From IMG/VR virus record IMGVR_UViG_3300019487_000952, positions 1 through 38,356 of that record: 38,356 nt of DNA; one strand, given 5' to 3'. Under the pieces are notes generated by a model. The model was not told the DNA's origin. It was given only the letters and a program-made list of their open reading frames with translations, and searched no databases. Within the stretch, counting starts at the first letter, position 1; each line of letters begins with the position of its first letter. Below, piece after piece: positions 1 to 38,356 of the stretch. This stretch comes from a virus. The translations under genes and the position numbers were made by a program.

Positions 1-384
1 GCCGTGCCGAGCGGGACGCACGATCTGTCGTTCCTCAATATCGGGCTCGTCAACCTGTGCGGGACGAACTCGTCCTTCGACCTCGACCACTGGTGGGACG
101 GCTTCGGCGTCTCGCAGACCACTAGGGTGAGGCTGGCGTCGGTGATCGAGATCGGCAACAACTCCGACTACGCCGCTGCGACGAAGGTCTACCAGGCCCC
201 GCTGTCCTTGTCGGATGGCTCTTCGCAGATCAAGTGCAACCTCGCCGGCCTGGGCGCCGGGCCGTACTGGATGTGGGTCACGAACAACCGCAACGAGCGC
301 AGCAGCGCGTTCAACCTGTCCGAGCAGGGCGGCGCCGGCGGCCCGTTGAACCCGACCGCGCTGGGCAGCGTGAACATCTTCTAG
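1..384 (+). CDS. Unknown structural-type protein, probably 5' truncated
   Basis: The frame is open from the first base and ends at TAG 382-384. A GTG at 4 could be a start, but no ribosome site can be seen because the window begins there, so the gene probably starts upstream. The 126 visible residues are rich in Ser, Asn, Gly and aromatics and look like beta-sheet (DLDHWWDGFGVSQTT, GPYWMWVTNNRNERSS), as in phage surface or fibre proteins. It lies 22 bases before the large acidic protein at 407, on the same strand, so it is probably part of the same late structural unit. I do not recognise the family. Function is not assigned. Confidence 0.6.
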   Translation, partial: AVPSGTHDLSFLNIGLVNLCGTNSSFDLDHWWDGFGVSQTTRVRLASVIEIGNNSDYAAATKVYQAPLSLSDGSSQIKCNLAGLGAGPYWMWVTNNRNERSSAFNLSEQGGAGGPLNPTALGSVNIF

Positions 385-406
385 ACAGGGGAAAGGGCCG
401 CGCGCT

Positions 407-3400
407 GTGTCTCTTGAGTTCGCCCATGGCGCGATTCAGTGGCTCTCGGCTGATGGCGTAAGCACCACCTACACGATCAGCGGACTGTCGTTCCAACCCA
501 AGGCGATCAGGTTCTATTGGGTCGGGCTTCAGTCAGCCAGCGATGCCGCGTCCGAAGCCGTAGACGAGCGACGCGGAGTCGGCTTCGCGGTCAGCACATC
601 CTCGAGGCGTGCGATCGGCACGTTCTCGCAGGACACCGCGAGCACGTCGAACTGTGGGGCCGCTGCACGTAACGACTGCTGCGTCTGCACCACCAACGGC
701 GCCGGCGCGTCCGACGGCCGACTCGATCTGAATGCCATCAACAGCGATGGCTTCCAGATGATCGTGGATGAAGCCGCTCCCGCGAACATCACCGTGTTCT
801 GGGAGGCGTGGGGCGGGTCCGATATCTCAGTGGCGGTGATCGGCGACATCGACGAGCCCGCCGCCACCGGCAATCAGGACTACACGGTAACCGGGTTTGT
901 AGCTGGAGCTACAGATCAGGTCGTGATGTTCGCCGGCTGTCAGTCCACCGCCGCGCTCAACACGGACGCGGCGACCGACAGCGGCCTGTGCGTCGGGTTT
1001 GCCAGCAGCGGCAGCGCGAGCGACAACGTCGTGATCGCCGGCAATTCCGACGACGCCTCGGCCGCGATGGACACGGACCTGTACGGCCTGTCCGGTGAAT
1101 GCCTGGCTCAAATCGTTGTTGCCGGGGGCAATCCTAATGCCCGCGCCCAGCTGACGCAGTTCAACACCGACGGCTTCAGGCTCAACTGGATCGCGCGTGG
1201 CCTGACCAACCGCCGGTCTGTGTTCCTCGCGATCAAGGGAGGGCAGTGGCGGGCTGGTGAGTTCACGATCAATCTAGGCACTGTCGGAAACACCGCGACA
1301 GTCAGCGGCCTGCCCTTTGCGCCGAAGGGCGTGTCGATCATCAGTGCAGGTGTCGCCGAGTCGACCGCCGGCACGTCGAGCACGAACGACAGGATGCTCT
1401 TCGGCAGCGGTTCGTCGACCTCGTCGCGGCGAGCCATGGGCATTCTGGACGAGAATGCCACGGCCAGCAGTGCCTGCGAGATCGACACCTGCATCGAGTA
1501 CGACGCGGTGATGGCTTCTCCCAGCACCGCCGGCGCGTTGCTCGCCGCCGTCGACATCGACGCGGTGAACTCCGACGGCATGCGGTTCATCGTGGACGTA
1601 GCCGTCACGGGGACGCCGTGGGTCGGCTATCTGATGTTCGGCGATGCGCCGCTGGAGTTCGGCATCGGCGATCCGTGGGACTGGGGCGCCGACGACGACC
1701 TCGGACCCGGATCGCCGTACCCGTCCGGCTACCAGCAGGCCGACGGCGCGCCGAACACGCACCAGCTCGACTGGCGCTGGGACGATGATGCGAGCGACGA
1801 TCAGTTCCTGATCGAGGCCACCGCGCAGTCGCAGCCGGTCGAGGACTTCGTGCGCTCGTCCGAGGTCGAGCTGCTGTTCGACCAGGCCGAGCTGTACGAC
1901 GACCCGGTCATCGACCTTGCCGAGGCGATGTCGCCGGTCCAGGCGCAGGCGCCGCCGGCCGAGGATCAGCCAGAATTCACTTGGCCATCGTGGGACGAGG
2001 CCGACGACGACACCCACGAGATCGCCGTCTCGTCAGATCCGCGCGGCGATGCGCCCGCTCCGGACACAGGCACCTTTGAGGATGCCTGGCCGTGGGACGA
2101 GAACGCGGCCGAGGACGAGTCGCCCTCTACTGAGTTAGCGCAGGACGACGAAGCGGCCGCGCTCGAGCGCGATGCCGCGTGGCCGGAAGAGGCCCTCGAC
2201 GAGCTGTGGGCCGAGGAGTCTGCGCCGGTCGTCGCCGATGCGAGCGCGCCCGAGCAGCAGGCGATCGCCGACGGCTGGGACTGGCCGAACGAGGACACGA
2301 GCCTCGAAGGCCCGTTCCCGGGCGGGTATCAGCAGAGCGACGGCGAGCAGGTCCGGATTGAGGACACGCTCCTCGACGACGAGCTCGCCGACGACTGGTG
2401 GACCGAGCAACCCGTAGCCGACGGCGCCGCGCCGGCAGAGGCGCAGCCGCCCGATGACGCGTGGGACTGGACCGGCCAGGCGCTCGAGGCAGAGCTTGCA
2501 CTGGAGCACTCCCCGGTCGGCGCCGATGCCGCGCCGGAGCCGCCATCGCAGCCGTTCGACGACTTCGCGCTGTTCGATGTCGAGTTCGCGCCGGTCGCGG
2601 TCTTCGAGGTCTACCAGCAGGCTGACGCTGATCCGCAGGCCGCGGACACGGCGTGGGATTGGGACACGCTCGCCGTCGATGACTGGTGGGCGGAGCAGGC
2701 AGCAGTTCTTGCCGCCGATGGCGAGCCGGTCAGGCGCGACGAACCGTGGGACTGGACCGAGATCGCGGCGGACGAACTCGCCGACGATTCGGCACCGGTT
2801 CGCGCCGATGCAGCACCTGCGGACGGATTGCCGCCGTCTGATGGTTGGGATTGGACCGACAGCGCCCTCGAGGCCGAGGCCGCCGAGGAACATGCGCCGG
2901 TCGTTGCCGATGCCTCGCCGCAACCGCTGCCAGCGTTCGAATCCATCGACGAGCTCGCCGAGGACGACTGGTCCGGAGAATCCGTACCGGTCGGCGCCGA
3001 TGCCGCGCCGGAAGCCGGACAGCCATCGGCTGATGCCTGGCCCTGGTTCGAGGAGTCCGTCGACGACCGTGTCGATTCGGACGAAGTCGTTGCCGTCGCA
3101 GAGGCTCCGGCACAGCCGCTCGAGCCCGAGTTCGCGCAGGAATGGCTCGAAGACGAGCCGGTGCTCGAATCGGCGCCGGTGGCCGAGAGCGCAGCCGCGC
3201 CCGACGACGTTTGGCCGTGGTTCGACGATCTCGCGGTCGACGACCCGGCCCAGGATGCCGGGACCGGGGAGAACTTCCCGGATCCGCTGCTCAACGTCGA
3301 GGACGCCTGGCCGTGGTTCGAGGAGATCGGCCTCGACGAGTGGCAGCACGAGCACCGCCTGCCGGAGTTCGAGATCAGGGAAAGTGCCGCCACCCGGCGG

Positions 3401-3487
3401 CTGGTTGTGGCCGGTCAGGACCGGCGCTTCGCCGTGAAAGGCAATGATCGCGTGCTGATCGTCGAGGGCGAGCAACGGAGGTACTGA
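407..3487 (+). CDS. Large acidic Trp/Asp-rich protein with triplicated N-terminal domain
   Basis: GTG start at 407, 1026 residues. Residues about 3-145, 158-280 and 283-420 are three diverged copies of one beta-rich domain. Shared marks are SGLxFxPK, STSSRRAxG, NSDGxxxIVD in copies 1 and 3, and NTDGFRLNWIARG in copy 2. Residues about 421-1000 are low complexity and very acidic, with recurring DAWPWFEE, WDWT, DDWW and APVxADAAP blocks and repeated GYQQxDG. The last 30 residues form short repeats of the type RxxVxGxDR. A neighbouring fibre-adaptor-like gene follows with a TGATG junction. A virion surface or appendage role is inferred. The acidic part is unlike any fold I can name. Confidence 0.75.
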   Translation: MSLEFAHGAIQWLSADGVSTTYTISGLSFQPKAIRFYWVGLQSASDAASEAVDERRGVGFAVSTSSRRAIGTFSQDTASTSNCGAAARNDCCVCTTNGAGASDGRLDLNAINSDGFQMIVDEAAPANITVFWEAWGGSDISVAVIGDIDEPAATGNQDYTVTGFVAGATDQVVMFAGCQSTAALNTDAATDSGLCVGFASSGSASDNVVIAGNSDDASAAMDTDLYGLSGECLAQIVVAGGNPNARAQLTQFNTDGFRLNWIARGLTNRRSVFLAIKGGQWRAGEFTINLGTVGNTATVSGLPFAPKGVSIISAGVAESTAGTSSTNDRMLFGSGSSTSSRRAMGILDENATASSACEIDTCIEYDAVMASPSTAGALLAAVDIDAVNSDGMRFIVDVAVTGTPWVGYLMFGDAPLEFGIGDPWDWGADDDLGPGSPYPSGYQQADGAPNTHQLDWRWDDDASDDQFLIEATAQSQPVEDFVRSSEVELLFDQAELYDDPVIDLAEAMSPVQAQAPPAEDQPEFTWPSWDEADDDTHEIAVSSDPRGDAPAPDTGTFEDAWPWDENAAEDESPSTELAQDDEAAALERDAAWPEEALDELWAEESAPVVADASAPEQQAIADGWDWPNEDTSLEGPFPGGYQQSDGEQVRIEDTLLDDELADDWWTEQPVADGAAPAEAQPPDDAWDWTGQALEAELALEHSPVGADAAPEPPSQPFDDFALFDVEFAPVAVFEVYQQADADPQAADTAWDWDTLAVDDWWAEQAAVLAADGEPVRRDEPWDWTEIAADELADDSAPVRADAAPADGLPPSDGWDWTDSALEAEAAEEHAPVVADASPQPLPAFESIDELAEDDWSGESVPVGADAAPEAGQPSADAWPWFEESVDDRVDSDEVVAVAEAPAQPLEPEFAQEWLEDEPVLESAPVAESAAAPDDVWPWFDDLAVDDPAQDAGTGENFPDPLLNVEDAWPWFEEIGLDEWQHEHRLPEFEIRESAATRRLVVAGQDRRFAVKGNDRVLIVEGEQRRY

Positions 3488-3834
3488 TGGCGGTGAAGAG
3501 CGCTTTTTTCTATGACGCCGCCGGCGCGTACTGCTTCCAGGACCCGGACGACGATCTGGACTATACCTTCGACTTCCGCGACGAGAAGGAGCCGGCGCTG
3601 CTTCCCGCCGAGAACATCGCCTCCGTGCTGGAGATGGTGCTGTCCAGGATCGACTCGGACGCGATAACCACAGAAGAGCTGCACGACCAGAGTAGCGACT
3701 CGGACGAGGTCGTCGTGTGGGTGCGCAAGCTGAAGAAGGGCGTGACCTACAACCTGGAATGCACGGTGCGCACCAGCGCTGCCATCCCGCGCGATTACTC
3801 GAGGAGCTTCAGGATTCTGTGCAAGGAGCGATGA
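3487..3834 (+). CDS. Phage fibre-tail adaptor-like protein (gp77-like)
   Basis: Protein of 115 residues with an ATG start that shares one base with the preceding stop (TGATG). The order QDPDDDLDYTFDF near residue 17, a central acidic segment, then KKGVTYNLECTVRTS and a terminal RSFRILCKER follows the small phage proteins usually annotated as fibre-tail adaptor or gp77-like. In those, a DPDAxLDY start is followed by a sandwich ending in TSxGRxxxRSFxI. In that family the protein sits next to tail fibre genes, which fits the large protein upstream. The next gene starts in an ATGA overlap at 3831. The family call is by pattern memory, so moderately sure. Confidence 0.6.
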   Translation: MAVKSAFFYDAAGAYCFQDPDDDLDYTFDFRDEKEPALLPAENIASVLEMVLSRIDSDAITTEELHDQSSDSDEVVVWVRKLKKGVTYNLECTVRTSAAIPRDYSRSFRILCKER

Positions 3835-4502
3835 CAGTGGCCGAGAAACAGACTCCTGTTAAGGTCGGCAAAATCTCGATACGTGATCGGGTGATTGATT
3901 TTCGTCGGGTCAAGGCGAGCGACCTGCGCAAGCACCCGCAGAACTGGCGCCTGCATCCTGAGTCGCAACGCAGCGCGCTCATGGCAATGTTCGACGAGGT
4001 CGGGTTCGTAGGCGCTGTCCTGACCAGGCAGGAAAGCGATGGGACTCTACAGATCCTGGATGGCCATCTTCGGGTTGATCTTCTTCCAGAAGAGGAAGTC
4101 CCCGTAATCGTCACTGACCTTTCAGAAGACGAGGGCAAGAAGATCCTCGCGACGTATGACCCGCTGTCGCAGATGACCATGACCGACGACAAGGCGCTGG
4201 CAGGCATCCTCGCAGAGGTTGGTCTCGACGATCATGCTGAGCTGCGCAAGATGTTTGCCGACGTCCAGTCGGCGATGCACCAGGAGGAGCAGACCGACTC
4301 AGACGCTCAGCGCGAAGTGCCAGGCATGGAGCTGCAGCCGCACGAGCACTACGACTATCTCGTGGTGCTGGCGACGACTTCGAACGAGTGGAATGTCCTT
4401 TGCGACAAGCTCGGGCTCAAGCCGGTGCGCACCCGCAAGGGTAAGGCAACCTGCAGGGCGCTCCGGGCCAAGGACTTACTGAGGCTCCTCCGTGGGGATT
4501 GA
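3831..4502 (+). CDS. ParB/Srx-like domain protein
   Basis: ATG at 3831 overlaps the previous stop (ATGA); 223 residues. The N-terminal half has the ParB/sulfiredoxin order: VKASDLRKHPQNWRLHPE (about 25-42), a helix, then ILDGHLRVDLL (about 78-88), which is the GxxR phosphate-binding box of ParB-like proteins, then EVPVIVTDLSEDEGKK. The C-terminal 70 residues (YDYLVVLATTSNEWNVLCDKLGL) look like a separate small domain. There is no ParA partner and no HTH domain like that of chromosomal ParB, so partitioning is unlikely. It overlaps the glycosyltransferase gene at 4492 by 11 bases, suggesting joint work on DNA bases or nucleotides. That role is inference. Confidence 0.75.
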   Translation: MTVAEKQTPVKVGKISIRDRVIDFRRVKASDLRKHPQNWRLHPESQRSALMAMFDEVGFVGAVLTRQESDGTLQILDGHLRVDLLPEEEVPVIVTDLSEDEGKKILATYDPLSQMTMTDDKALAGILAEVGLDDHAELRKMFADVQSAMHQEEQTDSDAQREVPGMELQPHEHYDYLVVLATTSNEWNVLCDKLGLKPVRTRKGKATCRALRAKDLLRLLRGD

Positions 4503-5274
4503 TAAGGCTGCGGATCTCGACTACACGTTGGTCGTGCCTTCGCGCCGGCGTGTCCACAACATGCCGGTCATCCGCGAGCTGCTCCCGACGGCGCTAGTCT
4601 GCGTCGACGAGCGAGAGGTCAAGGAGTACCTGACCGAGGTTCCGGAGGGCAAGCTGCTCGTGCATCCGCCGCTCGACGGGGTTGCGAGGGTGATGAACTG
4701 GATGCTGGATGCCGTCAAGACCCCGATTTTTATCGAGATCGACGACGACTTCGCCGGTGTTCGTGTGAATGTCGGCACCAGGCGCTTCATCACGGATCCG
4801 GTGGAGATTCTCAACATTATCGAGAACGCCTGCCGCGCCACCCAGGATCTCGGGCTGACGGCTTTCACCTTCGCGCACTCACAGCACACGGTCTTCAACC
4901 GCGCCGACATCTGGCCGGTCAGACCGGTACAGCAATGCGATAACTGCTTCGGGGTGATGGGGGCAGCGCGCTATCGGAAATACGACGAGGGCCTGCCTGG
5001 ACGGGCAGCTGTGGACTGGACGCTGCGCACGTTGCTAGAGGATCGGTGCCTATATGTGGACATGCGTTTCAGGTTCGACTGCGGCGAAATCTTCAGTGGC
5101 GCCGGCGGGAACGTGGGCTTGGTCACCACCGATCAATTCGTCGCCACGTCGCGCAAGCTACGCAAGCGGTGGGGCAAACACCTGAACACGGAGGCTCCAG
5201 GGAGCCAGAAGCGACCGCACGTGTCGCCACTGCGGCTACAGGTCTCTCGCTGGAACAACAAGGCGCAGCGCTAG
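4492..5274 (+). CDS. TET-associated-type glycosyltransferase (TAGT-like)
   Basis: GTG start at 4492 inside the ParB-like gene; 260 residues. The order LVVPSRRRVHNMP (about 12-24), CVDEREVKEYL, VMNWMLDAVKTPIFIEIDDDF (GT-A-type Asp triad near residues 83-85), then MRFRFDCGEIFSGAGGNVGLV (about 183-203) matches my recollection of the TET/JBP-associated glycosyltransferases described by Iyer and colleagues. Those are thought to add sugars to oxidised bases in phage DNA. No TET/JBP dioxygenase is visible here, so the acceptor is unknown. The stop TAG overlaps the opposing gene's stop in the palindrome CTAG at 5271-5274. A GT-A-like fold is likely; DNA as the acceptor is inferred. Confidence 0.72.
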   Translation: MGIDKAADLDYTLVVPSRRRVHNMPVIRELLPTALVCVDEREVKEYLTEVPEGKLLVHPPLDGVARVMNWMLDAVKTPIFIEIDDDFAGVRVNVGTRRFITDPVEILNIIENACRATQDLGLTAFTFAHSQHTVFNRADIWPVRPVQQCDNCFGVMGAARYRKYDEGLPGRAAVDWTLRTLLEDRCLYVDMRFRFDCGEIFSGAGGNVGLVTTDQFVATSRKLRKRWGKHLNTEAPGSQKRPHVSPLRLQVSRWNNKAQR

Positions 5275-5603
5275 AGAGAGCGCGATCCGGTTTTCTGCTT
5301 CGGCGTCCAGGAGACGGCGTGGCCGCGAACCCACTTCGTTTTCTCGTGCCACGTGCCGACTTCGGCTAGGTAGTCGTTCAACTTCTGGAGCGCCGTGTTG
5401 ACCTCGGCCACAGCGTCCGGATTTTTATGGTCACAGCACAGCGCCCAAGGCGGGATGATGATCTCCTTGGACTTGCTGCCATCGCTCCAATCGACCGAGC
5501 CGTAGAAGTGCCAGGACGCGACACCGTCTTCGGTGTCATGGGCGATGCTGGTCAGGGCCGTGATGCGGCCCCCGTGCTTGTGCATCAGAAAGGCGGGTTG
5601 CAT
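5271..5603 (-). CDS. Hypothetical phage protein
   Basis: Leftward gene of 110 residues, 12 bases after the stop of the gene at 5616-6221 and so in the same operon. The protein begins MQPAFLMHKHGGRITALTS, then SWHFYGSVDWSDGS and a Cys-Cys-His patch (ALCCDHKN), ending basic. It reads as a small soluble protein, and no family is recognised. Its stop overlaps the stop of the convergent glycosyltransferase gene, so the two transcripts collide here. No clear T-rich terminator is present, only a weak GCGCT/AGCGC hairpin at 5268-5283. Confidence 0.7.
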   Translation of the reverse strand: MQPAFLMHKHGGRITALTSIAHDTEDGVASWHFYGSVDWSDGSKSKEIIIPPWALCCDHKNPDAVAEVNTALQKLNDYLAEVGTWHEKTKWVRGHAVSWTPKQKTGSRSL

Positions 5604-5615
5604 AAAAGGAAGTCC

Positions 5616-6221
5616 TCAAGAATCCTGTTCCTCCAGGTCGAGCGTGGACTGCTTCGTCTTGGCCAGTTGATCCTTGAGAGCCCACAGCCGATACGCCTCG
5701 TCTTCGTAGGCGTCCTTCGTCGGCTGCGCCGGCACCAGCTGCGTGCCGATCTCGCGAAAGTGATCTAGGCCGCGGCCGAGGCGCTTGCCCTGCGCGGTGT
5801 GCTTGTCATACGCCCAATCCGGGATCTCTGGCACCTTGTTTTCGAGCAGGTTGGCCAAGCCAACCGCCGTGTGGAAGTGATCGCCCTCGCGGCTCTTCTG
5901 CGCGCGGCACATGAGACGGATCGCGTTACCGATCGCCATCCGGACTTTGCCGAGTTTCATCGGGTCGGAGTCGTGCCAATCCTTCGCCTGCTGGCAGACG
6001 ATGTAAACGAAAGGCACGATCTGAGGGTTCGCCTGGGTGTCGATGTCCTCATGCGAAATCACTTGCAGGCGCTTGCACACCATCGAGAGGAAGGCTTTGG
6101 AGCTGTGCATCAGCTCTACGGCACATTCCATCGCCTCGCGCTCTTGGCCGCGACGGATGTGTTTTTGCATAGCCGAGCAGAGTACAAGAGGTTGCTGGCC
6201 GTGTAGGGTCTTCGGCATCAT
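5616..6221 (-). CDS. MgsA/RarA C-terminal-like protein without the ATPase domain
   Basis: Protein of 201 residues. MQKHIRRGQEREAMECAVEL, then KRLQVISHEDID, then VRMAIGNAIRLMCRAQKSR and DKHTAQGKRLGRGLDHF follow the helical C-terminal (tetramerisation) part of MgsA/RarA-type AAA+ proteins. There the pattern is an IRRGDxxxAL start, a RLxxIASEDIG box and a HTxxGKxxGRG box. No Walker A or B motif exists, so it cannot be an active ATPase by itself. Stand-alone copies occur in phages and may act in replication or repair, or bind the host RarA; this is inference. AGGAG lies 5' of the ATG at 6221. The promoter/operator at 6255-6283 probably drives it. Confidence 0.65.
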   Translation of the reverse strand: MMPKTLHGQQPLVLCSAMQKHIRRGQEREAMECAVELMHSSKAFLSMVCKRLQVISHEDIDTQANPQIVPFVYIVCQQAKDWHDSDPMKLGKVRMAIGNAIRLMCRAQKSREGDHFHTAVGLANLLENKVPEIPDWAYDKHTAQGKRLGRGLDHFREIGTQLVPAQPTKDAYEDEAYRLWALKDQLAKTKQSTLDLEEQDS

Positions 6222-6254
6222 CGGTTTAGTTTCTCCTGTTCATGTGCTACGCGG

Positions 6255-6283
6255 GTGATAGCTACCCTGTAGCTAGTGCTGAA
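6255..6283 (-). promoter_or_regulatory. Candidate leftward promoter of the 6221 operon
   Basis: Read on the minus strand: TTCAGC (-35, complement of 6278-6283), a 17-base spacer, then TATCAC (-10, complement of 6255-6260). The boxes are weak (3/6 and 4/6 matches to the sigma-70 consensus). Support comes from aligning it with the much stronger promoter at 35950-35978, which has the same spacing and the same palindrome in the spacer. Start of transcription would be about 25 bases before the ribosome site of the gene at 6221. Confidence 0.5.
6259..6275. promoter_or_regulatory. Operator-like palindrome TAGCTAC-N3-GTAGCTA
   Basis: A perfect inverted repeat with 7-base arms and a 3-base centre, placed over the spacer and part of the -10 of the leftward promoter. 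A near copy with one arm mismatch lies at 35954-35970 in the same position relative to another leftward promoter. A repressor-binding site is the simplest reading. The repressor is not identified, and the HTH protein at 31048 is one candidate. Confidence 0.6.
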
Positions 6284-6369
6284 TATGCCAGAGGTCGTGA
6301 TGGATATCAAGCAATTCATTGACTTACGCAAGTGATTGAGGGGAAGGCCAAAAAGCATTCTCTGGTCAG

Positions 6370-6903
6370 ATGGCAAGAAACAACGCTCACCAGCTCGTCA
6401 TTCTCAAGCGACGTGCCCAGGTAGCCGCCTTGCGGCTACGCGGCTTTTCGCAACGCGATATCTGTGTCGCCCTCGCCACCAGCGATTCGCCCAACGTCAA
6501 CCCCGAGGATGGCAAGCCCTGGTCACTCGGAACTATCAACCACGATCTGAAAGTGATCGAGGCCGAGTGGCGAGCAAGGCTCGAGGCCAAGATCGATGAA
6601 CACCGCGCGAAACAATTGGCGGAGATCGATGAAGTAGACCGGTCAGCGTGGCGGAACCAGAACTACGAAATCGTTCTCAAGTGTGCCCAGCAACGCCGAG
6701 ATTTGCTTGGATTGGACGCTCCGAGGACTGTGAAGACAGAGCTGACTGGAAAGGACGGAGGGCCAATCGAGACCACCCCTCCACCTGCGTCGCTCGATCT
6801 GTCCAGACTCAGCTATGACGAGCTCAAGTCCCTCGAAAGCATCCACCTCAAGCTCCGAGCTGCCGGGCCTTCAGGAGGTCCAGAAGGAGCTGGCAAGGCG
6901 TAG
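6370..6903 (+). CDS. terS: Terminase small subunit
   Basis: Protein of 177 residues. The N-terminal part (residues 6-60: RRAQVAALRLRGFSQRDICVAL, then a helix with GTINHDLKVIEAEWR) is a helix-turn-helix like those with which TerS binds the packaging site. The middle (residues 60-115) is a charged helix, as expected for ring oligomerisation, with LGLDAPRTVKTELTGKDG after it, a very common TerS motif. The tail is proline and glycine rich. The large subunit follows at once and overlaps it by 89 bases, so position and content agree. It would start DNA packaging together with TerL. Confidence 0.88.
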   Translation: MARNNAHQLVILKRRAQVAALRLRGFSQRDICVALATSDSPNVNPEDGKPWSLGTINHDLKVIEAEWRARLEAKIDEHRAKQLAEIDEVDRSAWRNQNYEIVLKCAQQRRDLLGLDAPRTVKTELTGKDGGPIETTPPPASLDLSRLSYDELKSLESIHLKLRAAGPSGGPEGAGKA

Positions 6904-8359
6904 CTTCTACGAGTACGTCAAGCAGGCTTGGCCGATCCTGGAACCCGGCAAGCAGTTCGACGAGAACTGGCATATCCAGGTCATCTGTGACCACCTTCAA
7001 GCCATCACCGAGGGTCGGATCACGCGCCTGATCATAAACGTTCCATTCCGGACGCTTAAGTCCACGCTGGTCTCGGTGCTCTGGCCCACCTGGGAATGGG
7101 GGCCTGCTGGGTTGCCGCACCTACGGTACATCACCGCGTCGCACCAGAAGGATCTGGCCACGCGTGACGCGGTGGCGTCGCGGCGCGTCCTGCAATCCCC
7201 CTGGTATCAGAACTGCTGGGGCGATAGGGTCCGCCTTACCAGCGACCAGAACGTCAAGACGCGCTACGAGAACTCGCGGCGCGGGTACAGGCTCATCACG
7301 TCGGTCGATTCGGGGGCGACTGGCGAGGGCGGCAATCGCCAGCTCATCGACGACCCGCACGACATGACCAAGATTTTCAGCGCGGCCGATCGAAAGGCGG
7401 CGCTGGATTGGTGGGACAACACGATGGTCTCGCGGCTGGATGACCAGCAGCGCGACGCGATCGTGCTGATCATGCAGCGCGGCCACACCGAGGACTTGAC
7501 CGCGCACTTTCTGGCGACGGGCGTCTACCAACACGTCTGCCTGCCGATGGAGTTCGACGGAGTTCGCCGCGCCACGGTGCTCGGCGAGTACGACAAGCGC
7601 ACACAGGTCGGCGAATTACTGTTCCCGCGGCGCTACCCGACGGAAGTCGTTGCCTCACTGAAGCGCACGCTTGGTAGCTACGGCACGGCAGCGCAGCTCC
7701 AGCAGAATCCTATCCCGCTGGGCGGCACGATCTTCAAGCGCGACCGCTGGCAGTTCTACAAGGCGCTTCCGGAGATCGAGGAGCTGATCCTCTCCGTGGA
7801 CTGCGCCTTCAAGGACTTCCAGACCAGCGACTACGTTGCCATCCAGGCTTGGGGGCGCAAAGGTCCGAATCGATACCTGGTAGATCGGATCAAGGACCAC
7901 TTGGGATTTGCTGGAACCGTCACAGCTGTGCGCGCGATTCTGGCCAATCACCCTACGATCAGCGCAGTGCTGATCGAGGACGCAGCCAACGGCCCAGCTG
8001 TCATCGAGACGCTGCGCACCGAGATCGCTGGTGTGTTGGCGGTCCCGCCACAGGGCGGCAAGATCGCGCGGGCCTATGCCGTGCAACCGCAACAGGAAGC
8101 CGGCAACGTATGGTTGCCAGACCCGTCGATCGCCCCATGGGTTCATGAGTATCTGATGGAGCTCTCGGCTTACCCGGGGGCGCCAAACGATGACGAAACG
8201 GATGCGACAACGCAGGCGCTGGTCTGGTTCGGCCTGCGTGGGGACGCGATGGGTCTATTCGCATTCTTCGGAGACGAAGCGCGGCGCATCGCGGAGGAGA
8301 TGAAGCAGGCGGAGGAGCAGGCGAGAATAGCTTCACCACCAACTACTTTCATGCACTGA
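6815..8359 (+). CDS. terL: Terminase large subunit
   Basis: Protein of 514 residues, the packaging ATPase and nuclease. The ATPase part has LIINVPFRTLKST (about residues 70-82), a Walker A variant in which the usual PPRxGKS is PFRTLKST, and RQLIDDPHD (about 173-181) as Walker B. The nuclease part has the RNase H-like acidic set: SVDCAFKDFQTSDY (about 327-340), VLIEDAANGPAVI (about 385-397) and NDDETDATTQAL (about 458-469). Length is normal. The ATG at 6815 overlaps the small subunit by 89 bases. An AGGAGG at 6872 suggests a later start is possible, but no later ATG precedes the conserved region. The portal gene follows after 4 bases. Confidence 0.93.
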   Translation: MTSSSPSKASTSSSELPGLQEVQKELARRSFYEYVKQAWPILEPGKQFDENWHIQVICDHLQAITEGRITRLIINVPFRTLKSTLVSVLWPTWEWGPAGLPHLRYITASHQKDLATRDAVASRRVLQSPWYQNCWGDRVRLTSDQNVKTRYENSRRGYRLITSVDSGATGEGGNRQLIDDPHDMTKIFSAADRKAALDWWDNTMVSRLDDQQRDAIVLIMQRGHTEDLTAHFLATGVYQHVCLPMEFDGVRRATVLGEYDKRTQVGELLFPRRYPTEVVASLKRTLGSYGTAAQLQQNPIPLGGTIFKRDRWQFYKALPEIEELILSVDCAFKDFQTSDYVAIQAWGRKGPNRYLVDRIKDHLGFAGTVTAVRAILANHPTISAVLIEDAANGPAVIETLRTEIAGVLAVPPQGGKIARAYAVQPQQEAGNVWLPDPSIAPWVHEYLMELSAYPGAPNDDETDATTQALVWFGLRGDAMGLFAFFGDEARRIAEEMKQAEEQARIASPPTTFMH

Positions 8360-8363
8360 AGAG

Positions 8364-10691
8364 ATGGCTGAAAAACCGCAGCGCAAACCGATTGCCAGGG
8401 AACTTATTGACCGGCTTGTCACTGGCGTGCGTTACATCGTCACCGGTGCTGGACCCGAAACGTGGTTCGGACCTGGACAGCCGCCGCACCCGCAAAGCGA
8501 GATCACCGATGGCCGCATCTTCGACTACCCTGTTGGGTATAACCAGCGGCAAGTGCCTCGCGGTGAGGAAGCTGTCTCATTCGCGCAAATGCGGGCACTC
8601 GCGGATGCGTACGACCTGCTGCGGGTGGTAATCGAGACTCGCAAGGATCAGGTTGTCAAGTTTGACTGGAACATCGTCCCCAAGGATCCGAAGAAGAAGC
8701 GCGACGCCAGATGCGAGGAAGTTGACTCCTTCCTCAGCTTCCCGGACGGAGAGCACACTTGGCAGCAGTGGCTACGAGCGATCATCGAGGACATGCTGGT
8801 CATCGACGCCGCCACGATTCACCCGCGCCTGACATACGGGAACCGGCCGTACAAGTTTGAAATCTTCGATGGCTCGACTATCAAGCGCGCCATAGACTCG
8901 CGTGGTGCGACACCGGAGCCACCGGATACGGCTTATCAGCAGATCCTGCATGGGGTGCCGGCGGTCAATTTCAGCAGCCATGAGCTGATCTATGCGCCGC
9001 GTAACGTCCGCGCGCACAAGCTCTACGGCTACAGCCCGGTGGAGCAGATCATCATGACGGTGAACATTGCGCTTCGCCGGCAGATGCACCAGCTTCAGTA
9101 TTACACCGACGGCTCCACGCCCGACCTGATCTTCCAAGTTCCGGACAACTGGAAACCCGACCAGGTCAAACAGTTCAAGCTCTGGTGGGACGAGATTCTG
9201 CATGGCAACACTGCCGCACGGCGCGGCACGATGTTCGTGCCTTCTGGCGCTACTCCGGTGAACACCAAGGATCAGGTGCTCAAGGACGAATACGACGAAT
9301 GGCTTGCCCGCATCGTGTGCTACTGCTTCAGCTTGTCGTCGCAGCCTTTTGTGAAGCAGATGAACAGGGCAACTGCAGAAGCCGCCAAGGAAGCGGCCAC
9401 CGAGGACGGACTCGTACCGCTGCTGGAGTGGGTCAAAGATTTGATTGACCTGATCGTGTGGCGCTACTTCGGCTACACCGAACTGACTTTCGAGTGGAAG
9501 TTCGAGTCCGACGTCGATGCCAACATGCAGTCGCAGATCGACGATCGCGACATCCGCAACGGATCGATCAGTATCGACGAAGTGCGTCAGCGCCGAGGTC
9601 TGGACCCGCTAGGCGTGGGACCTGCCATCATTACGGCCACCGGTCTGATCCCTGTAGTGGAGTCCTACGAGGCGGAGCTCGAGGCGCTTCTCAATCCGCC
9701 CGAGCCCGTAGTCGTGAACGGCTCTGTAGTTGGTCCTGATGGCAAGCCGGTACAGCAACCGCCGGCGGATGAAGATGACGACCAACCGCCGGGTGACGAT
9801 GCCGGCGATGCGGACAAGATCCGCAAGCGAAAAAAAAAAGTTAGACGCCTATCTCGTCGGCGACCGGCAACAGTTCGCGGCGTCCGAAATCTGACCAGGG
9901 TTCTAGTCCTGCTACTGAAGAGCAAGGCTTCCGAGATCGCACGGCAGGCTACAGCCAGCGTATCTGAGAGGCTCGAGAAGGGTCTGTCCAAAGCGATTGA
10001 CGATGACGTCAGATACGTGCAGGGCGAGCTCGACTTTGAGAGCTGGGCGGAGTCCGCCGACGACGTGGGCGATGCGCTCAGGCCGGTCGCCAGGGATGGC
10101 GGACAGCAGGCGCTCGCGCAGGTCGGCATAGAGGACGACGAGATCACGGACGTCGTCAACCGGGACGCGGTCATCTTCGCCGCGAGCCGCGGTGCGGAGC
10201 TGGTCGGCAAGAAGTTGGTGGACGGCGAGCTCGTGGACAACCCAAACCGGCAGTACGCGATCACGGAGTCGACGCGCGACATGCTGCGCGGGACGATCAA
10301 GCAGGCAATGGAGGAAGGATGGTCGAACGATCGCCTGGCAGACGAGATCGTGTCGCACTACGCCTTCTCGACCAAGCGCGCCATGAACATTGCGCGGACC
10401 GAGACAGCTTTTGCCGATGTCGCTGGGAACATGATCGCCTACCGGGAAAGCGGAGTGGTCGAGCGAAAGCAGTGGATCCTGGGTAGCGAACACGATCTCG
10501 ACGACGTGTGCAACGACAACGCCGCAGTGGGGCCGATACCAATCGATCAGCCGTTCCCGTCAGGGGATGACGGACCGCCGGCCCATCCAGGATGCGTCTG
10601 TGACGTCATTCCCATCGTTGCAGAAAGCAGCACGAAATCGCTGGAGCATTTGATTACCAAACTTCGTCAGGCAATGGAGGCCGAGACATGA
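8364..10691 (+). CDS. Portal protein fused to a Mu F-like head morphogenesis domain
   Basis: Protein of 775 residues. Residues 1 to about 455 are a portal: an early aromatic segment, DLLRVVIETRKDQVVKFDWNI near residue 85, PVEQIIMTVNIALRRQMHQL, FVKQMNRATAEAA, and QRRGLDPLGVG. A proline/aspartate linker (455-492) ends at a run of ten A (9830-9839). Residues about 570-775 are a Mu F-like minor capsid domain (ITESTRDMLRGTIKQAMEEGWS, AMNIARTETAFADVAGNM, and a final PAHPGCVCDVIPI box). Such fusions are known in phages. The portal ring carries DNA in and out, and the MuF part helps head assembly or is ejected. The -1 and +1 frames after the A run hit stops at once or after 17 codons, so slippage would give portal alone. 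Confidence 0.9.
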   Translation: MAEKPQRKPIARELIDRLVTGVRYIVTGAGPETWFGPGQPPHPQSEITDGRIFDYPVGYNQRQVPRGEEAVSFAQMRALADAYDLLRVVIETRKDQVVKFDWNIVPKDPKKKRDARCEEVDSFLSFPDGEHTWQQWLRAIIEDMLVIDAATIHPRLTYGNRPYKFEIFDGSTIKRAIDSRGATPEPPDTAYQQILHGVPAVNFSSHELIYAPRNVRAHKLYGYSPVEQIIMTVNIALRRQMHQLQYYTDGSTPDLIFQVPDNWKPDQVKQFKLWWDEILHGNTAARRGTMFVPSGATPVNTKDQVLKDEYDEWLARIVCYCFSLSSQPFVKQMNRATAEAAKEAATEDGLVPLLEWVKDLIDLIVWRYFGYTELTFEWKFESDVDANMQSQIDDRDIRNGSISIDEVRQRRGLDPLGVGPAIITATGLIPVVESYEAELEALLNPPEPVVVNGSVVGPDGKPVQQPPADEDDDQPPGDDAGDADKIRKRKKKVRRLSRRRPATVRGVRNLTRVLVLLLKSKASEIARQATASVSERLEKGLSKAIDDDVRYVQGELDFESWAESADDVGDALRPVARDGGQQALAQVGIEDDEITDVVNRDAVIFAASRGAELVGKKLVDGELVDNPNRQYAITESTRDMLRGTIKQAMEEGWSNDRLADEIVSHYAFSTKRAMNIARTETAFADVAGNMIAYRESGVVERKQWILGSEHDLDDVCNDNAAVGPIPIDQPFPSGDDGPPAHPGCVCDVIPIVAESSTKSLEHLITKLRQAMEAET
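9830..9839 (+). other. A10 homopolymer at the portal/MuF domain border (possible slippage site)
   Basis: Ten consecutive A in otherwise GC-rich DNA, coding the end of Arg and three Lys (codons 489-492 of the fusion). After the run the -1 frame reads AGT TAG, a stop at 9842-9844, giving a 493-residue product, the normal size of a separate portal. The +1 frame stops at 9892-9894. Runs of nine or more A are known sites of polymerase slippage. The zero frame is open and family-like on both sides. Confidence 0.5.
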
Positions 10692-12280
10692 AACTGTTTA
10701 TCCCGATCACCAAAGTTGATGCTACACAGCGTCTGGTCTACGGCCGTCTCGCCCAAGAGGTCGAGGACTACGCCGGCGAGATCATGGACTACGAGAGTTC
10801 CAAGCCGCACTTCGAGGAGTGGTCGCAGAGGTTCCAGAAGGCCACCGACGGCAAGTCGGCAGGCAACCTGCGAGCCATGCACAACACGGTGTCAGCCGGG
10901 AAGTTCACGGTGGTCGACTTCAACGACCCGGAAAAGGCCATCGACGTTGTCGCTAAGGTCGTCGACGACAAGGAGTGGGAGAAGGTCGAGGAAGGGATCT
11001 ATACCGGCTTCAGCGTCGGCGGAAGCTACGTCAAGCGCTGGAAAGACGGGAAACTCACTCGCTACACCGGGAAGCCCACGGAGGGGTCGCTTGTGGACAG
11101 CCCCTGCGTGCCAACAGCCACCTTCACCATGATCAAGGCCGATGGGAGCAGCGAAGTCCGCAAGTTCAAGGAGCGCGTGGAGTCTGCAAAGGCGGTAGAC
11201 GAACTGGCCGACATGCTGAACAGCGGCACCATAAAGGCAGAACGACTTCTCGAGCTCGCAAAGGCTGACGCGACGAGCGCGCCTGAGCCGGAGACTGCAC
11301 CAGCGGCGGAGCCCGCGCCTGAGCCGGAGCCTGTCCCGGCATCGGAACCAGCAACCGCGGCTGCGCCGCCGGAGCCCGTGCCGGCAGCAACACCGGAACC
11401 GGAGCCACCGGCCAACGATGCGGCCGACGAGGCGTCCAAGGCCGATTCCGCGCTGATGGCGAAGATCGATAGCGGCAAGATTACCGATCGCGAAGCGATG
11501 GACGAGATCGCCCAGCGCATGTCAGAGGACGAGCTCTCGAAGTTGCTCGAGGCGAGACCCAAGCGCCCCGAGATCATCAAGGCACTGCGCTCCAAGATCG
11601 AGGGCACGCTGAAGAAGAGCCTGTGGGAAGTGCAGCGCTTGGCGGAAGTGCTCTCCTGCCTTGCCGCGTGCGCCAGCAACGCGCAGTACGAAGCGCAGAT
11701 AGAGCGCGACGGATCCCAGGTGCCGGAGAAGCTGCGTGCGGTCGTGCAGCAGCTCGGCGATGCGCTGAAGGCCATGACCGAGGAAGAAGTCGAGGAGCTC
11801 GTCGAATCGCTCGGCGGGTATGAGTCCGCGGTGCTGACGCTGGCGGCAGGCGCCGACATGAAGAAGGTCCAGGGCACGCAGACCGCCGAGGCGCAGAAAC
11901 TTCACGACGCGCTCGTGGGCGTCGGCGCCGTTTGCCCGGAGAAGCCTACTCCTCTAGCCGGCCGTCTGCTGAAGGAACACGAGGCCATCGGTGTCGGCGA
12001 TAAGCTGCGCGAAGGCTATGTGGCCGGGCTCGAGAAGCAGGTCAAGGAACTGACGACGAGCATCAAAAAGATCACCGACCACAACTCCACGTTGGAGCAG
12101 CGGATCAAGAAGATCGAAGACATGCCCCAGCCAGGAAAGGGCACGCTGCGCATCGTGGGCAAGGAAGGCGACGCAGCGCAGGATGGCCCAAGGGACGAGG
12201 TCGAGAGCACACCCGGGCAGCACAACCCGACCGCTGCGAAGGCATTGATCATCAAGGAGCTGCAAAAGGCCGGCCGGTAA
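10688..12280 (+). CDS. Prohead protease (XkdF-like, S78-type) fused to a scaffold-like region
   Basis: ATG at 10688 overlaps the previous stop (ATGA); 530 residues. Residues 1-160 match the XkdF-like putative serine protease: GEIMDYESSKPHFEEW, GNLRAMHNT (candidate catalytic His), IYTGFSVGGSYVKRW (candidate Ser) and LVDSPCVPTATF. Residues about 195-250 are a Pro/Glu/Ala-rich linker. The remaining helical, Lys/Glu-rich part (255-530) with coiled-coil character is suited to a scaffold that the protease would remove. The major capsid gene is next, which fits a role in prohead assembly and cleavage. The catalytic assignments are by family analogy. Confidence 0.82.
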   Translation: MKLFIPITKVDATQRLVYGRLAQEVEDYAGEIMDYESSKPHFEEWSQRFQKATDGKSAGNLRAMHNTVSAGKFTVVDFNDPEKAIDVVAKVVDDKEWEKVEEGIYTGFSVGGSYVKRWKDGKLTRYTGKPTEGSLVDSPCVPTATFTMIKADGSSEVRKFKERVESAKAVDELADMLNSGTIKAERLLELAKADATSAPEPETAPAAEPAPEPEPVPASEPATAAAPPEPVPAATPEPEPPANDAADEASKADSALMAKIDSGKITDREAMDEIAQRMSEDELSKLLEARPKRPEIIKALRSKIEGTLKKSLWEVQRLAEVLSCLAACASNAQYEAQIERDGSQVPEKLRAVVQQLGDALKAMTEEEVEELVESLGGYESAVLTLAAGADMKKVQGTQTAEAQKLHDALVGVGAVCPEKPTPLAGRLLKEHEAIGVGDKLREGYVAGLEKQVKELTTSIKKITDHNSTLEQRIKKIEDMPQPGKGTLRIVGKEGDAAQDGPRDEVESTPGQHNPTAAKALIIKELQKAGR

Positions 12281-12360
12281 AACGGCCGTTTCATCAACCA
12301 ACCACTTTCTAAACTGCTCACGCCGAGAGGCGGCGGCACAAACGGTCTCTATCGTGGTTC

Positions 12361-12384
12361 GCCCCCGGTAGGGGCCGTTTCCTT
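12361..12384 (+). terminator. Weak hairpin before the major capsid gene
   Basis: GCCCC (12361-12365), a 5-base loop, GGGGC (12371-12375), then CGTTTCCTTTT. It lies in the 122-base gap between protease and capsid genes, which also has the palindrome AAACGGCCGTTT at 12280-12291. The stem is short, so it could be a partial terminator, an RNA processing site or a 5' stabiliser for the capsid message. The capsid ribosome site (CTGGAGGTAGG) starts right after it. Confidence 0.35.
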
Positions 12385-12402
12385 TTCTGGAGGTAGGCAA
12401 CC

Positions 12403-13899
12403 ATGAATCAAAACGTCACGGCGGAAACGCTGGAGCTGCTGAAGAAAGCTCTCGCGAATCCCAGCGAGGAACTGCGCAAGACCATCTCGACCGGCACCGG
12501 CCTGGTCCCGTTCGATCTGCAGGCGCCATCGAAGAACCTCTACCCGGTCGCCACACCGCTACGTAACGTCATCCCGCGAGTCGGCGGCGGAGTCGGTCTC
12601 GCGACAAACTGGAAGGTCATCCGCAACATCACCGGCGGCGGCTACGACGCAATGGGGTGGGTGCCGGAAGGACAGCGCTCGGCTCGCATGAGCTACAGCG
12701 CGCAGGACAAAGCCGCGTCCTACAAGACGCTCGGCGAGGAAGACAACATAACGTTCGAGGCCATCAACGCCGGCCGCACATTCGAGGACGTGCAGGCAAC
12801 CGGCATCATGCGGCTGCTGCAGAAGTTCATGCTCAAGGAAGAGAACGCGATCCTGGGCGGGAACACGAGCGTAGCGCTGGGGACTCCGACCACACCGACG
12901 GTGACCTCAGCCTCGACCGGTGGATCCATCGGTGCCGGCACCTACAACGTGATCGTGGTGGCCCTGACCTACGAGGGCTTCCGCAACGCCACCAAGACCG
13001 GCACGCTGGCCTGCCCGACCTCGCAGAACATCACGGGCGCGGACGGCCAGAACTACACCCTCAAGGGCGGGTCGTCTCAGAAATCGGCGGCAGGCTCGAG
13101 CGGCGCGCTGTCGGGCAGCACCAACCTGATCCGTGCGACTACACCAGTGGTCAACGGAGCTGTGGCCTACGCGTGGTACATCGGCACGGCCGGCAACGAA
13201 ACGCTGCAGGCTTTCACCACGATCAACAGCATCGAAGTCCTGACGCTGTCCTCGGGCAACCAGAACGCCTCGGCGATCACCGCGGACAACAGCCAGAACA
13301 CCCTGGCATTCGACGGCCTGCTCTACTCGGCCTTCGCGTCTGGCAGCGATGCCTACATCAAGAACCTGGCGACTGGCTCACCCGGCGTCGGCACCACGCT
13401 GACTGCCTCCAGCCGCGGTTCGGTGGTGGAGATCGACGACATGCTGGTCGCCATGTGGAACAACTTCCAGACTTCACCGGATGTGATCTACATGAACGCC
13501 CAGGAGATCAAGACGGTGACCGACAAGATCCTGAACGCGGCATCCGGTCCGCTTCTGCGGATCAACACCGACGCGAAGGAACCGTATGGCGTCGTCGCAA
13601 ACGGGGTGATCAAGGCGTACTTCAACCCGTATGCGCTCGACGGCGGCATCATGGTCCCGGTGAAGATCCACCCGACTCTGCCTCCCGGCACGATGTTGGG
13701 CTGGGGCAGCATGTTGCCGCCGCAGTATCAGTCGAACGAGGTGCCCAACGTGGCCGAAATGAAGATCCGGGCCGACTACTACAGCCTGGAGTGGCCGATC
13801 AAGACTCGGGCACGTGAGTACGGGGTGTACGCGGAGGAAGTGCTCGCCGTGTACGCGCCGTTCGCGATGGGCATCATCAACAACATCGCGAAGGGCTGA
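12403..13899 (+). CDS. Major capsid protein, HK97 fold with an inserted Ig-like domain
   Basis: Protein of 498 residues with a strong ribosome site (GGAGGTAGGCAACC ATG). The N-terminal part (residues 1-160) has VATPLRNVIPRVGG, GWVPEGQRSARMSYS and DNITFEAINAGRTFEDV. The C-terminal part has DVIYMNAQEIKTVTDKI and MKIRADYYSLEWPIKTRAREYGVY, as in HK97-type capsid proteins that lack a separate N-terminal scaffold. Residues about 161-306 are an extra Thr/Ser/Gly-rich beta segment (GTYNVIVVALTYEGF, AVAYAWYIGTAGNETLQAF) that looks like an Ig-like or surface domain set into the fold. It may decorate the shell. A strong hairpin with a T-rich tail follows the stop. Confidence 0.9.
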   Translation: MNQNVTAETLELLKKALANPSEELRKTISTGTGLVPFDLQAPSKNLYPVATPLRNVIPRVGGGVGLATNWKVIRNITGGGYDAMGWVPEGQRSARMSYSAQDKAASYKTLGEEDNITFEAINAGRTFEDVQATGIMRLLQKFMLKEENAILGGNTSVALGTPTTPTVTSASTGGSIGAGTYNVIVVALTYEGFRNATKTGTLACPTSQNITGADGQNYTLKGGSSQKSAAGSSGALSGSTNLIRATTPVVNGAVAYAWYIGTAGNETLQAFTTINSIEVLTLSSGNQNASAITADNSQNTLAFDGLLYSAFASGSDAYIKNLATGSPGVGTTLTASSRGSVVEIDDMLVAMWNNFQTSPDVIYMNAQEIKTVTDKILNAASGPLLRINTDAKEPYGVVANGVIKAYFNPYALDGGIMVPVKIHPTLPPGTMLGWGSMLPPQYQSNEVPNVAEMKIRADYYSLEWPIKTRAREYGVYAEEVLAVYAPFAMGIINNIAKG

Positions 13900-13918
13900 T
13901 CAGGGCAGCATCGTCACT

Positions 13919-13958
13919 GTGGCGCCGGGCAACCAATGCCGGCGCCACTTGTTCTTTT
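13919..13958 (+). terminator. Strong terminator-like hairpin after the capsid gene
   Basis: GTGGCGCCGG (13919-13928), a 10-base loop, and CCGGCGCCAC (13939-13948), a perfect 10-bp stem, followed by TTGTTCTTTT. The T tract is interrupted, so termination may be partial. Placed 20 bases after the capsid stop, it would let capsid mRNA exceed that of the downstream connector and tail genes, and would also protect the 3' end. Confidence 0.75.
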
Positions 13959-13988
13959 CAACCAGTCTTCAGAAACGCGGGGTTTCGC

Positions 13989-14297
13989 ATGCACGAACAG
14001 CAAGCGGTGATCAGAATGGTAGCGCCCAAAGGTGTCAGGAGCGGCAGCTGGCGCGGCCACGCCTTCCGGATCCGCGAGGATGGCAGTATCGACGTGCCGG
14101 CGGAAGCCGTTCCCGAGCTCGCTAGCCACGGTTTCAAGGTGGCGGATGAACAGGAAACTGAGGCCGAAGCCAGGGCCAGGGCTGAGGCTACCGATCGGCA
14201 AGCCAAGGCGGAGGCCGAAGCCAAGGCCAGGGCGGAAGCCGACGCTGCGGAAGCGGCGAAGGCCGCAGCCGCTGGCGCGAAAGGCGGTGCGAAATGA
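13989..14297 (+). CDS. Small virion-region protein with an Ala/Glu/Lys helical tail
   Basis: Protein of 102 residues. Residues 10-52 are a small compact unit (MVAPKGVRSGSWRGHAFRI, then EDGSIDVPAEAVPELASHGFKV). The rest is an Ala/Glu/Arg/Lys-rich predicted helix. The next gene (14294) repeats the first unit (APEGV, DGTVQIPDEHVPL, YGYVRV) and starts in an ATGA overlap, so the two look like tandem paralogues. The position between the capsid and head-tail connector genes suggests a head decoration or connector helper. The family is not recognised, and the ribosome site is weak. Confidence 0.65.
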   Translation: MHEQQAVIRMVAPKGVRSGSWRGHAFRIREDGSIDVPAEAVPELASHGFKVADEQETEAEARARAEATDRQAKAEAEAKARAEADAAEAAKAAAAGAKGGAK

Positions 14298-14491
14298 AGC
14301 TGAAGGCACCGGAAGGTGTAGAGCTCGTGCGTGGCGCCGACGGGAAGGACTACCGGGTGGACAAAGACGGTACGGTGCAGATACCAGACGAGCACGTGCC
14401 GCTGACTATCTGGCAGTACGGGTACGTGCGCGTCACGGAACCCGAGCCGCAGAGGAGATCGCGCACCTTGGCGGGTGACTCGACCATCTGA
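14294..14491 (+). CDS. Small protein, paralogue of the preceding unit
   Basis: Protein of 65 residues; ATG at 14294 overlaps the preceding stop (ATGA). Its core (KAPEGVELVRGADGKDYRV, DGTVQIPDEHVPL, YGYVRV) aligns with residues 10-52 of the upstream protein, sharing the APxGV start, the DGxxxVP/IP turn and the closing GxxxV strand. It lacks the long helical tail. The connector gene follows after 5 bases. Function is unknown. Confidence 0.65.
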   Translation: MKLKAPEGVELVRGADGKDYRVDKDGTVQIPDEHVPLTIWQYGYVRVTEPEPQRRSRTLAGDSTI

Positions 14492-14496
14492 CCAAC

Positions 14497-15051
14497 ATGG
14501 CCGATCTGTGCTCCATTGATGACGTCAGGAAGTGGCTGAGCGTCAAGGGCAATGACGACGACGAACTGCTGACCAATCTGATAGGGCGTGCGAGCGCCTT
14601 CATCCGCAGCTACACGGGCCGTGAACTAGACGCCGGTTCCTACAGCGAAAAGCGCGATGGACACGGCGGGCGACGTCTGGTTTTCCGAGAGTATCCTGTC
14701 ACTGCGGTCTCCGTCGTAAAAATTGACAACACGGCGATCCCAGCCTCAGTCAACCAGTCACCGGGATACGTTTTCGACCAGCTCTCGCTGACGCTCATCG
14801 GCTATCGGTTCAGTGAAGGACTGTCCAACGTCGAGCTGCAATACACAGCCGGATACGCGGCGAATGCCCTACCGCCTGATCTGGTGCAGGCTTGCATCGA
14901 GCTCGTCTCGCTGCGCTACCGCGGGAAGTCCCATATTGGCAAGTCGAGCGACGCATTGGCGACGGGCATGCAGACGAACTACATCGTCGATGACCTCATG
15001 CCAGAGATCAAGATGGCGCTCGATCAACACCGGCGCCTCATACCCGTATGA
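14497..15051 (+). CDS. Head-tail connector protein (HK97 gp6-like)
   Basis: Protein of 184 residues, starting MADLCSIDDVRKWLSVKGNDDDELLTNLI (residues 1-29), then ASAFIRSYTGREL and QYTAGYAANALPPDLVQACIELVSLRY. This is the gp6-like adaptor arrangement: an all-helical core that docks as a ring under the portal. The beta insertion (DGHGGRRLVFREYPVTAVSVV to YRFSEGLSNVEL) is normal for longer members. The next gene starts in an ATGA overlap at 15048. Position after the capsid gene and before the gp10-like gene is standard. Confidence 0.85.
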   Translation: MADLCSIDDVRKWLSVKGNDDDELLTNLIGRASAFIRSYTGRELDAGSYSEKRDGHGGRRLVFREYPVTAVSVVKIDNTAIPASVNQSPGYVFDQLSLTLIGYRFSEGLSNVELQYTAGYAANALPPDLVQACIELVSLRYRGKSHIGKSSDALATGMQTNYIVDDLMPEIKMALDQHRRLIPV

Positions 15052-15563
15052 TCACCGGCCAGATAACCGGCGACGAGCAGCTGATTGAGGCGTTCCGTGC
15101 CATGCCGACGGACGTGCGGCAATCGGTCGCCCGCCGGGTTCTCCGTCTGTCTATCGTCCTGCAGCGCCACGTCAAGGAGCGCAAGCTCAGCGGCCAGGTG
15201 CTGCGTAACCGGACCGGCCGGCTGCGCAGATCGATAACCAGAGAAGTCACTGAGCAGCCCACGGCGATCATTGCCAAGGTCGGGACGAATGTTTCTTATG
15301 CCAGGATCCACGAGTACGGCGGCGTCGTTCGCGCCCACGACGTCTACCCGAAGCACGCCAAAGCCTTGTCGTTCATCTGGCACGGCAAGCGAGTCTTCTT
15401 CGCCCGGGTACACATTCCGCAGATCAAGATGCCGGAACGCTCTTTCCTGCGCAGTTCGCTGCGTGAGCTAAGGGGCCAGATCACGAGCGAGCTGAAAGCT
15501 GAGGTTCATGGAGCGCTGAAATCGACGCTGAGCCGTCAGGCGGCTGCGCTGCGCAAAGGGTGA
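15048..15563 (+). CDS. HK97 gp10-like head closure/tail completion protein
   Basis: Protein of 171 residues; ATG at 15048 overlaps the connector stop. The order EAFRAMPTDVRQSVARRVLR, RNRTGRLRRSITREV (about residues 54-68), VGTNVSYARIHEYGGVV (about 80-96) and PERSFLRSSLRELRGQI (about 127-143) is the well-known gp10-like pattern, in which TGxLRxSI and YAxxxEyG are the marks. The protein helps join head and tail in siphoviruses. The next gene starts by a GTGA overlap. Confidence 0.87.
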   Translation: MITGQITGDEQLIEAFRAMPTDVRQSVARRVLRLSIVLQRHVKERKLSGQVLRNRTGRLRRSITREVTEQPTAIIAKVGTNVSYARIHEYGGVVRAHDVYPKHAKALSFIWHGKRVFFARVHIPQIKMPERSFLRSSLRELRGQITSELKAEVHGALKSTLSRQAAALRKG

Positions 15564-16000
15564 TCGTGGACACCGAGGCCATCTACGCTGCGCTCTTCAA
15601 CCAGCTCAAGGACAACCTGGGGACGCAGATCAAGACCTACAGCCGCAAGCTCAAGGCGGCGGACGAGATCGCGCCGGCGGATCAGCCAGCGCTTTTCCAG
15701 GTGCAGGGCAATCAGGTAGCCAACGCGCAGACGAAACTGCCTAACAAGTGGACGCTGTTCGCCGACCTGTTCCTGTATGTGCATACCGAAGGCACCGACG
15801 CGCAGGCGCCGACGGAGCTGCTCAATCCTCTTCGTGATGCGATCGTTGATGTCATCGAACCAGATACGCCAACGATGGAGCAGACACTCGGCGGATTGGT
15901 TCACAGCTGCCGGATCAACGGCACGCTCGAGATCTTCGACGGGGCGCTGGGCGAGCAGGCGATAGCAGTCATCCCTGTCGAGATCATCGTCACGCCATAA
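15560..16000 (+). CDS. Tail terminator-like protein
   Basis: Protein of 146 residues with a GTG start at 15560 overlapping the previous stop (GTGA). It begins with a helix (DTEAIYAALFNQLKDNL), then a strand series (PALFQVQGNQVA, WTLFADLFLYVHT), helix TELLNPLRDAIVDVIEP and a final GTLEIFDGALGEQAIAVIPVEIIV. That is the layout of phage tail terminator (gpU-like) proteins, and position just before the tube gene agrees. It would cap the tube and bind the head. The assignment rests on order and position more than on exact motifs. Confidence 0.7.
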   Translation: MIVDTEAIYAALFNQLKDNLGTQIKTYSRKLKAADEIAPADQPALFQVQGNQVANAQTKLPNKWTLFADLFLYVHTEGTDAQAPTELLNPLRDAIVDVIEPDTPTMEQTLGGLVHSCRINGTLEIFDGALGEQAIAVIPVEIIVTP

Positions 16001-16059
16001 CCGTTTCTCAACCGCAACCGGGGCCGTAATCCGGTCCCGCTCTTCAAGGAGGCCATGTT

Positions 16060-16818
16060 ATGCAGCACATCTTCGGCTCGGGGATTCTCTGGGGCACGCC
16101 GCTCACTGACGCGAACGGCGTCGCGATCACAAACCCGACTCCGATACAGTTCGGAGTCTTGCAGGACGTATCGGTCGAAGTCTCTGCCGAGAACAAGATG
16201 CTTCACGGGCAAAATCAGTTCCCGATCGACGTCGCCAGAGGCAAGGGCAAGGTCACGTGCAAGGCCAAGAACGCCCTGGTGAACGGCGCACTGATCAACA
16301 GCATCTACTTCGGGCAAACCGTGGTAGCGAACCACACCAAGGACTTCTACGACACCACGGGCACCGCGATTCCTGCGACGCCATTCCAGATCACGATCAC
16401 CCCGCCTGGCGGCGGCACGTTCGGCCAGGATCTCGGAGTTCGGGATCAGACTGGCCGGCAATACACAAGGGTGGCATCGGGGCCGACGACTGGTCAATAC
16501 AGTCTGTCGGGCGCGGTTTACACCTTCGCCGCGGCGGATCAGGGCATCAAGGTATTCATCGACTACCAATACACGGTGACCGAGGCGATAGCCAAGCAGT
16601 CGACGGTACTCAATCTGCCGATGGGCTACGCTCCGGAGTTTCGTGCGGACCTGTCGAACCCGTACAAAGGGAAGCATCTGACCTTGATCCTGTTCAAGTG
16701 CATCGCGAGCAAGCTCGCCATCGCGACAAAGCTCGATGACTTCGCGATTCCTGAGTTCGATTTCGACGCCTTCGCCGATGGGTCGGGCCAGGTGCTGAAG
16801 TGGGCGGTGTCGGAGTGA
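16060..16818 (+). CDS. Major tail tube protein
   Basis: Protein of 252 residues after a strong ribosome site (AAGGAGG at 16045). The sequence is beta-rich, starting IFGSGILWGTPLTDANG, then a segment near FGVLQDVSVEVSAENKMLHG common in tube subunits, an inserted Gly/Thr-rich part (residues about 105-170) and a closing LTLILFKCIASKLAIATKLDDF. It lies between the terminator-like gene and the G/GT chaperone, where the tube gene is expected in siphoviruses. The 59-base gap before it is one of few in this dense region, in line with high expression. Confidence 0.8.
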   Translation: MQHIFGSGILWGTPLTDANGVAITNPTPIQFGVLQDVSVEVSAENKMLHGQNQFPIDVARGKGKVTCKAKNALVNGALINSIYFGQTVVANHTKDFYDTTGTAIPATPFQITITPPGGGTFGQDLGVRDQTGRQYTRVASGPTTGQYSLSGAVYTFAAADQGIKVFIDYQYTVTEAIAKQSTVLNLPMGYAPEFRADLSNPYKGKHLTLILFKCIASKLAIATKLDDFAIPEFDFDAFADGSGQVLKWAVSE

Positions 16819-17207
16819 TCGAGCCAAACGAAAAACTGATCGACGGTTACCGCGTCGTCATGGCGGGAGTCGAATACGTTATCCCGCCATTGACGATCGG
16901 GCAACTGAAGCGCCTGCGCCAGACGATCGACCGTCTCGCGCAGGCAAGAATCGCTGAGGGCAGCGTTGCGTCTCTCTCGGACGAGCTGTTCAACGACTTC
17001 AGCGAGATCATCCGGGAGGCCATGTCGCGCAACTATCGTGGTATCACCATCGATGATGTTCAGGAACTGCTGGACCTGAAGAACATCCAGACAGTAATCG
17101 CGGCCGTGATGGGGATATCGGGTCTCGTGCGCTCGGAGAAACAGCCGGGGGAAACAGTAGCGGCATCTCAGCCGTCGATTGGGATGCCGTCTACGCCCAC
17201 GTCATAA
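16815..17207 (+). CDS. Tail assembly chaperone, short (G-like) form
   Basis: GTG at 16815 overlaps the tube stop (GTGA), chosen over the GTG at 16800 because of this coupling; 130 residues. The fold is helical: GVEYVIPPLTIGQLKRLRQTID, EGSVASLSDELFNDFSEIIREAM, DDVQELLDLKNIQTVIAAVM. It occupies the place of lambda gpG, before the tape measure. The C-terminal 20 residues are low complexity. A second open frame, shifted -1, continues to 17422, so this is the short member of a frameshifted pair. Confidence 0.83.
   Translation: MIEPNEKLIDGYRVVMAGVEYVIPPLTIGQLKRLRQTIDRLAQARIAEGSVASLSDELFNDFSEIIREAMSRNYRGITIDDVQELLDLKNIQTVIAAVMGISGLVRSEKQPGETVAASQPSIGMPSTPTS
17147..17153 (+). other. Candidate -1 ribosomal slippery site (G GGG GAA)
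   Basis: In the G frame the codons are CCG GGG GAA ACA. Slipping back one base keeps GGG on GGG and moves GAA to GGA. A GGGAAAC heptamer lies at 17149-17155, but it is out of phase with the G frame. It is the only strong candidate near the point where the two coding frames change over. Confidence 0.5.
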
Positions 17208-17422
17208 CAATCACCGGTTGGACGTGGGAATACATCGACGATTTTGTAACACTCCCGCGGCTGATCTCTCTTAACGGGTATTGGGCGGATTACCCGCCAG
17301 TGCATGTGCTCGTCGCTGCGTTCCTGGGTCACAAACCGTCGCCGGCGAAGTCTTCAGGCGATCCAGATTCCGATCTAGAGGCTTTCATTGCCGCATCCTC
17401 TGCATTGAACCGTCATGGCTGA
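17153..17422 (+). CDS. T-like extension of the tail chaperone, reached by -1 frameshift
   Basis: The region from 17208 to 17414 has no start-led zero-frame gene, yet the -1 frame is open and protein-like to TGA at 17422. It reads VDWDAVYAHVITITGWTWEY, then a segment with TLPRLISLNGYWADYPPVH and LVAAFLGHK. This W/P/L-rich pattern with the PPxHxLVAAxLG ending is typical of T-type extensions. The full G-T product would be 202 residues. The end overlaps the tape-measure start by 8 bases. In related phages both forms bind the tape measure during tail assembly. Confidence 0.75.
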   Translation, partial: NSSGISAVDWDAVYAHVITITGWTWEYIDDFVTLPRLISLNGYWADYPPVHVLVAAFLGHKPSPAKSSGDPDSDLEAFIAASSALNRHG

Positions 17423-19916
17423 AGAGAACGTACAAGTAAAGTTCGGGGCTGCGTTCGACGAATTGATACGCGGCTTGTCGAACATGACCGGCCAGTTCAG
17501 GTCATCGATCGACGGGATGAAGGGACAGCTCGCGTCACTTCAAGAGGTAGGGGCCGGTGTTCAGCGCGTCTTCCTCGGCGTCACGGCGGTCCTGGCCGGC
17601 GGAGCGGTATTCACCAATGCCGTCCGCGAGACGGAGCGCTTCATCTTCAGCAACATCGAGCTTGCACGCCGTCTCGGGATCAGTGCTGAGGAGGCTGGAT
17701 CGCTCAACGTAGCGCTCGGCGATGCCTTCGTCGACACCGGGAAATTCGAGCAGGCGCAGGCCATGCTCGCTCGCCAACTCAGCACCAATGAAGAGCGATT
17801 CAGAGCGCTTGGCGTCTCCACGCGCGATCAAAACGGCAACTTCCGCAATGCCGTCGACCTGATGCTCGACGTCAACAAGCGTCTTCTGGAGTTCAGAGAG
17901 GGCACTGACCGCAACATCGAGGGCATCAAAATCTACGGGCGCTCCTGGATGGAGATCCAGGACGTGCTGAAGGTCACGCCGCAAAGCATAGAGGCGGCAC
18001 GGCAGAAGATGGAGGCGCTTGGACTGACCATCACACAGCAAGGTGTCCAGAGCACGATGGCCTATAAGAGCGCCCTCAACGACGTGGGAGACGTCGGGCT
18101 GGCGTTGAAGAACGTCATAGGCCAGGCGCTGATGCCTATCCTCGCGAATCTCGGAAACTGGTTCGCGGAAACCGGCCCGACACTCGTATCTGCCTTTCGC
18201 GTCGCCATTGCGGCGATAGTTTCCCTGCTGTGGGGATTAGTGTTTGCGGCCCAGGCGGTACGTGAAGTTCTCTCTGGAGCATTCGAGAATATACGGACAG
18301 CACTGAGCCGTCTCATGTCAGCATTCGTGCTGATCCTCAAGGGAGACTTCACCGGAGCCAAGGACGAGATAGTCGCTGGATTCGTCGACATAATGGATCA
18401 GGGTCAGCTCACCTTCGACCGCATCGTCGAGAGGGCGAGGGCAGCGAGCAAAGCGATCATGGACCTGTGGGATCCTGACTTGACACCCGCATCCCAGGGG
18501 AAAGGAGGAGGCGGCACGAGCGCAGGAGAGGATGTCGCCGCGAAATCGCGCGTGTCCTCTTGGCAGACGCAGTGGGAAGTCATCAAGGCTGCGCAGGGCA
18601 ACGCGCTGCGCGACATGCTGGACGCCGAAAAGAGCTTCTGGACCAACATACTTCGCCGCGAGCAACTGTCGGTCGAAGAGCGTGTACAGGTCTACGTCAA
18701 GCTCGGCAACATCAGGCAGCAGGTACAGAAGCGCGGCATCGACTCTGCCATGATCGAATTGGAGCGAGAAGTAGTCGCGGAGAAGGACGCGACCACTCGC
18801 CAGGTACTGCTCGCAGAGAAGAAGCTCGCTCTGATCGAGAACGTCTATGGCCGGTACAGTTTGGAATACAAGCGGGCTCAGATGGAGATGGATCAGGCGC
18901 ACCAGGCAAGGATAAACGCCGCGATTCAGCGCGAACTGCAAGGAATGTCGGCCCAAGCCAACATCGCAAATCGACGCCTCGAGATAGACCGCCAGCATCT
19001 TCGCAATCAGGAGACGGCCGGACAGATCACCGCCCAGCAGAGGCTTCAGCTCGAATTTAACCTGGAACAGGAGATTTTCAATAACAAACTCGCGGTGCTG
19101 AAGTCTCGCGAGGCGCATTTATCGGCGACGCAGATTGCCGAGCGGCAGGCGCTGCATGCAGAGATCGAGGCGCTAGAAGTTGAGCACATGGGCCGCTCGC
19201 AGCAATTGAACTTCGAGATGCACCAAGCCAACGTACGTTTCTGGCAGGATCTCTTCAGCCCGATCCAGAACGCGATATCTACCACGACGCAAGGTCTGAT
19301 ACTGGGGACAACGACGTGGAGAAAGGCGCTGGAGAATTTCGGCGTTTCAATGCTCGCGAGCTTCATCGATTGGCTCTCGAAGATGCTGTTCCAGTGGCTC
19401 GCTACCCAGCTCGCAATGACGGGAGCCACGGCCGCAGGAGCTGCCACAAGGAGCGGCATAGAAGCGGGTGCCGCAGCGAAGTCGGTGGCGTTGTGGGCGG
19501 CGACGGCTCTCAAGAACATAGCCAATGCGGCCTGGGAGGCCGCAGCTGGTGCCTATAAGGCGATCGTTGGAATCCCATTCATCGGGCCTTTTCTCGCTCC
19601 GATTGCTGCACTGACTGCGGCCGCGGCCGTTGGCAGCTTCGCAAAAAACATTGTGTCTGCCGAGGGCGGATACGACGTTCCGGCTGAGACGATGGCGAAA
19701 TTGCACCCCCGGGAAATGGTACTGCCATCGAACATCGCTGATCCTCTTCGCACCATGATCACATCTGGAGGCATCGACGCCAGACCGCTTAAGGTCGAGA
19801 TCCACGCCGTAGACGCCCGTGGAATTGAGCGTCTCTTGATCCAGAATCCAACTGCCGTCAGGCGTGGCGTGGAGAACATGGTCCGTAACCTTGGCATAGT
19901 CAACGTGCGGACATGA
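17415..19916 (+). CDS. Tail tape measure protein
   Basis: Protein of 833 residues. It begins ENVQVKFGAAFDELIRGLSNM, with hydrophobic segments near 50-70 and 265-285 (IAAIVSLLWGLVFAAQAV). Then come long charged helices (about 395-620) and Ala-rich hydrophobic stretches around 680-760. It ends with GGYDVPAETMAKLHPREMVLP, a common C-terminal signature in tape measures. Such proteins set tail length at roughly 0.15 nm per residue, so a tail near 125 nm would be expected. They also help DNA entry. Position after the chaperones and before DUF2460 fits. Confidence 0.92.
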   Translation: MAEENVQVKFGAAFDELIRGLSNMTGQFRSSIDGMKGQLASLQEVGAGVQRVFLGVTAVLAGGAVFTNAVRETERFIFSNIELARRLGISAEEAGSLNVALGDAFVDTGKFEQAQAMLARQLSTNEERFRALGVSTRDQNGNFRNAVDLMLDVNKRLLEFREGTDRNIEGIKIYGRSWMEIQDVLKVTPQSIEAARQKMEALGLTITQQGVQSTMAYKSALNDVGDVGLALKNVIGQALMPILANLGNWFAETGPTLVSAFRVAIAAIVSLLWGLVFAAQAVREVLSGAFENIRTALSRLMSAFVLILKGDFTGAKDEIVAGFVDIMDQGQLTFDRIVERARAASKAIMDLWDPDLTPASQGKGGGGTSAGEDVAAKSRVSSWQTQWEVIKAAQGNALRDMLDAEKSFWTNILRREQLSVEERVQVYVKLGNIRQQVQKRGIDSAMIELEREVVAEKDATTRQVLLAEKKLALIENVYGRYSLEYKRAQMEMDQAHQARINAAIQRELQGMSAQANIANRRLEIDRQHLRNQETAGQITAQQRLQLEFNLEQEIFNNKLAVLKSREAHLSATQIAERQALHAEIEALEVEHMGRSQQLNFEMHQANVRFWQDLFSPIQNAISTTTQGLILGTTTWRKALENFGVSMLASFIDWLSKMLFQWLATQLAMTGATAAGAATRSGIEAGAAAKSVALWAATALKNIANAAWEAAAGAYKAIVGIPFIGPFLAPIAALTAAAAVGSFAKNIVSAEGGYDVPAETMAKLHPREMVLPSNIADPLRTMITSGGIDARPLKVEIHAVDARGIERLLIQNPTAVRRGVENMVRNLGIVNVRT

Positions 19917-20521
19917 GCAATGCCGTTCTACCGACATTGCCCGGGCTCGAGTGGGAAGTCAGGCAGACGCCGACATTCAGCACGGACGTTCATGCGTCGC
20001 TGTCAGGCAAAGAAGTCGCCTACCAATACATGCAGTACCCGGTGTGGGAGTTCGAAACCAGTTACGAGTTTCTCAGGGCTGGAGCTGAGCTCGAGCTGCA
20101 GACGCTGTGCGGGTTCTTTCTTGTTCACGGCGGCAGGTTCGACACCTGGCTCTATAACAACCCTCGGGACAATGCAGTAACAGATCAGCCGTTCGGGGTT
20201 CGTGACGGGACGACGACAAAGTTCCAGCTCGTAAGGGCATTTGGCGCTGGCGGCTTCAGCTTTACGGAGCCCGTGCAGAACGTCAACGTCATCACCAACG
20301 TCAAGAGCAATGGGGTAACGATCGCGTCTCCGGCTGACTACTCGGTTGACTCCCTTGGAGTGGTCACACTCACTGCCGCTGGGACGCCTGGACACGTTCT
20401 CACGTGGACAGGCAGCTATTACTATCGCTGCCGCTTTCTGCAGGACGCGGCCGAGTTCTCGGAGTTCATGTACCAGCTCTATAAACTCAAGCGCCTGGGT
20501 TTCCGGAGCCAAAAGCTGTGA
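19913..20521 (+). CDS. DUF2460 distal tail-type protein
   Basis: Protein of 202 residues; ATG at 19913 overlaps the tape-measure stop (ATGA). It begins AVLPTLPGLEWEVRQTPTFST, followed by VWEFETSYEFLR, FFLVHGGRFDTWLYNNPRDN and the closing CRFLQDAAEFSEFMYQLYKLK, which are marks of the DUF2460 family. In gene transfer agents and related siphoviruses this protein forms the distal tail ring. The next genes are the hub and peptidase of the same GTA-like baseplate set. Confidence 0.87.
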   Translation: MSNAVLPTLPGLEWEVRQTPTFSTDVHASLSGKEVAYQYMQYPVWEFETSYEFLRAGAELELQTLCGFFLVHGGRFDTWLYNNPRDNAVTDQPFGVRDGTTTKFQLVRAFGAGGFSFTEPVQNVNVITNVKSNGVTIASPADYSVDSLGVVTLTAAGTPGHVLTWTGSYYYRCRFLQDAAEFSEFMYQLYKLKRLGFRSQKL

Positions 20522-22296
20522 AGGCCATGAACGCGGCGCTCGCCGCTCTTGTGCATGGGCAGCGCAAGGCGCTGCTCTTCGATGGGTCGGACGACTTCGT
20601 GACGGTGAGCGTAACTTCGAACCCGGAGCTCGATATCAGGGGCGACGTGACGGTCGAGTTCTGGCTGAATCCTTACTCGACCACCGTGGATCCAGATCCG
20701 CGGCTCGTAATCTGCGGCACGGCATCCAACGCGCTCCCGTACGCGGTGCGATGGAACAAGGCTGGCGCGCGGCCAGTATGGGAGCAATGCGAGGACGCAG
20801 CCACCGTCACGCAATACACTACAGCCGACGGACCGGTGCCAGCCGATAAGGTCGTCTTCCTTTCGGTCGTCAGGAAGGGGACAAAACTGCAGTTCTACAA
20901 GAACGGTCTGCCGCTTGAGGGCGAGAAGACGGTGGGGACCGTCAATCTTGCAGCGGCGCCAACGGTGTTTCGTGCCGGCGCTACCAGCGGTTCGCTTGGC
21001 CGTCTAAACGGGATCATGGACGAGGTCCGAGTCTATGCCAGGGCACTGAGCGCGGACGAGATCGCCCAGCACTACATTGGCCGATTCGAGAACGATGCAC
21101 TGCTGAAGCTGTGGTGGCCCTTTGACGAAGGCACGGGAACGACTGCCTTCGATCTATCGGGAAACAGCAACGACGGGACGCTGACCAACGGGCCAGCCTA
21201 TCAGAGCTTTAATCCCTACCCTGGAATTGAGCGCGGATTCAGGGTAGCTGATCTTCTCACGATGGAACTGGTAGGCGGACTCACGGTGCGCTACTGCTCG
21301 GCCGATATCGACATACTGTCCGGAGGCAATACTTTCAAAGCAGCCCGGGCCGGCGTGGCGCCGATCTGGAAGCGAGGCGGGATACGGCTGCGCACGGGGC
21401 TCGAGGTAGACGAGCTCGACCTGGTCTTTCATCCAACGACGGCCGATCTGCTGAGCGGGCAGCAGTGGTTGCCAGCTGTTCGTGACGGGGTCTTCGACGG
21501 GGCCAAAGTCACGCTGCAACGTGCTTTCATGCCGGCATGGGGCAACGTGTCCGCCGGAACCTTGATCATGTTCACGGGGATCGTCGGAGACATCGAAGCC
21601 GATGGCAGCAACGTCGAGATGAAGGTCCTATCGGACCTGTTCCTGCTGAACATCCAGATACCGCGAAATCTCTACCAACCTGGCTGTTTGCACACACTCT
21701 ACGATAGCGGTTGCGCACTGAGTAAGACTGCCTTCGAGTCTATCAGCACGGCTGCATCTGGCAGCACGCGCAGCCAGATAAACTGCTCGTTGCCGCAGGC
21801 GTCAGGATTTTTCGATCTCGGCACCGTTCTTTTCACGTCCGGCCCGAACAACGGCGTGTCTCGAACCATCAAAAGTTACTCCACCGGGCAGATCATTCTG
21901 ATGAATCCATTGCCGTCGACACCGGGCGTCGGCGACAGTTTCAAGGTCTATCCCGGATGCGACAAGCTGCAAGCCACGTGCGGCATACGCTCGGCGATCG
22001 TTTTCACTCGTAGTGGAAACCTCCTGCTTGCCACAGCCCACGGGCTAAAGAACGACGAGGCCGTATTCCTGGCGAGTACCGGCACGCTTCCAGATCCCCT
22101 TTCTCCAACCACGCGCTACTTCGTGGTCAACGCGAACGCCAACGACTTCCAGGTGGCGCTCACGCTGCGCGGGACACCGATAACGCTGACGTTATTCGGA
22201 ACCGGGACACACACCGTCGCGCAGCATGGGAAGTTCGCAAACATCGTGAATTATCGCGGGTTCCCGTACATCCCTGTGCCGGAGACGGTCCTGTGA
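20518..22296 (+). CDS. DUF2163-type hub protein with a LamG-like domain and an inserted repeat domain
   Basis: GTG at 20518 overlaps the previous stop (GTGA); 592 residues, long for the family. Residues about 15-205 are a concanavalin-like LamG domain (ALLFDGSDDFVTV, VTVEFWLNPYS, GIMDEVRVYARALSADEIAQ HY ending). Residues about 235-485 are the DUF2163 core (TVRYCSADIDIL, VDELDLVFHP, and Cys residues in PGCLHTLYDSGCALSK and YPGCDKLQATC). Between ATC and KFANIVNYRGFPYIP lies an inserted unit of about 80 residues (nt 21979-22230) that also occurs twice in the tip protein. The hub connects tail tube to tip; the LamG part may bind host glycans. Confidence 0.83.
   Translation: MKAMNAALAALVHGQRKALLFDGSDDFVTVSVTSNPELDIRGDVTVEFWLNPYSTTVDPDPRLVICGTASNALPYAVRWNKAGARPVWEQCEDAATVTQYTTADGPVPADKVVFLSVVRKGTKLQFYKNGLPLEGEKTVGTVNLAAAPTVFRAGATSGSLGRLNGIMDEVRVYARALSADEIAQHYIGRFENDALLKLWWPFDEGTGTTAFDLSGNSNDGTLTNGPAYQSFNPYPGIERGFRVADLLTMELVGGLTVRYCSADIDILSGGNTFKAARAGVAPIWKRGGIRLRTGLEVDELDLVFHPTTADLLSGQQWLPAVRDGVFDGAKVTLQRAFMPAWGNVSAGTLIMFTGIVGDIEADGSNVEMKVLSDLFLLNIQIPRNLYQPGCLHTLYDSGCALSKTAFESISTAASGSTRSQINCSLPQASGFFDLGTVLFTSGPNNGVSRTIKSYSTGQIILMNPLPSTPGVGDSFKVYPGCDKLQATCGIRSAIVFTRSGNLLLATAHGLKNDEAVFLASTGTLPDPLSPTTRYFVVNANANDFQVALTLRGTPITLTLFGTGTHTVAQHGKFANIVNYRGFPYIPVPETVL
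21979..22230 (+). repeat. Inserted domain, copy 1 (in the hub protein)
   Basis: Unit of about 80 residues with the pattern LLLATAHGLKNDEAV, TGTLPDPLSPTTRYFVVNA, NDFQVALTLRGTPITL and GTGTHTV. It separates the Cys-rich end of DUF2163 from its terminal NYRGFPYIP box, so it looks inserted. The same pattern occurs at 23248-23487 and 23500-23735. Confidence 0.7.
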
Positions 22297-22736
22297 ATGA
22301 GCGTGAAATTCGGAGCGTCATAGTGGAGGAAGCGCGGACGTGGCTGCGTACGCCGTGGCATCACAGGGCCAGAGTAAAGGGCGCTGGTGTGGACTGTGCA
22401 AACATTCTCTGCGCGGTCTATCACGCGGCCGGTCTGGTGCCAGAGATCAAGCTCCCGCCGTATCCTATCGACTGGCATCTGCACCAGAACGAGCCGACGT
22501 TCCTGCATCACTTGCTTCATTACGCACGTCCCGTAGCTGATGGGCTCCCGGGCGACATAGCCATGTTCAAATACGGGCGCCATGCAGCGCACGGGTCGAT
22601 CGTAGTCGAGTGGCCTGTCGTGATACATGCCTATCGGGACGAGAGGATGGTCGTTCTGACAAACGTGTCGCGCTCTCCGGACTTGGCAAAGCGCTTCGCC
22701 GGATTCTTCCGTGTGAAGGACTTCGATGTTCGGTAA
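22293..22736 (+). CDS. NlpC/P60-type tail-tip peptidase
   Basis: GTG at 22293 overlaps the hub stop (GTGA); 147 residues. Near the start, VEEARTWLRTPWHHRARVKGAGVDCAN carries the family box with the catalytic Cys (in VDCAN, about residue 34). HAAHGSIVVE (about residues 92-101) has the partner His, and VIHAY follows. This Cys/His peptidase cuts peptidoglycan crosslinks at the tail tip so that DNA can pass. It is a fixed part of GTA-like baseplates (DUF2460, DUF2163, NlpC/P60, tip), which is exactly the order here. The tip gene starts inside its last codons. Confidence 0.87.
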   Translation: MNEREIRSVIVEEARTWLRTPWHHRARVKGAGVDCANILCAVYHAAGLVPEIKLPPYPIDWHLHQNEPTFLHHLLHYARPVADGLPGDIAMFKYGRHAAHGSIVVEWPVVIHAYRDERMVVLTNVSRSPDLAKRFAGFFRVKDFDVR

Positions 22737-25700
22737 AGGTGGCACCGTAGCCGTTAGAGCACCACGAATAGATGTCTTCCGAGTTCAGCGGTCGAGCTAC
22801 GGACAGCCAATAGCATTGGCGTGGGGTCAGCCACGGCTTCCTGGCAATCTACTCTGGTACGGGAATTTTCGCGCCATCCCGCATACCTCGGTAGAGGAAA
22901 GCGGCGGTAAGGGTGGGGGAGGCGTAAGCACCGAAACGACCACTTATACCTATGAGGCAGCGGTGGCGGTCGGGTTTTGCGAAGGCGAGATCACCGGCAT
23001 AGGCTGGATCTGGCGTGGCAAGGAAAAGTTCACCGCGGCAGAGTTGGGATTCTCAGTGTTTGCCGGCGTACCTGAGCAGTCACCGTGGGACTATCTCACG
23101 ACCAACTTTCCTGACCAAGCGATCGGATACGAGGACCTCGCGTTCCTTGCAAACGCCTCGTATCTGCTGACGGAGAACGCCGAGCTTCACAACCACAACG
23201 TCGAAATAAAGGCCAAGTTTCAGCGCGGCAGCGTGGGGTCGCTGGCGAAAACCGTCACGGCCGATCTCAACGCCAACACGCTGAATGCGACCGCTCACGG
23301 CTTCGAGGAAGGATGGATAGTCCGCTTATCGACCACAGGTGTCTTGCCCTACCCGCTCGAGCCGGGGATTGACTACATAGTTCTGAATGCTCTCGCCGAC
23401 AGCTTTCAGCTGACTAACGATTATGGGCAGGAAGCGATCGACCTACAGGCCAGTAACACTGGATCGCACACGGCAACCTTGGGAAGCGGACTGCCGTGGC
23501 CATTTACTGCCAATACGTCGACGGACAAGTTGCTGGCTACCGGGCATCCATTCCTCAACGGTCAGTTCATAAGACTGGATACAACAGGAGTTCTGCCACC
23601 ACCGCTGGTAAATGGCAATTCCTATTATGTAGTCAACAAGACGACGAACGACTTCCAGGTATCACTGACCAGCGGCGGGTCGCCGATCAATCTACTTGAT
23701 TCGAACACGGGGACGCACACGGCCACGCCTTACCGGCTCGACGCGAATCCAAAAGACGTCGTGAACGACGTCCTCACGCATCCTGGCTACGGAGCTGGGT
23801 TTCCGACCTCGAAGATCGCCGATCTCACGCAATACAGCGATTACTGCCTGGCGAACAACATACTGATCTCTCCGGCGCTGATGGAGCAGAGATCAGCAGC
23901 TGAGTTCATCAAGTCGCTCCTTGACATCACCAACTCACAGTCTGTCTGGTCGGATGGGAAGCTCAAGATAGTTCCGTACGGAGACACGGCGGCATCTGGA
24001 AACGGAGTCGCATTCACTCCTGACGTTACGACGCAGTACGACTTGACCGATGACGACTATTGCCCGAATAGCGGCGAACCACCTGTGCGCCAGATACGCA
24101 CCGCGCCGGCAGACGCTTTCAATCAGGTCCAGATAGAGTTTCTCAATCGGCGACTGCAATACAACGTCGATCTCGCGGAGGCCAAGGACCAGGCGAACAT
24201 CGATCTGTACGGGTTGAGGCCAAAGCAGGCAGAGCGTCTCAACGAGATAGTCGAGCCGGACGTTGCGGCGTTTGTTGCCCAGGCCAGGCTGCAGCGCGCC
24301 CTCTACATCCGCAATCTGTGGCGATTCCGGTTGAGCATGAAGTTCTCGGCATTGGAGCCGATGGACATCGTGACGATCACAGAGACGAGAATGGCACTGG
24401 ACAAGTGGCCTGTTCGGATCATGTCCATAGACGAATCCGATGACGGCTATCTGGAAGTCGAGGCGGAGGACTTCCCGATTGGCGTCGCCACGCCGGCAAA
24501 GTTCCAGCGTGAGACAGGCTTGGGGTTCAACGCGAACTACAACGCCGCGCCCGGGGACGTCAACACTCCGGTAATCTTCACCGCTCCCGGAATAGCCACG
24601 GCTACCGGGTTCGAGCTCTGGTGCGCGGTTAGTGGAGCGAGCTCGAATTGGGGCGGGTGCGACGTGTACGTCTCTACCGATGGAGAGACTTACCAGTTCG
24701 TAGGCAAGATCGCCGGGAGGGCTCGTCACGGAGTGGTGCATACTTCTCAGTTTCCATCCGGATCAGATCCCGACACCGTCAACACGCTGAAAGCCGATCT
24801 TGGTGTTAGCCAAGGCACGCTCCTGCCTGGCACGCAGCAGGACGCTGACAACAAGAACACTCTTTGCCTCGTCGGCAGCGAGCTGATCGCCTACTCGGAG
24901 GCCACGCTGACCGCGGCCAACAAGTATGATCTGGACACGTACATTCGGCGTGGCGTCTACAACAGTCCGATCTCGGCTCACAGTGTCGGCACCCGGTTTG
25001 TTCGACTCGACCAGGCGATCTTCAGACACGTTGTGGACGCCACAATGCTGGGCTCGACGATCTTCTTCAAGTTCCCGAGTTTCAATATCTACGGGGGCGG
25101 TGGGAAGCAGGGCGTCGATCAAGTCAGAGCCTACTCGTACGTCGTGCAGCCCAGCCTGTCGTACCCGTCGACGGTGGCCTCACTGTCTGTGTCGCAGAAT
25201 GGCAACGTCGTCGTCTTCCAGTGGCCGCTGATCGATGAAACGAATATCGATGGCTACGATATACGCTTCGTGCCCATCGGTCCTCAGAATCCGACGAGCG
25301 ATGCTGTATGGAACATCGCCTCTGAAGTGACAAGTGTCACTCGTGGGACGCAAATTACCACGGCCAAGGTTCCGCCCGGCAGTTGGACTTTCCTTATCAG
25401 GGCGCGGGACAACAGTGGCAACCAAAGCAGGGCAAGCGCTGTCCGTGACCTGGTCGTCGAATCCGACTTTGATCTGATCAGGCAGTCGAACCAGCAGCCG
25501 CATTGGGTCGGCGCGAAGACTGGATTCGTCAAGCATTGGACCGGTGTACTGGTGCCCGACTCCACAAAGGGGGCAGATGAGCACACGAACGTCGAGCTGT
25601 TCGAGCAGTTCGTCCCATACCCGGTCGCCAGCTGTACCTATGAGTCACCAGAGGTCGATATCGACGCCGACGGCCGGATCCGGATCTGGTCGCAAATAGC

Positions 25701-26130
25701 CGGGCGGTTGCGCTCTGACGTCTCAGGCGTTGTAGCCCCGCACACCGAGATCGACTATCGCGTCCTCAGCGGCGCATACGATGGATTCCAGCCCTGGACG
25801 ATAGGCGAAGTCGACGCCCGCTTCATAAAGTTCCGCCTGGTGCTTGATACTTCCGACGGCAAGGCGATCATCACGGAGTTTGGCAACGTCGCTGACGCGC
25901 TCGAGCGCGAGGAAGTGGTCAGTGGCATCAGCATCGGAGCCAGCGGCACGCCGATATCGTTCGCAACACCATTCTTCAACGTGCCCTACATCACGTTTGA
26001 ACCCGACGAATCGACGCCCAAGATAGCGACCATAACTGTTCCAACGAAGACCGGCTTTACCGGACACCTCTACAACACGTCCGGGACGCAGGTCGGCGGC
26101 ACGGGCAAATACACGGCAAAAGGAGTCTGA
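22726..26130 (+). CDS. Large tail tip/host-specificity-type protein with two inserted domains
   Basis: Protein of 1134 residues; ATG at 22726 lies within the peptidase gene. The N-terminal part (QPIALAWGQPRLPGNLLWYGN, then AVAVGFCEGEITGIG) and DANPKDVVNDVLTHPGYGAGF are marks of large J-like tip proteins. Between these halves (nt 23248-23735, residues about 174-337) sit two copies of the domain also found in the hub. Residues about 808-905 are FN3-like (VVVFQWPLIDETNIDGYDI and TFLIRARDNSGNQS). The C-terminal 230 residues are beta-rich and may contact fibres or receptor. It forms the end of the tail and probably helps decide host range. Confidence 0.85.
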   Translation: MFGKGGTVAVRAPRIDVFRVQRSSYGQPIALAWGQPRLPGNLLWYGNFRAIPHTSVEESGGKGGGGVSTETTTYTYEAAVAVGFCEGEITGIGWIWRGKEKFTAAELGFSVFAGVPEQSPWDYLTTNFPDQAIGYEDLAFLANASYLLTENAELHNHNVEIKAKFQRGSVGSLAKTVTADLNANTLNATAHGFEEGWIVRLSTTGVLPYPLEPGIDYIVLNALADSFQLTNDYGQEAIDLQASNTGSHTATLGSGLPWPFTANTSTDKLLATGHPFLNGQFIRLDTTGVLPPPLVNGNSYYVVNKTTNDFQVSLTSGGSPINLLDSNTGTHTATPYRLDANPKDVVNDVLTHPGYGAGFPTSKIADLTQYSDYCLANNILISPALMEQRSAAEFIKSLLDITNSQSVWSDGKLKIVPYGDTAASGNGVAFTPDVTTQYDLTDDDYCPNSGEPPVRQIRTAPADAFNQVQIEFLNRRLQYNVDLAEAKDQANIDLYGLRPKQAERLNEIVEPDVAAFVAQARLQRALYIRNLWRFRLSMKFSALEPMDIVTITETRMALDKWPVRIMSIDESDDGYLEVEAEDFPIGVATPAKFQRETGLGFNANYNAAPGDVNTPVIFTAPGIATATGFELWCAVSGASSNWGGCDVYVSTDGETYQFVGKIAGRARHGVVHTSQFPSGSDPDTVNTLKADLGVSQGTLLPGTQQDADNKNTLCLVGSELIAYSEATLTAANKYDLDTYIRRGVYNSPISAHSVGTRFVRLDQAIFRHVVDATMLGSTIFFKFPSFNIYGGGGKQGVDQVRAYSYVVQPSLSYPSTVASLSVSQNGNVVVFQWPLIDETNIDGYDIRFVPIGPQNPTSDAVWNIASEVTSVTRGTQITTAKVPPGSWTFLIRARDNSGNQSRASAVRDLVVESDFDLIRQSNQQPHWVGAKTGFVKHWTGVLVPDSTKGADEHTNVELFEQFVPYPVASCTYESPEVDIDADGRIRIWSQIAGRLRSDVSGVVAPHTEIDYRVLSGAYDGFQPWTIGEVDARFIKFRLVLDTSDGKAIITEFGNVADALEREEVVSGISIGASGTPISFATPFFNVPYITFEPDESTPKIATITVPTKTGFTGHLYNTSGTQVGGTGKYTAKGV
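23248..23487 (+). repeat. Inserted domain, copy 2 (in the tip protein)
   Basis: Pattern NTLNATAHGFEEGWIV, TGVLPYPLEPGIDYIVLNA, DSFQLTNDYG and NTGSHTATL. It aligns with copy 1 of the hub and is followed directly by copy 3. Confidence 0.68.
23500..23735 (+). repeat. Inserted domain, copy 3 (in the tip protein)
   Basis: Pattern DKLLATGHPFLNGQFI, TGVLPPPLVNGNSYYVVNK, NDFQVSLTSGGSPINL and NTGTHTATP. In its YYVV and NDFQVSLT segments it is closer to copy 1 in the hub protein than to its neighbour copy 2. Confidence 0.68.
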
Positions 26131-26134
26131 TCAA

Positions 26135-27235
26135 GTGGAGTTCATTCAGCCGGACTACACGACCCAAAGCGGGACGGCCTACCCTCTCGCCATAGACGCG
26201 GCAGTTGCGGCGCTCAAGAACGCAACCATGTTCATGTCGTTGCGAAACAACATCGAGATGAGCAACCCGAAGAACTTCGCGCTCAACGCGATCATGGCGG
26301 TGCCGGCATTCGGGAACGCGCTTGTTGCGGTTGGCGCAGCCGACGGCACGGACGCCTATATCGTCACACTGACCGGGCCGTTCTACGAGACGGCAACCTG
26401 GACTGAGCGATCCAACCCCAAGAACTTCGCACTCAATGACGTGGCCTGGTCCGGGGATGCTGGATCCTTGATAGTGGCGGTTGGCGCAGCCGACGGCACG
26501 GATGCGTACATAGTCACGTCTCCGACTGGCACGAGCTGGACCGAGCGCTCCAATCCGAAGAACTTTGCGCTGAACGCCGTGCATGGCAGGGTCGGCACGG
26601 CGCTGGTAGTCGCCGTCGGCGCAGCCGACGGCACGGACGCATACATCATAACGTCGACAGACGCCGTCTCCTGGACGGAGAGATCCAATCCGAAGAACTT
26701 CGCGCTCAACGATATCGTCTGGTCGGAAGAACTGTCACTGTGGGTAGCCGTCGGCGCAGCGGACGGGACCGATGCCTACATCGTGACCTCGCCAAACGGC
26801 ACGACGTGGACTGAGAGGGCGAACCCGAAGAACGTGACGCTCAACGCGGTTGCGTGGTCGCCGGAGCTCGGGCTGCTCGTGGCTGTTGGACAGAACGATG
26901 GGACCGACGCCTATGTAATCACGTCGCCGGATGGCATCACCTGGACCGAGCGGGCATGTGGCAAGGCGTCAACCGCTTTGAACGACGTCATCTGGTGCGG
27001 TCAGAACGAACCCTATTCGCAGGGACGCAGTTATTTCCTCGCGGTGGGCGCAGCATCTGGTACAGCCGGGAGAGCTTCAGTATCATTCGACGGCCTTTCA
27101 TGGACCGACGTAGATATCACGATGGTGTTCGGGAAGGACGCGGTCTTGAACGGCGTACTGTTCGAGCAGCTGGTGATGTTGGTTGGGTCGTCGGATGGTG
27201 CCGACGCCTACATCGTTCGTACTTTGAGGAGCTGA
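26135..27235 (+). CDS. Seven-repeat beta-propeller-like protein, candidate receptor binder
   Basis: GTG at 26135 with ribosome site AAGGAG; 366 residues. After a 42-residue N-terminal segment come seven repeats of about 45 residues. The first five read (S/A)NPKNxxLN, then VAVGAADGTDAYI, then TSPxGTxWTER. The last two are more diverged (ACGKASTALNDVIW and FGKDAVLNGVLF). Seven such units with W and DG turns suggest a seven-bladed propeller like the BNR/Asp-box folds. It lies straight after the tip gene, the usual place for a receptor-binding protein or fibre, and the N-terminal 40 residues may anchor it. No sialidase active site is claimed. Confidence 0.75.
   Translation: MEFIQPDYTTQSGTAYPLAIDAAVAALKNATMFMSLRNNIEMSNPKNFALNAIMAVPAFGNALVAVGAADGTDAYIVTLTGPFYETATWTERSNPKNFALNDVAWSGDAGSLIVAVGAADGTDAYIVTSPTGTSWTERSNPKNFALNAVHGRVGTALVVAVGAADGTDAYIITSTDAVSWTERSNPKNFALNDIVWSEELSLWVAVGAADGTDAYIVTSPNGTTWTERANPKNVTLNAVAWSPELGLLVAVGQNDGTDAYVITSPDGITWTERACGKASTALNDVIWCGQNEPYSQGRSYFLAVGAASGTAGRASVSFDGLSWTDVDITMVFGKDAVLNGVLFEQLVMLVGSSDGADAYIVRTLRS
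26261..27232 (+). repeat. Seven tandem coding repeats of about 135-150 bases
   Basis: A near-identical core (GTTGGCGCAGCCGACGGCAC and variants) recurs at about 26330, 26480, 26615 and 26750, with a weaker match at 26885. Spacing is about 150, 135, 135 and 135 bases. The last two units are diverged at the DNA level. Conservation at the nucleotide level hints at recent duplication or gene conversion. Confidence 0.75.
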
Positions 27236-27643
27236 GTGGACGCTATACCCGAAGAGATTACCTGGCATAAGGAAGTCATCCTACACGTTGCCTCGGAGCA
27301 CCTTGGTGGATCCACGGAGTTCAAGGAACTCAACCCTGGCATTGGATTACGAGTCAGGGAAGGTGACCGACAGATGTTCATGACGGTCGGAGTCTTCCAG
27401 AATTCTATCGATCGCACATCCGTATACGCGGCAGCGGTCTACGACTTTGCGCGGTCCCAGCGTCTGACTGCGGCGATAGGAGTCGGGGCGCTCACTGGAT
27501 ACCTTATCCCCGTCACTTTGATGGTCCCACTCGAGGTGCGAGTCAAAGTTTTCGAGAAGTGGTCAGTCGCAGTGCAGTTTCTGCCAAAGGCCAACAGCCA
27601 GACTGACAATGTCGTGGGGATGTCAGTAGTAAAGCGATTCTGA
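27236..27643 (+). CDS. Small beta-barrel-like protein, unknown
   Basis: GTG at 27236 directly follows the preceding TGA; 135 residues. The sequence alternates in strands: LNPGIGLRVREGDRQMFMTVG, FQNSIDRTSVYAAAVYDFA, LTAAIGVGALTGYLIPVT, then SVAVQFLPKANSQTDNVVG and a final VKRF with terminal Phe. A C-terminal Phe and alternating strands are typical of outer-membrane or PagP-like barrels. There is no signal peptide, so it may instead be a virion or soluble protein. Phage proteins of this shape are known to me only as hypothetical. It is the last gene before the terminator at 27668. Confidence 0.7.
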   Translation: MDAIPEEITWHKEVILHVASEHLGGSTEFKELNPGIGLRVREGDRQMFMTVGVFQNSIDRTSVYAAAVYDFARSQRLTAAIGVGALTGYLIPVTLMVPLEVRVKVFEKWSVAVQFLPKANSQTDNVVGMSVVKRF

Positions 27644-27667
27644 AAAAAGGGGAAAAAGACACCCGAG

Positions 27668-27696
27668 AAAAAAGCCCGCTTCCTGCGGGCTTTTTT
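27668..27696. terminator. Strong bidirectional rho-independent terminator
   Basis: AAAAAAGCCCGC (27668-27679), a 5-base loop TTCCT, and GCGGGCTTTTTT (27685-27696). The stem is perfect and has A and T tracts on both sides, so it can stop transcription from either direction. It separates the tail genes from the lysis genes. Confidence 0.92.
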
Positions 27697-27725
27697 GTTT
27701 CCCGCGAACATAGGAGATTTCGACC

Positions 27726-28109
27726 ATGATCGAGAAACCAGACGAACCGAGTTTGTTCATTGCTGTGATCTACGCGCTATCCGCTATCACAGGCGGTCTC
27801 GGTGGCTGCGCCGTGTGGGCATTCAGCGTCAGCCGGGCGAAGAAGCATACAGTCTTTCTCCTGGCGTACCTGATACTTGGGTTCATCTCCGGCCTGGCCG
27901 TGGCCGCGGTCATGGCTATCGTCCGGGAGTGGTCACTACATCAGGTCATCCTCTACAGTTTGGTCTCTGGCATCGCCGTTACTCTGGTTGCGTTGGGTAT
28001 CAACTTCGGTGCCGGCGTGACGCTGCGATACCGAAACTTCGAAGCGAAGTTCACATTACGGCATCCCAACGAAGATCGCAGGAAAACAGACAACGGCGGC
28101 TCGAGCTAA
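27726..28109 (+). CDS. Holin-like protein with three membrane segments
   Basis: ATG at 27726 with AGGAGA upstream; 127 residues. Three hydrophobic segments at about 11-33, 43-65 and 72-96 (FIAVIYALSAITGGLGGCAVW, VFLLAYLILGFISGLAVAAVM, VILYSLVSGIAVTLVALGI) are followed by a charged tail. This is the topology of class I holins. It is the first gene after the terminator and leads the lysis cassette. Holins make the hole that lets the endolysin reach the wall. A second membrane protein at 29595 is an alternative holin. Confidence 0.65.
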   Translation: MIEKPDEPSLFIAVIYALSAITGGLGGCAVWAFSVSRAKKHTVFLLAYLILGFISGLAVAAVMAIVREWSLHQVILYSLVSGIAVTLVALGINFGAGVTLRYRNFEAKFTLRHPNEDRRKTDNGGSS

Positions 28110-28202
28110 AACGCCGGTCTCCCAAAACATACCCAGCCTCGGGATTTTTCTTTATCGCGGCAATTGCTGCGAGGGCATCGTTCGTTTCGGAGGTCAGACA
28201 AA

Positions 28203-28580
28203 ATGAAACGCCTGACAGAAGTGTTTCATGGCATAGACTGGATCGGCGTGATTGCTTTTGCCTTGGTGGCGCAGCTCATGATTTTCGCGCAACCAGTGAT
28301 CGCTGACCCGGGAGCCAGCGGCGAGCGCTGTGAGGACTGGCGCAATGGAGCGGAGGTCATTTTCCATTTTCGCCAAAACGACATCATTGAGAACCACGTC
28401 CGGATCATCCTATTCAAGACCCTTGACATGCCGACGCCTGTTCAGAACCGCGTCAGCCGGATCATCGACGAAGCGTACAAGTGGAGCGGGCAAGACTTCG
28501 GCCAATACATCGTCGATCTGTGCGGCAAAGCGTGGATTCCAGACGAAGAGGCCGCGCAGGCGGAACCCGAATCGCCATAG
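28203..28580 (+). CDS. Unknown membrane-anchored or exported protein
   Basis: ATG at 28203 is chosen for the GGAGG ribosome site at 28187; 125 residues. A hydrophobic segment at about 11-29 (WIGVIAFALVAQLMIFAQPVIA) ends in a signal-peptidase-like ADPG. The rest is predicted periplasmic, with two Cys (GERCEDW and DLCGKAW) that may form a disulphide. It lies between the holin-like gene and the HExxH gene, so it may belong to lysis. The family is not recognised. Confidence 0.65.
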   Translation: MKRLTEVFHGIDWIGVIAFALVAQLMIFAQPVIADPGASGERCEDWRNGAEVIFHFRQNDIIENHVRIILFKTLDMPTPVQNRVSRIIDEAYKWSGQDFGQYIVDLCGKAWIPDEEAAQAEPESP

Positions 28581-28584
28581 GCAA

Positions 28585-28902
28585 ATGGACTGCCTTTCGG
28601 CAGCGGTGCTCGCCCTTCAGTTGATGGGCATGACGCTGCAGACCATACCCGCGGTCGGAGTCGGGCCTGAGTTCTCGCGCGGCGGATACACAAACTACAA
28701 CGGGCATGGCGTCGTGATCATCCGCGACGCTCAGGACTGTTACACGCTCGCGCACGAGCTAATTCACCACTACCAGACCGAGAGGTTAGGCTGGACCGAG
28801 GACGGGCGCGAAGTCTGGAAGCGCGAACAGGACGCGGCGCGGCTCACGATGCTGGCCGCAATCGCATACCGCACGCGCACCGGAGAGGAGTTGAACCAAT
28901 GA
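28585..28902 (+). CDS. Small HExxH zinc-peptidase-like protein in the lysis cassette
   Basis: ATG at 28585, four bases after the previous stop, fits reinitiation; 105 residues. YTLAHELIHHYQ (about residues 52-63) is a clear HExxH zinc site, and a Trp/Glu-rich segment with DGREVWKREQDAA follows that could give the third ligand. The N-terminus (CLSAAVLALQLMGMTLQTI) is hydrophobic but not a clean signal. It overlaps the amidase gene start (ATGA at 28899). It may cleave a protein or peptide in the envelope, or simply resemble a gluzincin. No substrate is suggested by the sequence. Confidence 0.68.
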   Translation: MDCLSAAVLALQLMGMTLQTIPAVGVGPEFSRGGYTNYNGHGVVIIRDAQDCYTLAHELIHHYQTERLGWTEDGREVWKREQDAARLTMLAAIAYRTRTGEELNQ

Positions 28903-29504
28903 TTACCAGGCCAATCACCGCCGTAGTCATTCACTGCTCGGCGACGGAGGACGGCAAGTGGGTATCTATCGAGGATATCGACCGCATGCACGCGGAGCCC
29001 CTCATAGACTCCAAGAACGGCATGGTGCTGCGCCCGCACCGCATGCAGCGCAGCGCCGACTGGATCGCACGCTTCAACCCGAAGATCAAGCACTGCGGCT
29101 ACCACCGCGTAATAGACCGCAACGGAGTGGTCAATCCCGGACGGCACTACGACGAGATCGGCGCCCACGTCCAGGGCAGCAACGCGAAGTCGATTGGAAT
29201 TTGCATGATCGGGACCACCAAATTCAACTACCAGCAGTGGCTGTCGCTGAAGTGGACGGTGATAGCCATCGTGCGCGAGCTCGTAGCACGCCATCTGCCA
29301 AAAGAGAGGATTGAGACCACGGAGGACGCGACCGACGCCGCCAAGCGCATGGGGGTAACTATCTGTGGCCACCGCGACTTCTCTCCGGACAAAGATGGCG
29401 ACGGCGTCATCGAGCCCTGGGAATGGATGAAGACTTGCCCGGGCTTCGACGTCGCCGACTGGATGCGGAATGACATGAAGCCGCTGAATGAACACCAGTC
29501 CTGA
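28899..29504 (+). CDS. N-acetylmuramoyl-L-alanine amidase (endolysin)
   Basis: ATG at 28899 overlaps the previous stop (ATGA); 201 residues. AVVIHCSATEDG (about 8-19) carries the first zinc His, CGYHRVIDRNG (about 66-76) and GICMIG (about 104-109) follow, and GHRDFSPDKDGDG (about 156-168) with TCPGFDV carries the last zinc ligands, as in Amidase_2 enzymes of the T7 lysozyme type. It cuts the bond between MurNAc and L-alanine. DKDGDGVIEPWEW inside the zinc loop resembles an EF-hand-like calcium turn. There is no signal peptide, so it needs a holin. The gene is complete. Confidence 0.92.
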   Translation: MITRPITAVVIHCSATEDGKWVSIEDIDRMHAEPLIDSKNGMVLRPHRMQRSADWIARFNPKIKHCGYHRVIDRNGVVNPGRHYDEIGAHVQGSNAKSIGICMIGTTKFNYQQWLSLKWTVIAIVRELVARHLPKERIETTEDATDAAKRMGVTICGHRDFSPDKDGDGVIEPWEWMKTCPGFDVADWMRNDMKPLNEHQS

Positions 29505-29594
29505 TTGGGCTTGGGCTGGGAAAATGTTGGCCGCTAAGAACGTGTGGCGGCACCGCGCGCCGCCGGCTGCGGCAGATCACCGGAGGTAAAAACG

Positions 29595-30002
29595 ATGACT
29601 CCTCTCTTCAAGATGGTTCTCGTCGCACTCATTCTGTTAGTCACCAGCATCGGAATCGCTGCCGCGGAAGGTGGTTTGATCCCGGAGGATCCGACGCAGC
29701 TAGTCAAGCTCCTGGTCTTCTGGCCGTCGACCAAGCCGGAATACGTGTTCCTGGCGTGTGCCTGGGCCGGCATCCTGGCTCATTGGGCCAACTCCCGGCG
29801 CAAGAAAACCCTTCGCGTATCCTTGAGCAGCTACCTGCTTCAGACCTACAAGGGGCGCTCGCTGGCCACCGTGGTCGTCATCTACGTGGCGGTCATGGGT
29901 CTTCTCATGGCTGGGGTCGCCAAGGACGCGGCTCTGCCCGGCGCCGCGATCGGCGGCGTGGCCGTGGGCTGGGTAATCGACAGCCTGATCAACAAGGGTT
30001 AG
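29595..30002 (+). CDS. Membrane protein, possible second holin or antiholin
   Basis: ATG at 29595 is chosen for the CGGAGG site at 29581; 135 residues. An N-terminal hydrophobic segment ending in AAAEGG (about 5-25) may be a signal or first membrane helix. Further segments lie at about 50-62 (YVFLACAWAGILAHW) and 90-112 (LATVVVIYVAVMGLLMAGV), followed by a Gly/Ala-rich end. The position between amidase and spanin genes fits a holin or a regulator of lysis time. Which of this and the 27726 protein is the true holin cannot be told here. Confidence 0.65.
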   Translation: MTPLFKMVLVALILLVTSIGIAAAEGGLIPEDPTQLVKLLVFWPSTKPEYVFLACAWAGILAHWANSRRKKTLRVSLSSYLLQTYKGRSLATVVVIYVAVMGLLMAGVAKDAALPGAAIGGVAVGWVIDSLINKG

Positions 30003-30004
30003 CG

Positions 30005-30301
30005 ATGAACGGCCGACGCGTTTATGCGGGCGAGGAGGGCCACCTTCGGCTGGCGCCCGGAGACTACGGTCAAGACAACCGCGGCGTCTGGCAAGCCAGA
30101 CCGCCGGCGATGGTGATTGACGGCGCCACGAGCCGCGAGCACCCCCTGTCGGGCTCGCTCGAGCACCACGAAGTCGTGGAGCACGAGGACGGGACCATCA
30201 CCGTGTCGCCCTCGATCCTGATCAGATACCCGTGGGGCTCGCCGCCGCGCGAGATCCAGTGGCACGGCTATCTGGAGCGCGGTGTCTGGAGGCAGGTATG
30301 A
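30005..30301 (+). CDS. Hypothetical lysis-region protein
   Basis: ATG at 30005, two bases after the preceding stop, with 98 residues. The protein is soluble and has SPSILIRYPWG (about 68-78) and WHGYLERGVWRQ at the end, recalling the tail of small DUF6527-type phage proteins but without their Cys residues. The spanin gene starts in an ATGA overlap at 30298, so translation is coupled. No function can be given. Confidence 0.65.
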   Translation: MNGRRVYAGEEGHLRLAPGDYGQDNRGVWQARPPAMVIDGATSREHPLSGSLEHHEVVEHEDGTITVSPSILIRYPWGSPPREIQWHGYLERGVWRQV

Positions 30302-30900
30302 TCCCATTTGCTAGACCATGGCGATCGGAGCCATCGCATTCGCTTTTGGAGGCATCATCTGGTTCTACGAGCGTGTTCGCCATCGCGCTCGCCGTCACGC
30401 TCGCTTTTGGCGGCATCGGCTGGTACAAGTACCGCGGCGAGCAGCTAGAGTTCAGCCGGTACAGGGAATCGCAAGCACGGCTCGTCACCATCCAGCAGGA
30501 AGCCATCATCGAGGAACGCGAACGGGTGGACGAGATCAGCCGCAGTGCCGTCAATCTCTACCACGCCGGCCAGAAAGCCACGGAGGAACGCAATGCGCCG
30601 CACATCGCTGCTCTTGAGTCTCTTAACCGCGCTTATCGTGAGCGCCTGCGCGACTACCAGGGAACTGGCAGCGGTGCCTTGTCCGGCGCCGCCACAGCCG
30701 CCGGCGGAGCTGATGCAACCGCCTGCCACGACCAGCTACAGCGAGTCACTGCAGCAGCTGCGGGAGTCACTGCGGCAGCTGAGCGAGTCGCTCGGGATCT
30801 CGCCGGCGCCGAGCTCGCCCTGAGCCGGCTGGTCCAGCTCCAGGGGTGGGCCGGGGAGGTCGGGGAGGTGAAGCCTGGCAACCGGGGGGTCGATCCTTGA
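30298..30900 (+). CDS. Rz-like inner-membrane spanin
   Basis: ATG at 30298 is chosen for the ATGA overlap; 200 residues. A single membrane helix near residues 27-44 (VFAIALAVTLAFGGIGWY) precedes a charged coiled coil (about 47-110: EQLEFSRYRESQARLVTIQ and IIEERERVDEISRSAV) and a later Ala-rich helix. This is the i-spanin plan. An Rz1-like lipoprotein is read from the +1 frame within it at 30593-30823. The pair spans the periplasm and fuses the two membranes at the last step of lysis, which implies a host with an outer membrane. Confidence 0.83.
   Translation: MIPFARPWRSEPSHSLLEASSGSTSVFAIALAVTLAFGGIGWYKYRGEQLEFSRYRESQARLVTIQQEAIIEERERVDEISRSAVNLYHAGQKATEERNAPHIAALESLNRAYRERLRDYQGTGSGALSGAATAAGGADATACHDQLQRVTAAAAGVTAAAERVARDLAGAELALSRLVQLQGWAGEVGEVKPGNRGVDP
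30593..30823 (+). CDS. Rz1-like outer-membrane spanin lipoprotein, nested in Rz
   Basis: ATG at 30593 with GGAGGA upstream; 76 residues wholly inside the Rz gene in another frame. MRRTSLLLSLLTALIVSAC is a lipoprotein signal with lipobox VSAC, the Cys becoming the lipid-bearing first residue. The mature part is Pro-rich (CPAPPQPPAELMQPP) and then helical, as in Rz1. Nested spanin genes are well known from lambda relatives. Confidence 0.85.
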   Translation: MRRTSLLLSLLTALIVSACATTRELAAVPCPAPPQPPAELMQPPATTSYSESLQQLRESLRQLSESLGISPAPSSP

Positions 30901-31047
30901 ATGGGCCGTTTCCGGCCTAATCCCGGCCTTTAGGGCCTACCAGGCAGCCGGTAATGTCCTAGTAGGGGGTTTGCGTCCCGCAACCTGATTGCAGCCTGTC
31001 CTGGCCTCCAGGCTACGTCGGGCGGGTCCCCGGTAGGGAATTCCCGT
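30901..31047. other. Convergent intergenic region
   Basis: This 147-base gap lies between the spanin gene and the leftward early-type genes. It is GC-rich with several short inverted repeats (GGCCTTTAGGGCC, GGGAATTCCC) but has no T tract, so no classic terminator is seen. No ORF with a believable start or RNA gene was found. Confidence 0.5.
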
Positions 31048-31404
31048 CTAGGTGCCTCTCCGCCGTCTCGTGGCCTTCTTCGGGCTTGGTCCGCGTGGTG
31101 TTGCTTCCCCGAGTTCCAGCCGGAGGAGTCGGAGCATATTGTTAGGCATCGGCCTATAGCTCCGCGCATTCTCCGATACTAGCCAGCTTCGCAGGGTCTG
31201 CGGGGCGACCTCGAGCAATCCCGCCGTGCCGACCTGCGACATACCGTGCTTGGCCATCAATGCACGCAGATGCTCGGCATTGGATTTCATGGCCGGCCAG
31301 TCTACCATCTGACTGTCCAGCCACAAAGTAGCCGCTGTCACGGCTTTTGCCTCAGTGGAACGCACCAAAGAGACAGGTGATCGGCGCGGCGCGAATTGTG
31401 TCAT
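31048..31404 (-). CDS. Helix-turn-helix (XRE-like) regulator
   Basis: Protein of 118 residues, start at 31404 in an ATGA overlap with the gene upstream. Residues about 42-75 (AEHLRALMAKHGMSQVGTAG, then LLEVAPQTLRSWLVSENA) form an XRE-like HTH in which SQVGTAGLLEV is helix 2 and the turn, and APQTLRSWL the recognition helix. A basic tail (KKATRRRRGT) follows. Methionine 39 is a possible later start. It is the last gene of the leftward unit. It could bind the TAGCTAC operators, but nothing in the sequence proves this. Confidence 0.72.
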   Translation of the reverse strand: MTQFAPRRSPVSLVRSTEAKAVTAATLWLDSQMVDWPAMKSNAEHLRALMAKHGMSQVGTAGLLEVAPQTLRSWLVSENARSYRPMPNNMLRLLRLELGEATPRGPSPKKATRRRRGT

Positions 31405-31805
31405 CGCGGCTCGCTTAATGCGACATCGATCCGCGCCGGCAGCTCGCGTAGCAGCGTCACGCCATTGTTAACCGATGGAGCGTAGACGAGCAGCGTGATG
31501 CGCCGGCCGAGGTCTGCTGCAGGAAGCGCGCGATCGCACTGTCTGACATCGATTGTGAGATAGGCTGGCGAGGGCGTGCCGTCTTCGAGCACGACATGCG
31601 CCACCCCGATGCTCGGCGCGCCAACGATCTGCACGCTGGCGTGCGTAACGCGTGGATCACCAACGTCCGGCCAGCCGTGCGGCGCGAGCAGCCGCACCGC
31701 ATCGGCATTGACGCTCAGATAGACGAGGCCCTGCGCGGCATGCTCCGTGGACCAGTAGTCCGTGGAGACGACGCGCGGGCCGTTATTGGCGATGTGTATC
31801 ATCAC
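31401..31805 (-). CDS. Hypothetical early-region protein
   Basis: Protein of 134 residues on the minus strand; its stop overlaps the start of the HTH gene. The fold looks mixed alpha/beta: VYLSVNADAVRLLAPHGWPDV, HASVQIVGAPSIGVAHVVLED, YLTIDVRQCDRALPA, then RITLLVYAP. No family is recognised. A purine-rich GAGGAGGTAGAG lies just before the ATG. Confidence 0.68.
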   Translation of the reverse strand: MMIHIANNGPRVVSTDYWSTEHAAQGLVYLSVNADAVRLLAPHGWPDVGDPRVTHASVQIVGAPSIGVAHVVLEDGTPSPAYLTIDVRQCDRALPAADLGRRITLLVYAPSVNNGVTLLRELPARIDVALSEPR

Positions 31806-31877
31806 TCTACCTCCTCAGTGCACCTTGGCGAGTCGGTCGGCGTCGCCGACCTGGCGGCGGGAGAGGGTGACGGGCAT

Positions 31878-32150
31878 TTAGCCTGCCGTAGCAGTCATGT
31901 TGATCGTCGCGGCCAAGTCGCCGAGCAGATCAGCAGCGATCCGCCGCGCGTCGCTCAGGCTCACATCGGTGAGTTGCTGACGCACGTTCGATGCGCGCGC
32001 ATCGCCGGTCGGCACATGGACACGCACGTCTCCGGGTGTGCGCAGCAGATGCAGAGTCTCCTCGACGTAGTAAGCTGCGCAGGCGATGTCCTCGCGCAGA
32101 GTATAGATATAAGCCGCATCTGTGTTTTTCGAGACGCGCTCCAATCTCAT
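31878..32150 (-). CDS. C-terminal part of a frame-broken early gene, or separate 90-residue protein
   Basis: Minus-strand frame of 90 residues with ATG at 32150 but no good ribosome site. SKNTDAAYIYTLREDIACAA and ADLLGDLAATINMTATAG look like real protein. Upstream coding lies in another frame (31930-32634), whose reading becomes Arg-rich and unnatural once this frame begins. A +1 shift near the A5 run (complement of 32123-32127) would join both parts into one 251-residue product. Either the gene is frameshifted or it starts here on its own. Confidence 0.55.
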   Translation of the reverse strand: MRLERVSKNTDAAYIYTLREDIACAAYYVEETLHLLRTPGDVRVHVPTGDARASNVRQQLTDVSLSDARRIAADLLGDLAATINMTATAG

Positions 32151-32634
32151 GCTTGAGGGCTTGCTGGCTCGCGATGGACGCCTCTCTGCGAGTCTCGGCG
32201 AGAGCGCGATAGTGACCGCGCCATCCTCCGGACGTGTAGTCGCGGTGAGCGGCGACTCTGGAGTCGCGCGAGTCGTGCTGCACTTCGTGGACGGGATGTG
32301 GCACCGCGCCGCGCAGCTCGTCTGCGGCCTCGCGCAGCGATTCGGCGTGTCGGCGCTCAGCCTGCGCTTCAGTCAGGGCTTCCTCCGGCCTGTATGGCCG
32401 GCAGGAAGTCAGGTACTCGGATGCGCGGCGCAGATAGCGCTGTGCATCCGACAAAGCGACCTGAGCATAGGCAGCTCTGGACCGGTCTATCCCAGCAGCC
32501 GCGAGAATTGCGAGCGCTGCATGATCAGTGCCGCCAAGCCTCTTGCGAGCGGCGCTAGCGAGCCGACCGGCAGCAATAATAGCTGCGCGTTCGGTCAGAG
32601 TGATCGCGGGGGTCTTATCTGCTACGGATTCCAT
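31930..32634 (-). CDS. Early-region protein with a probable frame break
   Basis: Start at 32634 with ribosome site AAGGAGAG. The first roughly 170 residues look genuine: ITLTERAAIIAAGRLASAA, ALSDAQRYLRRASEYLTS, EALTEAQAERRHAESLREA, SIASQQALKHEIGARLEK. They are helical and charged. From about 32125 on, this frame turns into Arg-rich sequence (RGHRLRSLLRRGDSASAAHT) typical of non-coding frames, while the +1 frame (31878-32150) looks coding. The break may be a mutation, a reading error or recoding. Function is unknown. Confidence 0.5.
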   Translation of the reverse strand: MESVADKTPAITLTERAAIIAAGRLASAARKRLGGTDHAALAILAAAGIDRSRAAYAQVALSDAQRYLRRASEYLTSCRPYRPEEALTEAQAERRHAESLREAADELRGAVPHPVHEVQHDSRDSRVAAHRDYTSGGWRGHYRALAETRREASIASQQALKHEIGARLEKHRCGLYLYSARGHRLRSLLRRGDSASAAHTRRRACPCADRRCARIERASATHRCEPERRAADRC

Positions 32635-32650
32635 CGTGCTCTCCTTCTGT

Positions 32651-32676
32651 GTGGCCCCTAGCCGGGAGCCTGCGGT
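32651..32676 (-). repeat. Leader repeat, copy 1, with hairpin
   Basis: A 26-base direct repeat that, on the minus strand, precedes the ribosome site of the 32634 gene. In the leftward RNA it folds GGCUCC with GGGGCC around a 6-base loop, with one G-U pair. The plus-strand RNA would have a C-A mismatch, so the element is built for the leftward message. Confidence 0.65.
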
Positions 32677-32725
32677 TGTGCGGGGCGCACATTGGAGCCG
32701 CCCGTGAGCGGCTCGGTCTGCGTCC

Positions 32726-32962
32726 CTACGTCAGGGACGGCAGGCGGACGGGATGGCCGATGTCGTGGAACGTGGCAGACCCCTCGTCGTGCCCGATGGC
32801 GAATTCGATGAATTCCTTGCCATCTGGGCTGTAGAGCATCGCTGGTACGTTGTCGATGTCATCCGGCGGCGGCGGCGCATCCAGGTCTGTTGCCGTCCAC
32901 AAATCAATCGCACTGCCCGTGATGTGTTGCGCGATGTAGCCGAGCGTCGTGTATAGGATCAT
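32726..32962 (-). CDS. Hypothetical acidic early protein
   Basis: Protein of 78 residues; ATG at 32962 preceded by AAGGAGAGACAG, the standard leader of this region. The sequence (ILYTTLGYIAQHITGSAIDL, then DAPPPPDDIDNVPAML, EFIEFAIGHDEGS) is acidic with a proline stretch. No domain is recognised. Small acidic proteins of this kind in early phage regions often bind host enzymes, but that is only a general expectation. Confidence 0.62.
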   Translation of the reverse strand: MILYTTLGYIAQHITGSAIDLWTATDLDAPPPPDDIDNVPAMLYSPDGKEFIEFAIGHDEGSATFHDIGHPVRLPSLT

Positions 32963-32976
32963 CTGTCTCTCCTTCG

Positions 32977-33002
32977 GTGGCCCCTAGCCGGGAGCCTGCG
33001 GT
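32977..33002 (-). repeat. Leader repeat, copy 2, with hairpin
   Basis: Exact second copy of the 26-base leader at 32651-32676, 326 bases away, again just before the ribosome site of a leftward gene (32962). Confidence 0.65.
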
Positions 33003-33045
33003 GTGGGGTCATCCCACTGAGGATTGGCGGGCGGCCAATCGTGGC

Positions 33046-33255
33046 CTAAAGCCGCTCGCGGTGGACTTCGGTCCCCGCCGCGTCCCGTACTACGATGGTC
33101 GGGCCGTAACCGGCATACTGCCACGCCGGGAAAGCGTCCCGCGCGTACTGCTTAGCCTTGCGGATTGTGGTCAAGAGCGCGCCCCTGTGTGTCATCGTCA
33201 CGCCGTCCTGCTGCGGCGTGTACGCGCTGTAGGTGTAGGTCTTGTATCTCATCAT
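33046..33255 (-). CDS. Hypothetical small protein
   Basis: Protein of 69 residues; ATG at 33255 (or 33252) preceded by AAGGAGAGAC. TIRKAKQYARDAFPAWQ and PTIVVRDAAGTEVHRERL suggest a small alpha/beta fold seen in many unnamed phage early proteins. It lies between two unknown genes on the minus strand. Confidence 0.62.
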   Translation of the reverse strand: MMRYKTYTYSAYTPQQDGVTMTHRGALLTTIRKAKQYARDAFPAWQYAGYGPTIVVRDAAGTEVHRERL

Positions 33256-33313
33256 GTCTCTCCTTCGTTGGCTCTATTATGCTCGGTCTGCGTCGGGGGG
33301 CTGTTGCCCCTCC

Positions 33314-33934
33314 CTATGCTTGATAGGGCGTCGCGACCAGCACGTACTCGCGGCCCCGGATCTCTGCCGTTGTGGCAGCACCGTCCACGAAGACGTCGAG
33401 GACGGCATGCTGTTCCGACTCGAAGTAGGTCGAGTCAACGAAGCGCTGCGCACCGTCCTTGTCGTAGTCGACGGCGTAGGCTTCCAGATGGATCGAACAG
33501 CCGTTGATCACCAGCCCGGCCAGGAGACGCGCTCTGGGGTCATCCTCCGGTCCTGATTCTTCCCAAGCCTCTTCCGGCACGTCGATCTTCCCCACCCATC
33601 CGCTGCCGTGGTACGCCGGTTGCTGCGCCAGCCACGCCTTGATCTCGGTATCGGACATCGACCAGCCCTGCAGCAGCGGCAGCTTCGCGATCTTCGCGAA
33701 CTTGAAGCTCTGGTAGTAATGCTGGGCCTTGCCCTCGAAGCCGCTGCCGAAGTAGTCGCAGAGGATCGCGAGCGCCAGCTGGGCCGGCCCGCTGCCGCCA
33801 TAGCCCCAGGAGAAGCCTGTCGGGCTGTGGTTCCTGACGTCCGTGCGCGGCGCCAGCGGGTGATGCGGGACATCGTCCACGTACACGAAAACGATGCCGT
33901 TTCCGTTCTCTCTTGTGCCTCTGTATGTCTTCAT
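33314..33934 (-). CDS. DUF6166-type protein
   Basis: Protein of 206 residues, start at 33934 with AAGGAGTGAGCG upstream. The box NHSPTGFSWGYGGSGPAQLA (residues about 35-54), then LAILCDYFG and YYQSFKFAKIAKLPL with WLAQQPAYHG, matches my memory of the DUF6166 domain. Residues 125-206 are an acidic C-terminal part (EEAWEESGPEDDPRARLL). DUF6166 is found in phages and plasmids, and its function is unknown. The gene is complete. Confidence 0.72.
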   Translation of the reverse strand: MKTYRGTRENGNGIVFVYVDDVPHHPLAPRTDVRNHSPTGFSWGYGGSGPAQLALAILCDYFGSGFEGKAQHYYQSFKFAKIAKLPLLQGWSMSDTEIKAWLAQQPAYHGSGWVGKIDVPEEAWEESGPEDDPRARLLAGLVINGCSIHLEAYAVDYDKDGAQRFVDSTYFESEQHAVLDVFVDGAATTAEIRGREYVLVATPYQA

Positions 33935-34012
33935 CGCTCACTCCTTCTCCAAGTTGCGTCTGACCACAAATGCTGGTCGCATAGCACCCCGGACGGGATG
34001 CTGTACCCAGCT

Positions 34013-34246
34013 TCAGCGCTTTGCGATCACAACAAAGGAACGATACCGAGTGGCGCCGAACATAGCGCCAGGCCCGTTCCCTTCCTCGTCCTGCGACGCG
34101 TAAAGCCTGGTGCCATCGTCGAGGACCATCACGACTGGACGCGCTCCGCGATACGGGACGCTCCAGCCCTCCTGCTGCATCTCGTTCTGTGTCATCGCTC
34201 GCACGTCCACGATGCGCTTGCCTACTACGGTGTGATCCATTTCCAC
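34013..34246 (-). CDS. Hypothetical small protein
   Basis: Protein of 77 residues, start at 34246 with AAAGGAGGCAGTGG upstream. VDVRAMTQNEMQQEGWS, VMVLDDGTRLYASQDEEGNG and GPGAMFG form a pattern met in many unnamed phage and plasmid proteins of this size. It is probably a single small beta domain. No function is known to me. Confidence 0.68.
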   Translation of the reverse strand: MEMDHTVVGKRIVDVRAMTQNEMQQEGWSVPYRGARPVVMVLDDGTRLYASQDEEGNGPGAMFGATRYRSFVVIAKR

Positions 34247-34296
34247 TGCCTCCTTTCACGACTACGTCAAGAGAATCGGGGCGCCATCCTCGATCT

Positions 34297-34638
34297 TCAT
34301 GCGGCCTTCGGCGCTGCCAGCCGGCCGGCCTTCATCGCCCGGTCGAAGTCCTGCAAGAACGCGTCGAGCCCCTCTGCGTACTTCACTTGTCGGAGGAGCT
34401 TCTGCTTGTGTTCGTCGCGGAACTGAATCTCGAAGCGCACGCTCTCCAGCTCGAACGCGAAGTTCACGCACAGGTCAGGGACCGTCGTCGCCGGCTTGCG
34501 CTCCGGGATCAGCCAGAGCCGGCCGGCGCCGGGCTTGATCTGCTGCAGGACGGTGTCGTACTTCTCGCCTTTGGCCATGCTGGCGAGCGTCATCAGGTAG
34601 AAGCGCTCGAGCTCAATCATTCCGCTGTCGCCTGTCAT
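34297..34638 (-). CDS. Hypothetical early protein
   Basis: Start at 34638 is chosen because AAGGAGACTGAC precedes it; an upstream in-frame start at 34722 would run into the preceding gene. The protein has 113 residues. MIELERFYLMTLASMAKGEK and RLWLIPERKPATTVPDLCV are followed by a charged segment (FEIQFRDEHKQKLLRQVKYA). No recognised domain. Confidence 0.65.
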   Translation of the reverse strand: MTGDSGMIELERFYLMTLASMAKGEKYDTVLQQIKPGAGRLWLIPERKPATTVPDLCVNFAFELESVRFEIQFRDEHKQKLLRQVKYAEGLDAFLQDFDRAMKAGRLAAPKAA

Positions 34639-34639
34639 G

Positions 34640-34846
34640 TCAGTCTCCTTGGTCGTAGTGGCCTTCCTCGCGGGCGTAGGCTTCCCAGCCGCAGTCGATG
34701 ATCCTGGCGTTGCGATCAGCATCAGACTGCTGTGGACGCTTCGTGCCCGTGAAGCACGCCTTGCACTTGCCGCTGTGGGCGGCGGCGTACTGCTTTGACG
34801 TCAAGTTCTCGCAGCTCCTGCATTCGATGACGTACGGGTTTCTCAT
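34640..34846 (-). CDS. Small zinc-ribbon-like protein
   Basis: Start at 34846 with GAGGAGATGAC upstream; 68 residues. IECRSCENL (about residues 6-14) and KCKACF (about 26-31) give two CxxC pairs spaced for one zinc ion. A tail with DCGWEAYAREEGHYDQGD follows. It probably binds nucleic acid or protein. The stop lies one base before the next start, so translation is coupled. Confidence 0.7.
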   Translation of the reverse strand: MRNPYVIECRSCENLTSKQYAAAHSGKCKACFTGTKRPQQSDADRNARIIDCGWEAYAREEGHYDQGD

Positions 34847-34878
34847 GTCATCTCCTCTGGTGCGAAGTCCGCACCCCA

Positions 34879-34899
34879 CGGCCCGGGTTCGCCGGGCCG
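34879..34899 (-). terminator. GC-rich hairpin between early genes
   Basis: CGGCCCGG (34879-34886), a 5-base loop, CCGGGCCG (34892-34899), a perfect 8-bp stem 12 bases downstream of the DUF932 stop on the minus strand. There is no T tract, so it may protect the 3' end or pause polymerase rather than end transcription. Confidence 0.5.
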
Positions 34900-34911
34900 C
34901 AGGCTGCTACC

Positions 34912-35901
34912 TCACGCGGCCAGCTTCACGCATTCCGCGAACACGGCTTCCTTGGTCTGCGCACTCTTGCCGAACCAAGAAGAGTCGAGTCTGGTGTCGG
35001 CAGACCGCGACTTGCTGTGATGGTCGTAGAACTCGGTGACTGCGTTGACCAGGCCCCAGGCGGTGCCGCGTGCCGATTCCAGATCGGAACCGATCGCCTT
35101 GCCATGCCAAAGGTCGATCACCTTGCCGACGGTCTGCGACTTGTCGAGGAACTTCTCCGGTTCCATCGCGCGGTCATCGTCGGTCGCGGCGTAGACGCGT
35201 TGCAGAATCTGCGTGGCCTTCCGGTCGTCGAGCTTGATCTTCGCGATCAGCTTCGCGGACTCGATGAAGGCGCTCCACGTGTCGACCGTGATCCCGAGCT
35301 GGTCCTTGACTTTCTCCGGGTCGAAGGTGTCGAAGTGGCAGACCTTCACTTGCTGGCCGTCCTTCACGTTGGAGCCCAGCGCCAATGTGAGAGTGTTCAT
35401 GCAGACCACGCGGACGCTGGTGAAGCGAGCTGTCGTCGCCATCCGACCGTCGCACGCCGTCGCGAGCAACAGATAGCCCTGGACCTTGTCCTGGCTGGCG
35501 ATCTTGGCTTCCTTGCCGATCTCCGCGAGCGCCCAAATCTTCTGGCCACCGCGCAGGCTGCCGGCGGTGTGCATCGTGAATCCGGCGCCCTTGGTCAGGT
35601 CATTGAAGAAGCCGAGGATCGCCTCGGGCTGCACTTCCTTGTAGGAATCGGAGACCACGGAGAGCGCATCACCGGTGTCGCTGCGGTAGAGAACGTCACG
35701 ACCGATGCTGGCTTGGCGGAGACCTGTCTCTGCCTGATAGAGGACCGGCGTGCGGAGGATTGACCAATCGAGACCCGCGGCCTTGCGCCACTCCTCGATC
35801 GTGGCGTTGGGGTCGATCTGCTGCCCGAGTTCGTGCCACGGTGTTTTCCCGACGTACGCCATGTTCGCCTTGCCGTTGCTCATGTCGATTTCGTGTGCCA
35901 T
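34912..35901 (-). CDS. DUF932 phage/plasmid-like protein (TIGR03299 type)
   Basis: Protein of 329 residues. AYVGKTPWHELGQQIDPNAT (residues about 15-34), VLYRSDTGDALSVVSDSYKEV (70-90), then ACDGRMATTARFTSVRVVCMNTL (about 149-171) are hallmarks of the DUF932 family. Such proteins occur in early regions of phages and plasmids; their role is not settled. AGGAGTTACCAG precedes the ATG at 35901. A sigma-70-like promoter with an operator lies about 50 bases upstream, so this gene heads a leftward operon. The gene is complete. Confidence 0.87.
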   Translation of the reverse strand: MAHEIDMSNGKANMAYVGKTPWHELGQQIDPNATIEEWRKAAGLDWSILRTPVLYQAETGLRQASIGRDVLYRSDTGDALSVVSDSYKEVQPEAILGFFNDLTKGAGFTMHTAGSLRGGQKIWALAEIGKEAKIASQDKVQGYLLLATACDGRMATTARFTSVRVVCMNTLTLALGSNVKDGQQVKVCHFDTFDPEKVKDQLGITVDTWSAFIESAKLIAKIKLDDRKATQILQRVYAATDDDRAMEPEKFLDKSQTVGKVIDLWHGKAIGSDLESARGTAWGLVNAVTEFYDHHSKSRSADTRLDSSWFGKSAQTKEAVFAECVKLAA

Positions 35902-35949
35902 CTGGTAACTCCTGTCTTCTGTTGGGTTGATCGGCTAACTGCAGTGTCC

Positions 35950-35978
35950 ACTCTAGCTACATTGTGGCTAGTTGTCAA
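35950..35978 (-). promoter_or_regulatory. Strong leftward promoter before the DUF932 operon
   Basis: On the minus strand: TTGACA (complement of 35973-35978, perfect -35), a 17-base spacer, then TAGAGT (complement of 35950-35955, 4/6 match for -10). A TAGCTAC palindrome fills the spacer. The expected start of transcription lies about 40 bases before the ATG at 35901. This is the best sigma-70 promoter seen in the window. Confidence 0.8.
35954..35970. promoter_or_regulatory. Operator-like palindrome TAGCTAC-N3-GTGGCTA
   Basis: Same 7-3-7 design as the site at 6259-6275, with one mismatch between the arms. It lies between the -35 and -10 boxes, so a bound protein would block polymerase. Confidence 0.65.
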
Positions 35979-36047
35979 TAGAAAGGTAACGTAATCATGG
36001 GCTTGTAAATTCGTTGAAAATCCAGCCCTTCGAGGGGTCCGGGGCCT

Positions 36048-36911
36048 TTACTTCGGCTCCGGCAGGGCTCCTGGGTAATGCTTGGCGATAATCCGGTTCA
36101 TCTGGTCGACCAGGTCCGGACGCTTGAAGGTGACGTGCCCGGCGCCGTTCTTGTATTGCTTGATCCGCACGTACTCGTTCTCCACGTCAGGGTCGGTCGT
36201 GTTCGCGAACATGTGCAACAGCTTGTAGGTTCCCTGCCGGTGATCCGGCTCGGCCTTGCCGTCGAGGACATGGAAGACGCGCATCAGATCGTCCAGCTCG
36301 TCGCAGTGGCGCATGTTGGGCCAGCCGAGTGATGTCCCTGGACCGGTCACGGCCGAGCGGATGTAGGTCAGGACAATCCGCTTGCCGAACTTCTGCGGCA
36401 GGTTTGTCTTGTAGTCCCAGGCCAGCCCCTTGAAGACGTTGATTACACCGCGCTCGAATATCTCGCCTCTGGAGTCGTGCAGCATCCGGAACGTGCCGCG
36501 GATGTTGTCGACCGTGAGCGGCGGCATATCCTTGCCTTCGATTTGCTTGTCCCACTGTTCGCGCGCCTTCGCGTCCATCAGGCTGCGCATCCCGGACTCG
36601 CCCATCAGATATTGCCAGCCGGCTCCGTCCACTTCCTTGCGCATGTGTTCGAGCACTTCGGCGCTGCGGTCCATGTAGGCGCCGTTGATCCGCTGTTCGA
36701 CGCTGCGCGAGTAGTGCGACGGTGACGTGCAGAACGTAGGGAACCCGACGTTCGCCCTCGCCGCGATCGCTGCGGTCTCGTTGATCATGTCGATGATCTG
36801 TGCCAGACGCTCCAACACGGCGTCGCGCTGATTCACCAGGTTCTCGATGCTGACGCTGGGCACGACCTGCGTGCCCGCGCTTTCGTCTTTCAGGATTTCG
36901 GGAGCGTTCAT
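36048..36911 (-). CDS. DUF4942-type protein
   Basis: Start at 36911 is chosen for the AAAGGAG site; a start at 36944 has none. The protein has 287 residues. A helical front (LVNQRDAVLERLAQIIDMI) precedes NIRGTFRMLHDSRGEIFERG (about 137-156), VFKGLAWDYKTNLPQKFGKR (about 160-179) and a closing GHVTFKRPDLVDQMNRIIA. These are the marks of the DUF4942 family as I remember it. Members occur in phages and mobile elements, at times beside DNA methylases. The function is not known. No promoter is visible directly upstream. Confidence 0.78.
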   Translation of the reverse strand: MNAPEILKDESAGTQVVPSVSIENLVNQRDAVLERLAQIIDMINETAAIAARANVGFPTFCTSPSHYSRSVEQRINGAYMDRSAEVLEHMRKEVDGAGWQYLMGESGMRSLMDAKAREQWDKQIEGKDMPPLTVDNIRGTFRMLHDSRGEIFERGVINVFKGLAWDYKTNLPQKFGKRIVLTYIRSAVTGPGTSLGWPNMRHCDELDDLMRVFHVLDGKAEPDHRQGTYKLLHMFANTTDPDVENEYVRIKQYKNGAGHVTFKRPDLVDQMNRIIAKHYPGALPEPK

Positions 36912-36981
36912 TGGGGCTGCTCCTTTCTCAAATCGTCCTTCCATACCGGTCGCTGCGCTGTTCTACGCGCTTGGGTGATGG

Positions 36982-37389
36982 TCAGGTATTGGGTGACTCG
37001 TTCATAGCAGGGCGAGGCTCAGCGCCGGTCGCTGGGAAAATCGCGGCCTCGGCGTATTGAGCAGCGATCAGATAGCTTCCACGCTTGAGGTTCACCACCG
37101 ATTTGAGGGCGGCAAACAGTCGCTCGGCTGACTCTCTGTGGTCGAAGTCCGCGACATGCTCTACGCCGCCGCTGGAGCAGTGCCAGTAGACGGCAAACTT
37201 CCACTCGAGCGCTTCGCCGCTGGCAACCGCCTCTTGAGCAGCGGTCTCGGAAGCCTTGGAGTCGTCGCCCAGGGACTCGACATAGACCCCGCCACGGAAG
37301 TCGTCGCAAACGACGACGATCGACAGCTCGACGTCGTCATAGAGGGCGCCGGGAATCGTCTCGTACTTGTCTCGCAGAATGAGGTTCAT
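36982..37389 (-). CDS. Hypothetical early protein
   Basis: Start at 37389, in an ATGA overlap with the 25-residue gene upstream (37386-37463), so an extended start at 37434 is rejected. The protein has 135 residues: ALYDDVELSIVVVCDDFRGG, EWKFAVYWHCSSGGVEHV, and a helix AERLFAALKSVVNL. It is a mixed alpha/beta protein with no recognised family. Confidence 0.68.
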   Translation of the reverse strand: MNLILRDKYETIPGALYDDVELSIVVVCDDFRGGVYVESLGDDSKASETAAQEAVASGEALEWKFAVYWHCSSGGVEHVADFDHRESAERLFAALKSVVNLKRGSYLIAAQYAEAAIFPATGAEPRPAMNESPNT

Positions 37390-37463
37390 GGCATCACCTT
37401 CGCCGGCGGGATCACTCGAACTCTGTTGCCCCACGGGTAACGGCCATTGGTGAAGTAGCTCAT
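37386..37463 (-). CDS. Tiny 25-residue gene coupled by ATGA overlaps at both ends
   Basis: On the minus strand ATG at 37463 to TGA at 37386-37388, reading MSYFTNGRYPWGNRVRVIPP followed by AKVMP. Its stop overlaps the start of the 37389 gene. Its own start overlaps the stop that the upstream gene would have if shifted by -1. The fit at both ends makes a chance ORF less likely. Function is unknown. Confidence 0.55.
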   Translation of the reverse strand: MSYFTNGRYPWGNRVRVIPPAKVMP

Positions 37464-37782
37464 GTCGGCCTCACGGGCAGCTTGAACACGGCGCCGTCGG
37501 GGATCGTGTCGTCTTTCTTCGCGGCCTCGATCGCTTCCTCGGCGCTGTCAAACGTGCCGAAGTCGCCCGGATAACTGCGTAGAAAAAGCGGCCGACGTTC
37601 TTGCCTCTGAACGCGCGCGCATGGCGGTAGTATTTGCCGAGCGCATCGACGGCCTGTCGAGCGTCCTTCGCGCTGGCGATCAGACCGTCATACACGGTCT
37701 GCCACGAGGCGCCGGCTTCGGCGTTCGTGAGTCGCGCGCCGGCGTCCGGATGATTGCTGACCTGCAGCGTGTACCAACTCAT
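37460..37782 (-). CDS. Early protein read through a -1 frameshift
   Basis: ATG at 37782 overlaps the stop of the gene upstream (ATGA). The first frame reads MSWYTLQVSNHPDAGARLTN, ASWQTVYDGLIASAKDARQA and ends after VGRFF in a basic, unnatural tail (stop at 37471). From the CTTTTTC run (minus strand, complement of 37582-37588) the -1 frame reads LRSYPGDFGTFDSAEEAIEA, then AKKDDTIPDGAVFKLPVRPT, and stops at 37460 in an ATGA with the next small gene. The joined 107-residue product is well formed. This may be programmed shifting, a real mutation or a missing base in the sequence. Confidence 0.6.
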
Positions 37783-38081
37783 GACTTCGCCTCCTCTTTG
37801 TGGAAGCCAGCTTCCTTCGCGGCTTCGACGCCGGCCTGGGCCATCGAGGCGGCGAAGGTCGCTTCGGCGACCTTGCCCATGCCCGGGATCGAGAGCGCGT
37901 CGAACGCATCGTTAAGCGCCTCAGGCAGCTTGATCTTGATCCAGGACCGCACGCACTCTGCGAGTGCCTTCGGGTCGGCATGCAGACTGTGGGTCCGCAG
38001 GTACTGCAGCGCGCTGTTGGCGGCGATCCGCTCGGCCAGCTGAGCAACGGCCGCGGCGTTGTTAGCGTCGAAGTCAGTCAT
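37779..38081 (-). CDS. Hypothetical early helical protein
   Basis: Start at 38081 is chosen for GGAGGGTCACACC upstream; the longer start at 38138 lacks a ribosome site and overlaps the previous gene. The protein has 100 residues: NNAAAVAQLAERIAANSALQ, ECVRSWIKIKLPEALNDAFD, KVAEATFAASMAQAGVEAAK. It is mainly helical and Ala-rich. No family is recognised. The next gene starts in an ATGA overlap at 37782. Confidence 0.68.
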   Translation of the reverse strand: MTDFDANNAAAVAQLAERIAANSALQYLRTHSLHADPKALAECVRSWIKIKLPEALNDAFDALSIPGMGKVAEATFAASMAQAGVEAAKEAGFHKEEAKS

Positions 38082-38095
38082 GGTGTGACCCTCCT

Positions 38096-38356
38096 TTACT
38101 CGATGACGGTGATGCGCCCGACCCGGGCGCTCAGACATTCACTGGAGCAGAGCGCGAACTCATGCGCCGCGTAACCGCGTCCCGTGTGTGCCTGGGTAAG
38201 ATGTCCGCATTCCCGGCAGAGGAAGACCCAATGCCGGCCGGACCGTACGAAATGCTGGCGATAATCATGGTTCCACTTGAAGCCTTCGGCCTCGAGCCGC
38301 TCGCGGTAAGTCGTGAGTGTCGAGGAAGACTGGCGATCTACCGTGTTCGTGTTCAT
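38096..38356 (-). CDS. Small Cys-rich zinc-binding-like protein, possibly truncated at its start
   Basis: The minus-strand frame begins with ATG exactly at the window edge (38356), so its ribosome site cannot be seen and an earlier start is possible. There are 86 residues. TYRERLEAEGFKWNHDYRQH is followed by FLCRECGH (CxxC) and LCSSECLS (CxxxC), together with His residues, suggesting one zinc site. It is the most upstream visible gene of the leftward early cluster. Confidence 0.65.
   Translation of the reverse strand: MNTNTVDRQSSSTLTTYRERLEAEGFKWNHDYRQHFVRSGRHWVFLCRECGHLTQAHTGRGYAAHEFALCSSECLSARVGRITVIE

Follow-up and report, generated by a model that had tools for sequence, protein, structure and literature searches.

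A gene for a ParB-like protein and an overlapping gene for a predicted, divergent TET-associated-type glycosyltransferase (TAGT), which lie side by side in the viral contig analyzed here, represent a widespread conserved module and not a local oddity. The contig (38,356 bases in total; hereafter, the window) is possibly an incomplete genome, from which genes may be missing. An undescribed modification system, as proposed for this locus in the initial annotation, is the best reading of the pair; the TAGT-type glycosyltransferase, the non-partition character of the ParB-like protein, and the absence of TET and hydroxymethylase are supported as well. In the form that we consider fairly probable, the ParB-like protein would guide the glycosyltransferase, and the enzyme would modify phage DNA in which no hydroxymethyl base has been made beforehand.

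The ParB-like ORF (positions 3831-4502, plus strand; ATG start, 223 amino acids, ParB/Srx-like NTPase-domain protein) is preceded by a purine-rich ribosome-binding site, AAGGAGCG. The glycosyltransferase ORF (positions 4492-5274, plus strand; 260 amino acids) starts with a GTG that falls within the last few codons of the ParB frame, and the overlap of the frames (positions 4492-4502, plus strand) is exactly 11 bases; thus, both ORFs and their overlap were found as annotated for positions 3831-5274. The upstream neighbor is a gene similar to that of the fibre-tail adaptor gp77 of a podophage (positions 3487-3834, plus strand; PF23148 over the cut-off). Downstream of the pair are a minus-strand gene (positions 5271-5603), a minus-strand gene for a RarA/MgsA C-terminal-like protein (positions 5616-6221; PF12002, E = 1.2e-3, below the cut-off; PHROG 33349/16866), the gene for the terminase large subunit (positions 6815-8359, plus strand; PHROG 38, E = 4.5e-83; PF17289 (Terminase_6C)), and the portal gene. 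The pair had been regarded as an island between fibre-type and packaging genes, and this holds with the qualification that two minus-strand genes intervene. The gene order was kept in 12 further loci with a glycosyltransferase at 40-54% identity and in 3 loci with a ParB-like protein at 50-53% identity; since the homologous loci keep both ORFs in the same order, both are real genes.

RarA/MgsA C-terminal-like genes were also observed within a few genes of the pair in other loci (L088, L092, L093, L102, L002, and L003). Homologues occur near the glycosyltransferase in both window-type and Microbacterium phages (PHROG 16866, E = 3e-33 in phage Gina), and no match to an AAA+ motor domain was obtained with this protein. 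As for the remainder of the window, three observations were made. A DUF4942 protein (positions 36048-36944, minus strand), adjoined by a DUF932 protein (positions 34912-35901), aligns with PHROG 6263, "DNA methyltransferase", over the N-terminal half of that family and is without the methyltransferase part. Five 41-nt direct repeats with 135-150 nt spacing (positions 26248-26846) lie within an ORF (positions 26135-27235) that likely encodes a repeat-built tail protein. Two identical 26-nt copies of GTGGCCCCTAGCCGGGAGCCTGCGGT are located at positions 32651-32676 and 32977-33002, the second of which is at a GTG gene start.

The glycosyltransferase of the window matched PHROG 842 (E = 7e-11). With PF20691, the Pfam model for TAGT, it scored 21.1 bits, which is under the curated cut-off of 27.5, and the cut-off was passed by the homologues from PMBT4 (153 bits) and Javan291 (63 bits). 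The AlphaFold model (pLDDT 83, pTM 0.81) had the GT-A fold. Foldseek searches with the model retrieved WrtF, TarP, GalNAc-T2, and other GT-A enzymes from the PDB and phage TAGT models from BFVD (TM 0.68-0.78); a PDB sequence search with the glycosyltransferase profile gave chance matches only. The motif S-R-R-R (S17...R20; positions 4540-4551, plus strand) follows the first strand, with S17 and R20 kept in 144 of 145 homologues. The presumed metal-binding or catalytic motif D84-D85-D86 (DXD equivalent; positions 4741-4749, plus strand) has D84 and D85 in all 145, and G205-G206 (positions 5104-5109, plus strand) is likewise invariant (145/145). We regard it as almost certain that the protein is a GT-A enzyme, and, on the basis of PHROG 842, the sub-cut-off PF20691 score, and the predicted fold, it is classed as a divergent TAGT. 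The TAGT-like assignment in the initial annotation is thus supported, and the placement among GT-A enzymes on which it depends withstood the fold searches. Note that the glycosyltransferase frame is split by in-frame stops in two relatives (L064:170-928 and L072:5001-5759), possibly by stop-codon reassignment.

The ParB-like protein matched PHROG 498 and 620 (E = 4.5e-13 and 4e-10, respectively) and the profiles of Spo0J (E = 9e-15) and Noc, and more weakly those of free serine kinase and sulfiredoxin. With its AF2 model (pLDDT 82), Foldseek retrieved ParB/Noc NTPase domains. The ParB-like NTPase (ParB_N) domain covers about residues 17-130 (positions 3879-4220, plus strand), in which N38, G58, and G78-H79-x-R81 are conserved in the alignments, and the C-terminal tail covers residues 164-223 (positions 4320-4499, plus strand), a region of which the sequence tracks the glycosyltransferase (see below). 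W187 of the tail is W in 137 of the 145 paired ParB-like proteins. No HTH family was found in the window protein with Pfam, the best ParB/Noc profile matches stop by about residue 125, and a control ParB (L061:7592) does show HTH_ParB. In a search with positive controls, ParA-like AAA_31 (PF13614) was found neither in the window nor in 11 isolate records. A role as partition ParB was thus rejected, since the NTPase domain is present without an HTH match or ParA, in line with the earlier suggestion that this partner acts outside partition.

With the window glycosyltransferase as a lone query, no phage matches were obtained at E = 1e-3, and none in IMG/VR. A search at E ≤ 10 revealed the pairs of Microbacterium phages and Streptococcus phage Javan291, in which the genes again adjoin and overlap, with an identity of only 22-27% to those of the window. 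The sample of relatives consisted of 80 IMG/VR loci obtained with the Javan291 query, 12 loci nearer to the window protein, and one Bradyrhizobium genome. In subfamily A, 93 of 96 glycosyltransferase ORFs (counting only ORFs preceded by 150 nt or more) had a ParB ORF upstream on the same strand, usually overlapping; the overlap was also seen in most relatives and is commonly 4-17 bases. To counter the bias of a single query, a second subfamily (C) was sampled by searching 398 Pseudomonadota genomes with PHROG 842, and its best match (L105) likewise has an overlapping ParB. In this subfamily, ParB was upstream in 69 of the 77 related viral glycosyltransferase ORFs having upstream sequence. A third subfamily, with clear Pfam TAGTs, has the pair in Lactobacillus phages c5, PMBT4, and phi jlb1, in Nocardia phage NTR1, E. 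coli phage vB_EcoS-613R10, and Porphyromonas phage 005a, and in the archaeal virus HHTV-2 (Haloarcula). In total, the three TAGT subfamilies cover isolates of 7 host groups and about 170 metagenomic loci, and 110 pairs were left in subfamilies A and C when glycosyltransferases at least 90% identical were removed. No recognizable ParB was found beside the TAGT of the large phages phiAS5, pv27, and Kuja, nor of Vibrio phages 1.076 and 1.124. ParB matches from Stenotrophomonas/Xanthomonas were not considered further, as no glycosyltransferase adjoined them in the stretches inspected.

Joint action of the two proteins is highly likely. In contig L156, ParB, tail, and TAGT are fused as one ORF of 474 amino acids. 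The ParB NTPase domain is common to all pairs, and the C-terminal tail is of three types, one per TAGT subfamily. Profiles A, B, and C of the tails matched the ParBs of their own subfamily in 84/84, 6/6, and 61/61 cases, with zero cross-matches; as the profiles were built from the sequences recovered, the informative part is the lack of cross-matches. In subfamily A, the tail covaried with the glycosyltransferase (rho 0.87) more than the NTPase domain did (rho 0.46; partial correlations, 0.84 versus 0.18), and this covariation could come partly from adjacency, with both moving as one recombination unit; in subfamily C alone, the tail-glycosyltransferase correlation was absent (rho 0.06). A Javan291-like ParB domain was present in 548 of 50,697 phage records, and among these 548 relatives only Javan291 itself covered at least 80% of the query; thus, the tail accompanies the glycosyltransferase and not ParB domains generally. 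In one locus (L093:5023-5466), an HNH-like CxxC...DHIKP motif occupies the position of the ParB domain and runs directly into the glycosyltransferase-linked ParB tail; a normal glycosyltransferase lies downstream. No ParB N-domain was recognized in the other ORFs of L093, which leaves two readings of the HNH-tail ORF, a true exception or a copy that has been damaged. A functionally unlinked pair, that is, accessory genes sharing a gene slot, would be consistent with the often distant relationship among the ParB NTPase domains beside similar glycosyltransferases and with the other partners held by the same slot (DUF4417 and a P-loop ATPase, for example). However, the near-universal linkage in three subfamilies, the fusion, and the subfamily-specific tails argue against it, and we give it hardly any credence.

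As for enzymes that could prepare an acceptor, PF12851 (TET/JBP) matched neither the window nor any other ParB–TAGT record searched (control P12024L, E = 2.8e-29). No thymidylate-synthase-type hydroxymethylase (PF00303) was detected in 51 phage records including the window, and no TGT/DpdA (PF01702) in the window and the phage isolate records tested, both with positive controls. PF11440 (DNA alpha-glucosyltransferase) gave no match, a result of little weight because no positive control responded. The description of the pair as lacking a visible dioxygenase or hydroxymethylase is thus consistent with the PF12851 and PF00303 searches of the window. An acceptor-making gene could lie outside the window, which may be incomplete; the absences of TET/JBP and PF00303 also hold in complete isolate genomes. 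Since neither TET nor the thymidylate-synthase-type hydroxymethylase was found, the acceptor would be an unmodified base or a base modified by an enzyme that was not recognized.

These results set the pair apart from known systems in several respects. The T6-like TAGT adds a second glucose onto glucosylated hmC in DNA, its substrate being alpha-glucosyl-hmC and its partners a hydroxymethylase and an alpha-glycosyltransferase (PMC13216743, PMC13390438). The window protein resembles the T2/T6 TAGT (beta-glucosyl-HMC-alpha-glucosyltransferase) in the GT-A family by PHROG and fold, the intact Asp-Asp motif, and the phage origin, but it has a ParB partner, no thymidylate-synthase-type hydroxymethylase, and a sequence below the Pfam cut-off. 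In TET–TAGT cassettes, the partner gene also precedes the TAGT gene, although it is TET there and ParB here; TET/JBP was missing from all ParB–TAGT records searched, the window included. DpdB is a ParB-like ATPase serving dPreQ0 insertion into DNA (PMC12839542), and DpdB and DndB are comparable as ParB-superfamily proteins in a DNA modification system; however, no TGT/DpdA homologue was found in the window or the isolates tested, and a Dpd-like 7-deazaguanine system was rejected for lack of TGT.

The ParB-like protein itself may be the enzyme that makes the acceptor, for example by an NTP-dependent transfer of phosphoryl groups onto bases or nucleotides, and TAGT would then add the sugar to the product. 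In Nonlabens phage P12024L, TET is directly upstream of TAGT (gp26-gp27-gp28), and thus ParB here occupies the place of TET there; moreover, the weaker profile matches, free serine kinase and sulfiredoxin, are catalytic members of the fold. On the other hand, the conserved core (N38, GHxR) is a generic nucleotide site, the separate tail matched to the glycosyltransferase subtype suggests an adaptor, and this ParB domain also occurs joined to complete DNA methyltransferases, for which no acceptor has to be made beforehand. We consider this enzymatic role quite unlikely, and assign a little better than an even chance to the ParB-like protein being no catalyst but an adaptor that engages DNA and depends on NTP.

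The fusions to methyltransferases also bear on the target. In Wolbachia phage WO, a ParB domain of the same kind (49% identity) forms one protein with a DPPY-motif DNA methyltransferase, encoded just 5' of the terminase region, and a more distant ParB–methyltransferase fusion was found in Streptococcus phage Javan100. In these fusions (PHROG 498), the ParB domain, the genomic position, and the DNA-modifying nature of the partner are as in the pair, whereas the partner is a DPPY methyltransferase in cis in place of a glycosyltransferase in trans. In phages IPP66 and Javan377 (L129 and L126), a ParB domain of the same kind ahead of the terminase is fused to DUF4417 (PF14386), another exchangeable partner. 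From family and neighbors, phage DNA is the probable target of the ParB–TAGT pair.

A protein acceptor is the main alternative: the glycosyltransferase would decorate a virion or host protein, with the ParB-like protein as a scaffold or regulator. The pair is placed between tail-adaptor and packaging genes, the Foldseek neighbors include polypeptide GalNAc-transferases and GT2 enzymes of wall or LPS synthesis, and, for mycobacteriophages, capsid protein has been proposed as the substrate of phage-encoded glycosyltransferases. However, the constant neighbor is no particular virion protein and is a ParB domain elsewhere fused to DNA methyltransferases, the adjoining terminases belong to several families, and the closest characterized relatives (T6 TAGT) act on DNA; this alternative is thus rather unlikely. 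Alternatively, the pair may modify only a handful of sites close to where packaging begins and thereby control the terminase, not protecting the whole genome. ParB family relatives act from specific DNA sites, and many pairs are immediately 5' of terminase genes, a recurrent place directly before the small and large subunit genes. Nevertheless, the Microbacterium and HHTV-2 pairs have no annotated terminase directly after them, and a sugar from dedicated enzymes better fits bulk modification, so that a packaging or regulatory mark is very unlikely.

Genes for such enzymes were found beside some relatives of the pair. A gene for UDP-galactopyranose mutase is directly after the glycosyltransferase gene in L090 (6659-7768) and L096 (PF03275, E = 4e-62; PHROG 9677, listed as function unknown), which suggests galactofuranose as the donor there. 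Note that L088 and L101, L089 and L096, and L090 and L097 are same-contig pairs, and thus the mutase counts as two contigs, not four. In Microbacterium phages, the gene directly after that of the glycosyltransferase encodes a protein in which the central domain of UDP-glucose dehydrogenase was recognized. A sulfotransferase-like gene is directly 3' of it in three contigs (L101:2216-2842, L100:1644-2270, and L103:8768-9397), of which only L103 was above the Pfam cut-off for the carbohydrate-type sulfotransferase (PF03567), the genes of the other two being its homologues. Radical-SAM-like, FkbM-like, and other SAM-methyltransferase-like genes lie between ParB and TAGT in six loci (L154:1801-2733, L179:746-1450, L191, L210, L020, and L065). 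The sugar-nucleotide, sulfotransferase, and between-gene methyltransferase or radical-SAM-like neighbors are confined to some relatives, and none was found in the window. The donor of the glycosyltransferase is probably a UDP-sugar.

Taken together, the following mechanism is proposed for the ParB-guided modification of DNA. The ParB-like gene and the glycosyltransferase gene would form one functional unit, a ParB-linked TAGT, in which the ParB tail may dock the glycosyltransferase and the ParB domain may carry the enzyme to phage DNA, as suggested by the sister domains fused to DNA adenine methyltransferases before the terminase. NTP binding by ParB would perhaps be a switch. The enzyme would use a UDP-sugar, as the UDP-galactopyranose mutase, UDP-glucose-dehydrogenase-like, and sulfotransferase neighbors suggest, and bases of phage DNA would be glycosylated before packaging, most likely for escape from host nucleases; a counter-restriction role of the pair is putative. 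Both acceptor and donor are thus putative, the DNA acceptor being suggested by family and neighbors. A bolder form, which we consider possible but doubtful, is that a canonical base receives the sugar with no hydroxylation beforehand, that the ParB NTPase is a subunit which targets both glycosyltransferases and methyltransferases to DNA and can be exchanged between them, and that some phages use perhaps galactofuranose, glucuronate, or a sulfated sugar.

A solitary TAGT was reported in 288 of 753 phage genomes, as potentially novel transferases (NAR 2026, PMC13216743), and ParB is not mentioned in that paper. Those TAGT homologues, in phages without alpha- or beta-glucosyltransferase, probably overlap with our set. 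The paper on Microbacterium cluster EC lists glycosyltransferases and UDP-glucose dehydrogenase with no role assigned. In full-text literature searches, no paper joining ParB and TAGT was found; ParB as the partner, its fusion to TAGT, and the tails that differ by TAGT subtype are new as far as checked, and an earlier mention of ParB in the original TAGT paper (doi 10.1093/nar/gkt573) or in the paper on TET–TAGT biochemistry (doi 10.1073/pnas.2026742118) is possible.

Our data suggest that many "solitary" TAGTs are not solitary and that their partner is a ParB-like protein, and lead to the general idea that ParB domains are targeting subunits for DNA-modifying enzymes. The cultured phages bearing the pair (Microbacterium phage Quhwah, Lactobacillus phage c5, and Haloarcula virus HHTV-2) make this a bounded, testable system. 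If the acceptor is indeed an unmodified base, the modification would be a new DNA chemistry, with possible new enzymes and new targets of Type IV defence. Because the ParB–TAGT pair occurs in about a hundred unrelated phages without the enzymes presumed to be needed for preparing the acceptor, many viruses may glycosylate their DNA by an undescribed route.

Follow-up and report, generated by a model that had tools for sequence, protein, structure and literature searches.

Two solitary palindromes of RelB/DinJ antitoxin-operator type as candidate operators of two leftward phage genes

Introduction

Two leftward genes that lie far apart in the genome of an uncultured phage are each preceded by the same palindromic sequence, which raises the question of what kind of protein would recognise both sites and under which circumstances the two genes would be expressed. 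The sequence under study, IMG/VR virus record IMGVR_UViG_3300019487_000952, is linear, comprises 38,356 bases, was analysed over its whole length (the window), and is probably a fragment of a phage genome. The source is an uncultured phage of alphaproteobacterial type. Its portal, capsid, and tail proteins resemble those of phages and prophages of Alphaproteobacteria and Betaproteobacteria, as well as of two Brevundimonas phages; the closest capsid protein is 72% identical, such that no near relative exists among the sequences compared. The late genes run rightward, the leftward genes occupy 31048-38356, including a DUF932 gene, and 5271-6221, and no replication genes were recognised in the window among the families searched.

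The first gene downstream of site 2 is this DUF932 gene (34912-35901, minus strand; PF06067/TIGR03299, 329 amino acids). Downstream of site 1 lies a gene for 201 amino acids (5616-6221, minus strand), whose product weakly resembles the C-terminal domain of MgsA/RarA (PF12002, a match below the cut-off) and shares 55% identity with a Bradyrhizobium plasmid protein; a second leftward open reading frame (5271-5603, minus strand, 110 amino acids, no family) is possibly co-transcribed with it. Elsewhere in the window, a perfect 26-bp direct repeat, GTGGCCCCTAGCCGGGAGCCTGCGGT, is found at 32651-32676 and 32977-33002, just upstream of two leftward genes, where both copies adjoin similar ribosome-binding sites and are read as a duplicated leader. 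A protein of 1026 amino acids (407-3487) has no family matches; its second half is strongly acidic and contains degenerate repeats, among them APVxADAAP and DxWDW.

The two sites and their promoters

On the minus strand, site 1 (6283-6255) reads TTCAGC-ACTAGCTACAGGGTAGC-TATCAC and site 2 (35978-35950) reads TTGACA-ACTAGCCACAATGTAGC-TAGAGT, with 17 bases between the hexamers in both cases and the block ACTAGC-x-ACA-xx-GTAGCTA in common, exactly as a preliminary description of this DNA had put it. The same description assigned a 7-3-7 palindrome to both sites. This is accurate for the candidate operator at site 1 (6259-6275, TAGCTACCCTGTAGCTA on the plus strand), which is a perfect palindrome, whereas the candidate operator at site 2 (35954-35970, TAGCTACATTGTGGCTA on the plus strand) pairs at six of seven arm positions, or may be read as a 9-1-9 palindrome with one mismatch at 35953-35971. 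An exact search for TAGCTACNNNGTRGCTA returned these two places of the window and no third copy. If any palindrome form is allowed to pair with any other in intergenic sequence, an equally good pair arises in 3 of 400 intergenic dinucleotide shuffles.

At site 2 the candidate operator fills the spacer of the putative DUF932 promoter, TTGACA-N17-TAGAGT (35950-35978, minus strand), which matches the sigma-70 consensus at 10 of 12 positions. An identical architecture had been proposed for site 1, with TTCAGC-N17-TATCAC (6255-6283, minus strand) as the promoter; here the claim does not hold in the same way, as these hexamers are weak (7 of 12, a score that comes partly from the shared palindrome) and were not reported by the promoter scan. 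A candidate with an extended -10 element, TTGATA-N17-CATATT (6282-6310, minus strand; 9 of 12, with TG one base before the -10), is the better of the two predicted promoters and, if it is the one in use, would place the palindrome of site 1 at about +1 to +17 instead of in the spacer. An operator over the core promoter is clear at site 2, while site 1 has two alternative promoters. That one regulator might set two expression levels, as the preliminary description suggested, involves a promoter assignment at site 1 that is doubtful. The gap that holds site 1 (6222-6369) is divergent, and an operator at this position could affect rightward transcription too; on its plus strand it contains an 11-codon frame, MDIKQFIDLRK, ahead of a small-terminase-like gene.

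Assignment of the palindrome to a class of antitoxins

A survey of 397 Hyphomicrobiales genomes returned the exact pattern TAGCTACNNNGTRGCTA three times, twice upstream of RelB/DinJ antitoxin genes. In 25 other genomes there was no exact copy, and of the four places with one mismatch, one stands directly ahead of a RelB/DinJ antitoxin gene, with a YafQ toxin gene coming next. DinJ homologues were then gathered by protein similarity, and the upstream regions of 30 loci were read. The core GCYACAWTGTRGC, at a level of at least 11 of 13 positions, is present upstream of 12 of the 14 antitoxins whose beta strand reads V/I-R-A-R and of none of the 16 others (Fisher p = 1e-6), which have HVRV, QTRI, QARI and the like instead; shuffling of the upstream regions gives this level in 0.6% of cases. 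The operator upstream of dinJ at locus L228 is identical to site 2 at 16 of 17 positions. A phage record outside the set from which the rule was built, MT836447, carries a dinJ gene (VVRARID) with GAGCTACAATGTAGCTC upstream (28.3 bits), and E. coli dinJ (FVRARID) has an upstream sequence, GAGCTACAATTCAAGCT, that is related yet different. The likeness extends to the promoter, since the chromosomal dinJ promoter of L240, TTGACT-TG-TAGCTACATTGTAGC-TACATT, and the DUF932 promoter, TTGACA-AC-TAGCCACAATGTAGC-TAGAGT, share one register, that is, a TTGAC -35 element, two bases, the operator within the spacer, and the -10 element.

Ribbon-helix-helix proteins read DNA by means of a beta strand. The R13A variant of DinJ from L. 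paracasei loses DNA binding (PMC9592637). Given this loss and the coupling of the RAR strand to GCYACAWTGTRGC, the palindrome is very probably the autoregulatory operator of the V/I-RAR class of RelB/DinJ antitoxins. The coupling provides a usable specificity rule for RelB/DinJ antitoxins, independent of the phage. Antitoxins with other beta strands, HVRV/HIRI (L230, L232, L237, L244) and QTRI/QARI (L247, L250-L256), have other upstream sequences, namely GATACnTTGTAT-like ones and GCATTACATT, a hint of a general residue-to-operator code.

In order to score the window, a matrix was made from nine operators that had been found by protein homology, with pattern-found loci left out. Over the 38 kb, site 2 ranks first (25.4 bits) and site 1 second (15.7 bits), followed by a third place at 8.7 bits; in direct reading, site 2 agrees with the core GCYACAWTGTRGC at 13 of 13 positions and site 1 at 11 of 13, the differences from the consensus being two inner bases. 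A set of G+C-rich phage relatives (2.07 Mb) contains one place at the score of site 1 and none at that of site 2. Shuffling of the intergenic sequence gave two matches as good as site 1 in none of 3000 trials, and shuffling of the whole window in 1 of 400. One should bear in mind that the dinJ family was reached via a pattern derived from the window, so that some circularity remains in the link, though the operators in the matrix were found through their proteins. The sites, their matrix match, the operator-RAR coupling, and the register shared with a dinJ promoter can all be read directly in the sequence.

Distribution among phages

On the preliminary description's own terms, a lack of conservation of the palindromes in related phages would count against it, and taken literally this lack was observed: 160 capsid relatives (2.38 Mb) are devoid of the palindrome within one mismatch, but they contain neither of the two genes, so this comparison does not bear on the two promoters themselves. 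Nor does the palindrome precede any of the DUF932 homologues compared, 18 of them viral and 9 from plasmids or phages, or the Bradyrhizobium plasmid homologue of the MgsA_C-like gene. The hallmark of a classical phage repressor regulon, an operator conserved in kin and present upstream of the repressor gene, was not found.

The exact sequence TAGCYACAATGTRGCTA was located in 48 viral stretches, which removal of near-copies reduces to 21. It lies outside open reading frames of at least 100 codons in 13 of these 21, whereas a stop-matched control palindrome does so in 2 of 11 (p = 0.028; other thresholds gave 0.13 and 0.06). A first control palindrome, ATCGYCAAATTGRCGAT, had given a stronger intergenic contrast (p about 3e-4) and was set aside as unfair because the operator motif itself contains stop codons; with the stop-matched control the contrast weakened to p = 0.03 to 0.13. 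No dinJ gene was found near the viral TAGCYACAATGTRGCTA loci, and this distribution suggests that solitary operators of putative DinJ type recur in phages. The intergenic exact copies include L259, L261, L263, L284 and kin, and L257, L258, L262, L274, and L280; in the L259 group the copy stands just upstream of a gene for 177 amino acids starting MTTIVARQYADKVVIGSD. L274, a viral contig of 62 kb, also carries at about 8600-8645 some four head-to-tail copies of an 11-mer, TAGCTACATTG, one of them diverged, which resemble an iteron or a multi-site operator.

Other leads were rejected. The pattern ACTAGCNACANNGTRGCTA was found in 27 stretches of viral contigs, nearly all within coding sequence. 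The one match in a G+C-rich contig with tail genes in common with the window (L042) runs across the stop codon of an open reading frame for a large tail protein, and was discarded as a coding coincidence. TAGCTA-N5-TAGCTA repeats in a Methylobacterium tarhaniae contig (L221; positions 5172, 7994, 9159, 9814, and 9825) stand around a parA-like gene, which has a small gene after it, and a parDE-like pair; having a different centre and reaching only 10-11 bits on the DinJ matrix, they were kept apart from the DinJ operator. Their 11-bp spacing is the same, and they may serve in partition or as antitoxin sites.

The putative regulator

The sites share the palindrome by which bacterial DinJ-YafQ systems repress themselves, so a toxin-antitoxin (TA) repressor that is absent from this fragment may control both genes. 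A profile of the DinJ set, run against the window in six frames, detected no DinJ-like reading frame (best E 2.5), and the window proteins scanned gave no toxin family matches. Both constituents of a DinJ-YafQ locus, a RelB/DinJ gene (PF04221) directly downstream of the operator and a YafQ/RelE toxin gene after it, are missing here, their place being taken by the DUF932 and MgsA_C-like genes. The regulator may therefore come from the host, from a co-resident element, or from a missing part of the phage. On the evidence of the motif, we consider it fairly probable that both sites are operators of the V/I-RAR RelB/DinJ type and that the repressor of both genes is an antitoxin of this class. That such a protein actually binds, that it represses rather than activates, and what its identity is are matters that we infer. 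A shared operator read by a single regulator, as the preliminary description envisaged, is well supported, though by a route that it did not foresee.

The mechanism proposed follows the analogy with relBE and dinJ-yafQ (PMC4803016, PMC9592637). The antitoxin, alone or together with its toxin, would occupy each 17-bp site as adjacent dimers and exclude RNA polymerase, in the spacer between the -35 and -10 elements at DUF932, and at or around the transcript start of the MgsA_C-like gene. When the labile antitoxin declines, both genes would be released. A further step, which we put forward tentatively and hold to be rather unlikely as it stands, is that the phage uses a RelB/DinJ-class antitoxin of its host as repressor and sensor in one, with the two accessory genes being switched on only when the antitoxin is degraded. 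If this were true, degradation would signify that a TA system of the host has been triggered or that protein synthesis has been shut off, and other phages with the solitary operator in intergenic regions, for example L257, L259, L262, L274, and L280, may behave likewise.

Several other readings have to be weighed. The regulator could be encoded in a missing part of the phage, as a solitary ribbon-helix-helix repressor or a phage-borne dinJ-yafQ, and the two sites would then belong to an ordinary phage regulon. The linear, fragmentary record without recognised replication genes among the families searched agrees with this, and a few phage records do carry dinJ, one of them with a near-consensus operator; against it, no DinJ was found in 41 phage records, capsid relatives and operator-bearing contigs included, which is a weak negative, as the protein search lacked a positive control and most of these records are fragments as well. 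This explanation strikes us as possible, if on the unlikely side.

It is distinctly less probable that the DUF932 promoter is a relic, captured from a TA operon by recombination, and that the match at site 1 is partly due to chance. Such an origin would account for the complete TA-type promoter-operator at site 2 and for the weaker score of site 1, but the outer palindrome of site 1 is perfect and lies within a leftward promoter region, of which there are few, and two intergenic matches of this quality are rare in shuffled sequence.

An accidental likeness of two intergenic palindromes, or transcribed hairpins with no protein partner, would fit the missing conservation among relatives and the level of about 1% in the naive palindrome-pair test. 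The first two ranks on the matrix, their absence from the intergenic shuffles, the RAR coupling, the rarity of the motif in chromosomes (three exact copies in 397 genomes), and the more frequent intergenic placement of the exact viral copies than of the stop-matched control, with a p value that varies by threshold, all speak against it, and we regard it as improbable. Finally, the HTH protein of 31048-31404 (minus strand), suggested as a candidate in the preliminary description, or another HTH-type phage repressor, is a highly improbable ligand of both palindromes: the protein lies in the same leftward block as DUF932, but nothing observed connects it with the sites, its HTH match is weak, the gap upstream of its own operon (31048-31805; gap 31806-31929) is devoid of the palindrome, and the motif belongs to the ribbon-helix-helix class.

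Comparison with known systems

The operator and the class of regulator, that is, type II TA autoregulation, are already known. In the DinJ-YafQ systems an inverted repeat covers the -35 element in L. paracasei and the -10 element in E. coli (PMC9592637), a placement over a sigma-70 promoter that the window clearly shares at site 2; with the DinJ-YafQ operators of Hyphomicrobiales it has the core GCYACAWTGTRGC and, presumably, the RelB/DinJ family in common. The difference is that the operators of the window precede a DUF932 gene and an MgsA_C-like gene, with no antitoxin or toxin gene after them. No phage promoter controlled by an antitoxin or by LexA came up in literature searches with those exact terms, and operators of antitoxin type ahead of non-TA genes of a phage, where the fragment contains no antitoxin gene, were not found described. 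Type II antitoxins are known mainly for repressing the operons that encode them. If the two sites are indeed solitary operators of this type, phage gene control would have the TA state as one of its inputs, and the uncharacterised DUF932 protein and the stand-alone MgsA_C-like protein would gain a testable setting.

TA pairs that affect phage production are PfiA/PfiT of the Pseudomonas prophage Pf4 (PMC7264888) and PrrT/A (PMC9241795). Pf4 encodes PfiAT itself, and its authors found nothing like the palindrome at other places in that genome (PMC7264888), whereas in the window two solitary operators precede phage genes that are not TA genes, and the fragment has no antitoxin gene. E. coli DinJ is described as acting on other loci as well, cspE/RpoS (cited in PMC4996492). 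What this has in common with the present proposal is an antitoxin that acts in trans, at a palindrome that is not part of the operon encoding it; the target there is a host chromosomal gene, here they are phage genes. Some phage genes are under the control of the host LexA repressor. With these the proposed arrangement would share a stress repressor of the host as the switch, a LexA box in the one case and an operator of ribbon-helix-helix antitoxin type in the other.
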